DNA of 64,000 nucleotides from assembly GCF_020621385.1 (NCBI RefSeq), contig NZ_JAESVA010000002.1:682001-746000 (forward strand). The letters run 5' to 3'. A program made the position numbers and the translations under genes. The stretch comes from Acidisoma cellulosilyticum. GTDB taxonomy: Bacteria; Pseudomonadota; Alphaproteobacteria; Acetobacterales; Acetobacteraceae. The notes beneath the pieces were generated by a model. It searched no databases, was not told where the DNA came from, and saw only the letters and a list, made by a program, of their open reading frames with translations. Positions 1-64,000 of this stretch are shown here, piece by piece. The number at the start of each line of letters is the position of its first letter. The first letter of the stretch is position 1.

Positions 1-390
1 CTTGGCGAGACCGGGGACCTATCCCTCTATGCGACCAAAGAGCGCGTCTGGAAGCGGCTTGGTCTGGCCGTCATTGAGGGGCAGCGGCAAGGCCGCCGCA
101 CGAATGCGGAAGAGGCCGCTATCCATGGTTACAGCCCGTCACGCCGGGCCGAGCTTTGGACGATCTGCACCGACAGCATGTTCCGTCACCAATGGGCGGC
201 CGAGAAGGATGATCGGGCCGCCGGTCCGAAGGGGCCGTATGGCGAGGTCTATGCACGGCGTCGGGTCAACACGCGGGAGCGCGAAGGTTGGAGCCTTGGT
301 CATCAGCATGCGGATGCCTGCCGCGTCATGACCAAGGCGCTCGTCGAGGATCTATGGCGGGTTTGGAATGGAAAGGAGCCGTTGCAGTGA
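1..390 (+). CDS. Phage protein of unknown function, 5' end outside window
   Basis: The reading frame is open from the first base of the window, so the gene is truncated at its start and at least 129 residues are coded here. It is rich in charged residues and Trp/Arg and shows no membrane segment or signal peptide. I recognise no family. It sits directly upstream of a small Cys-rich gene and the terminase genes, and the next gene starts with a GTG that overlaps its TGA stop, so the two are probably translationally coupled. A role close to DNA packaging is possible only by position. Confidence 0.6.
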   Translation, partial: LGETGDLSLYATKERVWKRLGLAVIEGQRQGRRTNAEEAAIHGYSPSRRAELWTICTDSMFRHQWAAEKDDRAAGPKGPYGEVYARRRVNTREREGWSLGHQHADACRVMTKALVEDLWRVWNGKEPLQ

Positions 391-671
391 GCCCTGCTCG
401 TCTTTGCCTTCTCTGTGGCTTTTCTCATTCGGGACCGCGCGAGTTTCGCACCCCCGCTCTCCAATCTGCCGAGCCTGCTCCTGTTGGTTGCATTTGCCCA
501 CCCGGCGCAAACAAGGAATGCGAAAATCAGGCGTGCCCACGGAAATCTCATAAGCCGATCGTCTTCGGGATTGACACTGCGTCGAAAGATTCGACGGCCT
601 TCTCTCCTTTCGAAAGACAAGCCGATGGCCGATACATCTGGCTCGGCGATTATCCCGCTCCGGGCCAATGA
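387..671 (+). CDS. Small Cys-rich (zinc-ribbon-like) phage protein
   Basis: This 94-residue ORF starts at a GTG that overlaps the upstream stop (GTGA) and has an AAGGAG ribosome-binding site about ten bases before it. Cys residues occur as a CxxC pair near the N terminus (LCLLCG) and a second cluster about 30 residues later (CICPPG...CENQACP), which could bind zinc. A segment resembling FGIDTASKDSTAF follows, which is not diagnostic. The gene ends in an ATGA overlap with the small terminase gene, so it belongs to the packaging operon. A DNA-binding or packaging-accessory role is inferred from the Cys clusters and position only. Confidence 0.55.
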   Translation: MSPARLCLLCGFSHSGPREFRTPALQSAEPAPVGCICPPGANKECENQACPRKSHKPIVFGIDTASKDSTAFSPFERQADGRYIWLGDYPAPGQ

Positions 672-1324
672 CTAAGTCGCCGGCAAAAACCGAAGGACGC
701 GCTAAGGCTAAGGCGCCCACACCGCGCGCCGCCAACAAGACGCGTGCTGCCGCAGTCAAGCGGAAGGTCGTCGACCAGTTCACCCAGGAATTCGCCGACG
801 AGTTCTGCCGACTTATCCGCGAAGATCATACGATCCGCGAGATCATCGCGATGCCTGGCATGCCGTCGTGGTCGACTATTCATGGATGGATGCGCAGGCA
901 CGCGAGCTTCAAGCAAGACTACCTTCTTGCGCGCGATGCATCCGCAGACATCGTCGAAGCCAAAATCATTGAGATATCGAAAACGGCCAAGGACAAGGAC
1001 AGCGCGGCCGCCGCCCGCGTTCAGACATCGGCCTTGCAGTGGGTGGCCGGCAAGCGATCGGCTCGATATGGCGAGCGCGTCCACCATGACTTGCAGCACC
1101 TCGATAGGAACGGGAACCCAGCCGATCCCCAGGCCGTCGATATCGCCTCTCTGGCGATGGATAAGCTAACGACCGCTGAGCTCAAGATGCTCATCTATTT
1201 GTACCGAAAGATGGGCGTCATTCTCCCGCACGAACCACCACCCGAGACCATCGAGCATGACAGCGCAGGCGAGGTGCCTGCGCTAGATGAACCCCATGGA
1301 GATGAAGACAATGACGACGATTGA
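668..1324 (+). CDS. terS: Terminase small subunit, Sf6 type
   Basis: The 218-residue protein has a basic Ala/Lys-rich N terminus. A helix-turn-helix-like region follows at about residues 40-75 (REIIAMPGMPSWSTIHGWM), then the conserved run with DIVEAKI and RVQTSALQWVAGKRSARYGE. This order is characteristic of Sf6/P22-type small terminases, which form rings that recognise the packaging site and recruit the large ATPase. The C-terminal tail is strongly acidic (DEPHGDEDNDDD). It begins inside the stop of the upstream gene and the large terminase gene lies about 1 kb downstream, separated by two unknown genes. Family assignment is by motif pattern. Confidence 0.8.
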   Translation: MTKSPAKTEGRAKAKAPTPRAANKTRAAAVKRKVVDQFTQEFADEFCRLIREDHTIREIIAMPGMPSWSTIHGWMRRHASFKQDYLLARDASADIVEAKIIEISKTAKDKDSAAAARVQTSALQWVAGKRSARYGERVHHDLQHLDRNGNPADPQAVDIASLAMDKLTTAELKMLIYLYRKMGVILPHEPPPETIEHDSAGEVPALDEPHGDEDNDDD

Positions 1325-1643
1325 TCCCGCCCAGGCTCGCTATATCGAAGACCTAAAGGCCCCCGAGCTGACGGCCGATGATATCCCCTTCGTGTCGTTC
1401 AACGCCGGGATGCTGACGCTGGTTCTGACGCGCCTGCGCCACGACAATGATAAGCAGGGAGAGCCAGTCCGCGTCGTGGTCGGGCGTGTGACGATCCCAC
1501 GGCAGACCGCTGACACCATCGTCGGCAACATCAAGGCCTATCTTGAGAAGAACCCTCTGATCGCCAGCCCGCAGCCGGCGCCCATCACCTTGGATGATGA
1601 TGAGTGTCTTCCGGTCCATCCCGGAACGTCATCCGTCAACTGA
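1311..1643 (+). CDS. Hypothetical phage protein (possibly DUF3467-like)
   Basis: A 110-residue protein is read from ATG 1311, chosen because a GGAG at 1298-1301 lies nine bases upstream. In-frame ATGs at 1287, 1296 and 1302 would add up to eight residues. The central part (DIPFVSFNAG ... VRVVVGRVTIPRQTADTIVGNIKAYLEK) resembles the small DUF3467 fold, but the match is from memory of the pattern and is weak. The start lies within the acidic end of the terS reading frame, which indicates coupled translation. Its place between the terminase subunits does not by itself define a function. Confidence 0.6.
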   Translation: MTTIDPAQARYIEDLKAPELTADDIPFVSFNAGMLTLVLTRLRHDNDKQGEPVRVVVGRVTIPRQTADTIVGNIKAYLEKNPLIASPQPAPITLDDDECLPVHPGTSSVN

Positions 1644-1667
1644 CCCATTCAAGGGCCGAGGTTTATG

Positions 1668-2228
1668 ATGGCAAAGCGAACACCAGCCAAGCCGCAGCTG
1701 GCGACGATCTCATTCGCCGTCGGCGACTTTGGCCCCATGATGGCGGATCCCGCGGATGGTCGGCGACAGGTGCCGGTGATGAGCCAGCACGGCGATGTCG
1801 ATGTGAAGAAATACCACGGCGGCCGCCGCGCCTATCGCATCGCCATGCACGATCGATTGCTTGAGCGCGGAAAGATCACCGACCTGGAGCATGATTCGGT
1901 CGAGCGTTTTGTCAAGGATTGGTCCTTTATAGCTCGGTCCGGTCTTGGAAGCACCCTTGGTCAATTGGACGTCCGGGGATCTTCCGATGGGCCGGCAGAT
2001 ACGGTTCTGATCGCGTCGACCAAGGTTCGTCTAGCCACAGGCCGTGTGGGCGCCTGGCGTTTCCCCATCCTGATTGATGCGTGCTGCGAGGGAATGAATG
2101 GCTCGGCCATGGCCAGGAAATACCTTGGTTCAGACAGCGGTGGCGCGCGTGATGGAATCGAGAAACTCGCTGTTGAAGCAATACAGCTTCTCCACGGAGC
2201 GAAGCTGAAGTTACCCGTTGACGAATAG
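1668..2228 (+). CDS. Hypothetical phage protein (possibly DUF6456-like)
   Basis: A 186-residue soluble protein. The start at 1668 is favoured over the ATG at 1665 because GAGG at 1658-1661 is better spaced. Residues around RRAYRIAMHDRLLERGKITDLEHDSVERF and the later ATGRVGAWRFPILIDACCEGM followed by an RDGIEKLAVEAIQLL helix are reminiscent of the alphaproteobacterial DUF6456 architecture, in which a helical input region precedes a conserved Cys-Cys segment. That domain is often found in helix-turn-helix regulators. No separate helix-turn-helix is obvious here. It lies between terS and terL, an unusual place for a regulator. The family link is tentative. Confidence 0.6.
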   Translation: MAKRTPAKPQLATISFAVGDFGPMMADPADGRRQVPVMSQHGDVDVKKYHGGRRAYRIAMHDRLLERGKITDLEHDSVERFVKDWSFIARSGLGSTLGQLDVRGSSDGPADTVLIASTKVRLATGRVGAWRFPILIDACCEGMNGSAMARKYLGSDSGGARDGIEKLAVEAIQLLHGAKLKLPVDE

Positions 2229-2300
2229 GCAAATAAGTACTACGAAATTCTAGACTAGTTGACCTGCCTTCAAGATCGCAGGTGAAACTCAGCAGGCCCC

Positions 2301-3863
2301 GTGGACATCCTTCCAGAATTGATGGTGCCGAGCACTGCGCTCCTGGGCGCATGCAAAAACCTCTGTGAGCGTTCGCTCTATGAGTTTGTCCAGCACTTCT
2401 GGCATGTCGTTGAACCAGCCGCTGAATTCGTAGAGGGCAAGGTTCTAGAGGTCATTTGCGATCATCTAGAAGCAGTCACATACGGAGATTTTCGCAAGCT
2501 TATCATCAATGTCCCGCCAGGATGTTCTAAGAGCCTCATTACTTCCGTATTCTGGCCTGCCTGGATGTGGGGGCCGGTCAATAGACCGAGCATGCGTTTC
2601 ATCAACGCGTCGTATTCGGTCTATTTGACGGAGCGCGACAACGAACGCTGCGCGAGAATCATGACATCGCCAGAATATCAGAGGTATTGGGGTGATCGTG
2701 TTAAGCTTTCCAAGATCGGCGTCGGCAAAATTCAGACCAATCATACGGGATGGAAGTTCGCCACTTCGGTAGAAGGGACGACAACTGGCGAGCGTGGCGA
2801 TTTCATCATCATAGATGACGCCAACAATCCTAAGAAGTCAGAGTCAAAGGCCATCAGAGACGCAACCAATCTCTGGCTTACCGAAGTTGTCCCAACTCGC
2901 CTGAACAATCCTCGTAAGTCCGCAATCGTCAATATTCAACAGAGGACGCACGAGGAAGACGCTACCGGGACGCTTCTGAAGTTCTGGGAAGACTGCACGC
3001 ATCTGATGCTTCCGATGCGCTATGATCCGAACCGACATTGCGAGACGGAGATTGGTTTTTCCGACTGGCGCACTGAAGAGGGGGAGTTGCTCTGGGAGGC
3101 GCGTTTTCCCGAAACGGCCGTGCGAGAGTTGGAGCGCATGGGGCCGTATGCGGTCTCGTCCCAGCTGCAGCAGTCTCCGGTACCGCGAGGCGGCGGCATC
3201 ATCCAGCGCGACTGGTGGCAGGAGTGGCCACATCGAGAGTCGCCGCCGGTTGAATTTGTCGTCGCCAGCCTGGACACGGCGATCAAAGAAAAGGAAGAGA
3301 ACGACTATTATGCGCTCACCGTCTGGGCGGTGTGGTTAGATCCCGACACGGAGACGCCGAAGCTTCTCATGCTCAACGCATGGAAGGAGCGCGCTACCTT
3401 GGCTGAGATCGTTACCCGCACGGTGAATACCTGCAAGGCGCTTCGGGTCGATCGCTTGGTCATCGAAGACAAGGCCAATGGCTGGGTGGCGCAGCAAGAA
3501 ATTCGGAAAGCCATCAAGTCCAGCGGCCATAAGTTCGGGATCACGATGTTCGACCCCCGTCGCTATGGTGACAAGATGGCGCGCCTGCTGTCGGTGCAGC
3601 ATCTGTTTTCTGAGGGGCTGGTCTATGCCCCTGTCACCATCGACCCGGCCGGCAACACTAATTGGCGCGAATGGGCGGAGATGGCGATCGATGAGATCGC
3701 GAACTTCCCGCGTGCAGCGCACGACGATATTACGGACTCGACCTCCATGGCGCTCCGGCACTTACGAGACATTGGCTTTGCACTCAGCAAGGTTGAGCAT
3801 TCTCGGGCAGCAGAAAGCGATATGGCGCATAGAAGTAAGAGCGAACCGCTCTACCCGGTGTAG
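2301..3863 (+). CDS. terL: Terminase large subunit (packaging ATPase/nuclease)
   Basis: The 520-residue protein carries an N-terminal ATPase with a Walker A-like NVPPGCSKS at about residues 70-78 and a Walker B FIIIDDANN near residue 168. A C-terminal RNase H-like nuclease begins with FVVASLDTAIKEK, whose Asp is the first expected metal ligand, and ends with a conserved DDITDS segment. Length and order match phage large terminases that cleave and translocate genomic DNA into proheads. Translation probably starts at GTG 2301; an ATG at 2322 is an alternative. A short inverted repeat (ACCTGC/GCAGGT) lies in the 70-base gap just upstream. Confidence in function is high. Confidence 0.93.
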   Translation: MDILPELMVPSTALLGACKNLCERSLYEFVQHFWHVVEPAAEFVEGKVLEVICDHLEAVTYGDFRKLIINVPPGCSKSLITSVFWPAWMWGPVNRPSMRFINASYSVYLTERDNERCARIMTSPEYQRYWGDRVKLSKIGVGKIQTNHTGWKFATSVEGTTTGERGDFIIIDDANNPKKSESKAIRDATNLWLTEVVPTRLNNPRKSAIVNIQQRTHEEDATGTLLKFWEDCTHLMLPMRYDPNRHCETEIGFSDWRTEEGELLWEARFPETAVRELERMGPYAVSSQLQQSPVPRGGGIIQRDWWQEWPHRESPPVEFVVASLDTAIKEKEENDYYALTVWAVWLDPDTETPKLLMLNAWKERATLAEIVTRTVNTCKALRVDRLVIEDKANGWVAQQEIRKAIKSSGHKFGITMFDPRRYGDKMARLLSVQHLFSEGLVYAPVTIDPAGNTNWREWAEMAIDEIANFPRAAHDDITDSTSMALRHLRDIGFALSKVEHSRAAESDMAHRSKSEPLYPV

Positions 3864-3986
3864 GGGCTGACACATCCAAAAGCCGACAGCGCCCGGCTTC
3901 GAAGGGCCGCCACGCTAGCCGATCTCTCCCCTACGGGCGCCCATCCTGTCGCCTTCAGGAGACGCGCCTCATCTCAGGAGGTCGGC

Positions 3987-4061
3987 ATGCGCAAACCCAG
4001 TGTCGGTGAAAAATGGGCGGGAATGGCGGTCAAAGCGCAATTCGCAAGGGCTGATTTATGA
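3987..4061 (+). CDS. 24-residue leader peptide overlapping the portal gene
   Basis: A short ORF starts at ATG 3987 with a perfect AGGAGG ribosome-binding site at 3976-3981, five bases upstream. It codes a basic 24-residue peptide (MRKPSVGEKWAGMAVKAQF plus four residues). Its stop overlaps the portal start as ATGA, the typical arrangement of translational coupling, and the portal gene itself lacks an equally good site of its own. The peptide may be functional, or the act of translating it may load ribosomes onto the portal message. It is too short for family recognition. Confidence 0.55.
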   Translation: MRKPSVGEKWAGMAVKAQFARADL

Positions 4062-6178
4062 GCGCAAGCCTTGGGGATCTGGTCCCCGTCATCGACATTC
4101 AAGGCGATGCTGGCAGCGTTAAGCCGGAGGTCCGCCGCGCTGGCGGGCTGACGCTCGTTTCGAATGACGGGGATGTCGAAATTAATATCGGCCCCGAGGA
4201 AGACGATGGCTCCGATAGTTCGTCAGATTTCGGCGAAAACCTAGCCGAGACGCTTAATCACGGCATGCTGCAGCGTGTTGCCAACGAGTTGCTGACCGAT
4301 ATCGACGCCGATGATCGCAGCCGGACGGGCTGGCTGGATACGCGCAACGAGGGTTTATCGCTACTTGGGCTCGAAATTCAGGCGCCTGGCAGCAGCGCGG
4401 CCACAGGCGGCGCTCCCCTCGAAGGTATGAGCAAGGTCGTCTCGCCCCTGTTGCTCGGGGAAGTTCTGAAGGCCCAGGCTACGGCGCGCGGCGAGTTGCT
4501 ACCGTCCGACGGGCCGGTGCGGGTGATCGACGAGAGCACCTATGGCACCGGCGAGCGTGACGAAATTGCCGATGCCCTTGAAAAGGACATGAACACCTAC
4601 CTGACGCGGGTGGCGACGGAATATTACCCGGATACCGACCGGATGCTGTTCTATACGGCGTTCGGCGGCTCGGGCTTCAAGAAGATCTTCAACTGCCCGC
4701 TACGGCGCCGTCCGGTGTCGGAAAGCGTCGATGCCGCCGATCTGATCGTGAATGCTGGAGCGACCGATCTCGCCAATGCACGCCGTGTGACCCACCGCAT
4801 TCCGATGCGGGAATCGATGGTCAAGCGCATGCAACTGGTGGGCGCCTATCGGGATATCCCGCTTGGACAGGCCAATTATATGGCAAGCCAGGTGCAGGAG
4901 CGGCAGGCCCAGATCGAGGGTGTCGATCCAGTCTCCCAGCAGCCGCACGACCAGAACCGCACCATCTTCGAGACCTGCTGTGAACTGGACCTTGGAGAGG
5001 GTCCGGACGACATGCCGCTTCCCTACCGGGTGACGCTGGACAAAGATTCGTCGCAGATCCTCGAAGTGCGCCGGAACTGGCGCGAGGATGATGATCTCTA
5101 CATCGCCAAGAAGATGTATGTCCGCTATCCCTACATCGACGCCATCGGCATCTATGGGATCGGCCTGCTCCATCTGCTGGGCAATACGTCAAAGGCCATG
5201 ACCGCGGCGACGAGAGAGCTGCTCGACGCCGGCATGTTCGCCTGCTTTCCTGGTTTCCTCTATGGCGAGAATGCATCGCGCCAGACGACCATGGATATCC
5301 GGGTGGCGCCTGGCACCGGCGTCAAGATCGAGACCGGTGGTGGAAATATCAATGAACAGGTCATGGCGCTGCCCTATAAGGAGCCCTCTCCCGTCCTGAT
5401 GCAGCTTGTGCAGGCGCTCGGCTCCTCATCGAAGGAGCTTGCCGGATCCGCGGAGCTTCCGGTCGGCCAGAGCCAGGCGAATATGCCGGTTGGCACCATC
5501 ATGGCCATTTTGGATCAGGCGACCAAGCCGATGTCGGCGGTCCACAAGCGGCTGCACGCGGCCCAGGCTGAAGAATTTCAGATGCTGGTGGATCTCTTCC
5601 GCGAGGACCCCGAGGCATTCTGGCAGCATGGCCAGCGCGGCATTTACGAGTGGGACAAGGAAACCTTCATCCAGGCGCTTGATACCTTTGAACTCGCGCC
5701 GGTTTCAGACCCCAATGACCCGACGCGAACCCATCGCCTGATGAAGGCGCAGGCGCTGAAGACGCTCGCGCAGATGAACCCGTCAGGGTACGACATGAAC
5801 GCTATTGATTCGCATATCCTGCGGATGCTTGGTTTCTCAAATCCCCAGCAGTTCTTTGCCAAGCCTGGGCCGCCGCCGCCCAATCCGGCGCTGCTGACCC
5901 TGCAACTCAAGCAGCAAGAGTTGCAGCAGAAGGCTCAGATCGCTGAGCAGGCGAATGCCACGAAGCTGCAAGAGACCCAAATGCGCGCCCAAGAAGCGGC
6001 GGCCGATCGCGCTTCGGAAGAGCGCATCGAGGCGCAGCACATGCAGACAGATAGGATGCGGCTTGGGGCCGAACTCGCAACAGACGGCATCGGGGGTCTG
6101 CACAAGACTGCCGAGGTCCGGGCGCAAATGGATGCGGCCGCGAGCGAGCCGCCTGCAGGCCAAGGAGGCCAGTTCTGA
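4058..6178 (+). CDS. Portal protein (head-tail connector), podovirus type
   Basis: The 706-residue protein has the length and features of P22/podovirus-type portals. These include an acidic N terminus, a long mixed core with the GEVLKAQATARGELLP region, a conserved YPYIDAIGIYGIGLLHLLG segment, and a C-terminal third rich in Gln, Ala and Glu (residues about 610-680) predicted to be a coiled coil. Portals form dodecameric rings at one capsid vertex, through which terminase pumps DNA. The gene overlaps a 24-codon leader by four bases and the next basic-protein gene by one base. Assignment relies on length, order after terL and these patterns. Confidence 0.85.
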   Translation: MSASLGDLVPVIDIQGDAGSVKPEVRRAGGLTLVSNDGDVEINIGPEEDDGSDSSSDFGENLAETLNHGMLQRVANELLTDIDADDRSRTGWLDTRNEGLSLLGLEIQAPGSSAATGGAPLEGMSKVVSPLLLGEVLKAQATARGELLPSDGPVRVIDESTYGTGERDEIADALEKDMNTYLTRVATEYYPDTDRMLFYTAFGGSGFKKIFNCPLRRRPVSESVDAADLIVNAGATDLANARRVTHRIPMRESMVKRMQLVGAYRDIPLGQANYMASQVQERQAQIEGVDPVSQQPHDQNRTIFETCCELDLGEGPDDMPLPYRVTLDKDSSQILEVRRNWREDDDLYIAKKMYVRYPYIDAIGIYGIGLLHLLGNTSKAMTAATRELLDAGMFACFPGFLYGENASRQTTMDIRVAPGTGVKIETGGGNINEQVMALPYKEPSPVLMQLVQALGSSSKELAGSAELPVGQSQANMPVGTIMAILDQATKPMSAVHKRLHAAQAEEFQMLVDLFREDPEAFWQHGQRGIYEWDKETFIQALDTFELAPVSDPNDPTRTHRLMKAQALKTLAQMNPSGYDMNAIDSHILRMLGFSNPQQFFAKPGPPPPNPALLTLQLKQQELQQKAQIAEQANATKLQETQMRAQEAAADRASEERIEAQHMQTDRMRLGAELATDGIGGLHKTAEVRAQMDAAASEPPAGQGGQF

Positions 6179-6723
6179 TGAGCTACAAAGCCGAAGCGAA
6201 AGAGCATGCTGCCCGCCGGGTCGATCGCATTCGAAAGGCCTGCGGCGGTGGTGCCGATATGAAGCGAGTGGCAGACAAGGAGGCGGCGAAGGCCGTCCAT
6301 CGCCACGAAGAGCACGAGCATGGCGGCGAGCTCACCAAGTTCGAGGGCCGAGCGGCCAAGAAACGGCTGGACCGCGCCGGCTACAAGAAGGGTGGCGCCG
6401 CCAAGTCCAAAGGCACCGAGGTCAATATCATCATCGCCGACAAGGGCCAGCAGCCCGGCGGCGCGCCGATGGGGAGCATGCCGTCCGCCATGCCGCCGAC
6501 AGCGGCAATACCCCCGCGTCCGCCGATGCCGCCGCAGGGCATGCCGCCCGGTACGGGTGCGCCGCCGATGGGTGGTGCTGGCCCTATGCCGGGCGGACCG
6601 CCTCCTGGCGCGATGATGCCGCGCAAGCGCGGCGGTCGGGCAGAAAAGGCCGATTATGATGCTGGTGCTGGCTCCGGGTTGGGTCGCCTGGAAAAGGCGC
6701 GGCGCTACGGCGCGCGTACCTGA
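6178..6723 (+). CDS. Basic, Pro/Met/Gly-rich phage protein with RGG-type motifs
   Basis: The 181-residue protein has a Lys/Arg/His-rich N-terminal half and a low-complexity middle dominated by Pro, Met, Gly and Ala. It contains AAKKRLDRAGYKKGG near residue 60 and ends with MMPRKRGGR. The nine-residue AAKKRLDR-type block recurs in the basic protein at 11202-11567, and KRGG/RRGG motifs recur in the giant protein at 18913-23532, so these virion proteins share a short element. Nucleic-acid or scaffold contact is plausible but unproven. The start overlaps the portal stop by one base (TGATG). No known family is recognised. Confidence 0.65.
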   Translation: MSYKAEAKEHAARRVDRIRKACGGGADMKRVADKEAAKAVHRHEEHEHGGELTKFEGRAAKKRLDRAGYKKGGAAKSKGTEVNIIIADKGQQPGGAPMGSMPSAMPPTAAIPPRPPMPPQGMPPGTGAPPMGGAGPMPGGPPPGAMMPRKRGGRAEKADYDAGAGSGLGRLEKARRYGART

Positions 6724-6929
6724 TGAGCAACGAGCTTGACGATAGTGCCGAGGAAGCCAGGCGCGTCATATTTCATGTGCGAGAAGATATGAAGCCTCTG
6801 GTCAATAAGAGCGGAGATAAAGCCTTCGACGATTCTCTTTGCGCCGTCTTCAAACGTCTCGATGACTATGTGAGCCAGCGTGAAGAGGCGTTGCGTGCGC
6901 ATTACGTCAAGCAGCTGAATTCAGACTGA
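6723..6929 (+). CDS. Small hypothetical phage protein
   Basis: A 68-residue acidic, helical protein. It begins in a TGATG overlap with the preceding gene and ends in the same kind of overlap with the next, so its reading frame is well supported by context. It contains one Cys and many Glu/Lys/Arg, and no membrane segment. No family is recognised. The position between portal and scaffold is typical for small head-morphogenesis accessories, but no specific role can be read from the sequence. Confidence 0.6.
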   Translation: MSNELDDSAEEARRVIFHVREDMKPLVNKSGDKAFDDSLCAVFKRLDDYVSQREEALRAHYVKQLNSD

Positions 6930-7156
6930 TGCTAGTCGACCCGGACAAGTTCCACACCCGCCCGGCGCGCGTTCTCGCCCGGAAGATCATCCAGGAAATC
7001 GAAAAGCTTAAAGAAGCCGGCATCGCTAAGGCGAGCGAAGCGCCGCACGAACATGCGCAACGCGTCGGCACAGTCCTCGGTCTCCGTCTCGCCGTGAAGC
7101 TTCTCGAAGAAGCAGAAAAAGAGACGGTTGCCGCTCATTCACCCCAAAGCCAGTGA
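6929..7156 (+). CDS. Small hypothetical phage protein
   Basis: A 75-residue, mostly helical protein with alternating Lys/Glu and Ala (IIQEIEKLKEAGIAKA and LGLRLAVKLLEEAEKE), which suggests a short helical hairpin. It starts in a TGATG overlap with the previous stop and ends nine bases before the GroES-like gene. No signal peptide or metal site is visible. The function is unknown; support for the gene is the overlap chain and the consistent coding pattern. Confidence 0.6.
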   Translation: MLVDPDKFHTRPARVLARKIIQEIEKLKEAGIAKASEAPHEHAQRVGTVLGLRLAVKLLEEAEKETVAAHSPQSQ

Positions 7157-7165
7157 AGGGATACC

Positions 7166-7588
7166 ATGTCATCTGTATCGAATAGAGGCGTCCTGCGCAT
7201 GTCGCATGAGGATGATCCTCGCGAAAAGCTTACGAGCCAACTGGGCGATATCTCGGAGATCGAGATCTTCAACAACCAGATCCTCGTCGCGCTTTATGAG
7301 CGGCCCGAGAAGACGGCAGCTGGTCTATTTCTTCCCGACAAGACGCGGCAGGAAGATCAGTATCAAGGCAAGGTCGGCTTGGTCGTCAAAAAGGGTCCTC
7401 TCGCGTTCGAGAATGATGCCCGCAACGACTTCCAAGGGCAGACCGTCGAGATCGGCGACTGGATCGTCTTTCGGGTCCAGGATGCTTGGCCTTTGGCGGT
7501 CAATGGTCCGAAGGAACAGGTCAAGTGCCGCATGATGGAAGATGTGCATGTGCGGCTTCGCATCTCCTCTCCTGACGACGTGTACTGA
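7166..7588 (+). CDS. Phage GroES-like co-chaperonin
   Basis: Within this 140-residue protein, residues about 30-125 follow the chaperonin-10 plan. An opening strand (FNNQILVALYERPEKT) leads to a mobile-loop-like AAGLFLPDKTRQEDQYQGKV, then VVKKGP, and a closing strand pair beginning VEIGDWIVFR. Host GroES carries the similar G-I-x-L-P mobile loop that binds GroEL. Phages such as T4 code their own co-chaperonin (gp31) to fold the capsid protein, and this gene lies just before scaffold and major capsid genes, which fits that role. It is longer than bacterial GroES (about 95 residues), with about 25 extra residues at the N terminus and a C-terminal tail. The call rests on pattern similarity. Confidence 0.65.
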   Translation: MSSVSNRGVLRMSHEDDPREKLTSQLGDISEIEIFNNQILVALYERPEKTAAGLFLPDKTRQEDQYQGKVGLVVKKGPLAFENDARNDFQGQTVEIGDWIVFRVQDAWPLAVNGPKEQVKCRMMEDVHVRLRISSPDDVY

Positions 7589-7599
7589 GGAGATCGGCA

Positions 7600-8565
7600 A
7601 TGGCCTTCGAAGGACAGTTTGACCGCGAGCGTGATGGCAAGATCGATGCCGATGGCGAAGCGCTCGGGCAGGCGCCAGCCGCTGGCGCGCACAGTGAGGC
7701 GCTCGGTGGTGGCCAAGCGCAAAAGGCCGGCCGCGATGACAATGACGTCGCGTTCGAGGATCTGAAGCGGCAACTCGACGACGAGAAGCGCCAGCGGCAG
7801 AATGCCGAGCAAGGACAGCGCCGCGCTGAAGAAGAGGCTGGGCGTCATCGTGCGGCGGTGGCGACCAGCGAGCAGTCAGTTCAACAGGCCAATCTCACGG
7901 CCGTTTCACGCGCCTTGGAGGGCCAGGAAGCGCTGCTGGCGAATCTCCGAAACAGCTATGCTGCAGCGATGGCTGCCGGCGATTATACGCAGGTCGCTGA
8001 TCTGCAACAGAAGATGTCCGAGGCTGCGGCCCGGAAAGTGCAGATTGAGGTCGGCAAAGGTCAGCTTGAGCAGGCCATTCGCAATGGCCCGACGCAAAAC
8101 CAGCAGCACGGCGATCCGTTCGAAGCGCAGCTGGCACGCTACACGCCGCGAACACGCGATTGGATCAGGCAGCACCCCGATCTTCTGCGCGATCAACGCA
8201 TGACCAACCTTGCCGTCGCCGCGCACCATGAGGCGATCGCGAACGATTTTGTCTCGGATAGCGACGGATATTTCGACTTTCTGGACACCAAGCTCGGCTT
8301 CAAACAAGCCGCCGGCGATCAAGGCCAAAATGGTCAGACCCACGGCGGCAATAGCAGCAGTCAGCAGCAGCCGGTGCGCCGAAATCTGGCCGCGCCACCC
8401 TCTCGCTCGGGTACGGCCGGCAGCCGTCAGGCGCAAAAGGCTGACATCCGCGACATGACGCCGAAGCATCAGCAACTTGCTCGCGAGGCAGGTTTGACGG
8501 ATGCGGAATGGCTAAAAAATTACAACGAGGGCCTCTCGGATGGCTCCGTCAGCCCGATCCACTGA
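7600..8565 (+). CDS. Capsid scaffolding protein (putative)
   Basis: The 321-residue protein is hydrophilic and rich in Gln, Ala, Asp and Arg. A long coiled-coil-prone stretch lies at about residues 48-165 (DLKRQLDDEKRQRQNAEQ onward). A low-complexity Gln/Asn/Ser/Gly segment precedes a conserved-looking C terminus (MTPKHQQLAREAGLTDAEW). Such acidic, helical proteins directly upstream of the capsid gene are usually internal scaffolds that guide prohead assembly and are later lost or cleaved. A ribosome-binding site (GAGGAG) precedes the ATG. The assignment is by position and composition. Confidence 0.6.
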   Translation: MAFEGQFDRERDGKIDADGEALGQAPAAGAHSEALGGGQAQKAGRDDNDVAFEDLKRQLDDEKRQRQNAEQGQRRAEEEAGRHRAAVATSEQSVQQANLTAVSRALEGQEALLANLRNSYAAAMAAGDYTQVADLQQKMSEAAARKVQIEVGKGQLEQAIRNGPTQNQQHGDPFEAQLARYTPRTRDWIRQHPDLLRDQRMTNLAVAAHHEAIANDFVSDSDGYFDFLDTKLGFKQAAGDQGQNGQTHGGNSSSQQQPVRRNLAAPPSRSGTAGSRQAQKADIRDMTPKHQQLAREAGLTDAEWLKNYNEGLSDGSVSPIH

Positions 8566-8575
8566 GGAATCCATC

Positions 8576-9073
8576 ATGGCAGTTTCTCCCCGCTCTGAAA
8601 TGCGTCAGGACGATGCGCGCGAAAATCTGCGCGAAGAGCCGGCGCGTCTCACCCGCCGCCGCGGCCTGCACACGGACAAGTATCATGTGCCTGATGATCT
8701 GAAGCAGCCTGACATGTCTTACGAGTGGAAAACCGCCACCGTGACGGGCATGGAACAGATGGAGCATCAGGTTGAACTGGCGGCGAACCATTGGAAGCCG
8801 GTTCTGGCATCCGAGATGCCGGGTATGATGCCGGCCGATTACAAAGGCCACGTTAACCGTGGCGGCCAGGTGTTGATGTGCCGTCCTGAGTATTTGACGC
8901 AAGAGGCACACGAAGAAATCCTTGACACCAGCCTACAACGTGTCAAGAACCAAGAGCAACGACTCGGCATGTCCAATAGGGATGAAGCGCCTCGCACGGC
9001 CCCGAAGGTCTCGCGCGCTTATTCTCCCGTGACACGGTCCGACAAAGCGAGCGTCCGCGTCATTCCGGAATAG
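8576..9073 (+). CDS. Hypothetical phage structural/accessory protein
   Basis: A 165-residue protein read from ATG 8576, supported by a TGAGGA site that overlaps the scaffold stop. It is charged and Arg/Met-rich with no membrane segment. A recurring motif is seen around YEWKTATVTGM, and a middle region ends in PADYKGHVNRGGQVLMCRP. It lies between scaffold and capsid-region genes. I recognise no family; a head-assembly role is inferred only from neighbours. Confidence 0.6.
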   Translation: MAVSPRSEMRQDDARENLREEPARLTRRRGLHTDKYHVPDDLKQPDMSYEWKTATVTGMEQMEHQVELAANHWKPVLASEMPGMMPADYKGHVNRGGQVLMCRPEYLTQEAHEEILDTSLQRVKNQEQRLGMSNRDEAPRTAPKVSRAYSPVTRSDKASVRVIPE

Positions 9074-9184
9074 TTCCGGAGCGCACCAACCGAAGTTCCT
9101 CACGTCGCAGGGGCTTTATCCAGAACATAGCGTGTCGCCCCCGGCGTATCGGGCAAGCGAGGCGACAGGATAGGAATTGAACCC

Positions 9185-9778
9185 GTGGCGAATATTCTCG
9201 CCCCGTTCGGTTTCCGGTGGTTTCGTGAGCTCACCGGTGTGGCACCGAACTGCGCGCAATCTGTGCGCAAGATTCTCTCGACCAATACGACCGCCATTTT
9301 TCATGGCGATCCGGTCACCAGCCAGTCCAGCGGCTATATCCAGCAGGCCGCGCCCGGCACCACCCAGATCGCGGGCATCTTCGTCGGATGCCGCTACCTG
9401 TCGAAGTCGATGGGCCGCACTGTCTGGAACAACTACTATCCCGGCGCTGATGCGAATGGAGATGTCGAAGCCTATATCATTGACGATCCGAATGCCGTTT
9501 TCGCCGTCCAGGCAAATGGTGGTCCCGTCGTTCTCGCCGATGTCGGACAGAACGCGAATTTCGCGATCGGCACCGGCAATACGCTGACCGGAATGTCGGC
9601 CGCTTCGCTCGATTTCTCGACCGTCGCCACCACCGGAACGCTGCCCTTCCGCATCATCGGCTATGGCGGCGCAACCGGCTTCACGCAGGCCGGCCCCGGC
9701 TCCGACCCGACCACGGCGTACAACTACGCCTACGTCACATTCAACAATCAGGACTTCAAAGTCCTGACGGGCGTGTAA
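9185..9778 (+). CDS. Putative capsid-associated structural protein
   Basis: This 197-residue protein, started at GTG 9185, is rich in Gly, Ala, Thr and aromatic residues and has the beta-strand-like pattern of a virion protein. It sits immediately before the major capsid gene, where decoration or capsid-linked proteins are commonly found. The upstream 110-base gap contains an inverted repeat (TGTCGCC at 9133-9139 and GGCGACA at 9161-9167) that could form a hairpin before the start. No enzyme motif is visible. A decoration role is inferred from position. Confidence 0.6.
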   Translation: MANILAPFGFRWFRELTGVAPNCAQSVRKILSTNTTAIFHGDPVTSQSSGYIQQAAPGTTQIAGIFVGCRYLSKSMGRTVWNNYYPGADANGDVEAYIIDDPNAVFAVQANGGPVVLADVGQNANFAIGTGNTLTGMSAASLDFSTVATTGTLPFRIIGYGGATGFTQAGPGSDPTTAYNYAYVTFNNQDFKVLTGV

Positions 9779-9792
9779 GGGGGAGCTGACAA

Positions 9793-10707
9793 ATGCCCAT
9801 TTCGCTTTCGGCCATCAAGAACGAACTCCTCCCCGGTCTGCGCGGCGTCGTCGGCAAGTACCAGATGATCCCGCGGATCTACGACAAGATCTTCGACGTC
9901 GGCCAGTCGGAGATGGCGCTCGAACGCACCACCGAGATGCGGTATCTCGGCCTCGCCCAGCTGAAGTCGGAAGGTGGTTCCACCGCGTTCGACAACGACG
10001 CAGGTGAGCGCCTGGTCTGGAACCAGGAGCACATGGAGCTTGGCCTGGGTTACGCGATCACCCGTAAGGCGATCGACGACAACCTCTATAAGCGCCAGTT
10101 CAACCCGTCGAATCTTGGTCTGATCGAGAGCTTCAATCAGACCAAGGAAATTTACGGCGCGAATTTCCTGAACACCGCCAATGTCACGAATGCCTATCTC
10201 GGTGGTGACGGCCAGCCGTTCTGCTCGACCGCGCATCCGATCGACGGTGGCACCTATGCCAATGCGCCGGCCACCGCTGTCGACCTGAACGAGAGCACGC
10301 TGCTCAATGCCCAGGTGCAGATTTCTTCGACCATCAAGGATCAGGCCGGGCTGCTGGTATGGGCTCGCGCACGCAAAGCGATTATCCCGCCGGCGCTGGA
10401 GCCCGTGATGATCCGTCTGCTGAAGACCGAGCTGCGGCCCGGCACGGCAGATAATGACGTGAATGCGATCCCGGGCACGGCTGGCGGCATCCCTGAAGGG
10501 TATGTCGTGAACCCGTTCCTCACGTCGCCGTATGCGTGGTTCCTGCTGACCGACATCAAGGGCATCCTGTATCTGCAGCGCATTCCCTTCGAGACGGACA
10601 TGCAGGTCGATTTCGTCACCGACAATCTGATGGTGAAGGGCTACGAGCGGTATAGCTTCGGCGGATACAATCCCCGGTCGCTCTATGGCAGCTTCCCGAC
10701 GAACTGA
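9793..10707 (+). CDS. Major capsid protein, Mu gpT-like
   Basis: The 304-residue protein opens with an LPGLRGVVGKYQ region and contains GLGYAITRKAIDDNLY, a long helix and the FCSTAHPIDGGTYAN segment. It ends in a conserved YSFGGYNPRSLYG. This set of features is typical of the Mu-like major head subunit (gpT) family with the HK97 fold. The gene has a GGGGGAGCTGAC ribosome-binding region and follows the scaffold gene, as expected. It should be the most abundant virion protein. Confidence in the capsid role is high; the gpT family name is from pattern memory. Confidence 0.85.
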   Translation: MPISLSAIKNELLPGLRGVVGKYQMIPRIYDKIFDVGQSEMALERTTEMRYLGLAQLKSEGGSTAFDNDAGERLVWNQEHMELGLGYAITRKAIDDNLYKRQFNPSNLGLIESFNQTKEIYGANFLNTANVTNAYLGGDGQPFCSTAHPIDGGTYANAPATAVDLNESTLLNAQVQISSTIKDQAGLLVWARARKAIIPPALEPVMIRLLKTELRPGTADNDVNAIPGTAGGIPEGYVVNPFLTSPYAWFLLTDIKGILYLQRIPFETDMQVDFVTDNLMVKGYERYSFGGYNPRSLYGSFPTN

Positions 10708-10728
10708 GACCGAGAGGGGACCCGTCAA

Positions 10729-11172
10729 ATGGCCGCAACTCACTTCTCCGGTCCAGTTCAGGCCGGCACCAAGAAGGATGCCGATCAGACCGGAGCCGCG
10801 AATATCGGTTCCGTCCTTCTGACGCAGACTTTGACGTTGACGCAGAACGGCACGACGGCGGTCACCGCCGCGTTCGTGCTGCCTGCCAATTCGCAGATCG
10901 TCGGGTTCAATGTCGACACCGTCACGGCCTGGAATTCGGGCACGAGCGATACGCTGACCATCGGCACGGCTGCGGCAGGATCGCAGTATGTCGGTGGCGT
11001 CAGCGTAGCAACGGCCGCGCGCGCCGCAATCTCCTATACGGCGGCGGAATTGCTCGCGATGTCCAACATCGGGGTCAACACCACCGTCGACGTGACTGTC
11101 ACGCCAGTCGGCACGGCGGCCACGGCCGGCACCACCATCGTCACCATCGAGTATATCCAGGCTGCGCAGTAA
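10729..11172 (+). CDS. Putative capsid decoration or head-fibre protein
   Basis: The 147-residue protein is very rich in Thr, Ala, Val and Gly with alternating hydrophobic strands and almost no charged residues after the first 25, the profile of a secreted-like beta-sandwich or virion surface protein. It follows the capsid gene by 21 bases, with a GAGGGGA site upstream. Phage proteins with this composition at this position commonly decorate the capsid. No specific family is recognised. Confidence 0.55.
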   Translation: MAATHFSGPVQAGTKKDADQTGAANIGSVLLTQTLTLTQNGTTAVTAAFVLPANSQIVGFNVDTVTAWNSGTSDTLTIGTAAAGSQYVGGVSVATAARAAISYTAAELLAMSNIGVNTTVDVTVTPVGTAATAGTTIVTIEYIQAAQ

Positions 11173-11201
11173 TCGCTGACGTCAGCCGACAGGAGCAGGA
11201 C

Positions 11202-11567
11202 ATGACCAAGCAGCGCAAGGAAGGCGGCAAAGTTTCCGACGCGGACTGGGATGCCAAGGAAGGCGACAAGGCAGAGGACAAGGACACGTCCGAGACCTAT
11301 GCCGGCAAGGGCTCGAATGTCGAGAAAGAGTCCAAGGGCGAGATGCGCAAGCGCGGCGGCAACGTCACGAAAAGTCGTCACGAGCGCCATGAGCGCAAGC
11401 GCGGCGGCCGCACCGAGAATATGGAAGGCATGGCTGCGAAGAAGCGTCTTGACCGCCCTGGCCGCAAGCGCGGCGGCGGTGTGGGATCGGACAGCAGCCC
11501 GCTGACCACTGCATCCCGCACGAAGGACCGCGTCGGCGGCTCCGAAGACTCCCGCTCCGGCGGTTGA
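11202..11567 (+). CDS. Highly basic phage protein with KRGG repeats
   Basis: The 121-residue protein is dominated by Lys, Arg, Glu, Asp and Gly. It carries three KRGG units (MRKRGGNV, RKRGGRTEN, GRKRGGGVG) and the block AAKKRLDRPGRKRGG, which closely matches AAKKRLDRAGYKKGG in the product of 6178-6723, although the DNA of the two blocks differs at many third positions. It is probably disordered. Binding to packaged DNA or an anchoring role among virion proteins is possible. A SD-like AGGAGCAGG lies just upstream of ATG 11202. Confidence 0.6.
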   Translation: MTKQRKEGGKVSDADWDAKEGDKAEDKDTSETYAGKGSNVEKESKGEMRKRGGNVTKSRHERHERKRGGRTENMEGMAAKKRLDRPGRKRGGGVGSDSSPLTTASRTKDRVGGSEDSRSGG

Positions 11568-11639
11568 CCGTCTGATGGCTGGGGCGCTCCAAGGCGCCCC
11601 AGTAACTCTCATCGCGAAATCACCTTTTGAGGGCGCCCG

Positions 11640-11981
11640 ATGGCAAATCCGATATCCCGGGTCATCACTGCCACGGGCACCTATGTTTTCGCGCTCGACT
11701 ACATGATCAATCCGCTCAACGTCGCATGGGAAGTCCAGGTGCTAGGCACCGGTTCCTATGAGCTCGATGCGACGACCGACGCGATCGACTTCACGGTGGG
11801 TGTCGGATATGGCGTTCAGGTGTCTCCGAACCCTGTGTGGGATGTGGTGCAGGCGGCTGGCACCACCGCTTCCGCCAATGGTGTTATCACGGCCCCGCGC
11901 CAAGCACTGCGTCTCGTGGTCGCTACGGTTACGGGTGCTGGCGTCAAGATCAACATCATCCAACCGATGTCGATCAACTAG
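11640..11981 (+). CDS. Hypothetical phage structural protein
   Basis: A 113-residue, mainly beta-strand-like protein poor in charged residues, with many Val, Ala, Thr and Gly. It lies between the basic KRGG protein and the head-tail adaptor gene, separated from the former by 72 bases with no obvious gene. The start ATG follows a GAGGGCGCCCG sequence that could serve as a weak ribosome-binding site. No motif identifies it. It may be a minor capsid or connector component by position. Confidence 0.55.
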   Translation: MANPISRVITATGTYVFALDYMINPLNVAWEVQVLGTGSYELDATTDAIDFTVGVGYGVQVSPNPVWDVVQAAGTTASANGVITAPRQALRLVVATVTGAGVKINIIQPMSIN

Positions 11982-11996
11982 CCGAGGCGCTTGAGC

Positions 11997-12707
11997 ATGT
12001 CAGGATCTGGGCTCGGGCAACCAACCGGCACGACGGCGTTCAACCCGTCGCTTGGCGAATCTGTCCTCTATGCGTTTTCCCGCTGCGGTATCCGTCGCAC
12101 AGCGCTGACGGCCGAGCATTATGCCGACGCTCGTATGGCCGCGAACCTCATCCAGTCAGACTGGGACAACGAGCAGCCGAACCTCTGGAGCGTTCAGGAA
12201 CAGACCATCCAGTGCGTTCCGGGCCAGACCTCTTATGTGGTCAATCCTGACACGGTCCTGATCCTCGATGCCTTCCTGCGCATGAACAGTGGGCAGCCCA
12301 CCCAATACGATTTCTTCATGACGCCGGTCAGCCGCACCGAATACATCTCGTTTCCAGATAAGGTCACAGTCGGGCAGCCGACCGTCTATTGGTTCGACCG
12401 ACTCATCGAGCCAACTGTGACCCTCTGGCAGCCGCCGAGCCAGGGGGAGTGGGTTTTCCATTTCTATGGCGTCAATCAGCTCCCCGATGCCGATTTGGCC
12501 AATGCCGCGACGCTCGGCCTGCCCTTCTACTTCTTGAAGGCCTTCACCGATCGCCTGGCGGCGGAACTGGCGGTCTCATATGCCCCGGACCGGGCGCAAG
12601 CTCTGATGATGGTGGCAGACAAAAGCTTCCTCAAGGCGAAGAACAGAAACGCCGAGAATGTGCCGCTGCAGCTCGCGCCGGCACTGGGCGATTATTACCG
12701 GATCTGA
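11997..12707 (+). CDS. Head-tail adaptor (tail tubular A/gp4-type) protein
   Basis: The 236-residue protein has the profile of podovirus adaptor proteins. An N-terminal helical part carries SLGESVLYAFSRCGIRRTAL and a Trp-rich DWDNEQPNLWSV-type segment. A central beta region (QTSYVVNPDTVLILDAFLR) follows, with a C-terminal helix ending QLAPALGDYYRI. Such proteins dock under the portal and hold the tail. ATG 11997 is chosen because GAGG at 11984-11987 is correctly spaced; a TTG at 11991 is in frame. Position among portal-proximal tail genes supports the call. Confidence 0.65.
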   Translation: MSGSGLGQPTGTTAFNPSLGESVLYAFSRCGIRRTALTAEHYADARMAANLIQSDWDNEQPNLWSVQEQTIQCVPGQTSYVVNPDTVLILDAFLRMNSGQPTQYDFFMTPVSRTEYISFPDKVTVGQPTVYWFDRLIEPTVTLWQPPSQGEWVFHFYGVNQLPDADLANAATLGLPFYFLKAFTDRLAAELAVSYAPDRAQALMMVADKSFLKAKNRNAENVPLQLAPALGDYYRI

Positions 12708-12711
12708 TGCG

Positions 12712-13260
12712 ATGTCTTGGCGACAAAACGGCAGAGCAAGGGTCAGCACCAGGAACCCGCAGGCCCAGGCCGTCTGCGACAGGTGCGGTTTCCGGTACAA
12801 TCTCGTCGACCTGAAATGGCAGCACGACTGGCGCGGCACTCGCCTGCAAAACCTATACCGACGCGTCTGCACGCCGTGCCTGGACAAGCCCTTCGAGCAT
12901 TTCCGACCAATCATCCTGCCGCCCGATCCGGTGCCGGTCTACCAGCCGCGGCCGGACCTCTATGCGCGGCAGATGCCATACATCATGACCGATACTCAGG
13001 GCCGCGAGATCACCGACACAAATGCCGTATTCCTGACGGCTAGTTCCGCGCCCCAGCCGCCGCCGTTGAGCAATGCCAATTCCACTGTCACAGGCGTGAT
13101 GGTGGACAATCTGTCTTTCCCGCTCCTCGACGACCAGGGGCGCACCATCACAGCCGATGGACTGGGTCCTTCACCTGACATTCTGACCAATGCTCAGGCC
13201 CAAGATCGGTACATTCTCCGGGCGCCCCTTGGCGGTCCGGTCATCCTTATTCCGGACTGA
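12712..13260 (+). CDS. Phage protein with N-terminal zinc ribbon
   Basis: The 182-residue protein has two CxxC pairs (Cys22/Cys25 in CDRCGF and Cys53/Cys56 in CTPC), 27 residues apart, making a likely four-Cys zinc site. It continues with a Pro-rich linker and a C-terminal region containing two similar units beginning MTDTQGREITD and LDDQGRTITADG. The start at ATG 12712 is four bases after the previous stop. It is embedded among head-tail joining genes, so it is probably a virion component rather than a regulator. No precise family is recognised. Confidence 0.6.
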   Translation: MSWRQNGRARVSTRNPQAQAVCDRCGFRYNLVDLKWQHDWRGTRLQNLYRRVCTPCLDKPFEHFRPIILPPDPVPVYQPRPDLYARQMPYIMTDTQGREITDTNAVFLTASSAPQPPPLSNANSTVTGVMVDNLSFPLLDDQGRTITADGLGPSPDILTNAQAQDRYILRAPLGGPVILIPD

Positions 13261-13265
13261 TCGTC

Positions 13266-14360
13266 ATGGCCGAACCGACGACCCCACTAAAAGGCTTCAC
13301 GATCCCCAATACTGGGGATCAGGTTAATGCGTGGGGCCCTTCGGTAAACGGCAATTTCTCGCTCATAGATTCCCTTTTGGCTGGTGGGACTTTCGTTCCG
13401 GTGACGACTGGAACCGTCACACTGACGACGGCTCAGACGCAGTTTTTTCGCATCATTTTGACGGGATCATTGACGGGTCCGGTCACTGTCGTGGTTCCGC
13501 AGAAGGCCAGTTGTTATTCGTTTCAGGACACCACAACAAGAAATGGGTATTCTATATCGATCACCACCTCAGCCAGCGGCGGCAGAAATCAGAACATCGG
13601 AATGAATTTCTGTCAGGTCTTCACAGACAGCGCGAGCGTTTGGTTTCTCTCTCCGCCGGCTAATTTCGGTGACATGAACCCCAACGCTGGTCTTGGTGTT
13701 CCGCCGCTATATTTGGCTTGCAATGGGCAAGCCGTCAGCCGCACGACTTACCTGGATCTGTTCAATACGATTGGAGAAACCTACGGAAGTGGAGACGGCT
13801 CCACAACCTTCAATGTCCCTGACACCCGCGGGCGCAGCATATTCGGGCCCGACGCCGGCGCCGGCCGAGTGACATCGGCCTCCGGTTTTGGTAGCGCGAC
13901 AATCGCCACTTCAGGCGGCAGTGAACTGCTTCAGGCGCACACCCATGGCATCACTGACCCAGGGCATGCGCACACGGTCACTGATCCCGGTCATAATCAC
14001 ACCCAAAATCCCCATAACCACAACCTGACCGATCCCGAGCACACGCATGGGGTCAATGATATCGGCCACGTGCATACATATGGCAGCGTTGGGACGGCGG
14101 GATCGGGTCAGGCCGGAGCGGCAAATGCTTCAGCTGGCGGCCCAGGGACAACAGGCAGTTCTCTTACCGGAATATCCATCCAAAGCGCCCTAACGGGTAT
14201 CACCGTTAACAATGCAACTGCGACGAACAATTCGGCAATGACAGGGATCACCATTGTCTCGGCCGATACAGGAATAAGCGTCGATTCGACCGGCGGAGGC
14301 GGGTCTCAGAATATGCCGCCGGCAATTCTGATCCCCTGGATCATCTACGCGGGCCAGTGA
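13266..14360 (+). CDS. Tail-collar-domain fibre protein
   Basis: The 364-residue protein begins with the fibre-type start KGFTIPNTGDQVNAWGPSVN. The segment from about residue 138 (GDMNPNAG to FNVPDTRGRSIFGPD) is a clear phage tail-collar domain. It then runs into a His-rich region with HTHGITDPGHAHTVTDPGHNH and further HxH units, which in T4 short-fibre-like proteins bind metal inside a trimer. The C terminus has Thr/Ala/Asn-rich repeats and ends MPPAILIPWIIYAGQ, a usual ending for collar proteins. It probably forms a short fibre for receptor contact. Confidence 0.8.
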   Translation: MAEPTTPLKGFTIPNTGDQVNAWGPSVNGNFSLIDSLLAGGTFVPVTTGTVTLTTAQTQFFRIILTGSLTGPVTVVVPQKASCYSFQDTTTRNGYSISITTSASGGRNQNIGMNFCQVFTDSASVWFLSPPANFGDMNPNAGLGVPPLYLACNGQAVSRTTYLDLFNTIGETYGSGDGSTTFNVPDTRGRSIFGPDAGAGRVTSASGFGSATIATSGGSELLQAHTHGITDPGHAHTVTDPGHNHTQNPHNHNLTDPEHTHGVNDIGHVHTYGSVGTAGSGQAGAANASAGGPGTTGSSLTGISIQSALTGITVNNATATNNSAMTGITIVSADTGISVDSTGGGGSQNMPPAILIPWIIYAGQ

Positions 14361-14363
14361 TCC

Positions 14364-15077
14364 ATGTCTTACGATTATGCAGGATATCAGACCGCGCTTG
14401 TGACGCTGATGGCGACGACGACGGAAGACCCCTACTTCGTCACGATCCTGCCCGACATTATTGATTATGCCGAGCTCCGCATCTATCAAGAGCTCGATCT
14501 CCTCAATACCCGATTTCGGGATGCGACAAGCACCACGGCGATCGGAAGCCGACAGGTCTCTCTTCCCGCCACGCTCATCGTCTTAGAGACCTTGGCAATT
14601 ATCTCACCGGCTGGAAGCACAACCGCAACCTCCGGCGCGCGCCGGATATGCCAGGCAGTGACGCATGACTTCATCGACATGATCTATCCGTCTGATGGCG
14701 TCGCATATCAGGCAACCCCGCAGTTTTTTGCGATGCTGACCCAAACCACGGTCCTCCTCGGGCCTTGTCCAGATGGCGTCTATGGGATCGAGATCACCGG
14801 CACCTCGCGTCCAGCGCCACTGTCTGATGACAATACCACCACTATGCTGACAGAAATGCTTCCGGCTCTCTTCCTTGCCGCAAGCATGGTTTTTGCTTCC
14901 GGCTATCAGAAGAATTTCGGTTCTCAGGCCGACGATCCCAAGATGGCCACGTCTTGGGAGACGCAATACAAAGAGTTGATGCAATACGCAAAATCCGAAG
15001 AATTCCGCAAAAAGATGCAGAGTTCGTCCTGGACGTCGCAAATCAATCCAACCTCAGTCGACAAGCAGCGCGGCTGA
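14364..15077 (+). CDS. Tail adaptor protein, SU10-like
   Basis: The 237-residue protein follows a pattern common to phage adaptor proteins of the SU10/DUF6682 type. The N terminus carries YPDII-type residues (PDIIDYAELRIYQELDLL), then a strand-rich middle with GSRQVSLP and a PQFFAML segment, and a C-terminal helix with SWETQYKELMQYAKSEE. Such proteins form a ring between portal and nozzle. The gene starts three bases after the fibre stop and ends three bases before the nozzle gene. Family naming is from pattern memory; the connector role is well supported by order. Confidence 0.65.
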   Translation: MSYDYAGYQTALVTLMATTTEDPYFVTILPDIIDYAELRIYQELDLLNTRFRDATSTTAIGSRQVSLPATLIVLETLAIISPAGSTTATSGARRICQAVTHDFIDMIYPSDGVAYQATPQFFAMLTQTTVLLGPCPDGVYGIEITGTSRPAPLSDDNTTTMLTEMLPALFLAASMVFASGYQKNFGSQADDPKMATSWETQYKELMQYAKSEEFRKKMQSSSWTSQINPTSVDKQRG

Positions 15078-15080
15078 TCT

Positions 15081-17138
15081 ATGCCTCTGCAACAATTGAA
15101 AATCCGGCCGGGGATCAACACCCAGTTGCCGCCCATTCTCAATGAAGGAGGATGGTCTCAGTCCCAGCTCATTCGCTTCGAGAATGGCCAGCCGCAGGCT
15201 ATCGGCGGGTGGGTAAAATGGTGGGAAACGGAGCTTGACAGCCCTGCCCGCGCGATCCGGTCCTGGGCAGATTTCAACGGCACTGTGTGGACGGCGGTCG
15301 GCACGGATACCTCCGTCTATGTGATCGGAGATGGTCAACAGCTCAATATAACGCCGATAATCAATACAACAAATCCGACAGTGGATTTTTCCACTGTAGA
15401 AGGCAGTACCACCGTCACAATTCTTGACAATGCCGTTGGAGTCTTGAACGGAACTGCAGTCAATATTGTCACTCCCGTGGCAGTGGGGGGAATTGTCCTT
15501 CAAGGCCTCTATCAGATTACCATGCTAAATTTTGACTCATTCACGATCACGTCGTCTTCGAGTGCAACATCAACTGTGATCGATGGTGGTATCGTTCCTT
15601 CATTTACCACAATGTCAGGAAGTTTGACCGTTACGGTCACTCTTGAGAACCACGGCTACGCGGCGCAAGAGACTTTTGGAGTCACTGTTCCGGTGACGGT
15701 TGGAGGATTGACGCTTAATGGCGCTTATCTCATCGAATCAGTCGTAGATGATAACACATTCACCATTTCGGCTGTAAGCGCCGCGACGTCTTCTGCAACC
15801 GCATTGATGAACGGTGGAAATGCCCGATTCGTCTACTACAATGCCAACCAGTCGACATATGTGAGCTATGGTTATGGCATCGGTGGCTATGGGCTTGGTG
15901 GGTATGGCGAAGGCAGCATTTATGTGCCGCCCGCCGTCACTCAGGTTCCTCTCTGGACCTTCGATACCTGGGGTGAAACGCTGATCCTCTGCCAAGGAGG
16001 TGGCCCTATCTTTACATGGACGCCTGAGTCCGGGCAAACGCAGGCGCAATTGATTGCCGGTGCCCCGCCGATCAACGGCGGAATATTCGTCGCCATGCCT
16101 GAACTGACGCTTGTCGCATGGGGCTCATCGACATCGGGCATTCAAGAGCCATTGCTCGTCCAGTGGTCGACGATCGGCGACTACACGAATTGGATTCCAA
16201 CGGTAGAGAACCAGGCCGGCAGCCAGACGATCCCGAGCGGATCCAGGGTCGTCGGCGCCATCCAAGGGCCCCAGCAGGCTCTAATCTTTACCGACGTCGA
16301 TGTTTACTCGATGAACTATCTCGGGGGATCTGGTGAGGCATCCCTCGCTTGGGGCTTCATCAAGCTTGCCGACCACTGCGGGCTGATTGCCACCAGAGCG
16401 GTCTGCGTCTTGGATGAGACGGTCTTCTGGATCGCGGGGCCATCCGGCTTGCAGGACAGTCAGGGTCCATCCGGCGGTCGGTTCATGGTCTACAATGGCG
16501 GCGTGACGGAGCCACTGCCCTGCACGGTCTATGACACGATCTTTCAGGATCTCGACTGGGCGAATTCCGAAAAGATCGTCGCGGCCTCAAATGCCCTTTT
16601 TCACGAGGTTTCCTGGTTTTATCCATCGCTCTCAGGTGGATCTGGCGAATGCGACAGCTACGTCAAATTCAACAAGAAAGAGAGCACGTGGGATTTCGGC
16701 AAGCTTCCGCGCTGCGGATGGCAGGACTATTCAGCCGCAGGAAATCCGATAGGGGGCGGCTCGGACGGATATCTCTATGCCCATGAGGTCGGCATCACGG
16801 CCGACGGTGCTGATCTGAATTGGTCGGTCGCGAGCGGCGCCGTCATGATCGCCGAAGGCGACATGATGATGTTTGTCGATTGGCTTCTGCCAGAATTCTA
16901 CTGGGGCATCCGAGGGACGCCGACGACAGTCTCCCCGGTGACTTTGACCATCAGCGGCTATCGTTTTTCGAATGACGTAGCGCCCGTCACCCAGAGTTCG
17001 ATGACTTTCACGCAGTCCGGTAGCGGGTTCAGCAATCCAAGGGTACGCGGCCGCAACCTGAGCTTCACCTTCGGCGGACCGGGTTTCGCGCGCCTCGGCA
17101 GCATTCGGTATCGCGCTGCTCCTGATGGGAAATATTGA
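15081..17138 (+). CDS. Tail nozzle/stabilisation protein, P22 gp10 or SU10 nozzle type
   Basis: The 685-residue protein opens with LKIRPGINTQLPPI, then RFENGQPQAIGGWVKW, the signature opening of P22 gp10-like and SU10 nozzle proteins that plug the tail channel. Two repeated beta units follow at about residues 100-240 (both end in TFTIS-like strands with ATS residues), a Tyr/Gly-rich stretch (YGYGIGGYGLGGYGEG) near residue 270, and a propeller-like C-terminal half with several Trp-rich strands. The length agrees with nozzles carrying inserted domains. The insert at residues 100-240 has lower GC than the flanks. Confidence 0.75.
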   Translation: MPLQQLKIRPGINTQLPPILNEGGWSQSQLIRFENGQPQAIGGWVKWWETELDSPARAIRSWADFNGTVWTAVGTDTSVYVIGDGQQLNITPIINTTNPTVDFSTVEGSTTVTILDNAVGVLNGTAVNIVTPVAVGGIVLQGLYQITMLNFDSFTITSSSSATSTVIDGGIVPSFTTMSGSLTVTVTLENHGYAAQETFGVTVPVTVGGLTLNGAYLIESVVDDNTFTISAVSAATSSATALMNGGNARFVYYNANQSTYVSYGYGIGGYGLGGYGEGSIYVPPAVTQVPLWTFDTWGETLILCQGGGPIFTWTPESGQTQAQLIAGAPPINGGIFVAMPELTLVAWGSSTSGIQEPLLVQWSTIGDYTNWIPTVENQAGSQTIPSGSRVVGAIQGPQQALIFTDVDVYSMNYLGGSGEASLAWGFIKLADHCGLIATRAVCVLDETVFWIAGPSGLQDSQGPSGGRFMVYNGGVTEPLPCTVYDTIFQDLDWANSEKIVAASNALFHEVSWFYPSLSGGSGECDSYVKFNKKESTWDFGKLPRCGWQDYSAAGNPIGGGSDGYLYAHEVGITADGADLNWSVASGAVMIAEGDMMMFVDWLLPEFYWGIRGTPTTVSPVTLTISGYRFSNDVAPVTQSSMTFTQSGSGFSNPRVRGRNLSFTFGGPGFARLGSIRYRAAPDGKY

Positions 17139-17139
17139 T

Positions 17140-17403
17140 ATGGCCAGCGGTCCATCAGGAAACGGTTTGTCAGGAAGCGGCCTCTCAACCGTTGAGACGC
17201 TGCTCCGGCAGCTGATCCAGGCAGTGAACGGCCTGGGCACGGTGATTTCGAAAGGTTCATCGACGTCCACGACCACAGCGCTGAGCACCAATTCACCAAC
17301 GGCCACGGCCGGAGCGGCGACCCTTCCGGTCGGTCCTGTTGGCTTCATCACGTTCACCGACACCTCCGGCACCGTCCGCAAAATCCCCTATTACGGCGAC
17401 TGA
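17140..17403 (+). CDS. Small hypothetical phage protein
   Basis: An 87-residue protein. ATG 17140 is preferred because GATGGGA lies about nine bases upstream and it starts just after the nozzle stop; ATG 17125 would overlap that gene by 14 bases. The first third is Gly/Ser-rich, followed by a helix (TVETLLRQLIQAVNGLG), a Ser/Thr-rich linker and a strand pair ending in VRKIPYYGD. It could be a short coiled-coil trimerisation or linker element. No family is recognised. Confidence 0.55.
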   Translation: MASGPSGNGLSGSGLSTVETLLRQLIQAVNGLGTVISKGSSTSTTTALSTNSPTATAGAATLPVGPVGFITFTDTSGTVRKIPYYGD

Positions 17404-17405
17404 TC

Positions 17406-18431
17406 ATGGACACATCCGGGCCAATGGCGATCGACGAGGCAATGCACGTCGCCGGGCAGCCTATCCATGCCCCGCAGCCGAAGACGACTGCGCCCGCAGG
17501 AAATGGGATCGATTTCGGGGGCGGCCTCATTGATGCGCCAGTCCACGGCCGAACCGACAAGATCCCGCTGAATATCCCGTCGGGGTCCTATGTGCTGCCG
17601 GCGGATATCGTCTCGGCGATGGGGCAGGGCAACACACTGGCCGGCGCGCGGGCCATCCAGGAGGTCATGAAGGGCGCGCCGTATCATGGAACCTCCGGCC
17701 CTTATGGCGCGGGCCAGATTGCGATGAAGCACGGCGAGGGTCGGGGAATTCCAGATCCTCCAGCGCTCATGGCACCAGGCAAAACGGCCGCGGTCTCTTC
17801 GCCAGCGAGGGCGGCAGGCGGGCGGGCTCTGGTTCGCGCCGCCGGACTGATGATAGTCGCCACGCGGCCGCACGTCTCTGTGCTGTTTATCAAGCGTTCC
17901 GGTGTCGGCGATCATGGCGGCGAATGGTGCTTTCCCGGCGGTCATATCGATCCTGGTGAGACGCCGGCCCAGGCGGCCCTCCGCGAAACGCACGAGGAAG
18001 TAGGCTTCCCGGCCGGCGGTCATCCCGCGCTATGGACGCGCCGCGTTGCGGATGGGGTCGATTTTGCGACCTTTATCGTGAAGACGCCGCAGCCGTTTCG
18101 TCCGCGCCTCAACGGGGAACATACCGATGCCGTTTGGGCATCTCCATCTCACCCACCGATGCCGCTCCATCCTGGCTGTCTCGTCGCTCTCGACAAGCTG
18201 CGCGGCATGGTTGGCGATAAGGAAGGTGGCCAAACCGGATCGGCAGATAAAACAGAACTGGTCCCAATCATTGCAGCCGGCGGCGAATATATCCTGCGCC
18301 CTCATGAATGTCGCTGGTTGGGGAAAGGCGATCTTGAAAAAGGTCATCGTGCCCTTGATCAGTTTGTCATCGAGACCCGTGGCCATCTGCGCAAAACGCT
18401 CGGCAAGCTCAAACCTCCAAAGCGGGATTAG
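17406..18431 (+). CDS. Conserved phage protein split by an internal Nudix hydrolase domain
   Basis: In this 341-residue protein, residues 179-201 contain a nearly canonical Nudix box (GHIDPGETPAQAAL followed by RETHEEVGF), so the domain (about 147-265) should hydrolyse a nucleoside diphosphate linked to another moiety. Flanking it are two segments that resemble each other: residues 51-88 (KIPLNIPSGSYVLPADIV and GQGNTLAGARAI) and 284-325 (LVPIIAAGGEYILRP and GKGDLEKGHRALDQF). Both follow the plan 'glycine, strand, gate-like P, then G-x-G-(N/D)'. From memory, similar paired segments occur together in phage proteins lacking Nudix. The start is three bases after the upstream stop. The substrate is unknown. 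Confidence 0.7.
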   Translation: MDTSGPMAIDEAMHVAGQPIHAPQPKTTAPAGNGIDFGGGLIDAPVHGRTDKIPLNIPSGSYVLPADIVSAMGQGNTLAGARAIQEVMKGAPYHGTSGPYGAGQIAMKHGEGRGIPDPPALMAPGKTAAVSSPARAAGGRALVRAAGLMIVATRPHVSVLFIKRSGVGDHGGEWCFPGGHIDPGETPAQAALRETHEEVGFPAGGHPALWTRRVADGVDFATFIVKTPQPFRPRLNGEHTDAVWASPSHPPMPLHPGCLVALDKLRGMVGDKEGGQTGSADKTELVPIIAAGGEYILRPHECRWLGKGDLEKGHRALDQFVIETRGHLRKTLGKLKPPKRD

Positions 18432-18434
18432 CAG

Positions 18435-18920
18435 ATGACCATGAAAACGGATGCTGCAGTCAAGGTGCGCATTGGAAATCCGGGCGACTTTGATCAGATG
18501 ATGCCCTTTCTCATGCAAATGCACGCTGAGAATGGCATGGCCGCGATGGATCCCGATCTTGTTGCGCATTCACTCTTGCGCGGTCTTCATCGAGACAAGG
18601 CTGTTGTCGGTATCGTAGATGATGAAGGCAAGATTGCCGCATCGGTCGGTCTTTTTGTGGGGCGCTGGTGGTATTCCTATGATTCCCATCTCGAAGACTT
18701 CTGGAACTACGTCGATCCGGACTACCGGAAACATCACATAGCCCGTCCGGTCATCGAATTTGCCAAGCGCGCCGCTGATAATATCGGCGTCCCGTTGCTG
18801 ATGGGCGTCACGAGCAATGAGCGCACGGCTGCCAAGGTCAGATTGTATGAGCGGCAGCTTCCATTTGTCGGGGCTGCATTTCGATATGTTCCGGACGTGA
18901 AGGAGGCTGCTTGTGGGTAA
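18435..18920 (+). CDS. GNAT-family N-acetyltransferase
   Basis: The 161-residue protein has the GNAT order. An N-terminal strand and helix (VRIGNPGDFDQMMPFLMQMH) are followed by strands VVGIVDDEGKIAASVGLFV, then a conserved YVDPDYRKHHIARPVIEFAKRAA helix corresponding to the acetyl-CoA-binding motif A, and a C-terminal strand with RLYERQLPFVGAAFRYV. The usual Q/R-x-x-G-x-G/A loop is degenerate (YRKHHIA). Its substrate is unknown. The gene lies between the Nudix protein and a giant ejection-type protein and overlaps the latter by eight bases, so it is co-expressed with virion genes. Confidence 0.7.
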   Translation: MTMKTDAAVKVRIGNPGDFDQMMPFLMQMHAENGMAAMDPDLVAHSLLRGLHRDKAVVGIVDDEGKIAASVGLFVGRWWYSYDSHLEDFWNYVDPDYRKHHIARPVIEFAKRAADNIGVPLLMGVTSNERTAAKVRLYERQLPFVGAAFRYVPDVKEAACG

Positions 18921-21900
18921 GGGTAGCGGCGGCAATACAACAACCTCAACTACGACGCCAAATCCTGCGGCGTTGGCTCAATACACGAACGTCAGTAATC
19001 AGGCGAACACGACTGCCTCAAACCCCTATTATTACTACACGGGAGACCAAGTCGCAGGCCTGAACAGCGACCAGCTATCCGGCATTGGGTCGATCGGCAA
19101 TCTCGCTTCGGCGATGGAGAATCCCAGCAATACCTATGGGATGGCTTCGCCTTATATTGGCTCTTCTGCCGGCATGACGACGGATGCGGCAAATACGTAT
19201 GGCAGCCTCGGAGATTCATTGGCATCTCTGGAAAACCCAAGCAATACCTATGGGCAGGCAACGCCGTACTATAATGCAGCCTCGTCTCTGATTTCTGCTG
19301 GTTCTTCGCCGATCACGTCGAGCGATATCAACCAGTATATGAACCCGTATCTCTCTCAGGTTGGTCAAACAACTTCGAATGAGATGAACCAGAACAATGC
19401 TATCCAGCAGCAGCAGCTTCTGGGCAGCGCCGCAGCGTCCGGTGCGCTCGGCGGCAACCGGGTGGGTCTGGCACAATCCTCGCTCGCCAATCAGCAGGAT
19501 CTTGCCGAGAATGCGACCTTGGCCAACATCAATAGCCAGGGTTACACCTCCGCGCTCGGCGCCGCGCAGACGCAGAATTCGCAAATGCTCCAGGCAGGCA
19601 GCCTTGATAGCCAGCTGGGCCAGACTGCGGAGAATTCTGCACTTTCGGGGTTGGAAGCACCTTTCAGCGCCGCCAGCACCATGGGTTCCGGCTTGCTCAG
19701 TTCCGGATCGCAAATGGGTAATCTTGGGTCGCTGAACCAAAGCGCCTCTACCAGCGCCCTGGATGCCGGTATGACCGGCGCTCAGTCCCAGCTGACGGCC
19801 GGATCGACCGAGCAGACGCAGCAGCAGAACGCGCTTAACGCCGCGTATTCGCAATGGCTTGGCAGTGTCCAATACCCCTACCAGGACACCGACTATCTAG
19901 CCGGAATCCAGAGCAGCATCGGATCGCTTATGGGTGGGGACAGCAGCACCACCGGCCCGAGCCCGAACCCTTATTCCGAGACGGCTGGTGGTCTTCTTGG
20001 CGTGGCGGGTCTTATCGGTGGGACTGGAGGTTTTGGAGCCAAGGGCTGGCTCACTGGCCTTCTCAAGCGCGGCGGCAGGGTTGGGCGAGCTACCGGCGGA
20101 GCGACCGCAGGCGTCTCGGGCCTGACGGGGCAGGACGAATTCGGCACGACAGATAATGCCGGTTATATTGGCCAGATGCCGCAACTGACCCATGGTCAGG
20201 GCGCGCCGCAAGCGCCGCAGGGTGGGCAAGGAAGCCAACAGAAGATCGCTGGCTTTTCCTCGATCCCCGATCTGGTCAGTTATCTGAACGGAGCCAAGCC
20301 GAGCGCAAGCGGTTCAGGCGACACGGGTGGCTTTTCCACAACTCCCTTTACCACTGGCTTTCAGACCGAGAAGCGTGGCGGCCCAATAGCGCGGCGTGAT
20401 GGCGGTGGCGAGGTGATGGGCGCGCCCCCCGAAGCGCCGAGCGCTGAATCCATGGACGACTATCAGCTTCTGTCGCAACTCGCGCCCGGCGCGGCGATGC
20501 AGAAGATCCAATATGATGCGCCGCAGGGTGTCTATAGGCGTGGTGGCCAAATCTCCGGCTTTGCCAGCGGCGGCACGACCGGATCACAGGGCATGCAGGG
20601 CGTTTCCGGTATGACGCTGGTCAATCCCGCGGAGGAGACCAGCGGGATCAACTATGGCGGTTCCAATGCCGCTGGCACATGGAGCGGGGCCACACTTCCG
20701 GCCGCGCCGCAGACCAGTGGCATCTCCATGCCGACCGGTCAGAACAAATCCTATACCACACCGACGACGAGCGGCTTGTCCATTCCGACATCGAACACCG
20801 GCGGCAATTATGCGGCCGTGACCGGAACGGGATCGGGTCAGGCCATCAACCCGTCAACCGGTGTCCCAGATAACTATTCAGCGCAAATTTTTGCTACATC
20901 GCCTTACTATATCAGCGGCACGACATCATCTGGTCTGACGGGTGGCCAGAGTAATGCCGGAACGCCGGCCAATTCGACAAGTGTCAGTAATTCCACACTG
21001 AATCAGATCCTTGCCGACCTCAATCAGACTTCCAGCTCGAAAACGAGCATGCCGACAACCGCTGATTATCTGAACGATCGCGGTCTGCGCCGCGGCGGTC
21101 GCGTGGGTTTTGCCGACGGTGGCGACGCGGGCGGCGACGGCGATCCGGCGATGATTCCGACCGGCCAAACAAATGTCCGCGGGCAGATGATCTATGCGCC
21201 AGCGCCAGTCGCTCCAACGACACCACCATCGCCGCCGCAAGCGGGTTTGGCCGGATTGGCAAATTCAACCTCTTCTGCATCTCCTGCGCCTTCTTCCACA
21301 TCGACACCGCCTCAACAGGCTGGTGTTGCCAGTCTCGCCAATCCACCTCCGGGTGCACCAGCGCCTACCCCTGCGGCCGCCGCCGCGGCACCGAGTGGAT
21401 CTGCATCGCTACCGGCGAACATGCCGGGAGATGCCACACAGGCAGCCAATCCGCCCGCGCCGTTCACACCGACGGCAGGTGGATTCAATGCGGCGCCCGG
21501 CGCACCGCCCGCATCCGGCCCGTCGCCTAGTCCGGGTGGTTTCAACGCGGTGCCAACCGTGCCGCGTGGTGTGCGCGACAACAACCCGCTGAACCTGGAC
21601 TTTTCTCAGGGGCAGGCGGGCCTCGATCCCAATGCGCCGACCGATGGGCAGGAGGCGCGCTTCCAGACACCGACCCTCGGTATTGCTGCAGCCACCCACC
21701 AGCTTCTCACTTATCAATCCCAGGGCGTGAATACGGTTTCCGGGGTTGTAGGCAAATGGACGGCCGGCAATGCCTCACCGCAATACCTCCAGGCTGTGTC
21801 GAGTGCTCTGGGCGTGAAGCCGACTGATCCCATCGACGTTTCGGATCCGGTGACAATGCAGAAGATCGTGTCTGCCATGATCCCCTTCGAAACGCCGAAT

Positions 21901-23532
21901 GGTGCCGACCCGAAAACGATCTCGGATGGCGTGCAGCTCGGACTATCGACATATAAGCGGCCGGGCGGCGCGCAGTACGCTCAGGCCGGAAATGTCGCCT
22001 CAGATGCGTCGTATGGCGGCGCGAACGGTGGCGGACCATCGCAGGGCGGCTTCTATTCGCCATTCACGCCACCGTCGCAGATGGTGTCGGCAGCCGATGC
22101 GGCAAATCAGCCCATCTCCACACCAAACTCTTCTCCAACGACCGGCCTGGAAAAGATGGAGGAAAGCCCCTGGATGGCACTCGCCAATGCCGGATTCGGG
22201 ATGATGTCCAGCGCGTCTCCGTTCTTCGGTGTCAATATCGGTCAGGGTATGCTCGATGGCAGCCAGTATGCCCAGAGCATGCTTGGTCAACAACGGGCTC
22301 GTCAGGGCATGCAGTTTGATCAAGGAAATAAGCAGACTCAGAACAACCTCGTGCAACGCAGTCAGGGTCTGCAAGGCGGCGCCGGCATGGAAGGCGCGCA
22401 AGGAAACGCTGTGGCCGGACTGAACGCGCTGTCAAACTTGCCGCCGCTCATGGGTGCGGCGGCGGTCGGTGCGCCTGGCGCTGCCTCGACGCTTAACCTT
22501 GCAGGCATCAAGACGCCTCAGGTCGCCCTTCCTGGTGCCACCCCTGTCGCAGGTATGGGATCTCCCGGCGGTGGTTCGGCACCATCAGGAGGATCGGCGA
22601 GCGCGCCTGCCGGAGACCCCAACCAGATGCTGCCGCCCGCGACGATCGGCAGCATGTCCTTTCCGGCCCAATCGCCAATGGATCGCATGAATTCGATGTC
22701 TATCTATACGGGTATGGGCGGTGTCGTCGGCAATGCGGCGAGCAATTATTATAATCAAGCTAAGGACGCCGTCAGCACGGGTGGTTTCGTTAACCAATTC
22801 GGGCAGAAGGTTAATCTTGCTGGCGCGGTCGGCGCAGGCGCGCAGGCCACATCCGTGCAGGGCCAAGTCACGCAAGAGGCGTCGCAGTGGAGCAATATGC
22901 ATGAAGAAATGCAGGGCACTGTCACTTCCCTTACACAGATTCACGAATTGGCCAATGCGGCGAACGAAGCGCCTCCGAGCAAGTTCCAGTCCACGATAGC
23001 CGGCGCGGCGTCGACCCTGACTGGCGTTGCTCAGTCCCTTGGCATTCCCGTCAGCCAGAACGTGACCGATTATGCCTCGGCATCTGACCTCATGAAGAAG
23101 ATCAACACCCAGCTTGCGGGCAACATCGCTCGTTCCTGGGGAGACAAGGCATTTGCCGCGCTGCAGACCGTTCAGAGCGCTGTTCCAAGCGGCAATATGT
23201 CTTCGCCGCAGTCCTTTGCGCAGGTCACGCGCAGTGTCGGGCAGCAGCTTCAACTGCAGCAGGATCTTTATGGCTACGGTGTCCAAAACCGGCAGGCGCA
23301 GCAAGCGCAAGATCCGTCCAATCCCTATGGCTGGGAAGATCAGTTCTTCCAGTCGCATCCGCCGCAGATGTACGCCAGCCGTGTCAATCCGCTTCCGTTG
23401 CCGGCATCCGGCGGCAAGGTTGATGCGGGTCAGCTGAAGCCCGGCTTTAATTACACGGTCAACGGCCGCGTCGGGCAATGGACGGGGTCTGGCTTTGCTG
23501 GCGTCGATGCCCTCGGAAACGCCGGACAATGA
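18913..23532 (+). CDS. Giant internal virion protein with murein-hydrolase-like segment and RRGG motifs
   Basis: The 1539-residue protein starts at GTG 18913 behind a perfect AGGAGG (18901-18906). The first 450 residues are Gln/Ser/Ala-rich with repeated units (MENPSNTYG and LENPSNTYG). Four glycine motifs follow: KRGGRVGRATGG, EKRGGPIARRDGGG, YRRGGQISGFASGG and LRRGGRVGFADGG. After a Pro-rich linker, residues about 884-1017 (RGVRDNNPLNLDF ... GIAAATHQLLTYQ ... VVGKWTAGNASPQYL) match the pattern of phage P5-type peptidoglycan-cleaving domains. The C terminus is helical. An ejected, wall-piercing internal protein is the best reading. Confidence 0.7.
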   Translation: MGKGSGGNTTTSTTTPNPAALAQYTNVSNQANTTASNPYYYYTGDQVAGLNSDQLSGIGSIGNLASAMENPSNTYGMASPYIGSSAGMTTDAANTYGSLGDSLASLENPSNTYGQATPYYNAASSLISAGSSPITSSDINQYMNPYLSQVGQTTSNEMNQNNAIQQQQLLGSAAASGALGGNRVGLAQSSLANQQDLAENATLANINSQGYTSALGAAQTQNSQMLQAGSLDSQLGQTAENSALSGLEAPFSAASTMGSGLLSSGSQMGNLGSLNQSASTSALDAGMTGAQSQLTAGSTEQTQQQNALNAAYSQWLGSVQYPYQDTDYLAGIQSSIGSLMGGDSSTTGPSPNPYSETAGGLLGVAGLIGGTGGFGAKGWLTGLLKRGGRVGRATGGATAGVSGLTGQDEFGTTDNAGYIGQMPQLTHGQGAPQAPQGGQGSQQKIAGFSSIPDLVSYLNGAKPSASGSGDTGGFSTTPFTTGFQTEKRGGPIARRDGGGEVMGAPPEAPSAESMDDYQLLSQLAPGAAMQKIQYDAPQGVYRRGGQISGFASGGTTGSQGMQGVSGMTLVNPAEETSGINYGGSNAAGTWSGATLPAAPQTSGISMPTGQNKSYTTPTTSGLSIPTSNTGGNYAAVTGTGSGQAINPSTGVPDNYSAQIFATSPYYISGTTSSGLTGGQSNAGTPANSTSVSNSTLNQILADLNQTSSSKTSMPTTADYLNDRGLRRGGRVGFADGGDAGGDGDPAMIPTGQTNVRGQMIYAPAPVAPTTPPSPPQAGLAGLANSTSSASPAPSSTSTPPQQAGVASLANPPPGAPAPTPAAAAAAPSGSASLPANMPGDATQAANPPAPFTPTAGGFNAAPGAPPASGPSPSPGGFNAVPTVPRGVRDNNPLNLDFSQGQAGLDPNAPTDGQEARFQTPTLGIAAATHQLLTYQSQGVNTVSGVVGKWTAGNASPQYLQAVSSALGVKPTDPIDVSDPVTMQKIVSAMIPFETPNGADPKTISDGVQLGLSTYKRPGGAQYAQAGNVASDASYGGANGGGPSQGGFYSPFTPPSQMVSAADAANQPISTPNSSPTTGLEKMEESPWMALANAGFGMMSSASPFFGVNIGQGMLDGSQYAQSMLGQQRARQGMQFDQGNKQTQNNLVQRSQGLQGGAGMEGAQGNAVAGLNALSNLPPLMGAAAVGAPGAASTLNLAGIKTPQVALPGATPVAGMGSPGGGSAPSGGSASAPAGDPNQMLPPATIGSMSFPAQSPMDRMNSMSIYTGMGGVVGNAASNYYNQAKDAVSTGGFVNQFGQKVNLAGAVGAGAQATSVQGQVTQEASQWSNMHEEMQGTVTSLTQIHELANAANEAPPSKFQSTIAGAASTLTGVAQSLGIPVSQNVTDYASASDLMKKINTQLAGNIARSWGDKAFAALQTVQSAVPSGNMSSPQSFAQVTRSVGQQLQLQQDLYGYGVQNRQAQQAQDPSNPYGWEDQFFQSHPPQMYASRVNPLPLPASGGKVDAGQLKPGFNYTVNGRVGQWTGSGFAGVDALGNAGQ

Positions 23533-26500
23533 CATCAGCTCCCTCTCTAACCGTCGACGACTTCATGAAGGTGGCGACGCCCCAGATTGGCGTTGGTTCT
23601 TCGCCGCCCGTGCAGTCTGGCCCGACGGTCAATGACTTCATGAAAGCTGGCACGCCAGCACCGGGCATCGAACCTTCTTCCGAGCCCTCGGCCACGCCAC
23701 CGCAGCCGCCGGCCTCCGGCGGCCCAACGGTGGAGGATTTCATGAAGGTCGCTACTCCTCAACCAGGGTCGTCGCCAGAGCCCGACAGCGGGGCAGTCTC
23801 ATCGCCTGGTATTCTGCACAGTCTGGCGGCCGGCGCGGCATCCGGCGTGCAGGATGTGGCGGATGCTGCGAAGTGGATGTGGAACAATGCCAGCGCACCC
23901 GGGCTGGCTGAGGTCGAAGGGGGCAATCTCAACACGGCCGCCACTCCGGATATGATGCTGCCCAAGAAGACTGCGCCGGCGCAGATTCCCGTCGTGTCGA
24001 AATTCGTCCAGCAGAACCAGCCTCAGACGCTCGGCGAGAAGATGGCCTACGGCGCGGGCGCGATGCTGCCGTTTGCTGCGAGCCAGTTCATTCCCGGCGC
24101 TGACGCCGCGAGCGAGGCCACCGCACTGAGCAAGCTGTATTCGGCTGCCAGGGGTGCTGGTGCCTTGGCCGGGTCCGGCGCGGCATCTGGTGCGGGCGGC
24201 TTCGAAGGCCAGCGGCTGGGCCAGATGGTGGGCGGTGACATGGGTGGCGAGATCGGCGGAACGATCGGTTCTCTTGTCGGTGGCATCCTTCCCCTGGCTG
24301 GCGGCTATTCTGCCGCCAAGGCGGCGGATGCGATTGGCGATTTCGTGCCGCTAACCACCGGCGCCAAGATGAAGGGAGCTTCCCGGGTTCTGGCCAATGC
24401 CGATCCCGATCTGACGGCCGCGCGCGCCAATGTATCGGCAAGGACGGCGCCCGGTGCCACCATCCAAGCCGGCGGTCGTAGCGTGCCCCTCGGCCCAAAT
24501 GGTGAGATCGTGGATGGGGCCACGCCGACGGCCGTGCAGATGGCCGGGTCAACGCCCCTCGCCCGGGTGGCCGAGGGTCTCAAAGCGCGCGGATATGGCG
24601 ATTCTCTCGTCGAGGCTGAGCAGAATCAGGAAGCGGCCCGGGCGAATGCGGTCCGTGGCCTGGCACCGGATAATGCAGACACCTCGTCTCTTGGGGCTTT
24701 TTTTCGACAGGCCCAAGGCGATCAGGACGCCCTGTATCAACGCCAATTGGCCGGTGAGAACCAGACCAGAGATGCGGCACTTGCGACCCAGCCGGGGGCG
24801 GCCGGCGAGATCCAGCCCTATCAGGCCGGTCAGCAGCTCCAAGGTGCGCTGAGCGCTGGCGACCAGGCGCGGAAGCGCGCGACGGACACGCTGTTCAATG
24901 CCCTGCGTCAGAAGAACCCGGTGATCGACGTTACTCCTCTGAAGCAATCCGCCTCGGACATCGAAAGCGGCATCTCCTCATTGCGGGCCGGAGATGTTTC
25001 TTCAGCAGAGCGGGAGCTTTACAAGCGGGCACAGGCCTTGGGTTCGGCCCCGAACACAACCTGGGGGCAGGTCCAGCAGCTCCGTAGCGAGGTCGGAAAC
25101 GCAATCACCGACAGCACTGTGCAATATGGCGCGGCAAGCCCCGCGACGCTGCGGCTATCTCGGCTAAAGAGCGGAATTGATGATGCGACGGCAAGCGCCG
25201 TTGACCGTCTCCCGTCCCAAGATCCGGCGTGGGCCGCACTTCAGTCTCAAGTGGTAGGAACCATCCCCTCGCAAGCGTCCGTCGATGAGGCTAGAATGGG
25301 CCTCGAACGGATGGCGGCGACAGGCAGGGCGAGTGAGAACAGTACACGCACGGCTACAGGAGCGGATGGCTCACCTTCGGGATCTCCTGGATCAGGTGGA
25401 TTACCGCAAGAAGGTGGAGAGCGTTCTGGAGTTGGAACGGCTGGCGCTCGGCCGGGAGGATATGGTGGAGCTGAGCCTGATGCGCTTAATGCGCAAGGAG
25501 CTTGGGATTCCTCCGACGCCGCCACCTACTCAGACGCCCTAGCCCAACACGCGGCGCGCAAGCGGCTCTATTCCAATCCACAGATTGGGCACATTCTCGC
25601 AAAAGCACCGGGAGGCAATCTGGCCTTGGCGCCAGAATCCGTCGTCAAGGAAGCGGTGCCAACTGGGCCGTCCGGTGGTGTCATGGCGCGGTCCATCGCG
25701 GCTACTGCGCAAGACGACCCTAATATCATGAACTACTACCAGTCGATTGTCGGCCTCGGCCTCCGCAATTCCGTTGTTCGCGATGGCCAAGTGAATCGAA
25801 GTCTTCTAGCGGCTTGGACGCGTAATCATCAGGCGCTTCTCTCGGAGCTACCAGAAACTGCGCGACGACTGACGTCGATCGACTCCGCGCAGCAGTTCGT
25901 AGATGAAGCTGCAAAAAGTGCGGCTGTAGCTTCAGACGTTTTCAAGACCAAAGCCATCTCATCGCTTATGGGTGGCGACGACCCCTCTGTTTCCATGCAG
26001 CATCTTTTGAATGGAACAACGGCTGATGCGGCTAAGTTTTTGAATTATATCCGCCGCGATCCGGCGGCTCATGCCGGCGCTCAGAAGGCCATGGCGGACA
26101 ATTTAGCCAACTCTCTCCTATCGCCTAAGGCGGCAGGGTCAGCGGGTGACGAGGGCGTTCAGATTTCTCGTGTTCGCGGCCTGCTTCGTGAGCCATCAAA
26201 ATTGGCCATCATAAGGTCAATAATTGGACCGCAGGCGCCTCAAACACTTCGCCGCATCCTCGACGATTACGACCTCTACAATACGCCGGCCATGAGCCGG
26301 CTAGGCGCGGCAGGCTCGCGCACGACGCCGCTGGCTCATGCGGCCAACAACATCGGACAGCCTACGACCACGCTCGGCCGCATGATGCAGGAATTGTCCC
26401 GCCCGGTCGTCAATACCGTCCTGGCTGCCGCCACCCACCCGGCGGCAGCGGTGCCGACCTTTCTAGCATCGACCGCCGGGCAGGCCATCATCTCCAAAAG

Positions 26501-26672
26501 CCGCGAGGCAGTTGCGCAGATCGTTGCCCATGCTCTGGTCGATCCCAAGTTGTTCATGAAGCTGACGGCGCCCGTTCCCCGCGAGGCCGGCGCGGAAGCC
26601 CGGTTCGTGAAACAATTGCGCAGCATGCTCGCCGCAGCCGCGCTTCAAACGTCTCCTTCCTCTCAAAACTGA
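23529..26672 (+). CDS. Large internal virion (DNA ejection) protein with three N-terminal DFMK repeats
   Basis: The 1047-residue protein starts at ATG 23529, overlapping the previous stop (ATGA). Its N terminus holds three copies of a short unit, TVDDFMK, TVNDFMK and TVEDFMK (residues 8-14, 33-39, 67-73), each followed by a TP-rich linker. Then come Ala/Gly-rich hydrophobic stretches around residues 100-280 that could insert into membranes (GGEIGGTIGSLVGGILPLAG), a long helical region, and a C-terminal hydrophobic helix. This resembles the large ejection proteins of podoviruses that form the trans-envelope channel. No enzymatic motif is recognised. The last gene before the spike. Confidence 0.65.
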   Translation: MTSAPSLTVDDFMKVATPQIGVGSSPPVQSGPTVNDFMKAGTPAPGIEPSSEPSATPPQPPASGGPTVEDFMKVATPQPGSSPEPDSGAVSSPGILHSLAAGAASGVQDVADAAKWMWNNASAPGLAEVEGGNLNTAATPDMMLPKKTAPAQIPVVSKFVQQNQPQTLGEKMAYGAGAMLPFAASQFIPGADAASEATALSKLYSAARGAGALAGSGAASGAGGFEGQRLGQMVGGDMGGEIGGTIGSLVGGILPLAGGYSAAKAADAIGDFVPLTTGAKMKGASRVLANADPDLTAARANVSARTAPGATIQAGGRSVPLGPNGEIVDGATPTAVQMAGSTPLARVAEGLKARGYGDSLVEAEQNQEAARANAVRGLAPDNADTSSLGAFFRQAQGDQDALYQRQLAGENQTRDAALATQPGAAGEIQPYQAGQQLQGALSAGDQARKRATDTLFNALRQKNPVIDVTPLKQSASDIESGISSLRAGDVSSAERELYKRAQALGSAPNTTWGQVQQLRSEVGNAITDSTVQYGAASPATLRLSRLKSGIDDATASAVDRLPSQDPAWAALQSQVVGTIPSQASVDEARMGLERMAATGRASENSTRTATGADGSPSGSPGSGGLPQEGGERSGVGTAGARPGGYGGAEPDALNAQGAWDSSDAATYSDALAQHAARKRLYSNPQIGHILAKAPGGNLALAPESVVKEAVPTGPSGGVMARSIAATAQDDPNIMNYYQSIVGLGLRNSVVRDGQVNRSLLAAWTRNHQALLSELPETARRLTSIDSAQQFVDEAAKSAAVASDVFKTKAISSLMGGDDPSVSMQHLLNGTTADAAKFLNYIRRDPAAHAGAQKAMADNLANSLLSPKAAGSAGDEGVQISRVRGLLREPSKLAIIRSIIGPQAPQTLRRILDDYDLYNTPAMSRLGAAGSRTTPLAHAANNIGQPTTTLGRMMQELSRPVVNTVLAAATHPAAAVPTFLASTAGQAIISKSREAVAQIVAHALVDPKLFMKLTAPVPREAGAEARFVKQLRSMLAAAALQTSPSSQN

Positions 26673-26746
26673 CGCCTGACAATTCGTCTTGAAACCGTCC
26701 GCGCAGGCGGATGATCACTCACGCCTAGTTTTTGTAGAGACAACTA

Positions 26747-29071
26747 ATGGCACAATTTAATCAGTATCCGATCCCTAATCTTCCTCTATCGGGAAGCGAG
26801 AAACTTATGCTTTCTCAGCAGCAGGGAGAGAAAGATGTCACAGTGACTGCTTCTCTTCTAGATCTTCCCGGCATCGCAATCCCATCGTTTACGGGCGCTG
26901 GGGAGGCACTTGAGCCAGGGGCCACACCGACTGTCGATGTCACGGGAGACGATGTCAAAAATCTTACTCTCACAATTGGCGTCCCCGCAGGCGCGCCTGG
27001 AGACAAAGGTGATCCAGGCCCTGCAGGTGCCGATGGCGCTCAAGGTGGGACAGGTCCGGCAGGACCGCCGGGGGCGGCAGGTCAAAATTCAACTGCCGGG
27101 ACGTCGAAGGGATTTTACAACGCCGCAACAAATACACCAACGCTTTCGGCTAATGGTGGCGGAGGATCGGTAGGCGACACTTACACGATTGGCAACGGCG
27201 GTGCCGGAACCATGACGATCGATGATGTCGGTGCATTGGCGGTCGGAAACCGGATACAGTGTGTCAACGTCTCGACCGGAGTCAATCAGTGGCAATCAAT
27301 TCTAACACCTCAAGGAGCGCAGACATTCAGTGCAGTGTCATCTCAATTGGTTACAGTTAATACTATAACGTTTACTGTTGGTGGTCCGAAGGCGCTATCG
27401 GCCGATGATGGTCAGGGTAATATTTCCACCGCATGGGAATATGATGGTTCATTTACCATCAGCTATGCAAACATTCTCGGTGGTGTTGGAACTTTGGGTC
27501 TTCTCTACGGAAGCACTTTTGGTGGCCTCACAATCTTTTCGAGTCCCGCATACGCGATAGCCTTTGGTGACCCTCAAGGCAATGTCGGCTTTGGGCTCCG
27601 GTGGGACGGTACGCTTGATGGTGAAGGCGGCTCCAGCGGAGGCGGAGGATCGTCAGTTCCGCTCCCGACTTATTTTAAAGATCCAAATCAATCCGGATTT
27701 GTTCCCCCAAATTTTGCGATTCTCAGGGGGGTTAAGCGTTGGCGCATGCTCTACATTGGAGGGCAGTCACTTGATGTGGGTTTTAATCCAAACTCAAGCG
27801 ACAATCCGATAATTCCGAATGCGCTCTACCCTGACAACGTCTTTATGTTCAATAACATAAATGGAGGAAGCCCAAGGGTAAATGGAACTCCTGCAACAGG
27901 CATCGTCCCGGCACATGATGTCCTCACTGATTTCGCCACCCTAAATGCGCGTGGTGAACGTGGGGTAGCTATTGGGACGCAGGTTGCCAGCATGCTCGCA
28001 GGCCTTACTGTGCCTGACAATGATCAATATTTCGTCATCGCCAATGGCGCAGTGAGCGGTCAAAGCGTTCAAAACCTTGGCCGGGGGACACAGCAATACA
28101 TAAGTTATCTACAGGTTTTGCAGGACTTCAAGCGCTTGGGTGCTGCAGCTCTTTACGATGAAATGATCCTCGACGGAATTTTTATTGATCAAGGTCAAGC
28201 CAACACGTCTCTTGTCAACTCAGTCCCTCTATCATTTGGATTTGCGAAAGAGGATTTCGCGCGCAACTGGGAAAATCATCTTTGGAAGATGTTTGAAGAT
28301 GCGCGACGCATTCTGAATAATCCGCGGGACCCGAAAGTCTACATCACAAAGGATAGTCAAGTAGCCGTTCAGGGTTCCGTGACATCTCCATTCAACGACC
28401 CCATCCTTGAAGCTTGGGAACTTCTTCGAGAGAGGGCTTCGGGATACATTCGCATTGTAGGGTCGGACTGGGTAGCTCAACGCCAGCAGCCGGTTGTCAC
28501 CTTTGGCCCAGGTGCGGAGCATTGCAGCAGCTATGGATGCTATCAACTTGGGGTCGATGCTGGTGTCGCATATGCCGCTGAAGAATTTGGTGAAGGCTGG
28601 TCGCATATGCGTCCAACCGATGCTTGGTGGAGTGGCGCGAGCCAGCTTACGGTTCGATTCTATGTGCCCTTCGGAGGTGTGCCTATCCTAGATACGACGG
28701 AGACTGTTATTGGTCTCACACCAAATAGCACGACTGGAGTTGCAGCAATCGCGGGCTTTTATGGTCTATTCTTCAATGATCGAAGTTCATCGCCTCCTGC
28801 GATCGTGAGTTGTTCTTTAGTTCCTAATGTTGCGCCCACAGCGAGCAACTTTGCCTGTGATGTTGTGTTCAATCTCGCAACGCCACCGGCGCAATACTAC
28901 AGCTGCCAGTTCGCGGGAGGCACGGTCAGATCAACGCCTGGTGCGGATGGTCCGAATGCGGGTGCTCGCCTGCCTTTCCGGGGCAGCATTGGATACCCAT
29001 CCGTCGCAGAACCTGGGGTGACTAGATACCCATTCTGCGCATCCTTCATCATGCCAATCGCAACTGCATAG
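26747..29071 (+). CDS. Tailspike/fibre with collagen-like segment and SGNH-esterase-like domain
   Basis: The 774-residue protein has an N-terminal virion-binding region and a short collagen-like stretch (GDKGDPGPAGADG to GPPGAAG, about residues 83-118). Beta-rich repeats follow, then from about residue 330 a domain with LYIGGQSLDVG, a NGAVSGQS block, IDQGQANTS near 482 and EHCSSYGCYQLG near 590. Order and spacing resemble blocks I-V of SGNH/sialate-esterase hydrolases (GQS, G-x-S, QG, H). It may deacetylate a surface polysaccharide. GC content is visibly lower than in flanking genes. The enzymatic call is tentative; the spike role fits length, position and collagen stalk. Confidence 0.65.
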   Translation: MAQFNQYPIPNLPLSGSEKLMLSQQQGEKDVTVTASLLDLPGIAIPSFTGAGEALEPGATPTVDVTGDDVKNLTLTIGVPAGAPGDKGDPGPAGADGAQGGTGPAGPPGAAGQNSTAGTSKGFYNAATNTPTLSANGGGGSVGDTYTIGNGGAGTMTIDDVGALAVGNRIQCVNVSTGVNQWQSILTPQGAQTFSAVSSQLVTVNTITFTVGGPKALSADDGQGNISTAWEYDGSFTISYANILGGVGTLGLLYGSTFGGLTIFSSPAYAIAFGDPQGNVGFGLRWDGTLDGEGGSSGGGGSSVPLPTYFKDPNQSGFVPPNFAILRGVKRWRMLYIGGQSLDVGFNPNSSDNPIIPNALYPDNVFMFNNINGGSPRVNGTPATGIVPAHDVLTDFATLNARGERGVAIGTQVASMLAGLTVPDNDQYFVIANGAVSGQSVQNLGRGTQQYISYLQVLQDFKRLGAAALYDEMILDGIFIDQGQANTSLVNSVPLSFGFAKEDFARNWENHLWKMFEDARRILNNPRDPKVYITKDSQVAVQGSVTSPFNDPILEAWELLRERASGYIRIVGSDWVAQRQQPVVTFGPGAEHCSSYGCYQLGVDAGVAYAAEEFGEGWSHMRPTDAWWSGASQLTVRFYVPFGGVPILDTTETVIGLTPNSTTGVAAIAGFYGLFFNDRSSSPPAIVSCSLVPNVAPTASNFACDVVFNLATPPAQYYSCQFAGGTVRSTPGADGPNAGARLPFRGSIGYPSVAEPGVTRYPFCASFIMPIATA

Positions 29072-29092
29072 TTTCGGCACAGGAATTTTTAG

Positions 29093-29875
29093 ATGAGCGG
29101 TAATCTCCTCACCATCACATCCGTCAATCCAGTGACGGGTCTAGCCGCCGATTTTACTGGCAAGGCACAACAAGTCGCGGTTCCTATCGTAACTGGGCTC
29201 CAAGCGTACCATCGTTTCGGCCTAGATCTGCCAAATTGTTTAAAAAACCGCGCGCCTATCTCAGGAACGGCTGCGGCAAAAATAACTGGAACTGGCCCTA
29301 TTTCGATTGGCACTTCTCCTCCCTCAATGGAATCAAGCGGTCCATCTGCTGGTATCCAGCTTGGCGTACCGGACAGCCCGAATCTCACAATTATCTTGGC
29401 GATCGAGCCGTTGCCCGTTCCGCCAACCCCGGGAGTTGGTTCGACTTTTGTGGCGCTATGTTCCACTGCAGTCAGTACGATACTTGGTTTTAATTTTATC
29501 TTCAGCACTGGGCTGCAACTCACAGCGTTCTGTTCCGGTGGCACAATAACTCCTGCCACTCTCGCTATGGATGATACGCGAGCCAACATTGTCAGCATAG
29601 AATTTGATAGCTCCATTCCATCTGCGCCTGTTCTTACGGTGAGGAACCATACTGCGAATACGGTATCAGCCAGAACAGGCACTTTCGCGCTCTCTCCATC
29701 GGGTACTGGAATTTACTTGGGCGGAACTCCGGTATCGACGATTAATAATATTGGACCTTGTGCCTACCTTACGGCAGAAATTCATAATTCTGTTCTTAGC
29801 ACAAATGATCTGAACACTGCAGTAAGCAGCATCAGTAGCAAGCTGGCTTTACTGACGCCTCCAGTGATTGCTTAG
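29093..29875 (+). CDS. Putative fibre-associated protein, concanavalin-like fold possible
   Basis: A 260-residue, Thr/Ser/Ile-rich protein with little charge. The C-terminal part (GTGIYLGGTPVS ... CAYLTAEIHNSVLSTNDLNTAVSSI) follows the closing pattern of LamG/concanavalin-like jelly rolls, in which 'Y-N-x-x-L-s-x-x-e' ends the domain. It follows the spike by 21 bases and precedes the lysis cassette, so it could be a second receptor-binding or spike-chaperone protein. Low GC matches the spike. The fold call is tentative. Confidence 0.55.
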   Translation: MSGNLLTITSVNPVTGLAADFTGKAQQVAVPIVTGLQAYHRFGLDLPNCLKNRAPISGTAAAKITGTGPISIGTSPPSMESSGPSAGIQLGVPDSPNLTIILAIEPLPVPPTPGVGSTFVALCSTAVSTILGFNFIFSTGLQLTAFCSGGTITPATLAMDDTRANIVSIEFDSSIPSAPVLTVRNHTANTVSARTGTFALSPSGTGIYLGGTPVSTINNIGPCAYLTAEIHNSVLSTNDLNTAVSSISSKLALLTPPVIA

Positions 29876-29899
29876 ACGAAAGAAAATATCGGATTTTTT

Positions 29900-29930
29900 T
29901 TGACAGTTAAAACTCTGAGGCTCTTCTAAA
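29900..29930 (+). promoter_or_regulatory. Candidate promoter upstream of lysis genes
   Basis: In the 98-base gap before the lysis cassette, a perfect TTGACA (29900-29905) follows a run of T, and TCTAAA (925-930) lies 19 bases downstream as a possible -10. The spacer is at the long end of the allowed range and the -10 matches only four of six positions. It could let the lysis genes be expressed separately from the late transcript. Confidence 0.35.
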
Positions 29931-29973
29931 GGTAGTCCTCCGGCCTCGAGCTTTGTTTGATGAGGAACACTCC

Positions 29974-30300
29974 ATGCCAGAAATTGACAACGATGATGAT
30001 GTCAGCCCGAGCAGTTCGATGCCGATGCTCGTTGGTGATTTGCGCGGCCGAATGCGTGCGCATGAGCGCCGGATGGATCGCCACGAGAATTGGGTGGGTG
30101 AAAAATTCACCTCACTTGAAGGAAAGATTGATGGCGTCGACGCGAAGGCCGACAAAATCTTGGAGGTGATGGCGTCTCAGGCCGGCGCCAAGGCTGTTCT
30201 TCGTGTCCTCATGCAGCCCGCTTTCATAGCCTGGGGAACAGCCCTGTCGGCAGCCGTTGGTCTCGTGATGCATTTCATTCTCAAGGTGTCTCTGCCGTGA
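29974..30300 (+). CDS. Membrane protein with coiled coil, holin-like (putative)
   Basis: A 108-residue protein. ATG 29974 is chosen for its GAGGA site seven bases upstream; a TTG at 29953 would add seven residues. The N-terminal two thirds are charged and helical (RMRAHERRMDRHENWVGEK and a SLEGKIDGVDAKADKILE coiled coil), followed by one hydrophobic segment at about residues 82-103 (PAFIAWGTALSAAVGLVMHF) and a short basic tail. This is the XhlA-like plan of phage membrane proteins next to endolysins. The stop overlaps the endolysin start (GTGA). A holin or spanin role is inferred from topology and position. Confidence 0.6.
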   Translation: MPEIDNDDDVSPSSSMPMLVGDLRGRMRAHERRMDRHENWVGEKFTSLEGKIDGVDAKADKILEVMASQAGAKAVLRVLMQPAFIAWGTALSAAVGLVMHFILKVSLP

Positions 30301-30878
30301 GCATCACCCTCACCCTTTTCTTCAACTCGATCCGGGGCCCTTTATTCTCAGGAGCCCTCGGCGTCGATCAGGTTTCTGGCATCAATGCCATTCTATCCGC
30401 GTGGGAAAGCATCCTTCCGAATACCGACGAACGGTGGCTATCTTATGTCCTGGCTACGACGTACCACGAGACTAACAAGATGATGAAACCGATCCGGGAA
30501 TATGGCCTGGGTCGTGGGCGCACCTACGGCATCGCCGATCCCATCACGCATCAGATCTACTATGGCCGTGGTTTTCCTCAACTGACCTGGAAGATCAATT
30601 ATCGCAAGATGGGCGAGAAGCTCGGCATCGATATGGTCAGCAATCCGGATCTCATGCTTAGTCCCGCCGTCTCCGCGAAGGTCATGCTCATCGGTATGCG
30701 TGATGGCGACTTCACTGGAAAATCTCTCGCTGATTACTTCAACGGCGAGGAAAGCGACCCTGTCAATGCGCGTCGCATCATCAACGGAACCGATTGCGCG
30801 GCCCAGATCGCCGGATACTACAGCCATTTTCTCGCGGCCCTCGATGCCGCCACTCCCATTTCTCAGGTGATAACATGA
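30297..30878 (+). CDS. GH19 (chitinase-like) endolysin
   Basis: The 193-residue protein matches phage glycoside hydrolase family 19 lysozymes. It has an N-terminal helical part, then ATTYHETNKMMKP with the expected catalytic Glu at residue 58, YYGRGFPQLTWKINYRKMG, LGIDMVSNPDLML, and a C-terminal GRRIINGTD-like segment (ARRIINGTD). It should cleave the glycan backbone of peptidoglycan during lysis. There is no signal peptide, so release would depend on a holin. It starts at GTG 30297 within the upstream stop and ends overlapping the lipoprotein gene (ATGA). Confidence 0.88.
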   Translation: MSITLTLFFNSIRGPLFSGALGVDQVSGINAILSAWESILPNTDERWLSYVLATTYHETNKMMKPIREYGLGRGRTYGIADPITHQIYYGRGFPQLTWKINYRKMGEKLGIDMVSNPDLMLSPAVSAKVMLIGMRDGDFTGKSLADYFNGEESDPVNARRIINGTDCAAQIAGYYSHFLAALDAATPISQVIT

Positions 30879-31342
30879 CCGATCTCAACCGCCGGCATCT
30901 TGGCGCCATCATCCTCGGGGCCGGCGCACTCAGCCTGTCGGGATGCGCCGCACTCGCTACCAGTGCCAAAACGCTCGAAGGGGATGTGGCGACGACCTTC
31001 AGCGATGCGGTTGCGGCTGCCAAGATCGCCGCCGCTGCCGTCGCGACCAAGACGGAAGCCGTCGTCGCCTCCATCACCACGACCGCGACAGGCGAGGTCT
31101 CGGGCTGGCAAGAAATCCTCGGCCTGGCCGAGCAGGCGCTGTTGGCCCTGGCGTCGACCAACCCGCTCGTCGCCACGATCGAGACCGCGATCTCCGCCGG
31201 CACCACCATCATCAATGCGCTGCCCGGGGCCGTGAGCGACGCGACCGAACTCGCCAGTGCGCTCGGGCTGCTTTCCACCGCCACCAGCACGCTGCGCAGC
31301 GCCGTCGCCTCGGCCGGCAGCTTCACCGTCACCGCCGCATAA
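30875..31342 (+). CDS. Phage lipoprotein in lysis cassette
   Basis: The 155-residue protein begins MTDLNRRHLGAIILGAGAL and has a lipobox LSGC with Cys24 as the expected lipidated residue. The mature part is a long Ala/Thr/Val-rich helical segment without charge clusters. It overlaps the endolysin stop by four bases. Outer-membrane spanin subunits are lipoproteins in this position, but they are normally smaller and Pro-rich, so a spanin role is uncertain. A lipid-anchored superinfection-exclusion protein is another possibility. Confidence 0.65.
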   Translation: MTDLNRRHLGAIILGAGALSLSGCAALATSAKTLEGDVATTFSDAVAAAKIAAAAVATKTEAVVASITTTATGEVSGWQEILGLAEQALLALASTNPLVATIETAISAGTTIINALPGAVSDATELASALGLLSTATSTLRSAVASAGSFTVTAA

Positions 31343-31352
31343 GGAGCGAAAC

Positions 31353-31811
31353 ATGAACACCGATCTGCTTTGGGCCGCCGTGCTGATGATTGGCACCGGC
31401 CTCCTTGGCCTTGCGGTCAAGGAAATCACAGCCTGGCAGTCCACCAAGGATGCCACCGATCACCCCGCGCTCCTGCGCTTGTCGGCCCTGTTCGTCGATG
31501 TGGCCAATTCGGCGCTGGCGATGCTCAAAGCCAATCCTACGATGACGCCGCATGATGCGGTCGCCTGGATGAAGGCCGAGACCAAGGCATCCGCACCTGG
31601 GCTGATCACCGAACTGGGCGACGACGCGACCGAGGAAGGCATGACGATGCTGGCGCGTCGTAAGCTGGTGTCCGCCGCTCAGGCGACGAACCTGACAGAT
31701 GTGGCTGACAAGGTGATTTCGACCCTTGCGCCTTCCGCGGCCACGGCCCGCATTGCCCCGGCTCAGATCGTGGCAGTCGCTGCGGCTGTCACCACCGCAG
31801 TCCCACTGTGA
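31353..31811 (+). CDS. Membrane-anchored phage protein, lysis cassette
   Basis: The 152-residue protein starts at ATG 31353 behind AAGGAG. One N-terminal membrane segment (LLWAAVLMIGTGLLGLAV) is followed by a helical body and an Ala/Val-rich C-terminal stretch (PAQIVAVAAAVTTAVPL) that might also insert in a membrane. The arrangement with a single N-terminal anchor and a periplasmic helical domain would suit an inner-membrane spanin paired with the upstream lipoprotein, or a holin. Evidence is topology and position only. Confidence 0.6.
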   Translation: MNTDLLWAAVLMIGTGLLGLAVKEITAWQSTKDATDHPALLRLSALFVDVANSALAMLKANPTMTPHDAVAWMKAETKASAPGLITELGDDATEEGMTMLARRKLVSAAQATNLTDVADKVISTLAPSAATARIAPAQIVAVAAAVTTAVPL

Positions 31812-31909
31812 CGGCGGAGAGCCTGCTGGCTATGTTCCCAGGCTTGGCGACGCTGTCGGCTCCGGTGGCAGCAGCCGCTCCCGTGCAACCGGTCGCCGCC
31901 CAAGCCTAA
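31808..31909 (+). CDS. Possible 33-residue phage peptide
   Basis: A GTG overlaps the preceding stop (GTGA) and opens a 33-residue ORF, Ala/Pro/Val-rich and hydrophobic (FPGLATLSAPVAAAAP). There is no ribosome-binding site, so it would rely on coupled translation. The same overlap type is used at the endolysin gene start, which is the main support. It is the last ORF before the operon terminator. Confidence 0.35.
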   Translation: MTAESLLAMFPGLATLSAPVAAAAPVQPVAAQA

Positions 31910-31940
31910 CCCGCTAAAGTCCACACCGCTGAGATGGATG

Positions 31941-31975
31941 GCCCGGTCGCTTCGGCGGCCGGGCTTTCGTCGTTT
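31941..31975 (+). terminator. Rho-independent terminator of the phage late operon
   Basis: GCCCGG (31941-31946) and CCGGGC (31959-31964) form a six-base stem around a twelve-base GC-rich loop that can pair further (CG-CTT-CG), followed by TTTCGTCGTTT. It stands just after the last phage ORF and before tRNA-Pro, which is on the opposite strand. Confidence 0.7.
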
Positions 31976-31983
31976 GTGGGGAA

Positions 31984-32060
<77 letters not shown>

Positions 32061-32089
32061 AATACAGCCTTGAATGCCATGCCTCGCTC

Positions 32090-32126
32090 AAAAGCAAAAC
32101 CCCACCCGACGACTGCCAGGTGGGGC
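32090..32126 (-). terminator. Rho-independent terminator downstream of the tRNA-Met-like gene
   Basis: On the minus strand a seven-base stem CCCCACC/GGTGGGG (32119-32125 paired with 32100-32106) is followed by TTTTGCTTTT. It lies between the tRNA-Met-like gene and tRNA-Pro, so it ends transcripts from the two right-hand tRNA-like genes and separates tRNA-Pro, which must use its own promoter. Confidence 0.7.
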
Positions 32127-32335
32127 TCTATAATACCCCGGCGTTTGCACATGCGATGCATAGTGGCCGGGGTCTCAAGTCGGCGATCAACCCGACCTGG
32201 CCCCAACGCGGGGCTTATTAGAAACTGGTCCCGAGCTTCCATCGGGCGCGGCGGGTGCTCCCGCCTCTACGTCAGCATGCAGGCGCCGAGTTGCCCTATC
32301 ACTGGCGTCTAGTATTCTCGGCTTCCTCGTATCGG

Positions 32336-32413
<78 letters not shown>

Positions 32414-32420
32414 TCATTGT

Positions 32421-32517
32421 TGCGGCGGAGTTGGATTCGAACCAACGAGGGAGGTGCTATTCTAGATCGCCACCCTGGGATGCAGGCCCTGCCTTCAACC
32501 TCTCGACCACCCGCCGC
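32421..32517 (-). tRNA. Atypical long-variable-arm tRNA-like gene, 8-bp acceptor, anticodon unclear
   Basis: Minus strand, 97 nt. The acceptor GCGGCGGG pairs over eight positions with TCCGCCGC (one G:U). The D-arm TGGTCGAGAGGTTGAAGGC is serine-like, the T-arm GTTGG-TTCGAAT-CCAAC has five pairs, and a long variable arm AGGGTGG/CCTCCCT encloses a loop with TCTAGA. The anticodon arm is poor: the best seven-base loop, CCTGCAT, would give TGC but has C instead of T at position 33. No CCA is encoded (AACA). An 8-bp acceptor with serine-like D-arm is known in selenocysteine tRNA and in described 'allo-tRNAs'. It could also be a decaying serine/leucine tRNA. Confidence 0.5.
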
Positions 32518-32558
32518 AGCTCGCATCTCATAGCAGAATCGACGGCGGCTGAGAATCC

Positions 32559-32813
32559 CTACCCCTCTCCGATCAACCACTCGCAGATCAGGTGATGTCG
32601 TAGCGCGACTTTATCCGGCCTCGCTCCGCACGCCCCGCAGCGCAGCCGCCGCACGATCTCCTGGACCTCGATCGCATGCAACCGATCCGGCAGATCCAGC
32701 ACATAGACATCGCCCGAGTGGCGACCGACGCCAGAGCAGAACGATTGCAGGCGAAATCCGCGATACCGGCCCAATGGCGAGGAGAGCATGTCGATGGCGC
32801 GGGCGGTGAGCAT
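32559..32813 (-). CDS. Small CxxC protein (zinc-ribbon-like)
   Basis: An 84-residue minus-strand ORF with a strand-rich N terminus (GRYRGFRLQSFC), then VLDLPDRLHAIEVQEIVRRLRCGACGARPDKVALRH. The RLRCGACGARP segment resembles small alphaproteobacterial zinc-ribbon proteins that often travel with phages and islands. The single CxxC would need a partner pair; Cys26 or Cys in LIC might serve. It lies downstream of the truncated MBOAT gene on the same strand. Function unknown. Confidence 0.5.
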   Translation of the reverse strand: MLTARAIDMLSSPLGRYRGFRLQSFCSGVGRHSGDVYVLDLPDRLHAIEVQEIVRRLRCGACGARPDKVALRHHLICEWLIGEG

Positions 32814-32923
32814 GACGTGAACATAAAGCGAACATCATTTTCGTCCACCCCTTCCGACATCTCTCGACGCGACTCGGACCATCTCCGGTTTTGCTTTTGT
32901 AAGTCTTTGATATCGGCTGATTA

Positions 32924-33289
32924 GATACTAGCTGCTGAAACGAAAAAAAACTGATGCCTAACGGCAGGGCCAGCGCTGGCACCGGCAGGCCGAGGCTGCG
33001 GGCGATCAGGCCGCCATATTTGAAGAGACCGAGCAGCGCGAGATTGCTGAGGATCGCCGCGATATACCAAGGGCGCTGAGCGACTTTCGGCAAAACCCAC
33101 CAATTGCCGAGGATGGAGGCCGCCAGCAGCAGGCAATCCGCCAGATTGCCGAACCCATAGAAGACGAAATTGGCTGCCAGCAGGGTAGTCAGGGCAGCGC
33201 TGCTGCCCGCTATCCTGGCCGCAACGGTGAAAGCGACCAAAGTCAGCGGCAGAAAACCGAGCAGGAAAAGCGGCGTGCCGAACAGCATG
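32924..33289 (-). pseudogene. Truncated MBOAT (AlgI-like) acyltransferase, N-terminal fragment
   Basis: From ATG 33289 on the minus strand, 122 residues match the start of MBOAT polysaccharide O-acyltransferases: MLFGTPLFLLGFLPL, NFVFYGFGNLAD, GNWWVLPKVAQ, LFKYGGL and the highly conserved LPLGISFFSFQ. Family members are usually about 450-520 residues and carry the catalytic His later, which is absent here. After SFFSFQQLVS the frame continues into unrelated basic sequence down to about 32611. An in-frame ATG at 33354 could extend the N terminus. The break lies about 400 bases from the tRNA-like cluster, so it probably marks a rearrangement at the island edge. Confidence 0.7.
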
Positions 33290-33396
33290 GGCCGAGCTTG
33301 CACATAGGATATTCGTTTCGTAAACGGATTATTAATTCGTCCCCGTTTTGTCATCTGACGCCACGGTGCTATAGCGCTGCGGCATCACCCCGACCC

Positions 33397-33417
33397 TGAT
33401 CAAGGCGAGCTTGATCA
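33397..33417. repeat. Inverted repeat upstream of hisZ
   Basis: TGATCAAG (33397-33404) and CTTGATCA (33410-33417) form an eight-base inverted repeat 40 bases before the hisZ start. It could be an operator for a dimeric repressor or a short hairpin in the leader. No T-run follows, so it is not a terminator. Confidence 0.35.
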
Positions 33418-33457
33418 AGACGGGCTCGCGGCTGATGCGATCTGAGAGAGACGCATC

Positions 33458-34606
33458 TTGACCGACGATTTTCTACCCAACCCCGCGCTACTTCCGGCCG
33501 GTCTGCGTGACCTGCTGCCGCCCGACGCCGAAATCGAGGCGCGCTCCATCGAAGCCATGATGGATTGCTTCGCCGGCCACGGCTATCAGCGCGTCCGCCC
33601 GCCCTTGGTGGAATTCGAGCATAATCTGCTGGCGGGTTCCGGCGCGGCTGTCTCGGAACAGACCTTTCGACTGATGGATCCCGACAGCCAGCGCATGCTG
33701 GGCCTGCGCGCCGATACCACGCCCCAGGTCGCCCGTATCGCCAATACCCGTCTGGCCCAGTCGCCGCGCCCGCTGCGCCTGTCCTATGCCGAGCATTGCC
33801 TGCGCGTGCGCGGCAGCCAGCTTGCCCCCGACCGCCAGATCAGTCAGGCAGGGATCGAGCTGATCGGCTCGGACGCGGTCGAAGCCGATGCCGAAATCGT
33901 CCTGGCCGGCGCGGAAGCCCTCGCCGTGCTGGGCCTGACCGAGGTCAGCTTCGATCTCACTTTGCCGACCATGGCGGCGATGCTGCTGGATAGCGCCGGC
34001 TTACCGCCCGATCGCCGCGCTTTGCTCGCCCACGCGCTGGACCGTAAGGACGCCGCGGCCGTGACGGCTTTGGGCGGCAGCATGGCGGCGACTTTGACGC
34101 GCCTGCTGCTCGCGGCCGGCGAAGCGACACCGGCGCTGGCCGCACTGAGCGAGGTCGATTTGCCGGCCGAGGCCCGCGTGCTGGCGGACCGGCTGGCCGC
34201 GGTCGTGGACGCTATCCGCGCCCGCGCGCCCGCTCTGCGCCTGACCGTCGATCCCCTGGAATTCCGCGGCATCCGCTACCATACCGGCCCTTGCGTCACG
34301 GTCTATGCGCTCGGTCACCAGCAGGAACTCGGCCGCGGCGGGCGCTATATCAGCGGCGAGCGCGAGCCCGCGACCGGGCTGACACTGTTTCCCGACGTCA
34401 TACTGGAAGCGGCGCGTGCCCCCGCTTTGCGCCCGCGCCTTTATCTGCCCGCCGGGACGGACGCCAAGCTTGCGGCCCGTTTTCGTGCGGAAGGCTATGC
34501 CACCGTTGCAGCCCTCGGCGACGAGGTGATCGATATCGCGGCAGAAGCACGCCGCCTTCTCTGCAGCCATCTTTTGACAGATGGCGCGGCAGCCCCACTT
34601 TCCTGA
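33458..34606 (+). CDS. hisZ: ATP phosphoribosyltransferase regulatory subunit
   Basis: The 382-residue protein has the class II aminoacyl-tRNA-synthetase-like fold of HisZ. It opens with [13 protein letters not shown], then motif-2-like [13 protein letters not shown] and [12 protein letters not shown], followed by [10 protein letters not shown]. The C-terminal part carries [16 protein letters not shown] and RGGRYI, as in HisS/HisZ. HisZ binds short-form HisG and is needed for the first step of histidine synthesis; short HisG should be coded elsewhere. It starts at TTG 33458 because no ATG is available near the conserved N terminus. Thirty-one bases separate it from purA, so the two are probably cotranscribed. 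Confidence 0.9.
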
Positions 34607-34637
34607 CCTTATAAGAAGAATTCCGGAGTACCCGCTC

Positions 34638-35927
34638 ATGGCCAATGTTGCGATCATCGGCGCCCAATGGGGCGATGAGGGCAAAGGCAAAGTGGTCGAC
34701 TGGCTTGCCAGCCGCGCCGATATCGTTGTGCGCTTTCAGGGCGGGCATAATGCCGGCCATACGCTGGTCGTCGGAGACCAGACCTACAAGCTGTCGCTGC
34801 TGCCGAGCGGTCTGGTCCGCGGCAAGCTCGGCATCATCGGCAATGGCGTCGTGGTGGATCCGGAAGCGCTGCTGACGGAAATGGCCCGGCTGCAGGGCCA
34901 GGGCCTGGTGATCAACCCCGCAACGCTGCGCATCGCCGAGAATGTGCCGCTGATCCTGCCGCTGCATGCCGCATTGGACCGTGCGCGCGAAGCCGCGCGT
35001 GGCGAGCACAAGATCGGCACCACTGGGCGGGGCATCGGGCCGGCTTACGAGGATAAGGTCGCCCGCCGCGCCATCCGCTTGTGCGATCTGGCCGAGCCAG
35101 AGACGCTTTCGGCGAAGCTCGACGAATTGCTGCTGCACCACAATACGCTTCTGGTCGGCCTTGGCGCCGAGCCCTTCGAGAAGCAGGCGCTGCTGGGCCG
35201 GCTGCTGGAACTCGCCCCGCTACTGCTGCCCTTCGCCGAACCGGTCTGGGAGCGGCTGGACGAGGCCCGCCGTGCCGGCAAGCGCATTCTGTTCGAAGGC
35301 GCGCAGGCGGTGATGCTGGACGTCGATCACGGCACCTACCCCTTCGTCACCAGCAGCAACACGGTGGCGGCGACGGCGGCCTCCGGCGCCGGTGTCGGCC
35401 CCTCGGTCGTCGGCACGGTTCTGGGCATCGCCAAGGCCTATACGACGCGAGTCGGGTCCGGCCCCTTCCCGACCGAGTTGTTCGATGAGACCGGCAAGCT
35501 GCTGGGTGAGCGCGGGCATGAATTCGGCACGGTGACGGGCCGTCCGCGCCGCTGCGGCTGGTTCGACGCCGCCATGGTGCGGCAGGCCGTGAAGGTCGCC
35601 GGCATCCAGGGCCTCGCGCTGACCAAGCTCGACGTGCTGGACGGATTCGCCGAGCTGAAGATCTGCACAGGCTATGAGATCAACGGCCAGACGATGCGCC
35701 ATCTGCCGGCGGCGGCCGGCGCGCAGGCGGCTGCCAAGCCGATCTACGAGAGCATGGAAGGCTGGCTCGATTCGACTCGCGGTGCGCGGTCCTATGCCGA
35801 CCTGCCGGCCCAGGCGATCAAATATGTCCGCCGCATCGAAGAACTGGTCGAATGCCCGGTGACGCTGCTGTCGACCAGCCCGGAACGTGACGACACCATC
35901 CTGATGAAGGACCCCTTCGAGGGGTAA
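34638..35927 (+). CDS. purA: Adenylosuccinate synthetase
   Basis: The 429-residue protein matches PurA throughout. It has the phosphate-binding WGDEGKGK with catalytic Asp13, GGHNAGHT with catalytic His41, [36 protein letters not shown] and the nucleotide-specific TKLDVLDG. It converts IMP and aspartate to adenylosuccinate with GTP, the first committed step to AMP. ATG 34638 follows a GGAG site. It lies after hisZ, linking two ATP/purine-consuming pathways, and is followed by two strong terminators. Confidence 0.97.
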
Positions 35928-35944
35928 GCGTTACTCTTCTCTTT

Positions 35945-35980
35945 CGCCATCCGCGGCTTGATGCCGCGGATGGCGGTTTG
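35945..35980 (+). terminator. Hairpin terminator after purA
   Basis: A perfect 13-base stem, CGCCATCCGCGGC (35945-35957) with GCCGCGGATGGCG (35963-35975), encloses the loop TTGAT and is followed by GTTTG. It begins 17 bases after the purA stop. The T-run is short but the stem is very stable. Confidence 0.7.
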
Positions 35981-35997
35981 CATTGTGCAAGAATAAA

Positions 35998-36031
35998 AAT
36001 AGGGCGGATGGTTTTCACCATCCGCCCTATT
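35998..36031. terminator. Bidirectional terminator between purA and rpmJ
   Basis: A 15-base perfect stem, AATAGGGCGGATGGT (35998-36012) with ACCATCCGCCCTATT (36017-36031), encloses TTTC. A-rich sequence precedes it and TCTTTGTT follows, so it can stop transcripts from purA on the plus strand and from rpmJ on the minus strand. Confidence 0.85.
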
Positions 36032-36075
36032 CTTTGTTCAGAAGCCAAGGCTGCTCAGCGCAGCCCACCCGCTGA

Positions 36076-36201
36076 TTAGCCCTGGCGAGCCTTCATGCGC
36101 GGGTTTTTCTTGTTGATCACATAGACGCGGCCACGGCGGCGAACAACGCGGCAATTCTTGTCGCGAGTCTTCGCGGAACGGAGGGAGTTACGCACCTTCA
36201 T
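36076..36201 (-). CDS. rpmJ: 50S ribosomal protein L36
   Basis: The minus strand encodes 41 residues beginning [17 protein letters not shown], followed by [20 protein letters not shown], the full-length alphaproteobacterial bL36. It has one Cys and lacks the zinc-binding Cys/His set, so it is the C-minus form. The protein belongs to the large ribosomal subunit. It is a single-gene unit facing purA, with the bidirectional terminator downstream and a candidate promoter about 105 bases upstream. Confidence 0.96.
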
Positions 36202-36305
36202 AGTTCAAGCCCGATCTTGGCAAGCCGGAACCGCGCGCGGCCCGGGCTGGAGTTTCTACATACACACAGAGAAGGCCGGTCACCCGGCCCTGTCGTCTTG
36301 GCAGG

Positions 36306-36334
36306 TGCATAAGGAGCGGCAACGCCGCTGTCAA
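36306..36334 (-). promoter_or_regulatory. Candidate rpmJ promoter
   Basis: On the minus strand a perfect TTGACA (complement of 36329-36334) is followed after 17 bases by TATGCA (36306-36311). The -10 matches three of six positions, which is common in alphaproteobacteria, where the -35 is better conserved. It would leave a leader of about 100 bases containing a GGCCGG/CCGGCC hairpin. The remaining intergenic sequence to rfbB (36335-36539) shows no gene. Confidence 0.45.
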
Positions 36335-36539
36335 TCAATCCGCGCAGCTTCCGTTCATCGTTACAGGCGGTGGAGCCTTGCATGCTCGGAAATTTGGCTA
36401 AATCGATGTATTGGATCGATCCGCAGGAGCCTCCGATTGCGGTTGGCATGAGACGGCAAACGACTCCGTTAAGCGCTTGCCGCGCCGCCGCAAACATGCC
36501 AGTGCAAGCGAGTAGCTTAAGTCTTTAGGTGGAATTGCG

Positions 36540-37595
36540 ATGCGTCTGCTGATTACGGGTGGCTGTGGCTTCATCGGCTCGGCGGTCGTCCGCCACATTA
36601 TCCGCGACACGGATCATTCCGTGATCAATGTCGATGTCATGACCTATGCGGCTTCCGAGGACGCGCTGGAAGGCGCGCTGACCGATCCCCGCCATGTGCT
36701 GGTGCGTGCCGACATCGCCGACCCTGCCGCGATGCGCGAGGTCTTTGCGACGCATGCGCCAGACGCCGTGATGCATCTGGCCGCCGAAAGCCATGTCGAC
36801 CGCTCGATCGATGGGCCAGGCGATTTCATGCGCACCAATATCATGGGCACTTTCTCTCTCCTGGAAGCGACGCGCGGCTATTACGCGACCCTGACGGGTG
36901 AGAAGCGCGAAAATTTCCGCTTCCATCACGTCTCGACCGACGAAGTCTTCGGCGCGCTGGAGGAGAATGACCCGCCCTTCAACGAGCATACGCCTTACGA
37001 TCCGCGCAGCCCTTATTCCTCCTCCAAGGCCGCGTCCGACCATCTGGTCCGCGCCTGGTATCACACCTACGGATTGCCGGCCTTCGTCTCCAACACGACG
37101 AACAACTATGGCATTTGGCAGTTCCCCGAGAAGCTGATCCCGCTCGTCACGCTCAACGCGCTGGAAGGCAAGACCCTGCCGGTCTACGGCGACGGGTCGA
37201 ACATGCGTGACTGGCTGTTCGTCGAGGATCATGCGGTCGCTTTGGTGAAGGTCCTGATCCAGGGCAAGCCGGGCGAGACCTATTGCATCGGCGCCCGCCA
37301 GCCGCGCACCAATCTGGACGTGGTCCATGCCATCTGCGCCGAGCTTGACCGCCGCGTGCCGGACCCGGAAGGCCCGCGCTCCCGTCTGATCCAGTTCGTC
37401 ACCGACCGTCCGGGCCATGATTTCCGGTATGAGATCGACCCCACGACGGCCGAAGCCGCCATCGGCTGGACGGCCGAGCATGATTTCGAACAGGGCCTCG
37501 CCAAGACCATCGACTGGTATCTGTCGCACCGGGATTGGTGGGAAAAGATCCGCGGTGGCCGCTATCAGGGCCAGCGCCTCGGCACGGCGGCCTGA
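36540..37595 (+). CDS. rfbB: dTDP-glucose 4,6-dehydratase
   Basis: The 351-residue protein is an extended short-chain dehydrogenase. It has the NAD-binding TGGCGFIG at residues 6-13, the catalytic STDEVFG segment and YSSSK with the Tyr-x-x-x-Lys pair. Also present are NTTNNYGIWQFPEKLIPL and RDWLFVEDH. It turns dTDP-glucose into dTDP-4-keto-6-deoxyglucose. A site AGGTGG lies upstream of ATG 36540. It heads a cluster rfbB-rfbA-rfbC-rfbD that completes dTDP-L-rhamnose synthesis. Confidence 0.95.
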   Translation: MRLLITGGCGFIGSAVVRHIIRDTDHSVINVDVMTYAASEDALEGALTDPRHVLVRADIADPAAMREVFATHAPDAVMHLAAESHVDRSIDGPGDFMRTNIMGTFSLLEATRGYYATLTGEKRENFRFHHVSTDEVFGALEENDPPFNEHTPYDPRSPYSSSKAASDHLVRAWYHTYGLPAFVSNTTNNYGIWQFPEKLIPLVTLNALEGKTLPVYGDGSNMRDWLFVEDHAVALVKVLIQGKPGETYCIGARQPRTNLDVVHAICAELDRRVPDPEGPRSRLIQFVTDRPGHDFRYEIDPTTAEAAIGWTAEHDFEQGLAKTIDWYLSHRDWWEKIRGGRYQGQRLGTAA

Positions 37596-37658
37596 TAGCC
37601 GCCTTCCGCGTCATTTCACAGACTGACCGACAACCTTTACGGAAGAATGAGATAGTCC

Positions 37659-38531
37659 ATGAAAGGCATCCTGCTCGCAGGCGGCTCCGGCACGCGGCTG
37701 CACCCGATCACTCTCGCGACCTCGAAGCAGCTGCTGCCTGTCTACGACAAGCCGATGATCTACTACCCGCTGACCACGCTGATGCTGGCCGGCATTCGGG
37801 AGATCATGCTGATCTCGACGCCGGCGGACCTGCCCCAGTTCAAGCGTCTGCTGGGCGACGGCTCCCGCTTCGGCCTCCAGTTCACTTATGCCGAACAGCC
37901 TAAGCCGGACGGCATCGCCCAGGCCTTCGTGATCGCCAAGGAATGGCTGGCCGGTGAGGCCTGCGCGCTGGCGCTCGGCGACAATCTGATTCACGGCGAG
38001 CATCTCTCGGTGCTGCTGCGCGCCGCCGCCGCCCGCCCGGAAGGCGCGACCGTCTTCGCCTATCAGGTGCGCGACCCCGAGCGCTATGGCGTGGTGAGCT
38101 TCGATGAAGCCGGTCATGCGCTGGAAATCATTGAAAAGCCGACGACGCCCCAATCCAACTGGGCTGTCACGGGCCTCTATTTCTACGACAACCGCGTGAC
38201 GCAGTTCGCCGAGCAGATCCAGCCCTCCCCGCGCGGCGAGCTTGAGATCACCGACCTCAACAAGTTCTACCTTGAGGAAGGTTCGCTCCATGTCGAGCGT
38301 CTGGGTCGCGGTGCCGCCTGGCTCGATGCCGGGACGACCGATAGCCTGATGCAGGCCGCGACCTTCGTGCAGACCATCCAGTCCCGCCAGGGCATGCTGG
38401 TGGGCAGCCCGGAGGAAGTCGCCTTCCGCAAGGGCTTCATCGATGCCGACCAGCTGCGCGCACAGGCGAAGCTGCTGGGCAAGACAGAGCTTGGCCGCTT
38501 CCTGGCCGAAGTCGCCGACGGCCATTTCTAA
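37659..38531 (+). CDS. rfbA: Glucose-1-phosphate thymidylyltransferase
   Basis: The 290-residue nucleotidyltransferase opens [18 protein letters not shown], with the signature GG-x-G-x-R-L loop. [17 protein letters not shown] and [14 protein letters not shown] are typical of RmlA, and GDNLIHG provides the metal-binding Asp. It makes dTDP-glucose from glucose-1-phosphate and dTTP, the first step of rhamnose synthesis, and is feedback-inhibited by dTDP-rhamnose in known homologues. It lies 63 bases after rfbB in the same direction. Confidence 0.95.
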
Positions 38532-38557
38532 GCCCTGACCGAGACGGAGCGCGCGCC

Positions 38558-39124
38558 ATGAACGTCGAACGCATGGACATCCCCGAAGTCCTGCTCATCA
38601 CCCCGCCGAAATTCGGGGATGAGCGGGGCTTCTTCTCCGAGACCTTCAACGCGAAGAAGCTGCTGGCCGCGACTGGCATCGACGGCCAGTTCGTGCAGGA
38701 CAATCACAGCCTCTCCGTTCCGAAGGGCGTCATCCGCGGTCTGCATTGCCAGCTCTCGCCCTTCATGCAGGGCAAGCTGGTGCGTTGCGTGCGTGGCGCG
38801 ATCTGGGATGTGGCGGTCGATGCGCGCGTCGGCTCTCCCACCTTCGGCAAATGGGTCGCGGCCGAGCTTTCGGCCGATAACTGGAAGCAGCTTTGGATTC
38901 CGGGCGGCTTCGTGCACGGGTTCTGCACGCTCGAACCCAATACCGAGGTCGTCTACAAGGTGACCGGCGACTACGATAAGGCGAGCGAAGCGGGCGTCAT
39001 CTGGAATGACCCTGATCTCGCTCTGCCCTGGCCTGTCGATCCGTCCGAGGTGGTGCTGTCCGACAAGGACAAGCTGCTGCCGCGTCTGGCGGATGCCGGC
39101 ACGCTGTTCACCTATCCTGCCTGA
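38558..39124 (+). CDS. rfbC: dTDP-4-dehydrorhamnose 3,5-epimerase
   Basis: The 188-residue cupin-fold protein carries DERGFFSETFN, QDNHSLS and the catalytic RGLHCQL with its His, then IWDVAVDARVGSPTFGKW and IPGGFVHGF. It epimerises the keto sugar at C3 and C5. The order B-A-C-D and the 26-base gap to rfbA indicate one operon. Length and motifs are complete. Confidence 0.95.
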   Translation: MNVERMDIPEVLLITPPKFGDERGFFSETFNAKKLLAATGIDGQFVQDNHSLSVPKGVIRGLHCQLSPFMQGKLVRCVRGAIWDVAVDARVGSPTFGKWVAAELSADNWKQLWIPGGFVHGFCTLEPNTEVVYKVTGDYDKASEAGVIWNDPDLALPWPVDPSEVVLSDKDKLLPRLADAGTLFTYPA

Positions 39125-39135
39125 GGAAAAGCGCC

Positions 39136-40035
39136 ATGGCGATCGGCCCCATTCTGGTCACCGGCGGCAGCGGCCAGGTCGCGCAAGCGCTAAAGGTCCT
39201 GGCCCCCGGTCGCGACATGGAGGTCCAGGTCCTTGGCCGGCCCGAATTCGATTTCGACCAGCCTGAGACCCTGCGCGCTGTCTTCGCCAGCCAGCCTTGG
39301 GCCTATGTCGTGAATGCCGCTGCCTATACGGCGGTCGACGCGGCGGAAGCGGATGAGGCAGGTGCGGAGCGTGCCAATCGTGACGGTCCTGGCCTGCTGG
39401 CGGAATTGTCCGCCCTCGCCGATATTCCCTTCATCCATATCTCCACCGATTATGTCTTCGATGGATCCAAGGGCGCGCCTTATCTGGAAACCGACCCCAC
39501 CAATCCGACCGGCGCCTATGGCCGCACCAAGCGGGACGGTGAGGAGCGGGTTCTGGCCTCGGGCGGCAAATCCATCATCCTGCGCACCGCCTGGGTCTAT
39601 GCCGCGACCGGCAAGAACTTTGTGAAGACGATGCTGGCGGCCGGCGCGAAACTGCCCAAGCTGCGGGTGGTCGGCGACCAGAAGGGCAGTCCGACGGCGG
39701 CGGCCGATCTGGCGACCGCCATTCTCGACATCATCGCCGTCATCGAGACGCGCGGCTGGGAACCCGCATTCGGCGGCATCTATCACGCGACCGGCAGCGG
39801 CGAGACGACCTGGCATGGTCTTGCCGTCGCGACCTTCGCGGAAGCCCAGCGCTACCATGGCCCCTCCCCCGAGGTGGAACCGATTGCGACAGCCGACTGG
39901 CCGACCCCGGCCCGGCGTCCGGCCGATTCGCGTCTGGATAATACGAAGCTGGCGCAGACCTTCGGCGTCAGCCTGCCGCAATGGCGCGACAGCCTGGCCC
40001 GCACGATCGACCAGCTGCTCGGCCCACAGGGCTGA
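39136..40035 (+). CDS. rfbD: dTDP-4-dehydrorhamnose reductase
   Basis: The 299-residue protein begins ILVTGGSGQVAQAL (NADP-binding loop) and has VVNAAAYTAVDAAE, STDYVFDGSKGAPY and the catalytic YGRTKRDGE with Tyr and Lys. RTAWVYAATGKNFVKTML and RPADSRLDN are family features. It performs the last step to dTDP-L-rhamnose. The following glycosyltransferase begins nine bases downstream, which suggests direct use of the sugar nucleotide. Confidence 0.94.
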   Translation: MAIGPILVTGGSGQVAQALKVLAPGRDMEVQVLGRPEFDFDQPETLRAVFASQPWAYVVNAAAYTAVDAAEADEAGAERANRDGPGLLAELSALADIPFIHISTDYVFDGSKGAPYLETDPTNPTGAYGRTKRDGEERVLASGGKSIILRTAWVYAATGKNFVKTMLAAGAKLPKLRVVGDQKGSPTAAADLATAILDIIAVIETRGWEPAFGGIYHATGSGETTWHGLAVATFAEAQRYHGPSPEVEPIATADWPTPARRPADSRLDNTKLAQTFGVSLPQWRDSLARTIDQLLGPQG

Positions 40036-40043
40036 CGACGCCG

Positions 40044-40988
40044 ATGCCGGCCGCGCCGACGCCGGCCAAAGGGGATCGCGCCAAGGTCGCGATTCTGCTG
40101 TCCACCTATAACGGCGCCCCTTATCTGCCGGCGCTGCTCGGCAGCTTTCTTGCCCAGACGCATGAGGACTGGGTGCTGTTGTGGCGCGACGACGGATCGC
40201 GCGACGGGACAACCACGCTGATGCGGGACTGGGGCGCGGCCCGCCCGGATCGCTGTGCGGAGGTCGCGGACCCCCAGGGCAATCAGGGTGTCACCGGCAG
40301 TTTTATGGCGCTGCTCCGGGCCGCGCACACGGCCGGTTTTGCCCAAGCCGCCTTCGCAGATCAGGATGACGTCTGGCTGCCCGAGAAGCTCGCCTGGGGC
40401 CTGGAGGCGCTGGGCACCGAAGCTGCGCCAGCCCTGTATTGCGCGCGTCAGGTGCTGGTGGATGACGGTCTGACGCGCATCGGCCTCTCGGCCTCGCTGG
40501 CAGGCCCGGCCGGCTTCCCCGCCTGCCTGACGCAGAATATCGCGACGGGCAATACCGTCATCCTCAACCGCGCCGCGCTCGGCCTGATCGCGCCGACAGC
40601 GCCGCCGCGCGAATGCTGGCACGACTGGTGGTGCTATCTGATGGTGACGGCCGCCGGCGGGCGACTTCTGCGCGATGAACGGGGCGTCATCCTGTATCGC
40701 CAGCATGCCGCCAATGTCGTCGGTGCGCCGACATCCGCGCCGCGCCGCGCGCTGGCTGCGCTGCGTCGCGGGCCGGCTGCATTTATGCTCGTTTTCAGGA
40801 AAAATGTAGCGGCGCTACAAAAAGAGGCGGATGCGTTCAACCCTGACACGCGCCAGCAGCTTGAAATCATTGCCGAAAGCTTAAGGCGCGGCCCTGTCGC
40901 GCGACTGCGGGCGCTGCGGCTTCCGGGCTTCACACGCAATGCCCGTCTGCAAACAGCGCTATTTCGGCTCTGGTTTCTGATCGGATGA
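40044..40988 (+). CDS. Glycosyltransferase family 2, rhamnosyltransferase-like
   Basis: The 314-residue protein opens VAILLSTYNGAPYLPALL and has DDGSRDGT for the nucleotide sugar and AFADQDDVWLPEK with the metal-binding DxD-type triad. LTQNIATGNTVILNR and a CWHDWWCYLM segment are typical of rhamnosyltransferases of O-antigen and exopolysaccharide clusters. The start at ATG 40044 is favoured; an upstream in-frame ATG at 39981 would overlap rfbD by 55 bases. By context it probably transfers rhamnose to a surface polysaccharide; the acceptor is unknown. Confidence 0.82.
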   Translation: MPAAPTPAKGDRAKVAILLSTYNGAPYLPALLGSFLAQTHEDWVLLWRDDGSRDGTTTLMRDWGAARPDRCAEVADPQGNQGVTGSFMALLRAAHTAGFAQAAFADQDDVWLPEKLAWGLEALGTEAAPALYCARQVLVDDGLTRIGLSASLAGPAGFPACLTQNIATGNTVILNRAALGLIAPTAPPRECWHDWWCYLMVTAAGGRLLRDERGVILYRQHAANVVGAPTSAPRRALAALRRGPAAFMLVFRKNVAALQKEADAFNPDTRQQLEIIAESLRRGPVARLRALRLPGFTRNARLQTALFRLWFLIG

Positions 40989-41473
40989 TGACAGTCCCGC
41001 AATCTGGACAGTGCAGACCCGCAGGAATTGTTCCAACCAATGCCCGGCCCGCCTGCTTGTCGCACTGCAACAACTGAGATAGCACAAGGCCAATTAATCT
41101 TCGTGCCGGCCTCTATCCGGATGGGCCGGCCATAATTCGTCCGCCTCCCGAACCTCCGTGGAAGGACCCTGATGCCCCGGAACGAGAACGCCATGATCGG
41201 CGCCGGCAAGACCGGTGGCGCGATCGACCCGCGTGTGGGGCCAGGTCCGTCGGGTCTGATTTTTTGCGGCCAAAGCGCGGAAGCACCGGCTGGCCGCTTT
41301 TCTCCTTTTCTAATTAACGGTCGCGCCGTCCGGCTTGCCCTTGTGCAGGGAAGCGGGTTGCGGCGCGTCGTTGACATCAAGACCGATGATGCGGATCGGC
41401 CGGGCTTTGTGGGCCGGCCGCGCTCCGTGCGTTCCTTGATTGTACTATCCAAGCAACTGGTGGGCTGAACCTC
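40989..41473 (+). other. Intergenic region before sucC
   Basis: These 485 bases hold no supported gene. There is an inverted repeat GCCGGCC (41105-41111)/GGCCGGC (41124-41130) without a T-run, and a TTGACA at 41371-41376 about 100 bases upstream of sucC, but its -10 partner is weak. A 98-codon ORF (41172-41468) with an AAGGA site exists but has no protein-like features. The sucC promoter should lie here. Confidence 0.5.
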
Positions 41474-42670
<1,197 letters not shown>

Positions 42671-42671
42671 C

Positions 42672-43547
42672 ATGGCCATCCTCGTCGATAGCAATACGCG
42701 CGTCATCACCCAGGGCTTTACCGGCGCCCAGGGCACCTTCCACTCGGAACAGGCCCTCGCCTACGGCACCAAGGTCGTCGGCGGCGTCACCCCGGGCAAG
42801 GGCGGATCGGTCCATATCGACCTGCCCGTCTTCGACACCGTCAAGGAAGCGCGCGAGAAGACCGGCGCGACCGCCACCGCGATCTATGTGCCGCCGCCCT
42901 TCGCGGCCGATTCGATCCTGGAAGCGATCGATGCCGAAATGCCGCTGATCGTCTGCATCACCGAAGGCATTCCGGTGCTGGACATGGTGAAGGTGCGCCG
43001 CGCCCTGCTCGATTCGAAGTCGATCCTGATCGGCCCGAACTGCCCCGGCGTCATCACCCCCGACGCCTGCAAGATCGGCATCATGCCGGGCCACATCCAT
43101 CGCCGCGGCAAGATCGGCATCGTCAGCCGTTCGGGCACGCTGACTTATGAGGCGGTCGCTCAGACGACGGCCGCCGGCCTCGGCCAGAGCACCTGCGTCG
43201 GCATCGGCGGCGACCCGGTGAAGGGTCTGGACTTCATCGACGTCGTCAAGATGTTCCTGGCAGATGATGAAACCGAAGCGCTGATCATGATCGGCGAAAT
43301 CGGTGGCCAGAGCGAAGTCGTGGCCGCCGAATACATCAAGGCCTGCGGCACGAAGAAGCCGGTCGTCGGTTTCATTGCCGGTGCGACCGCCCCTCCGGGC
43401 CGCCGCATGGGCCATGCCGGCGCGGTCATCAGCGGTGGCAAGGATACCGCCGCCGCCAAGACCGAAGCGATGCTGGAAGCCGGCATTTTCGTCGCCGACA
43501 GCCCGGCTTCGCTCGGCAGCACCATGATCAAGGCACTCGGCGGCTAG
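42672..43547 (+). CDS. sucD: Succinyl-CoA synthetase alpha subunit
   Basis: The 291-residue protein contains the CoA-binding [14 protein letters not shown] and GGVTPGKGG, the [11 protein letters not shown] segment, and [12 protein letters not shown], whose His is the phosphorylated residue. It pairs with SucC in the TCA cycle. ATG 42672 sits directly after the sucC stop, so translation is coupled. A hairpin of ten bases follows 58 bases later before sucA. Confidence 0.97.
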
Positions 43548-43604
43548 GATCAGGTCGCGTCCTGTCGCGCAAATTAAGGCTGCAACAGGGCATTTCCATG
43601 CGTG

Positions 43605-43638
43605 GGAGGCAACCCAGGCGTTTGACTTGGTTGCCTCC
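43605..43638. repeat. Ten-base hairpin between sucD and sucA
   Basis: GGAGGCAACC (43605-43614) and GGTTGCCTCC (43629-43638) form a perfect stem with a 14-base loop in the 198-base sucD-sucA gap. Only two T residues follow, so full termination is doubtful. It might attenuate transcription, stabilise the sucCD message or mark an RNA-processing site. Confidence 0.5.
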
Positions 43639-43745
43639 TTATCCGGCCGTGCACACTATTTTTGAAGGGCGCCGCGGCTTATAGGACTTGGCCATCAAGC
43701 GGCGGCCCCGCCCTGATCGGGCGGGCTGTTTTGAACGGAGCCCCC

Positions 43746-46670
43746 ATGCCAGGCGTCGATATCCTCGCGACCGCGTTCAACGGTGCGAATGCAGCCTTCA
43801 TAGCCGACCTTTACGCCCGTTGGGTGCGCGATCCGGCCTCTGTCGATCAGAGCTTTGCAATCCTTTTCGAGGCCTTGAATGACGAGGCGAGATCGGTTCT
43901 GACCGACGCCTCCGGCGCTTCCTGGGCGCCCCGCCAATGGGCGATCGAGGCTGACGGCCCGCCGCCCCCTGCCCCGGCCAAAAAATCCGATGGTGCCGCG
44001 AAGGCTCAAAGCCCCGCACCCTTGGCCGCGCAGCAGCCCGGCGTTCCGGTCTCCATGGCCGAAGCCGCCGCTCACGCCCACGAAGACACGATCAATTCCA
44101 TCCGCGCTCTGATGCTGATCCGCTCCTATCGGGTGCGCGGCCATCTGAACGCGAAGCTCGATCCGCTGCACCAGTCTGAGCCGCGCCATCATCCTGAGCT
44201 TGACCCGGCAACCTATGGGTTCACGCCTTCCGACTATGACAAGCCGATCTTTATCGACAATCTCCTCGGCCGCGAGACGGCGACCATTCGCGAAATCATG
44301 GCCGTGCTGGAGGAGACGTATTGCGGCTCGATCGGCATCGAGTTCATGCATATCCAGGACATGGCGCAGAAGGATTGGCTGCAGCGCCGTATCGAAAACG
44401 CCTCCTGGCGCCGACAGATCGACGCCAGCATCAAGAAGCAGCTTCTGCAGGAACTGACCGAGGCGGAAGCCTTCGAGATGTTTTGTCAGAAGCGTTTCGT
44501 CGGCACCAAGCGTTTCGGCCTGGAAGGTGGCGAGGCGACCATTCCGGCCCTGCACACCATTATCCGCACCGCCGCCCGTGACGGCGTCAGCGAGATGGCG
44601 ATCGGCATGGCCCATCGTGGCCGCCTGAACACGCTCGTCAATATCGTCAAGAAGCCCTTCACCGCCGTCTTCAGCGAATTCGGCGGCGCCAGTTCCAAGC
44701 CGGATGACGTCCAGGGTTCGGGCGACGTGAAATACCATCTCGGCACCTCGACCGATCTGGAGATCGAGGGCCGCCGCGTTCACCTGTCGCTGCAGCCCAA
44801 TCCGTCGCACCTGGAAGTCGTCGACCCGGTCGTGGTCGGTAAGGTCCGCGCGCGCCAGGATGAAGCGGGCGACACGCGCGGCCGCCGCTCCGTCATGGGC
44901 ATCCTGCTGCATGGCGACGCGGCCTTCGCCGGCCAGGGCATCGTTTACGAGACCTTGGCGATGAGCCAGCTCATCGGCTACCGCACCGGCGGCACGGTGC
45001 ATGTCATCACCAATAACCAGATCGGCTTCACCACCGTTCCGGCCCATGCCTATTCCGGCCTGTATTGCACGGACGTCGCGAAATCCGTGCAGTCCCCGAT
45101 CCTGCATGTGAACGGCGACGACCCGGAAGCGGTCTTCTTCGCGTCCCAGCTGGTGACGGAATTCCGCCAGGAATTCGCCTGCGATACCGTGCTCGACATC
45201 GTCTGCTATCGCCGCCATGGCCATAACGAGTCCGACGAACCGGCCTTCACCCAGCCGATCATGTATCGCGCCATCGACCAGCTGAAGACGACCCGCACGC
45301 TCTATGCCGAGAAGCTGGTCGCCGAGGGCACGATGACGGAAGCCGAGGCTCGCGGCGTCTGGGACCAGTTCAATGCGACGCTGGAGGAGGCGTTCCAGGC
45401 CGCCAAGTCCTACCGTCCGAACAAGGCCGACTGGCTTGAAGGCAAGTGGACCGGCCTCAATCGCGGCGAGGACGACGAAACCCGCCAGGAAGAGACGACG
45501 GGTGTCGCGCTCGACACGCTGCGTGAGGTCGGCGCCGCCATCTCCCGCGTGCCGGCCGATTTCTACGTCAATCCGAAGATCGCCCGCCAGCTGGAGGCCA
45601 AGAAGGTCGCCATCGAAAGCGGCGAAGGCATCGACTGGGCGACCGGCGAGGCTTTGGCCTACGGCACGCTGCTGCTGGACGGCCATCGCGTGCGCCTGTC
45701 GGGCGAGGATTGCCAGCGCGGCACCTTCAGCCAGCGCCACGCGGTGCTGATCGATCAGGTCAATCAGAACGAATACACGCCGCTGAACAATATCCGCGAC
45801 GGTCAGACCAAGATCGAAGTCTATAACTCGCTTCTGTCCGAAGTCGGCGTGCTCGGCTTCGAATATGGCTATAGCGTCGCCGATCCGCGCACGCTGGTGC
45901 TGTGGGAAGCCCAGTTCGGCGACTTCGCGAACGGCGCCCAGGCGGTGATCGACCAGTTCATCGCCAGCGGCGAAACGAAATGGCTGCGCATGTCGGGCCT
46001 GACGCTGCTGCTGCCGCATGGCCAGGAAGGCCAGGGTCCGGAGCATTCATCCGCGCGTCTGGAACGCTATCTGCAGCTCTGCGCCGAGAACAACATGCAG
46101 GTCTGCAACATCACGACGCCAGGAAATTACTACCATGCGCTGCGCCGGCAGATGAAGCGGAACTACCGCAAGCCGCTGGTCATCATGACGCCGAAGAGCC
46201 TGCTGCGGCACAAGCTGGCCGTCTCCCCGCTCAGCGAGATGGCTGAGGGCACGAGCTTCCGCAAGGTCATCGGCGAGGTCGATACCCTGGCCGCGAACGA
46301 CCGTGTTCGCCGCGTCGTGATCAGCACCGGCAAAGTCTATTACGATCTTCTGGCCGCCCGCCGGGAGCGCGCCATCGACGATGTCGCGCTGGTCCGGCTG
46401 GAACAGATCTATCCCTTCCCCGCCATGGGCCTGCGCACGCTGCTGCAGACCTATCCGAATGCCGAGGTCGTCTGGTGCCAGGAAGAGCCCGAGAATAGCG
46501 GTGCCTGGACCTTCGTCGATCGCCGGCTGGAACGTGTGCTGGTGGCGATTGACGCACCCAGCAAGCGGCCGCGTTATGTCGGCCGCGAGGAAGCGGCAAG
46601 CCCGGCGACCGGTTCCGCGAAAGTCCATGCCCTACAGCAGGCGGCGCTGGTTGCCGCCGCCCTGCAATAA
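43746..46670 (+). CDS. sucA: 2-oxoglutarate dehydrogenase E1 component
   Basis: The 974-residue protein matches OdhA/SucA. It has the N-terminal FIADLYARWVRDPASVD, MLIRSYRVRGHLNAKLDPL and MAHRGRLNTLVN. Also present are LQPNPSHLEVVDPVV, the thiamine-diphosphate-binding HVNGDDPEAVF with the metal-binding Asp, and GHNESDEPAFTQP. It ends with QEEPENSGAWTFV and the RRxxRPRYVGR-like C terminus. It decarboxylates 2-oxoglutarate and passes the succinyl group to the SucB lipoyl arm. ATG 43746 has a GGAG site. Only 41 bases separate it from sucB. Confidence 0.97.
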   Translation: MPGVDILATAFNGANAAFIADLYARWVRDPASVDQSFAILFEALNDEARSVLTDASGASWAPRQWAIEADGPPPPAPAKKSDGAAKAQSPAPLAAQQPGVPVSMAEAAAHAHEDTINSIRALMLIRSYRVRGHLNAKLDPLHQSEPRHHPELDPATYGFTPSDYDKPIFIDNLLGRETATIREIMAVLEETYCGSIGIEFMHIQDMAQKDWLQRRIENASWRRQIDASIKKQLLQELTEAEAFEMFCQKRFVGTKRFGLEGGEATIPALHTIIRTAARDGVSEMAIGMAHRGRLNTLVNIVKKPFTAVFSEFGGASSKPDDVQGSGDVKYHLGTSTDLEIEGRRVHLSLQPNPSHLEVVDPVVVGKVRARQDEAGDTRGRRSVMGILLHGDAAFAGQGIVYETLAMSQLIGYRTGGTVHVITNNQIGFTTVPAHAYSGLYCTDVAKSVQSPILHVNGDDPEAVFFASQLVTEFRQEFACDTVLDIVCYRRHGHNESDEPAFTQPIMYRAIDQLKTTRTLYAEKLVAEGTMTEAEARGVWDQFNATLEEAFQAAKSYRPNKADWLEGKWTGLNRGEDDETRQEETTGVALDTLREVGAAISRVPADFYVNPKIARQLEAKKVAIESGEGIDWATGEALAYGTLLLDGHRVRLSGEDCQRGTFSQRHAVLIDQVNQNEYTPLNNIRDGQTKIEVYNSLLSEVGVLGFEYGYSVADPRTLVLWEAQFGDFANGAQAVIDQFIASGETKWLRMSGLTLLLPHGQEGQGPEHSSARLERYLQLCAENNMQVCNITTPGNYYHALRRQMKRNYRKPLVIMTPKSLLRHKLAVSPLSEMAEGTSFRKVIGEVDTLAANDRVRRVVISTGKVYYDLLAARRERAIDDVALVRLEQIYPFPAMGLRTLLQTYPNAEVVWCQEEPENSGAWTFVDRRLERVLVAIDAPSKRPRYVGREEAASPATGSAKVHALQQAALVAAALQ

Positions 46671-46711
46671 CAGACGAACGCTGAGTTCTGTCAGTCCGAT
46701 CAGGAGCGACG

Positions 46712-48250
46712 ATGCCGACCGAGATTAAGGTTCCGACGCTAGGCGAAAGCGTGACCACCGCCACCATTGCCCGCTGGCTCAAGCAGGAGGGCGAGACCGT
46801 GGCTGCGGATGAAGCCTTGGTCGAGCTGGAGACCGATAAGGTCACGGTGGAGGTCAATGCCCCCGCTGCCGGCGTGCTGAGTGCCGTCCTGCAGAAGGAC
46901 GGCGCTGAGGTCGATGTCGGCGCGGTCCTGGGTGAGATTTCGGAAGCCGGCGGCGCTGCCAAGGCGCCCGCCGCACCCAAGGCGACCCCCGCCGCCGCGC
47001 CGGCAGCGGCTGAGCCTGCGGCCAAGGGCGGTTCGGTCGATATCGTCGTGCCGACGCTGGGCGAAAGCGTCACGACGGCCACCGTCTCGCGCTGGCTGAA
47101 GAAAGAGGGCGACGCCGTCGCCGCCGACGAGGCGCTGCTGGAACTCGAAACCGACAAGGTCTCGGTCGAAGTCAATGCGCCGGCCGCCGGCACGCTCGGC
47201 AAGATCCTGGTTCAGGACGGCGGCGAAGTCGATGTCGGTGCCGTGCTCGGCGCCATCACGACCGGTGCCGGCGGTGCTGCCGCTGCGAAACCGGCCGCCA
47301 AGCCTGACGCCGGTATCAATCCGCCGCCGCCGGCCTCCGGCCCGGTCGCGCGTCCGGCGACGCCGGCTGCCGCCGCCTTCCCGAGTGCCGCCAAGCGCAT
47401 GGCCGAGGCCGGTGTGGCAGCGAGCGACGTCGGTGCCGGTTCCGGCAAGGACGGCCGTATCACCAAGGGCGATGTGCTCGACTTCCTGGCGAAGCCCGCG
47501 CCCGCCAAAGCCGCTGCTGCCGCGCCGAAATCCACGCGCGTGGACGAGCCGCGCGACGAACGCGTGAAGATGACGCGCCTGCGCAAGACCATCGCCAACC
47601 GGCTGAAGGAAGCGCAGAACACCGCGGCCATGCTGACCACCTTCAATGAGGTGGATATGTCGGCGGCCATGGCGCTGCGGGCCAGCTACAAGGACGCGTT
47701 CGAGAAGAAGAACAACGGCGTCCGCCTGGGCTTCATGTCCTTCTTCGTGCGTGCCTGCGTCGCCGGGCTGAAGGAATTCCCGGCCGTCAATGCCGAGATC
47801 GACGGCGATGACATCGTCTACAAGAACTATGTCCATATGGGCATAGCCGTGGGCGGCGCGAACGGCCTTGTGGTGCCGGTCCTGCGCGACGCCGACCAGA
47901 TGGGCTTCGCCGAAATCGAAGGGGCCATCTCCAGCTTCGGCAAGCGCGCGCGCGACGGCCAGCTGAAGCTGGACGAATTGTCCGGCGGCAGCTTCAGCAT
48001 CACCAATGGCGGCGTCTACGGTTCGCTGATGTCGACGCCGATCCTCAACCCGCCGCAATCCGCCATTCTGGGCATGCACAAGATCCAGGACCGTCCGGTC
48101 GCGATCGCCGGCAAGGTCGAGATCCGGCCGATGATGTATCTGGCGCTGAGCTATGATCACCGCATCGTCGACGGGAAGGAGGCTGTTTCCTTCCTGGTGC
48201 GCGTCAAGGAAAACATCGAAGACCCGCGCCGTCTGCTGCTCGGTCTCTGA
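46712..48250 (+). CDS. sucB: Dihydrolipoyl succinyltransferase with two lipoyl domains
   Basis: This 512-residue E2 begins with two similar lipoyl domains, residues about 2-77 (ETDKVTVEV, lipoyl Lys43) and 107-183 (ETDKVSVEV, Lys149), joined by an Ala/Pro linker. A peripheral-subunit-binding domain follows near residues 215-262 ([11 protein letters not shown] and [11 protein letters not shown]), then the acyltransferase core ending in [13 protein letters not shown] with catalytic His483 and Asp487. It takes succinyl groups from SucA to CoA. Most SucB proteins have a single lipoyl domain and about 400 residues; the duplication explains the extra length. It is in the suc operon before lpd. Confidence 0.95.
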
Positions 48251-48272
48251 GGGTTATAGCTTAACGCAGTCG

Positions 48273-48359
48273 CCCGCGGGCCTGTCCCGCGGGTTTAACC
48301 CTCGGCGCATTTGCGTGTCTTGGCGGCCCTGCGGGTAGTCGCGCGGGACAAGCCCGCGC
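48273..48359. repeat. Two GC-rich inverted repeats between sucB and lpd
   Basis: CCCGCGGG occurs twice (48273-48280, 48286-48293) and is followed by TTTAA, a terminator-like structure; GCGCGGG/CCCGCGC (48341-48347, 48353-48359) forms a second hairpin just before ATGACG. The sequence style (GCGGGACAAGCCCGCGCATGACG) resembles dispersed intergenic repeats of alphaproteobacteria. It may reduce lpd expression relative to sucB. Confidence 0.45.
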
Positions 48360-48386
48360 ATGACGAGGGGTGTTTGGAGAGAGAAC

Positions 48387-49778
48387 ATGAGCGACGCCTT
48401 CGACCTGATCGTCATCGGCTCCGGCCCCGGCGGCTATGTCTGCGCCATTCGCGCGGCCCAGCTTGGCCTGAAGGTCGCCTGCGTCGAAAAGCGCGAGACC
48501 CTGGGCGGCACCTGCCTCAATATCGGCTGCATCCCGTCCAAGGCGCTGCTGCAATCCTCCGAGAATTTCCATGAAGCCGCTCATAGCTTCGCGGACCACG
48601 GCATCCTGATCGACAGCGTGAAGCTGGATCTGGAACGGATGATGGCACGCAAGCTGGAAGTCGTTCAGGCCAATACCAAGGGCGTCGAGTTCCTGTTTCG
48701 CAAGAACAAGGTGACCTGGCTGAAGGGCGAGGGTAAAATCCTCGGTGCCGGCCGCGTTTCCGTCTCCGGCACCGAATACGCGACGAAATCCATCGTCATC
48801 GCGACGGGCAGCGAAAGCACGCCCCTGCCGGGTGTGGCGGTGGATGAGACGCGCATCGTGACCTCCACCGGCGCGCTGGAACTCTCGGCCGTGCCGAAGC
48901 ACATGGTCGTCATCGGCGCCGGCGTCATCGGCCTGGAACTCGGCAGCGTCTGGAGCCGCCTGGGTGCGGAGGTCACGGTCATCGAATTCCTCGACCGGAT
49001 CGTGCCGACGCTGGACGCCGATGTCGCGAAGGACTTCCAGCGCATCCTGGAAAAGCAGGGTCTTTCGTTCAAGCTCGGGTCCAAGGTCACCAAGGCGGAG
49101 ACGACGGATAAGGGCGTGACGCTGACGGTGGAGCCCGCCAAAGGTGGCGAAGCGACGACCTTGGACGCCGATATCGTGCTGCTCGCCATCGGCCGCCGCG
49201 TCTTCGTGGACGGTCTGGGCCTTGCCGATGCCGGTGTCGCGCTGGATGAGCGCGGACGGGTGGCGACGGACGCGCATTTCGCGACCAATGTCCCCGGCAT
49301 CTTTGCCATCGGCGATGTGCGCGTGGGCCCGATGCTGGCGCATAAGGCCGAGGATGAGGGCATGGCCGTCGCCGAAATCCTGGCCGGCCAGGCGGGCCAT
49401 GTGAATTACGACGCCATCCCCTCGGTCATCTACACCTGGCCCGAGGTTTCGGCGGTCGGCAAGACCGAGGCCGAGCTGAAGTCAGCCGGCGTCGCCTATA
49501 CGATCGGCAAATTCCCCTTCTCGGCGAACGGCCGCGCGCGGGCCATCGGCATGACGGACGGCTACGTGAAGATTTTGGCGGAGAAGACCAGCGACCGTCT
49601 GCTCGGCGCCCAGATCATCGGGGCGGATGCGGGCGGTTTGATCGCGGAACTGGTGACGGCGATCGAATTCGGCGCTTCGTCCGAAGACGTCGCTCGCATC
49701 TGTCACGCCCATCCGACGCTGAGCGAGGCGGTAAAGGAAGCCGCTTTGGCCGTCGAAGGTCGCGCGATCCATATCTGA
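48387..49778 (+). CDS. lpd: Dihydrolipoyl dehydrogenase
   Basis: The 463-residue flavoenzyme begins [20 protein letters not shown] (FAD loop) and has the redox pair Cys43/Cys48 in [13 protein letters not shown]. The NAD-binding [31 protein letters not shown] and the C-terminal HAHPTLSEA with the active-site His are present. It reoxidises the lipoyl arms of E2 proteins with NAD, completing the 2-oxoglutarate dehydrogenase complex. ATG 48387 has a GGAGAG site and is preferred over 48360. A strong terminator follows. Confidence 0.96.
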
Positions 49779-49797
49779 TCGCCAGGCCAGATAACGC

Positions 49798-49833
49798 AAA
49801 GGGGCGGCTGGACAATGTCCGGCCGCCCCTTTT
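49798..49833. terminator. Terminator after lpd
   Basis: AAAGGGGCGGC (49798-49808) pairs with GCCGCCCCTTT (49822-49832) around a loop that can itself pair (GGACAATGTCC). A T-run ends it on the plus strand and an A-run precedes it, so it may also serve the convergent gene at 49857-50141. Confidence 0.8.
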
Positions 49834-49856
49834 GCATTCAATTATCCATAACAGCG

Positions 49857-50141
49857 TTACAGAATGGCGCCGCGCATCTTCTTGCGCTTGGCCCCGGTGA
49901 ACAACACCTGACCCGACGCCGCGACGGCAATGGCATTGGCCGGCTGCACGCCTGGCACCAGCTTCATGAATTCGGCAAAGGCCCGGCGCCCGGCTTCACG
50001 CGACGGAAGATCGGACCCCACCTTCAGGGCTGCCTGGATCAGCGCCGCCAGTTCCTTGCGGCGGCCGGCCATCGATGCATCGGCATCCGCCGGTGTCAGC
50101 GTGATGGCACTTGAGACAATTTTCGGATTCGAAATGCGCAT
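49857..50141 (-). CDS. Small hypothetical protein
   Basis: The 94-residue minus-strand product is read from ATG 50141, chosen for an AAGGAG site eight bases upstream; an upstream ATG at 50186 would add 15 residues. It is helical and basic at the C terminus (GAKRKKMRGAIL), with no membrane segment. It is convergent with lpd and divergent from the entericidin gene. I recognise no family. GC and coding pattern match host genes. Confidence 0.55.
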   Translation of the reverse strand: MRISNPKIVSSAITLTPADADASMAGRRKELAALIQAALKVGSDLPSREAGRRAFAEFMKLVPGVQPANAIAVAASGQVLFTGAKRKKMRGAIL

Positions 50142-50316
50142 CGGGGGCGTCTCCTTTTTCATCCGATTTGTTTCATCGGGATACATGTGGTGACATGATC
50201 CCGTCTTTGTTAGAGACCTGCCAGCTTATTGCAGGTCTGCTCCCTTCAATGTGAAATGCTCTACCCTGCCGCTGACCATCTGACCGGACCAACGGGCTGC
50301 CCATGAGGAGAGTAAC

Positions 50317-50502
50317 GTGAAGACCAGGACTGCCGCCATCCCGACCCCGATCCTGCCGCGCTATCTGCTGCTGATGGCGCTGGCCGCCGCGGTCGTGCTG
50401 ACCCTCGCGGGATGCAATACAATTTCGGGCGCCGGGCAGGATGTCTCCAATACCGGCCATGCCGTCAGCCATGCCGCGAATTCGGTCGAAAACCACCTTT
50501 AA
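50317..50502 (+). CDS. Entericidin-type small lipoprotein
   Basis: The 61-residue protein has a basic N terminus, a hydrophobic signal segment and a lipobox LAGC (Cys33), followed by NTISGAGQDVSNTGHAVSHAA, the conserved entericidin A/B core. Entericidins are small membrane lipoproteins of a stress-linked antidote/toxin pair in enterobacteria; only one member is visible here, and in many alphaproteobacteria the function is unknown. It starts at GTG 50317 with a GAGGAG site and is 21 bases from a second lipoprotein gene. Confidence 0.85.
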   Translation: MKTRTAAIPTPILPRYLLLMALAAAVVLTLAGCNTISGAGQDVSNTGHAVSHAANSVENHL

Positions 50503-50523
50503 CCTCCAAGGCTGAGAGCCCCT

Positions 50524-51078
50524 ATGCGCAAGCGACTGGCGACCTTCGCTGCTGTCAGCCTTCTGGCGCTCGCCGGCTGCCTGCATAGGGATCTGCCGCC
50601 CGACACGGCGGTGATGCCGGCCGGTGCGCTCGGTACCAATGGCGATATCGATATCCGCGCGCTGGATATCGCGGCCTTCGACTTCGCCCACGCCATTACC
50701 GGCAATCCCGGCAAGGCTGCGACCGCGATCGCCGCGCTCGATTATCTGGGCGGGGAGCTGAACAGCAGCCCGCGCTGGATCGATATGGATTCGCTGACGC
50801 GGCTGCAGATGCTGGATTGGCGCACCAAGATGCGGGCACAGGTCGGCATCAGCCCGACCGCTCCGGCGCAGGCCGTGCTCAACACCATGCTGGCACTCGG
50901 ACAAGCCTATCAGGCGAATGACCAGGCGGCCGTGCAGCACCTGCTGGCCTCCCCCATCTTCACCATCCCGCCCGATCAGGTCGCCGACCGGCTGGGCAAT
51001 ATTCCCTATAATGCGAGCCTGAACGCCGTGACGACGCGCGCCGACAGTGTGCTCGACGACGTTAATTTTTCTGGTTAG
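50524..51078 (+). CDS. Hypothetical lipoprotein
   Basis: The 184-residue protein begins MRKRLATFAAVSLLALAGC with a lipobox Cys at 19, so it should be lipid-anchored in the envelope. The mature part is helical and rich in Ala/Asp/Leu, with conserved-looking FDFAHAITGNPGKAATAIAALDYLGGEL and WRTKMRAQVGI. No catalytic motif is recognised. Co-orientation with the entericidin gene suggests joint expression. It is convergent with ygfZ, with only 12 bases between their ends. Confidence 0.7.
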   Translation: MRKRLATFAAVSLLALAGCLHRDLPPDTAVMPAGALGTNGDIDIRALDIAAFDFAHAITGNPGKAATAIAALDYLGGELNSSPRWIDMDSLTRLQMLDWRTKMRAQVGISPTAPAQAVLNTMLALGQAYQANDQAAVQHLLASPIFTIPPDQVADRLGNIPYNASLNAVTTRADSVLDDVNFSG

Positions 51079-51090
51079 AGCAGATCCTGG

Positions 51091-51939
51091 TCAGACCGCC
51101 GAAGCCGGCTCGGGCAGTTTCATCCAGGCCGGGACCTTCGGCACCAGACGGGCCTCGCCCGCGATCAGCGTGACCGCGCCGCCCAGCACATCGAGCCGCA
51201 GAACGGCGAGGCCGAGCGCGCCCTCGGATGAGCGCATGGTGCCGACATCGCGCCCCTCCGCCGTCAGGATGATGGTGCCCGGCGCGGGCGCCGGACCTTC
51301 GATCCCGACCGGCACCAGACGGCGCTTCAGCAAGCCACGATAGCGCGTGCGGGCCGTCAGCTCCTGGCCCATGTAACAACCCTTGGTCCAGGAAATGCCG
51401 CCAAGCTCGTCGAACCCGGCTTCCAGCAGAACCGTCTTCTCGCGCTCCAGATCCCGCACGCCGTCCGGCAGGCCGAGGGCGAGCCGATGCGCGTCCCATT
51501 CCGCGAGCGTCGCATTCGCGGGCAGCCCAGCGCGGCTGAGGATGCGAAACCCGGCCTCGGGCAAGCGCGCATCTACAGCCACCAGACCATCCGTCACATC
51601 GGGCGCCGGCCCATCCCAGGCAACTTGCACCGCATAGTCGTCAGCCGCGACCTTAACCTTGGCGCGCAACCGAAACCGCGACAGCCGCTTGATGAGGTCC
51701 TCGCGCTGATCCGCCTCGACATCCAGCAACAGCCGCTCGCCTTCGGCGATGATGAAGAATTCCGCAAGCCATTTGCCCTGCGGCGTCAGCAGCGCGGACC
51801 ACAGCGCGCGGCCGGGTTCGGCCAGGGCCACATCCTGGCTCACCAGTCCCTGAAGAAAGGAAACGCGATCCTCGCCTTCGACGGCGATAACGGCCCGATG
51901 GTCCAGTGTCGCGATCCGGGTCACTGCTTGCGCTCCCAT
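51091..51939 (-). CDS. ygfZ: Folate-dependent Fe-S cluster repair/assembly protein YgfZ
   Basis: The 282-residue protein has the GcvT-like fold. The N-terminal VEGEDRVSFLQGLVSQDV and the key SWTKGCYMGQELTAR with the conserved K-G-C-Y-x-G-Q-E signature identify YgfZ, which uses tetrahydrofolate and acts in maintenance of certain iron-sulphur enzymes. ATG 51939 is favoured; a TTG at 51960 is in frame. The start overlaps the end of holC by 19 bases, so the genes are coupled. Length agrees with alphaproteobacterial members. Confidence 0.9.
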   Translation of the reverse strand: MGAQAVTRIATLDHRAVIAVEGEDRVSFLQGLVSQDVALAEPGRALWSALLTPQGKWLAEFFIIAEGERLLLDVEADQREDLIKRLSRFRLRAKVKVAADDYAVQVAWDGPAPDVTDGLVAVDARLPEAGFRILSRAGLPANATLAEWDAHRLALGLPDGVRDLEREKTVLLEAGFDELGGISWTKGCYMGQELTARTRYRGLLKRRLVPVGIEGPAPAPGTIILTAEGRDVGTMRSSEGALGLAVLRLDVLGGAVTLIAGEARLVPKVPAWMKLPEPASAV

Positions 51940-52370
51940 CCCTGAGGTCCCTGCTGCCAATAGCTGAGCGTGTGGCCGCCGGCCTTGGCCGAGACCCAGC
52001 GCTGGCGGGCGGCGGCAACCGCCGTTCCATCATTGCCATCGAATAGATCGAAGGCGCGGTCGACATTGTCCAGCCGCGCGCTCGACATGCCATCAATGAG
52101 GAATAGGAAACGCGCGCCGTTCGGTGCCTCCTCATCCTGCAGCGTCAGCCAGATCGGCTGTTGGGCGGCATAGCCTGTGGCGGCCGAGCCATGCGGCAGC
52201 CAGTCTGGGTTCTGGCATTGCCACAGCGCCGTATCGAGGGCCGCGAGACGGTCCTCGCTGCCGCACAGGATCACCGCGCGTTGCCCGGCCGAGAGCGTCC
52301 GTCCCAGCAGGGCCGGCAGCGCGTCCTGCGTGGTGGTGCGGGTCAGATGGTAGAAGCCGATCTCGGCCAT
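51921..52370 (-). CDS. holC: DNA polymerase III chi subunit
   Basis: The 149-residue protein opens MAEIGFYHLTRTTTQDALPALL and has VILCGSEDRLAALDTALWQ and FLPHG-like DWLPHG, the marks of HolC. Chi links the clamp loader to single-strand-binding protein in the replisome. In alphaproteobacteria holC is typically next to the leucyl-aminopeptidase gene, as seen here (21 bases from the peptidase stop). Family length and order fit well. Confidence 0.9.
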   Translation of the reverse strand: MAEIGFYHLTRTTTQDALPALLGRTLSAGQRAVILCGSEDRLAALDTALWQCQNPDWLPHGSAATGYAAQQPIWLTLQDEEAPNGARFLFLIDGMSSARLDNVDRAFDLFDGNDGTAVAAARQRWVSAKAGGHTLSYWQQGPQGWERKQ

Positions 52371-52391
52371 GGTTTCAGCCTCCGTCCAGCC

Positions 52392-53849
52392 TCAAGGGTG
52401 ATCCGGGTCTTCGTAGCGCAGCGCGATCAGCTGATCGAGCAGCCTTAGGCCGAAAGCGGTGGGGCCGGCGGGATAGCGCTCATCCGCCTCCTCCCGCGCA
52501 TCGGTACCGCCGATATCGATATGCGCCCAGGGCGTGTCGCCGACGAAGCGGCTGAGGAAGGCGGCCGCCAGACTAGCATCCGGCACCAGCTTGCCCGCCA
52601 GGCATTGCTTGATATCGGCGATGTCGGAGGCTAGCGCATCGCGGTCCCGATCCGTCATCGGCAGACGCCATAGGCGTTCCGAGACCTTTTCCCCGGCCGC
52701 CGCCAGATTGGCCGCCAGCACGGTGTCATTGGCATAAACGCCCGCCATCTCCTGGCCGAGCGCCGCGCCGACGGCATAGGTCAGGGTCGCGACATCGACG
52801 ATGGCCCGCGGTTTGAGATGGGCCAGGGCATAGGACAGCGCGTCCGCCAGAACCAGCCTGCCCTCGGCATCCGTATCGATGATCTCGACCGTCAGACCGC
52901 TATGGCTTTGCACGACATCGCCAGGGCGATAGGCCTCGCCGCTGACCATGTTCTCGGCCAGCGCCAATACGGCTGAGACCGGCGCCGGTGTCTTGCGGCG
53001 CGCAAGGGCGAGCATGGCCCCCGCACAGACGGCAGCCCCACCCATATCGCCCCGCATATCCCACATATGATCGGCCGATTTGATGGAGATGCCGCCGGTA
53101 TCGAAGGTGATGCCTTTGCCCACGAAGGTGACGGGCGGCGCATCCAGCGTGCCGGGCCAGCGCAGAATGACGAGCGCCGGCGGATTGGCGGAACCGCGGC
53201 CGACCGCCGCGAGCAGGTTCAGCCCTTCCCTTGCCAAAGCCTTGCCCTCGATAACCTCCACCGCAATGCCGACCTTCTCCAGCTTGCTCAGGCGCTTGAT
53301 GAAAGCGGCCGGCGTCAGGATGTTGGAGGGCTCGGCGGTGAGCGTTTTGGCGAAGCAGACGGCTTCGACCGTGATCTGCGCTTCCTCGAAACGCCGTCCC
53401 AGCCGCTCGGGGTCTTCGACCACCAGGTCGATACGGTCGATGCGGCAGATATCGTCCGGCATTTCGCCCTGGCGGTATTGCGGCATCCGCCAGGCGCGCA
53501 GCGCCGCGCCCAAGGCCAAGGGGACCGACAGACCGCGAGGCAGAGCACGGCCGTCGATCGCGATATGACGCAGGGACCCAAGAGCCGCCGCGGCAGCGGC
53601 ACCCGCTGCCTCGGCCTTAGCCTCCCCGCCCTTGCCAAGCCCCAGCAGCAGAACCGAGCGACCGGCATGATCGGGGCTCGGCGCATGCAGCCGCAGGGTG
53701 TCGCCCTTAGCCCCGGTGAAGCCACCGGCAGCGGCCGCCGCCGCGACATCCGCCGGAATCGCACCCCCGATTACGGGGATAACCAGTGTGGTCTGCGGCG
53801 CGAGTTCGGCCGAACCGATCAGGGATAGGGCCGGCTGGGGAGGCAGCAT
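52392..53849 (-). CDS. Leucyl aminopeptidase family protein (PepA/M17 paralogue)
   Basis: The 485-residue M17 metallopeptidase keeps all expected residues: FVGKGITFDTGGISIK with Lys245 and Asp250, DMRGDMGG with Asp268, and DTDAEGRLVLADAL with Asp327, Glu329 and Arg331. It should form a hexamer that removes N-terminal residues using two metal ions. The N-terminal domain differs markedly from that of the neighbouring pepA. It lies between pepA and holC on the same strand, so it probably arose by an old duplication. Substrate preference is unknown. Confidence 0.9.
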   Translation of the reverse strand: MLPPQPALSLIGSAELAPQTTLVIPVIGGAIPADVAAAAAAGGFTGAKGDTLRLHAPSPDHAGRSVLLLGLGKGGEAKAEAAGAAAAAALGSLRHIAIDGRALPRGLSVPLALGAALRAWRMPQYRQGEMPDDICRIDRIDLVVEDPERLGRRFEEAQITVEAVCFAKTLTAEPSNILTPAAFIKRLSKLEKVGIAVEVIEGKALAREGLNLLAAVGRGSANPPALVILRWPGTLDAPPVTFVGKGITFDTGGISIKSADHMWDMRGDMGGAAVCAGAMLALARRKTPAPVSAVLALAENMVSGEAYRPGDVVQSHSGLTVEIIDTDAEGRLVLADALSYALAHLKPRAIVDVATLTYAVGAALGQEMAGVYANDTVLAANLAAAGEKVSERLWRLPMTDRDRDALASDIADIKQCLAGKLVPDASLAAAFLSRFVGDTPWAHIDIGGTDAREEADERYPAGPTAFGLRLLDQLIALRYEDPDHP

Positions 53850-53885
53850 CAGCGGTCAGTCTTTCGTCGAAGTCACAGGCTGCGC

Positions 53886-55358
53886 TCAGCTCTCGTAATG
53901 CGCGCGGACGAGTTGATCGAGCAGGCGCACGCCGTAAGCCGTCGCCCCCTTGGGGGTGATCGCCGTATCCTTGCCGGACCAGGCCATGCCCGCGATATCG
54001 AGATGCGCCCAGGGCTTGCCGTTGACGAAGCGCTGGATGAACTGGGCCGCGATGATGGCGCTGCCGTAACGGCCGCCGATATTCTTCATATCCGCGATAT
54101 CGGACTTGATGGCGCGGTCATAGGCGTCACCCAGGGGCATGCGCCACAGCTTCTCGCCCGTCTCGGTGCCGGCGGCGAGCAGCTTCTGCGACAGCTCGTC
54201 GTCATTGCTGAAAAGCCCGCCATGTTCCTGGCCGAGGGCCACGATGATGGCGCCCGTCAGCGTGGCGAGGTTCACCATGAAGGCCGGATCGAATTTCTCC
54301 TGCGCGTACCAGAGCACGTCAGCAAGCACGAGGCGGCCTTCAGCATCGGTATTCAGCACCTCGATCGTCTGACCGGAATAGCTGGTGACGACATCGCCCG
54401 GACGCTGCGCGTTGCCGGAGATCATATTCTCCACGAGGCCGACGATGCCCACGACATCGGCTTTGGCCTTGCGACCCGCAAGGGCGGCCATCAGACCGAT
54501 GACGGCGCCAGCGCCGGCCATGTCCCACTTCATGTCTTCCATGCCGGCAGCGGGTTTGATGGAAATGCCGCCGCTATCGAAGGTGACACCCTTGCCGACG
54601 AAGACCAGCGGCTTGCGCGCGCGGCGTGTGCCGGCGCCATTCCATTGCATCACGACCATGCGCGGCTCCTGCACGCTGCCCTGGGCGACGCCCATCAACG
54701 CGCCGAAACCGAGTTTCGTCATCTCCTTCGGTCCCAGAATCTCGACCTTCACGCCGAGCTTCGTCAGCTCCTTGCAGCGCTCCGCCATGACAGCCGGGGT
54801 CAGGATATTCGCGGGCTCGGTCACCAGATCGCGGGTCAGGAAAATACCTTCCGCCACGGCCTTCAGCGGTACGAAAGCAGCGCGGGCTTTCGTTGCGTCG
54901 GCCAGCAGCACCGCGATACCGGCGAGCTTCGGCTTGTCCTCCAGCTTCTCCTTGGTGCGGTAAAGATCGAAGCGATAGCTGCGCAGCACGGCGCCATAGG
55001 CGATATGGGCGGCCTCCGCACCGCCGATGCCTTCGGCGATGATGGTGGCCTGGGTTTCGGCCGCAAGCGTCGCAGCGATGCAGCCGCCGGCTTCCTCCAG
55101 AACGGAGGTCGTCAGCTCCATACGCTTGCCGAGACCATAAGCCAGCACGCGCGTCAGCCCGGCGACGGGAGCCAGCAGAAGCGCGGTCTTGCCCTTTTGG
55201 CCCTTGAACCCTGCCACTTCCAAAGCCCGCGCGACGGCGCCACCCGATGCCTCGTTCAACCCCGCCGCCAAGCCGGACAGCTGCTCATCCTCGGCCAGCA
55301 ACAGGACAACCGCGCCGGTCTTGGGCGCAGCAAGCTTGGAGAAGGCGACGTCGAGCAT
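53886..55358 (-). CDS. pepA: Leucyl aminopeptidase
   Basis: The 490-residue protein is a full M17 aminopeptidase with FVGKGVTFDSGGISIK (Lys256, Asp261), DMKWDMAG (Asp279) and NTDAEGRLVLADVLW (Asp338, Glu340, Arg342). ATG 55358 is chosen for the AAGGA site upstream and for the usual N terminus; the frame stays open to 55523. Besides peptide turnover, some PepA proteins bind DNA in site-specific recombination; no evidence for that is visible here. It is divergent from cysQ and lies 36 bases from its paralogue. Confidence 0.93.
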   Translation of the reverse strand: MLDVAFSKLAAPKTGAVVLLLAEDEQLSGLAAGLNEASGGAVARALEVAGFKGQKGKTALLLAPVAGLTRVLAYGLGKRMELTTSVLEEAGGCIAATLAAETQATIIAEGIGGAEAAHIAYGAVLRSYRFDLYRTKEKLEDKPKLAGIAVLLADATKARAAFVPLKAVAEGIFLTRDLVTEPANILTPAVMAERCKELTKLGVKVEILGPKEMTKLGFGALMGVAQGSVQEPRMVVMQWNGAGTRRARKPLVFVGKGVTFDSGGISIKPAAGMEDMKWDMAGAGAVIGLMAALAGRKAKADVVGIVGLVENMISGNAQRPGDVVTSYSGQTIEVLNTDAEGRLVLADVLWYAQEKFDPAFMVNLATLTGAIIVALGQEHGGLFSNDDELSQKLLAAGTETGEKLWRMPLGDAYDRAIKSDIADMKNIGGRYGSAIIAAQFIQRFVNGKPWAHLDIAGMAWSGKDTAITPKGATAYGVRLLDQLVRAHYES

Positions 55359-55487
55359 GAACGGATCCTTGAACTGCCACAGCCGCGAAAGGACAGGCGC
55401 GCGGCGGGTTACGAGAGATGGTCGATATGCAACACTAACAGCAACGCCGTGCTTTGCCATGCCACCCAGCCCGTCTATCACCCGTGC

Positions 55488-56267
55488 ATGACCTATCGCC
55501 CCTCGGATGAAGCCCTGCTGCACTTGGCCGCTGCCCTCGCGGAGCGCGCCGGCGCGCTTATTCTAGAGATCCGTGCCCGCGGCATGTGGGTGGACCGCAA
55601 GGCGGACCGATCGCTGGTGACGGATGCCGACGGCGCGGCCGAAGCGCTGATCCTGGACGGGCTGCGCCGCGCCGACCCCGGCGTGCCGGTGATCGCGGAG
55701 GAGGAATCAGCCGCCGGCATCGCGCCTGACGCCGAGCATGAGTTCTGGCTGGTCGACCCCTTGGACGGGACAAGGGATTTCGTCGCCGGGCTGGATGATT
55801 TCGCGGTCAATATTGGCCTGATCCGGCACGGCGAGCCGGTGCTGGGCGTCGTCGGCGTGCCGGCGCTGGGGCAGGTCTATCTCGGGATGAAGGATTTCGG
55901 TGCGTTTCGCCGGGACGTGACCGGTGAAACGTCAATTTCCGCTCGCAGGCCGCCGGACGAGGGAATCACCCTGGTCGTCTCCCGCTTTCACGGTGACTGG
56001 CAGCCGGTTCTGCCACCGACCCTCGCCGGCCGGCCGACGGCCGCCACGATCCCCATGGGCTCGGCCGCCAAATTCTGCCGCATCGCGGAAGGTTCGGCCG
56101 ATTTCTATCCGCGCCGTGGCCGCACCATGGAGTGGGACACGGCTGCCCCGCAGGCGCTGGTCGAAGCAGCCGGTGGTCATGTCTGCCGGCTGGATGACGG
56201 CACCCGCCTCACCTACGGCAAGGCGGGCTGGGAGAATCCCGGCTTCTATTGCATGGGCCGGCATTGA
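55488..56267 (+). CDS. cysQ: 3'(2'),5'-bisphosphate nucleotidase / inositol monophosphatase family
   Basis: The 259-residue protein has the lithium-sensitive phosphatase motifs: PVIAEEESAA, DPLDGTRDF (metal-binding Asp pair) and MEWDTAAPQALVEAAGG. The order and spacing fit CysQ, which removes the 3' phosphate from PAP made in sulfate assimilation, though an inositol-monophosphatase activity cannot be excluded. ATG 55488 is chosen as the start of family similarity; the open frame upstream is only antisense to pepA. The sua5 gene begins 14 bases downstream. Confidence 0.88.
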   Translation: MTYRPSDEALLHLAAALAERAGALILEIRARGMWVDRKADRSLVTDADGAAEALILDGLRRADPGVPVIAEEESAAGIAPDAEHEFWLVDPLDGTRDFVAGLDDFAVNIGLIRHGEPVLGVVGVPALGQVYLGMKDFGAFRRDVTGETSISARRPPDEGITLVVSRFHGDWQPVLPPTLAGRPTAATIPMGSAAKFCRIAEGSADFYPRRGRTMEWDTAAPQALVEAAGGHVCRLDDGTRLTYGKAGWENPGFYCMGRH

Positions 56268-56281
56268 GACCGGCATTGAAA

Positions 56282-57274
56282 ATGGAAACGCTCGTTCTAT
56301 CCGATGACGAATCCGGGTTGGATAAGGCCGCAGCCTTGTTGCGCGCCGGGAAGCTCGTCGCTTTTCCGACCGAGACCGTCTACGGCCTCGGCGCCGACGC
56401 GACCGATGCCGGTGCCGTGGCCGCTATCTACACGGCCAAGGACCGGCCGGGCTTCAACCCGCTGATCGCGCATTATGCAAATACGGAAGCGGCCTTCGCC
56501 GATGTCATCCCGACGCCGCTGGCCGAAACGCTCGCGGCGGCCTTCTGGCCGGGGCCGCTGACTTTGGTGCTGCCGCGCCGCCCCGATTGCCGGGTGGCGG
56601 AGATCACCGGCGCGGGGCTTGCCACCCAGGCCGTGCGCGTGCCGGCGCATCCCTTGGCCCATCGGCTGCTGACCGCCGTCGGCAAACCGGTCGCCGCCCC
56701 TTCCGCCAATCGCTCGGGCCGGGTCAGCCCGACGACGGCTGGCCATGTGCTGGACGGCCTGTCCGGCCGCATCGCAGCGGTGATCGACGGTGGCGCTTGC
56801 GCGGTCGGGCTGGAATCGACGGTCGTCGATCTCTCGGGCGACCGCCCGGCCTTGCTGCGGGCCGGCGGGATAACGGTTGAGATGCTGGCGGCCTATGCGC
56901 CGGATATCCTGGTGCCCGACAGCGCGGATCAGGCCGCACCACGCTCGCCCGGCCAATTGCTCGCCCATTACGCGCCGGAATTACCGCTCCGCCTGCAGGC
57001 CGAGACGGTTGGCGCCGACGAAGCCCTGCTCGCCTTCGGCCCGGCACTCACCGGGGCCGCTGCCGTCTTCAATCTCAGCGAGGGCAGCGACCTGACCGAG
57101 GCGGCAGCACGTCTTTTCGCCGGCCTGCGCATGCTCGACAAGCTCGGCCGCGCGCAGCATCTGCGCGGCATCGCCGCCATGGCCTTGCCGGAGCACGGGA
57201 TTGGATGCGCGATCAACGATCGCCTGCGCCGGGCGGCGCACGGAGCCGGCGAAAGCGGGACGATGTCAGGGTGA
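56282..57274 (+). CDS. Threonylcarbamoyl-AMP synthase, Sua5 type
   Basis: The 330-residue protein has an N-terminal YrdC domain (LRAGKLVAFPTETVYGLGAD, YTAKDRPGFNPLIAHY, FWPGPLTLVLPR, APSANRSGRVSPT, VGLESTVVDL) and, after the SPGQLLAHYAPE linker, a C-terminal Sua5 domain of about 110 residues. It makes threonylcarbamoyl-AMP from threonine, bicarbonate and ATP for the t6A tRNA modification. The extra domain separates Sua5 from shorter TsaC. ATG 56282 is the natural start after cysQ; an upstream ATG at 56249 overlaps it. Confidence 0.93.
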   Translation: METLVLSDDESGLDKAAALLRAGKLVAFPTETVYGLGADATDAGAVAAIYTAKDRPGFNPLIAHYANTEAAFADVIPTPLAETLAAAFWPGPLTLVLPRRPDCRVAEITGAGLATQAVRVPAHPLAHRLLTAVGKPVAAPSANRSGRVSPTTAGHVLDGLSGRIAAVIDGGACAVGLESTVVDLSGDRPALLRAGGITVEMLAAYAPDILVPDSADQAAPRSPGQLLAHYAPELPLRLQAETVGADEALLAFGPALTGAAAVFNLSEGSDLTEAAARLFAGLRMLDKLGRAQHLRGIAAMALPEHGIGCAINDRLRRAAHGAGESGTMSG

Positions 57275-57327
57275 ACTACCCCAAATCTGAATCCTGCTCT
57301 CGATCAAAGGTTTAGAGACCGAATTCG

Positions 57328-57354
57328 GACTTTGGGCCGCAGCCGCCCAAAGTC
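57328..57354. repeat. Ten-base inverted repeat upstream of the WbsX-type gene
   Basis: GACTTTGGGC (57328-57337) and GCCCAAAGTC (57345-57354) form a perfect stem around CGCAGCC, midway between sua5 and the large glycosyltransferase gene. No T-run follows. It may be an operator or an mRNA hairpin. Confidence 0.4.
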
Positions 57355-57443
57355 ATCGGGCACGGGGGAAATCGGCAGGAACCCATTGCCCACACGCGGC
57401 CCGCTCAGCATTATGCAGCCATGTGTCAATTGGATTCTGTTTG

Positions 57444-60400
57444 ATGGATAGCGGCTTCGATTCGGAGGAAGGTCCGGACTTCGATTCCTTAGCCTATACC
57501 GTCATCGAACAGAGCGGGCTTTTCGACCTTGCCTGGTATTGTGGGGAATATAAGGCCGATCCCGCGACGGCGCTCCACTATTGGGCAAAGTCCGGCTGGC
57601 GCCAGGGACAGCAACCCAATTTCTATTTCGACACCGGCTGGTACCTGACCTATTACGCGGACGTCGCGTCCAGCGGCAATAATCCGCTTTTGCACTACAT
57701 CCAATTCGGTGAACGCGAGGGGCGGCGTCCCTCGGAACATTTCGACCCGGCCTGGTACCGCGAGACCTTCCTTGTCCCCGCCAACGATCTTTGCCTCGCG
57801 CATTATCTGCGCGAGCGGCTGGGCGGCCGCGTCAACCCTAACCCCGATTTCGATACCGGCTTCTATCTCACCACCTATGCCGATGTCGCGACCGCCGGAC
57901 TGGATGCCTTCATCCATTTCATGCAGATCGGGTTTCGGGAGGATCGCGATCCTTCCACCGATTTCGATACGGCCTTCTACCGCAGCCGCTACCTGCGCCT
58001 GCAGCCCGGGGTGAACCCGCTGCTGGACTATCAGCGGCGGCGGGACGAAACCGGGGTCTTTCCCAAGCGCCCCGTGAAGGAAGCGACTATTCCGGGGGAA
58101 ATCGCGCGGTTCAGCCGTCCCGGCGAAGCCTTCGAGCCGTTCGAGCCGCTACCCGCCGGCACGCCGCTGCGCGCCCGGGCGCTGGCCTATTACCTGCCGC
58201 AATACCACCATATGCCGGAAAACGACGCCTGGTGGGGTCGCGGTTTTACCGAATGGACCAATCTGTCACGCGGGGCGCCGCGCTTCTCTGGCCATTATCA
58301 GCCGCGCACGCCAAGGGACCTCGGTCATTACACGCTCGACAATCCCGAGACTTTGCGACGCCAGATCGACATGGCGCAGGCGGCTGGCCTCGGCGGGTTC
58401 ATTTTCTACTTCTACTGGTTCAACGGCCATCGGCTGATGGAAAAGCCGCTGGAGATGCTGCTCGCCGACCGCAGCCTCGACATGCCCTTCTGCCTGATGT
58501 GGGCGAACGAGAATTGGACGCGGCGTTGGGACGGGCATGACGAGGAAATCCTTATCAGCCAGGATTACCGGCAGAGCGAGGATGAGGAGCTGATCCGCAC
58601 CTTCGGCCGGCATTTCGCCGATCCGCGCTATATCCGGCTGGAAGGCCGGCCCGTGCTGATGATCTATCGGCCCGGCCTGATACCCGACGCGCGGGCGACG
58701 ATCGCCCGCTGGCGCGGTCTGTTCCAAAGACTGTGCAAGGAAAACCCGATTCTGGTGATGGGCCAGGGTTTTGACGCCATCGACCCGCGCGAATACGGGC
58801 TCGACGCTGCGATAGAATTCCCGCCGCATAAGCTCACCGCCAGCCTGCCCAAGATCAACGACAGCCTGGAATGGCTGGACATGGACGCGAAAAACCATGT
58901 CGTGAGCTATCAGGATACGGTCGCGGTTTCCTTGGCCGAACCACGGACGTCCTTTCCGCTGATCAAGACAGCGGTGCCGTCCTGGGACAATGACGCACGG
59001 CGCGAAGGTCGTGGCCTGCTGCTGCACGGCAGCACCCCGGCCGATTTCGGCGAATGGGTCTCTGCCCTCGTACGCGACGCCGAGGAGAACCCTGTCTTCG
59101 GCGAGCCCATCATCTGCATCAATGCCTGGAACGAATGGGCTGAAGGCGCCTATCTGGAGCCCGACCTGCATTTCGGCTCGGCCTATCTCAATGCCTTGTC
59201 CCGTGCGTTGAGCGCCGAGGCGCCCAGCATCGCCCATGGTAAAATCCTGCTGGTCGGGCATGACGGGCATCGCCACGGCGCGCAGACGCTGCTGCTGGCG
59301 ATCGCGCAGCAGTTCAAGCACCGGCACGGCATTGCCGTCGAATTCCTGCTGCTGGAAGGCGGCCCGATGGTGCCGGACTATGACGCCTTGGCCCCGGTGA
59401 CGGTGCTGACGCGCTCGGCCGATCTTACCGTCGAGGCGCAGAAATTCGCCGCGCGCGGCTTTCGGCGTGCCATCGTCAATACGGTCGCAGCCGGCGGGGC
59501 TTGTCCCGTGCTGGAAGAGGCCGAGATCGCGACGGTTCTGCTGGTGCATGAACTGCCCAGCCTGATCCGCGAAAAGAACCTGACCCAGCTGGCGCGCCGT
59601 GGCCTGATTGCCGCACGCCAGGTCATCTTCCCGGCGGCCGCGGTACGGGACGGCGTGCTGCGGCATCTGACCTTGGACGGTGAGGACTTTCTGCCCAAAA
59701 CGCTGATCAAGCCACAGGGCATCTACCAGACTTTGCCCTATGACGCCGCGTCGCGTGCCGAGACGCGCAAGACCCTCGGCATTCCCGTCAAAGCGCCGCT
59801 GTTCATCGGCGTCGGCTATGCCGATATGCGCAAAGGCTTCGACCTGTTCCTGCAACTATGGCAGCGCCTGCAGACCGTCGCCCCGCGCGCGCATCTGGCC
59901 TGGGCCGGGAATATGGACCGCGAACTGGCGAGTTATTTCGAACCCGAGATCGCCGAGGCCGAGGCCAGCGGGCGCTTCCATCTATTAGGGTTCAGAAACG
60001 ACGTCGAAGTGCTTTTTTCGACGGCGGATGTCTTCATTCTGACCTCCCGCGAGGACCCCTTCCCTTCAACCGCGCTGGAAGCGCTCAGTGCCGGCATTCC
60101 GATCGTCGCCTTCTCGGGCTCGGGCGGCGTGCCCGACCTTATCGCGGAGCATGACGCAGGCCGCGTCGTGCCGCGCGGCGATATCGCGGCGATGGCGGAT
60201 GCGGCGGTCGCCCTCGCCGGCGCCAAGGAGGCTGACATCCGCGCGCGCCGCGCCCGGCTATCGGCCGTCGCCGAAAGCGACTTCAACTTCCAGCATTATA
60301 CGCAGGTGCTGATCGACCTGATCGATCCCGATCTGCTCAGCCTCTCCGTCGCTGTACCAAACTACAATTATGCGCGGCATATGCCGGCGCGCCTGGAAAC

Positions 60401-61181
60401 GATCTTCCAGCAATGGTGCCCGGTGCGAGAAATTCTGTTGCTCGACGATCGCTCGACCGATGACAGTATCGCGGTTGCGGACAGAACGGCGCTGGACGCC
60501 GACCGCGCCATCACCATCATCGCCAACAAGAAGAATTCCGGCTCCGTCTTCGCGCAATGGCGCCGGGCGGCCGAAGCCGCCAGCGGCGATTTCATCTGGA
60601 TCGCGGAAGCAGATGACGAAAGCGACCCGCGCTTCCTCAGCCATGTCCTGCGCCGGCTGAAGGCCAATCCGGACAATGTCATGGCCTTCTGCGACAGTAT
60701 CGCGATGGATCAGGACGGCACGATCCTCAGCGACAGCTACAAGGCCTATTACAATCGCGCCGCGCCGGGATTGCTGGAAGTGGATGGGGATTTCGCCGGG
60801 CGGGATTTCCTGCGCCGTTGCCTGGCCGAGCGTAATCTGATCCTGAATGTCAGCAGCGTGGTCTGGCGCCGTTCGGCGCTGCTGGCGGCCCTCGACCGCT
60901 GCGGCGACAAGCTGCGGGATTTCCGGGTCGCCGGGGACTGGTATCTTTATGCCGATATCCTCAGCCAGCCGGCCGCCCGCATCGCCTATGTCGCGGAACC
61001 GCTGAACCGCCACCGCCGGCATCAAAGCAGCGTCACGCATGCGCTGGACGGCCGCCGCCATGTCGATGAGATCGCGGAGGTGCAGACGTTCATCGCAAAG
61101 CGCCTCAAGCTCGACGCCCGCCTGAAGCGGCGGCAGGCGATCTATCTGGACGAAGTGACCGAGCAGCTCATCCTGCATTGA
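57444..61181 (+). CDS. Multidomain polysaccharide enzyme: WbsX (GT99-like) plus GT4 and GT2 glycosyltransferases
   Basis: This 1245-residue protein has an N-terminal set of three repeats of about 45 residues (FDTGWYLTYYADVA, FDPAWYRETF, FDTGFYLTTYADVA; each ending HY/FG-like). Residues about 246-562 form a WbsX-type domain (YYLPQYHHMPENDAWWGRGFT, LMWANENWTRRWDG, NAWNEWAEGAYLEPD). About residues 600-955 form a GT4 domain (DVFILTSREDPFPSTALEAL), and residues 966 onward a GT2 domain (VAVPNYNYARHMPARLETIF, LLDDRSTDDS, EADDESDPRF). Such proteins build rhamnan or O-antigen-like chains; a link to the nearby dTDP-rhamnose genes is likely. ATG 57444 is favoured over GTG 57423. Confidence 0.85.
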   Translation: MDSGFDSEEGPDFDSLAYTVIEQSGLFDLAWYCGEYKADPATALHYWAKSGWRQGQQPNFYFDTGWYLTYYADVASSGNNPLLHYIQFGEREGRRPSEHFDPAWYRETFLVPANDLCLAHYLRERLGGRVNPNPDFDTGFYLTTYADVATAGLDAFIHFMQIGFREDRDPSTDFDTAFYRSRYLRLQPGVNPLLDYQRRRDETGVFPKRPVKEATIPGEIARFSRPGEAFEPFEPLPAGTPLRARALAYYLPQYHHMPENDAWWGRGFTEWTNLSRGAPRFSGHYQPRTPRDLGHYTLDNPETLRRQIDMAQAAGLGGFIFYFYWFNGHRLMEKPLEMLLADRSLDMPFCLMWANENWTRRWDGHDEEILISQDYRQSEDEELIRTFGRHFADPRYIRLEGRPVLMIYRPGLIPDARATIARWRGLFQRLCKENPILVMGQGFDAIDPREYGLDAAIEFPPHKLTASLPKINDSLEWLDMDAKNHVVSYQDTVAVSLAEPRTSFPLIKTAVPSWDNDARREGRGLLLHGSTPADFGEWVSALVRDAEENPVFGEPIICINAWNEWAEGAYLEPDLHFGSAYLNALSRALSAEAPSIAHGKILLVGHDGHRHGAQTLLLAIAQQFKHRHGIAVEFLLLEGGPMVPDYDALAPVTVLTRSADLTVEAQKFAARGFRRAIVNTVAAGGACPVLEEAEIATVLLVHELPSLIREKNLTQLARRGLIAARQVIFPAAAVRDGVLRHLTLDGEDFLPKTLIKPQGIYQTLPYDAASRAETRKTLGIPVKAPLFIGVGYADMRKGFDLFLQLWQRLQTVAPRAHLAWAGNMDRELASYFEPEIAEAEASGRFHLLGFRNDVEVLFSTADVFILTSREDPFPSTALEALSAGIPIVAFSGSGGVPDLIAEHDAGRVVPRGDIAAMADAAVALAGAKEADIRARRARLSAVAESDFNFQHYTQVLIDLIDPDLLSLSVAVPNYNYARHMPARLETIFQQWCPVREILLLDDRSTDDSIAVADRTALDADRAITIIANKKNSGSVFAQWRRAAEAASGDFIWIAEADDESDPRFLSHVLRRLKANPDNVMAFCDSIAMDQDGTILSDSYKAYYNRAAPGLLEVDGDFAGRDFLRRCLAERNLILNVSSVVWRRSALLAALDRCGDKLRDFRVAGDWYLYADILSQPAARIAYVAEPLNRHRRHQSSVTHALDGRRHVDEIAEVQTFIAKRLKLDARLKRRQAIYLDEVTEQLILH

Positions 61182-61238
61182 ACCGATAACGGGGCCAGCG
61201 CCGGCCGGCTGCTCTGGACTGAGGTGAAACGATCTGAT

Positions 61239-61279
61239 TTATGCGCCTTGTCTCTGGACAAAGAGAGACAGGCGCATAA
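61239..61279. promoter_or_regulatory. Long imperfect palindrome upstream of sugar ABC genes
   Basis: TTATGCGCCTTGTCTCT (61239-61255) is mirrored by AGAGACAGGCGCATAA (61264-61279), with one extra T in the left arm and an eight-base spacer. It is not followed by a T-run, so it is more likely an operator for a dimeric regulator, for example a LacI- or GntR-type protein, or an mRNA hairpin. It lies about 105 bases before the binding-protein start. An ATG at 61279 that begins at its edge opens the same frame. Confidence 0.5.
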
Positions 61280-61386
61280 TGCTGTGCCTGACCGATCCAA
61301 AATCGGCAGACGTCCATAAGAAACGGCTAAAAGCCAAGACTATCCGTGAAAACACGTCCGAAGAGACAACCGGGGGAAACTTGACC

Positions 61387-62484
61387 ATGACCATTCAGGC
61401 CACACGTCGGCATCTATTGCAGACAGCGGGTTTGGGCCTCGCCGCCATGCCGCTGATGGTAGCGCGACCAAGCTTCGCGCAGAGCGCGGGCAAGACCTAC
61501 AAGATCGCGCTGTCCAATTCCTATATCGGCAATAAATGGCGCCTGGAGATGGAAAACGTCTTCAAAGCCGCGCTGCAGATGGACCCGTTCAAGACCGAGG
61601 TCGTCGGCTCGATCTACAATTCCGGCAATGACGTCAGCAAGCAGTCGCAGCAGATCTCGAATATGATCGCCGAGCGGGTCGATGCCATCGTCATGGATGC
61701 CGCCTCGCCCACCGCGTTGAACGGCATCATCCATCAGGCGACGTCACGCGGCATTCTGGTCGTGAGCTTCGACAGCGGTGTTACCGCGCCTTCCGCCATC
61801 AAGGTCAATATCAGCCAGTACGACCTCGGCAAGGGCTGGGCGGAGTGGATCGTCAAGCAGATCAACGGCAAGGGCAATGTCATCATGGTGACAGGCGTGG
61901 CCGGCACCGAGGTCGATCTGGACCGTAACAAGGGCGCCGACAGTGTCTGGGCGCAAAATCCCGGCATCAAGGTCGTCAACCGCTTCACCGGCATGTGGGA
62001 TTCCTCCACCGCCGAGCGCAATACGGCTGCCGTACTGCCCTCCCTGCCGAAGATCGACGCGATCTGGTGCCAGGGCGGCACGGACGGCGTGCTGAAGGCC
62101 TTCATCTCCGCCAATCGTCCCTTGCCGCCGACCGCCGGCGAAGCCGAGAACGGTTTCCGCAAGATGATGCTGGGTATCGGCGGCCATACCGTCACCGGTT
62201 ATTCCGCAGGCAGCCCGCCCTATCTGTCGCTGATGGCTTTGGAACTCGCCCGCCGCATCCTGAACGGCAGCTATCCGAAGAAGAATATCGACGTGCCCAA
62301 CGTCTTCCTGTCGAACGCCGACCTGAAGCTCGGGGTAAATGTCTTCGCTGACCAGCCCGATAGTTTCTTCGATGACTTCACAGCCGGCGGCCCGACATCG
62401 CCGGTCGATATCTGCGCCCAGGCGGCGATCGACGGCAGCGCCTGCACCGATCAGAAACTCATCATCAATCTGCCGGCAGCCTGA
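61387..62484 (+). CDS. Sugar ABC transporter substrate-binding protein, ribose type
   Basis: The 365-residue protein begins MTIQATRRHLLQTAGLGLAA with a twin-arginine signal, so it should be exported folded by Tat. The mature protein follows the periplasmic-binding-protein 4 pattern: YKIALSNSYIGNKWRLEM, QQISNMIAERVDAIVMDAAS, VVSFDSGV and DAIWCQGGTDGVLKAF. Its substrate is unknown; two extra Cys (near residue 345) could form a disulphide. It precedes a sugar ABC ATPase gene by two bases. ATG 61387 is chosen; TTG 61381 and ATG 61279 are in-frame alternatives. Confidence 0.88.
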   Translation: MTIQATRRHLLQTAGLGLAAMPLMVARPSFAQSAGKTYKIALSNSYIGNKWRLEMENVFKAALQMDPFKTEVVGSIYNSGNDVSKQSQQISNMIAERVDAIVMDAASPTALNGIIHQATSRGILVVSFDSGVTAPSAIKVNISQYDLGKGWAEWIVKQINGKGNVIMVTGVAGTEVDLDRNKGADSVWAQNPGIKVVNRFTGMWDSSTAERNTAAVLPSLPKIDAIWCQGGTDGVLKAFISANRPLPPTAGEAENGFRKMMLGIGGHTVTGYSAGSPPYLSLMALELARRILNGSYPKKNIDVPNVFLSNADLKLGVNVFADQPDSFFDDFTAGGPTSPVDICAQAAIDGSACTDQKLIINLPAA

Positions 62485-62486
62485 TC

Positions 62487-63983
62487 GTGACCATTGCCGC
62501 TGTCGAAGCGGTCGATATCGGCAAAGCCTATGGCGGTGTCGCGGCGCTGACGAAAGCGTCCTTCACCGCCAGCGCCGGCGAGGTTCATGCCCTCGTCGGT
62601 GAGAACGGCGCCGGCAAATCGACCTTGATCAAGATCATGGGCGGGCGCGTGCGGCCCGATACCGGGGAGATCCGCATCGGCGGCCAGGCGGTATCGCTCG
62701 CCGGGCCGCAAGCCGCCCATCAGCTCGGCGCCTGGACCGTGTTTCAGGAATTGACGCTGCTGCCCTGGATGACGGTCGCGGAAAACCTGTTGCTGCGGCA
62801 GGAACCCCGCGCTTTCGGCCTGATCGACCGGAAAGCGACGCTGCGTGACGCCGATGCGCTGCTCGCGCGTTTCGGCGTCATGCATATCGATCCCCGCGCC
62901 TTGGTCGAGGATATTTCGCTCGCCGAACGGCAGACGGTCGAAATCGTTCGCGCCGTCAGCCATGCGCCCAAAATCCTGTTTCTGGATGAGCCCACATCCT
63001 CGCTCGTGGAGCGGGAAGTGGAATGGCTGTTCGGCCAGATCAGACGGTTGCGGGAGCAAGGCTGCTGCATCGTCTTCACCTCTCACCGCTGGGCGGAAAT
63101 CCGCAGCATCGCAGACCGTATCACGATCTTTCGCGGCGGTCAGGATGTCGGAACCTTCACGGATATCGATGAAGACGAGGCTGTCAGGTTGATGACCGGG
63201 CGGCGGGTCGAGGCGCTGTACCCGGCCATGTCCCCTGCCCCGGACGATGCGCCGGTGATGATGGAGGCGCGCGCGCTGTCCGGTCCCAATCTGCGTCAGG
63301 TCTCCTTCGCGCTGCGCCGTGGCGAGGTGCTGGGCGTCGGCGGTCTGGCCGGGCATGGCCATCGGGAGTTGTTCCGCACGGTCTTCGGTGACGCGCATGC
63401 CAGCGGCGGCACGCTCAGCGTGCAGGGAAAAGAAAAGAGGTTCCGTTCCCCGCGCGCGGCGATCGCCAGCGGCATCGCGCTGGTGCCGGAGGACCGCAAA
63501 AGCGAGGGCCTGCTGCTGCGCATGAGCGTGCGGGACAATGCGTCGCTCGCCATCCTCAAGCGCCTGACGCGCTTCGGCATTCTGAAGCCGCAGGAAGAAC
63601 GCCGCGCGGCGCAGCATGTGGTCGACAGCTTGCGCGTGCGCACGGCGGGGATCGGGCTTGCCGTCGGCGCGCTATCGGGCGGCAATCAGCAGAAGGTGCT
63701 GCTCGGCCGCTGGCTGGAGACGGAGTGCCAGATTCTTCTTCTGTATGACGTGACCCGTGGCGTTGATGTCGCCACCAAGCATGAAATCTACGAGCTTGTC
63801 GTGGCCCTGGCCCGGGATGGCCATGCCATCCTGTTCTATTCCAGCGATGCCGAGGAGCTGGCCCATCTCTGCCACCGTGTCCTTGTCATGCGCGAAGGCG
63901 TGGTCGCGGCCGAACTGCGCGCCCCCGGCGTGACCGCCGAGGACATCGTCTCCGCCGCCGTGCGCGATCATCGTGCCGCCTGA
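62487..63983 (+). CDS. Sugar ABC transporter ATPase, RbsA/MglA type, tandem domains
   Basis: The 498-residue protein has two nucleotide-binding domains. The first has GENGAGKSTLIKIM (Walker A), SLAERQTVEIVRA as the signature and LFLDEPTSSL (Walker B with Glu). The second has a degenerate Walker A (GVGGLAGHGHRE), a normal LSGGNQQKVLLG signature and an altered Walker B, LLLYDVTRGVDV, lacking both the catalytic Glu and the Pro. Thus only one site may hydrolyse ATP well. It starts at GTG 62487 behind the binding protein. The permease gene is expected just beyond the window. Confidence 0.92.
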   Translation: MTIAAVEAVDIGKAYGGVAALTKASFTASAGEVHALVGENGAGKSTLIKIMGGRVRPDTGEIRIGGQAVSLAGPQAAHQLGAWTVFQELTLLPWMTVAENLLLRQEPRAFGLIDRKATLRDADALLARFGVMHIDPRALVEDISLAERQTVEIVRAVSHAPKILFLDEPTSSLVEREVEWLFGQIRRLREQGCCIVFTSHRWAEIRSIADRITIFRGGQDVGTFTDIDEDEAVRLMTGRRVEALYPAMSPAPDDAPVMMEARALSGPNLRQVSFALRRGEVLGVGGLAGHGHRELFRTVFGDAHASGGTLSVQGKEKRFRSPRAAIASGIALVPEDRKSEGLLLRMSVRDNASLAILKRLTRFGILKPQEERRAAQHVVDSLRVRTAGIGLAVGALSGGNQQKVLLGRWLETECQILLLYDVTRGVDVATKHEIYELVVALARDGHAILFYSSDAEELAHLCHRVLVMREGVVAAELRAPGVTAEDIVSAAVRDHRAA

Positions 63984-64000
63984 GAAGATTTGAGCACCAA

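Follow-up and report, generated by a model that had tools for sequence, protein, structure and literature searches.

What purpose might a Nudix hydrolase serve when it is lodged inside a protein encoded among the virion genes of a prophage? The question is raised by a 341-residue protein with an intact open reading frame (17406..18431, + strand) in the window, as the whole 64,000-nucleotide stretch of Acidisoma cellulosilyticum DNA analyzed here is called. A sequence-only reading had described it as a canonical Nudix domain set between two similar segments that adjoin each other in Nudix-less phage proteins, and both the Pfam NUDIX match and the homologues bear this out: only six of the 172 distinct homologues listed (the window protein and L131-L135) match a Nudix HMM, and the other 166 do not.

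The paired domain and its Nudix insert

The two segments that give the protein its paired character are encoded at 17523..17675 (segment 1, residues 40-90, the first half of the paired domain) and 18255..18431 (segment 2, residues 284-341, the second half), both on the + strand and both delimited by alignment A1, from which L106 was excluded on account of its wrong end, and by the AlphaFold (AF2) model. The mutual likeness of residues 51-88 and 284-325, already remarked upon from the letters, stands: their local alignment scores 43, whereas none of 2000 shuffles scores higher than 32, and among the distinct homologues listed the pair outscores all 100 shuffles in 152 of 172 proteins and fails to do so in 20. 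Both segments of the window protein carry the conserved patterns GRTD...SYVxPAD...GxGN and GGE...G.G...GH..LD..V (alignments A1 and A5, and HMMs); an N-terminal module of the MPLKxGxS type, present in six of the eight other A1 proteins, is absent from it.

An AlphaFold model of the Nudix-free homologue L114, built from a 28-row alignment (mean pLDDT 88, pTM 0.77), is predicted to run strand-strand-helix-helix, two times over. By this prediction, both segments belong to a single domain with two pseudo-repeated halves, whose packing against each other we infer from the pTM of this model. In the model of the window protein (26 rows, mean pLDDT 74), the same elements are kept at high pLDDT on either side of a confidently predicted Nudix domain, half 1 comprising putative strands at 52-58 and 62-64 and helices at 66-72 and 77-88, and half 2 strands at 285-291 and 295-297 and helices at 299-305 and 310-334; with a pTM of only 0.49, this model does not fix the placement of the Nudix domain relative to the paired domain. 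The latter has no match in Pfam (P0001), no sequence relatives in the PDB up to E 1 and no fold relatives there below E 1.2, and its three matches at E <0.001 in a viral library are all uncharacterized phage proteins.

Segment 1 is followed by a low-confidence, probably flexible linker (17676..17831, +; residues 91-142, with pLDDT below 50 at 91-139) and by the Nudix domain itself (17832..18209, +; residues 143-268), whose limits come from PF00293, the HMM envelope, AF2 and Foldseek. The region passes the PF00293 threshold that the sequence-only reading had proposed as a check (residues 147-249, E 8e-17, with 61.9 bits where 21.1 would suffice). The Nudix box, defined as GX5EX7REUXEEXGU, is found by pattern match at 17940..18008 (+), residues 179-201, exactly where it had been placed before; its sequence is GHIDPGETPAQAALRETHEEVGF, in which a U position holds Thr195 and no bulky aliphatic residue, and the box is intact in nine of nine full-length paired-Nudix proteins checked, the window protein included. 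Ten-residue means of pLDDT lie between 81 and 96 across the domain, dipping to 69 at residues 211-220, and a Foldseek search with the predicted model, topped by 6uuf at E 2.8e-9, points to a Nudix fold.

As to the substrate, the Foldseek matches are scattered over Ap4A hydrolase, MutT, RppH/YmfB, Dcp2, CoA and NrtR Nudix structures, and the sequence and structure neighbors taken together include MutT-type and CTP pyrophosphohydrolase-type enzymes. Fifteen NCBIfam models match the domain at E values up to 0.01 and none attains its curated cut-off (37.9 against 169 for the bacterial NudE model), so that assignment through family models (NudE, MutT, RppH, CoA, ADPRase) was dropped. A proline about 15 residues past the box marks Nudix enzymes acting on ADP-ribose, a tyrosine 16-18 residues past it those acting on ApnA, and the spacing of a CoA motif those of the CoA type. 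Read by eye, residues 215-219 (A, D, G, V, D) bear neither of the first two marks, and the stretch preceding FPGG is one residue too short for the CoA spacing. PADLOC proposes a single candidate model, PDC-S07, across the Nudix region. GC content gave no hint that the domain was captured recently: of 514 same-size stretches from 11 other phage genes, 61 attain the 64.6% GC of the Nudix stretch and 249 attain its GC3.

Prophage setting and conserved gene order

The paired gene sits in an integrated, podovirus-type prophage, whose genes are given here with their coordinates on the + strand. From the left, these encode an Sf6-like terminase small subunit (668..1324; PF20901), the terminase large subunit (2301..3863; phrog_38), the portal protein (4058..6178; phrog_1216), the major capsid protein (9793..10707; phrog_371), a tail collar or fiber protein (13266..14360; PF07484), a head-tail adaptor (14364..15077; PF24175 SU10 adaptor, E 3.2e-17) and a 685-aa virion structural protein (15081..17138; phrog_3287) that is probably of the nozzle/stabilization type, and whose homologue in MW202675.1 is annotated as a phage stabilization protein. 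A 92-aa protein of no family (17125..17403), which tblastn matches weakly in L125 and in L130, precedes the paired gene. Directly 3' of the latter lies a 161-aa GNAT acetyltransferase gene (18435..18920; PF13508 at 27.5 bits, cut-off 27; PF00583 at 26.3 bits, cut-off 20.7; phrog_1249), the product of which gave no match in PADLOC. It is followed by the gene for a 1539-aa internal virion/ejection-type protein with a transglycosylase-like region (18913..23532), which has zero Pfam matches and is recognized through PHROGs (phrog_873, endolysin; phrog_2276, tape measure; phrog_4287, DNA ejection protein; phrog_7182, tail injection transglycosylase). A 1064-aa protein of no family comes next (23478..26672), with one weak tblastn match, in L126, and by its position it is possibly a second ejection-module protein. 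The sequence-only reading had placed the paired gene in the middle of tail genes; it does lie among virion genes, more precisely at the boundary between the nozzle-type tail genes and the internal virion (ejection-type) genes.

A GH19-type lysin (30297..30878; PF00182) is encoded close to the right end of the prophage, and host-type genes, for histidyl-tRNA synthetase and adenylosuccinate synthetase, start near 33458. On the left, a tyrosine integrase (PF00589, E 1.7e-15) is found on the same contig about 28 kb before the start of the window, with RusA and a DNA methylase encoded in between. A search for an attachment repeat gave 15-base matches only. One ARAGORN prediction, a tRNA-Asp at 32421-32517 (anticodon atc), is missing from Rfam, which lists the other two tRNAs, and it is possibly a false call.

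Homologues were gathered by scans that kept the best 80 of at least 600 pattern matches (three scans) or the best 80 of 113 (one scan). At least 303 ORFs carry both segments in order, of which 172 are distinct (the scan loci plus L005, L010 and the window), once loci sampled repeatedly from one contig are collapsed and the truncated L136/L222 is left out; seven ORFs with a single segment were dropped, and one with its segments out of order was excluded from later counts. The flanks are contiguous in Nudix-less relatives, as the sequence-only reading had it, for example in MW202675.1 and in two loci of Rhizobium lusitanum (L124, L125), and the linker measures at most 60 aa in 154 of the 172 distinct homologues listed and is longer in 18. 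The other long linkers that were read (L076, L096-L098, L100-L103, L106, L120, L202 and L298) are low-complexity or unrecognized. L137 and L223-L225 were rejected as Nudix carriers, with a 30% identity full-query match and a loop rich in Ala, Gly, Ser and Asn (read in L098, L103 and L137).

The Manatee Spring phage record MW202675.1 encodes a 193-aa, Nudix-free homologue in the same gene order, and is the only entry of the annotated phage collection with a near-full-length homologue; MW202825.1 and MW202545.1 hold partial ones, and all three are labelled Manatee Spring and are not isolates. L010 (genome G047) and L126 (a contig titled Acetobacteraceae) are 100% identical across 3231 bases. In the source genome no second copy of the paired-segment gene was found, and three weaker matches elsewhere cover the Nudix part and a little of the stretch preceding it. 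Within the host's family P0001 was matched in 3 of 299 genomes, the match in G141 being to the N-terminal module only.

The surroundings of the paired gene are strongly conserved. With two GNAT queries, a GNAT gene was found at most 3 kb downstream in 136 of the 137 distinct listed homologues that have at least 1.5 kb of 3' DNA, the sole exception being L127. In a tblastn search of 34 selected loci with 16 proteins of the window, the adaptor, the 685-aa protein, the paired gene, the GNAT and the ejection protein were all present, and ordered alike, in 22, and L114, L115 and L119 lacked only the ejection-protein match. There was no GNAT match in L220, no adaptor match in L128 and neither an adaptor nor a 685-aa match in L126, and L127 showed the paired gene only; L010, L116, L129 and L222 are short loci or stop too close by, and L012 is a plain Nudix locus without pairing. 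Among 13 chosen related records, the large terminase was matched in 11, fragments being scored as misses, and the capsid protein is 66-72% identical in all 13; the capsid protein was rejected as a lineage marker, being equally similar with and without Nudix.

Some loci deserve mention in their own right. The 90,582-bp contig of L045 and L046 (IMGVR_UViG_3300010965_000005) holds the same genes twice, inverted, and looks like an assembly artefact. L115 (JASGCE010000001.1) holds this phage module in a contig binned as Candidatus Paceibacterota, perhaps a mis-binned phage. In genome G438 (L212, L216), L212 encodes a 474-aa protein that matches segment 1 only and may represent a single half of the domain; this protein adjoins one that appears ejection-like by eye.

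Recurrence of the insertion and other enzyme domains

A Nudix domain occupies the same site in at least nine environmental viral contigs besides the window (L131-L136, L386, L392 and L424). Three of these (L386, L392 and L424) were new from a scan with the Nudix domain only, in which six of the best 80 of 177 relatives lie in paired proteins. In the two-segment scan, six Nudix-bearing contigs top the at least 580 relatives ranked by likeness to the whole window protein, so that Nudix carriers appear as a small minority. Among the matches listed, the Nudix domain of the window is closest to L365 and L366 (56% identical) and L367 (51%), all in other large ORFs; its identity to the paired Nudix domains listed is 38-47%, and 49% over 70 residues of a truncated one.

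How many times the insertion arose was approached through trees. In a 57-row Nudix tree, the window groups with L365 and L367 (support 99/93), and the eight environmental paired Nudix domains form a separate clade at 100/98; a single origin has an AU p of 0.062, and window and environmental paired domains are united in 0% of 200 bootstrap trees. This tree left out most host-genome Nudix rows, near-duplicates, hits with fewer than about 105 matched residues, and the long or truncated rows L222, L277, L287, L288 and L289. With 11 long-branch or distant rows removed, chosen after the tree was seen, the resulting 46-row tree gives an AU p of 0.0098 and again 0% of 200 bootstrap trees, and a 40-row tree that predates the sampling of the closest relatives gives 0.545. 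For the 685-aa gene, the window falls within a starred set that also comprises six Nudix-less loci, five alphaproteobacterial and one betaproteobacterial, and the tree yields p 0.027 for a single Nudix origin, or 0.085 in a variant with one long-branch partner removed and three Nudix loci added. A segments-only tree does not decide (AU p 0.358), and whole-gene transfer between phages may be compatible with that test. The AU tests thus disagree, with p from 0.0098 to 0.545, and the insertion probably arose at least two separate times, as judged from these alignments.

Other enzyme types are seen on the same scaffold. The Pfam cargo scan covered 18 paired proteins picked for length or inserts, together with the window protein and P0001, a choice from which no cargo rate can be derived. 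An ART-like motif stands N-terminal to segment 1 in 4 of the 172 distinct homologues listed, and PF18760 (ART-PolyVal) is matched in L120, L207 and L364, each time below the Pfam cut-off. In L131, a Zeta_toxin kinase above cut-off lies N-terminal to the pair and the ART-like part is seen as a motif only; in L188, an inorganic pyrophosphatase (InPase) does so at E 4e-51 (Pfam). Stretches in L226, L200, L177, L139 and L207 look methyltransferase-like or ParB-like by sequence reading only, and Pfam gave no match on them. The 958-aa ORF at L131:3946-6819 (IMGVR_UViG_3300028800_000209) combines an ART-like motif, the Zeta_toxin kinase and a paired domain with a Nudix that likewise exceeds its cut-off, which gives up to three enzyme types on a single carrier.

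The nearest Nudix relatives mostly belong to large ORFs: among the best 80 of 177, 78 have stop-to-stop ORFs measuring at least 250 aa, and an iterated search, which misses weak cases, identifies at least 15 as DUF2213-like. A 741-aa ORF at L382:3504-5726 appears by eye to be a MuF-type head protein with a Nudix and a GNAT-like C-terminus, of which Pfam confirms the Nudix only. The 1489-aa protein of Tunturiibacter phage Tunturi_5 (gp273; L277:2652-7121), annotated as MutT/NUDIX, has ART-like and GNAT-like regions by eye and adjoins a minor head protein.

Possible roles and known systems

The reading that we prefer, at a probability of about 0.48, is that of a cargo-bearing protein of the virion or ejection module whose Nudix domain acts early in infection, where packaging, ejection, timing and substrate class are what we infer. 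The paired gene would encode a conserved virion/ejection-module component of a podovirus-type prophage, with the loop between the halves bearing a Nudix hydrolase on flexible linkers. The paired domain would be the carrier, packaged into the particle together with the adjoining internal virion proteins and entering the cell with, or just ahead of, the phage DNA; at the onset of infection, the Nudix domain would cleave a nucleoside-diphosphate-X compound of the host to the benefit of the phage, the likeliest target being a signal or stress nucleotide of the ADP-ribose or dinucleotide type. A carrier of exchangeable cargo offers the simplest account of a fixed place in the virion/ejection block combined with variable parts that are in part enzymes regarded as packaged and injected in sections of PMC5512222 and PMC9503650, and packaging is favored because Nudix fusions are taken as a sign of it in a section of the latter.

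More tentatively, and with some doubt, the paired domain could be a general cargo adaptor of the podovirus ejection apparatus, whose N-terminal arm and loop have, repeatedly and each on its own, accepted unrelated enzymes in independent events: the loop would have taken up Nudix, probably twice, and the arm ART-like, Zeta kinase and inorganic pyrophosphatase domains, with the GNAT belonging to the same delivery unit. If so, a widespread and almost uncultured phage group would inject a changeable enzyme payload. Should delivery occur, the paired domain could serve as a marker by which large collections of environmental phages are searched for injected enzymes not yet recognized; a phage Nudix hydrolase would also acquire a testable host-facing role at the first moments of infection.

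These readings have to be weighed against others. It is unlikely that the late-made protein simply stays in the producer cell, where the Nudix domain would tune the NTP or ADP-ribose pool in MutT- or NudE-like fashion and the paired domain would tether it to the assembly site. The location of the gene among late virion genes and the MutT-type and CTP pyrophosphohydrolase-type neighbors of the domain are consistent with such a role, yet it leaves unexplained the ART-like and InPase domains of relatives, kinds for which PMC5512222 predicts packaging and injection; as the term Zeta toxin is absent from that paper, the objection gains nothing from the Zeta kinase of L131. The late position of the gene would suit assembly or scaffolding roles too, and the loop may simply tolerate inserts, since low-complexity stretches fill it in several homologues. 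An assembly or maturation factor, such as a scaffold or chaperone of ejection proteins, in which the Nudix would be a ligand-binding or tolerated insert with no need for catalysis, would accommodate both these long loops and the 166 of 172 listed homologues that do without Nudix; we consider it improbable, as the box is intact in all nine proteins checked, including two lineages that probably gained Nudix separately.

Slightly more improbable still is an action on RNA 5' ends, by decapping or in RppH-like manner, that would alter host mRNA stability early in infection. RppH, YmfB and Dcp2 do appear among the Foldseek matches, and decapping by Nudix enzymes has been reported from large eukaryotic DNA viruses, according to a section of PMC9503650. 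Against it, the best of the NCBIfam RNA pyrophosphohydrolase models reaches 28.1 bits, far under its cut-off of 116, and Dcp2 and RppH are outranked in Foldseek by RenU, an Ap4A hydrolase and a MutT-type enzyme. A frameshift, a chimeric assembly or a chance similarity has a negligible likelihood: the gene family is rare within the host's family, with matches in 3 of 299 genomes, but the flanks are in frame, the Pfam threshold is passed and the same architecture recurs in at least nine other contigs.

T4 NudE is a stand-alone enzyme, with which the window protein shares the fact of being a phage Nudix hydrolase. Polyvalent proteins come closer. As described by Iyer et al. in 2017 (PMC5512222), these are multidomain proteins encoded near late genes, with ART, InPase and other domains, and predicted to be packaged and injected; NUDIX is mentioned there once, in the InPase section. 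The paired homologues L131, L188, L120, L207 and L364 resemble them, and the window gene also lies among late virion genes; the window protein differs in having a single recognized enzyme domain, NUDIX, where two or more disparate effector domains in one polypeptide define the class. GNAT has likewise been reported in polyvalent proteins (PMC7824862). A GNAT beside internal virion proteins, which could correspond to T7 gp13, is described in a section of PMC6775973, and the T7-type internal virion block thus resembles the window in that a GNAT gene adjoins those for internal virion proteins; it differs in that the same section mentions no counterpart of the paired-segment protein. For podovirus structural genes, the terms acetyltransferase, ADP-ribos and Nudix are absent from the main text of PMC10386132, as far as it was available, and a word search of titles and abstract starts in open-licence PMC papers found no description of a paired-domain carrier, which is weak evidence of absence.

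The nearest parallel is offered by fusions of T4 NudE-like Nudix domains to MuF, portal or capsid-processing peptidase proteins, for which packaging is suggested in a section of PMC9503650; here, too, a phage Nudix is carried on a virion-gene product, with packaging and injection predicted. The Nudix domain of the window is 41-43% identical to that of the Bcep1/BcepNY3 portal proteins, and the phrog_15528 portal match, which spans residues 132-248, corresponds to the Nudix of such a portal-Nudix fusion, the portal itself being encoded by a separate gene; no portal, MuF or head-protease carrier was detected in the ORF by Pfam or PHROGs, which match the Nudix region only. Proposals of packaged phage enzymes usually start from a fusion to an established head protein, for example MuF or portal, and the carriers of the known Nudix fusions are portal, MuF, head-protease or DUF2213-type proteins, with the Nudix terminal in the Bcep and PdC23-type examples. 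In the window protein, in contrast, the Nudix is internal, set between the halves of an unnamed two-half domain encoded alongside the ejection genes, which suggests that a carrier of a second type exists next to podovirus-type ejection genes.
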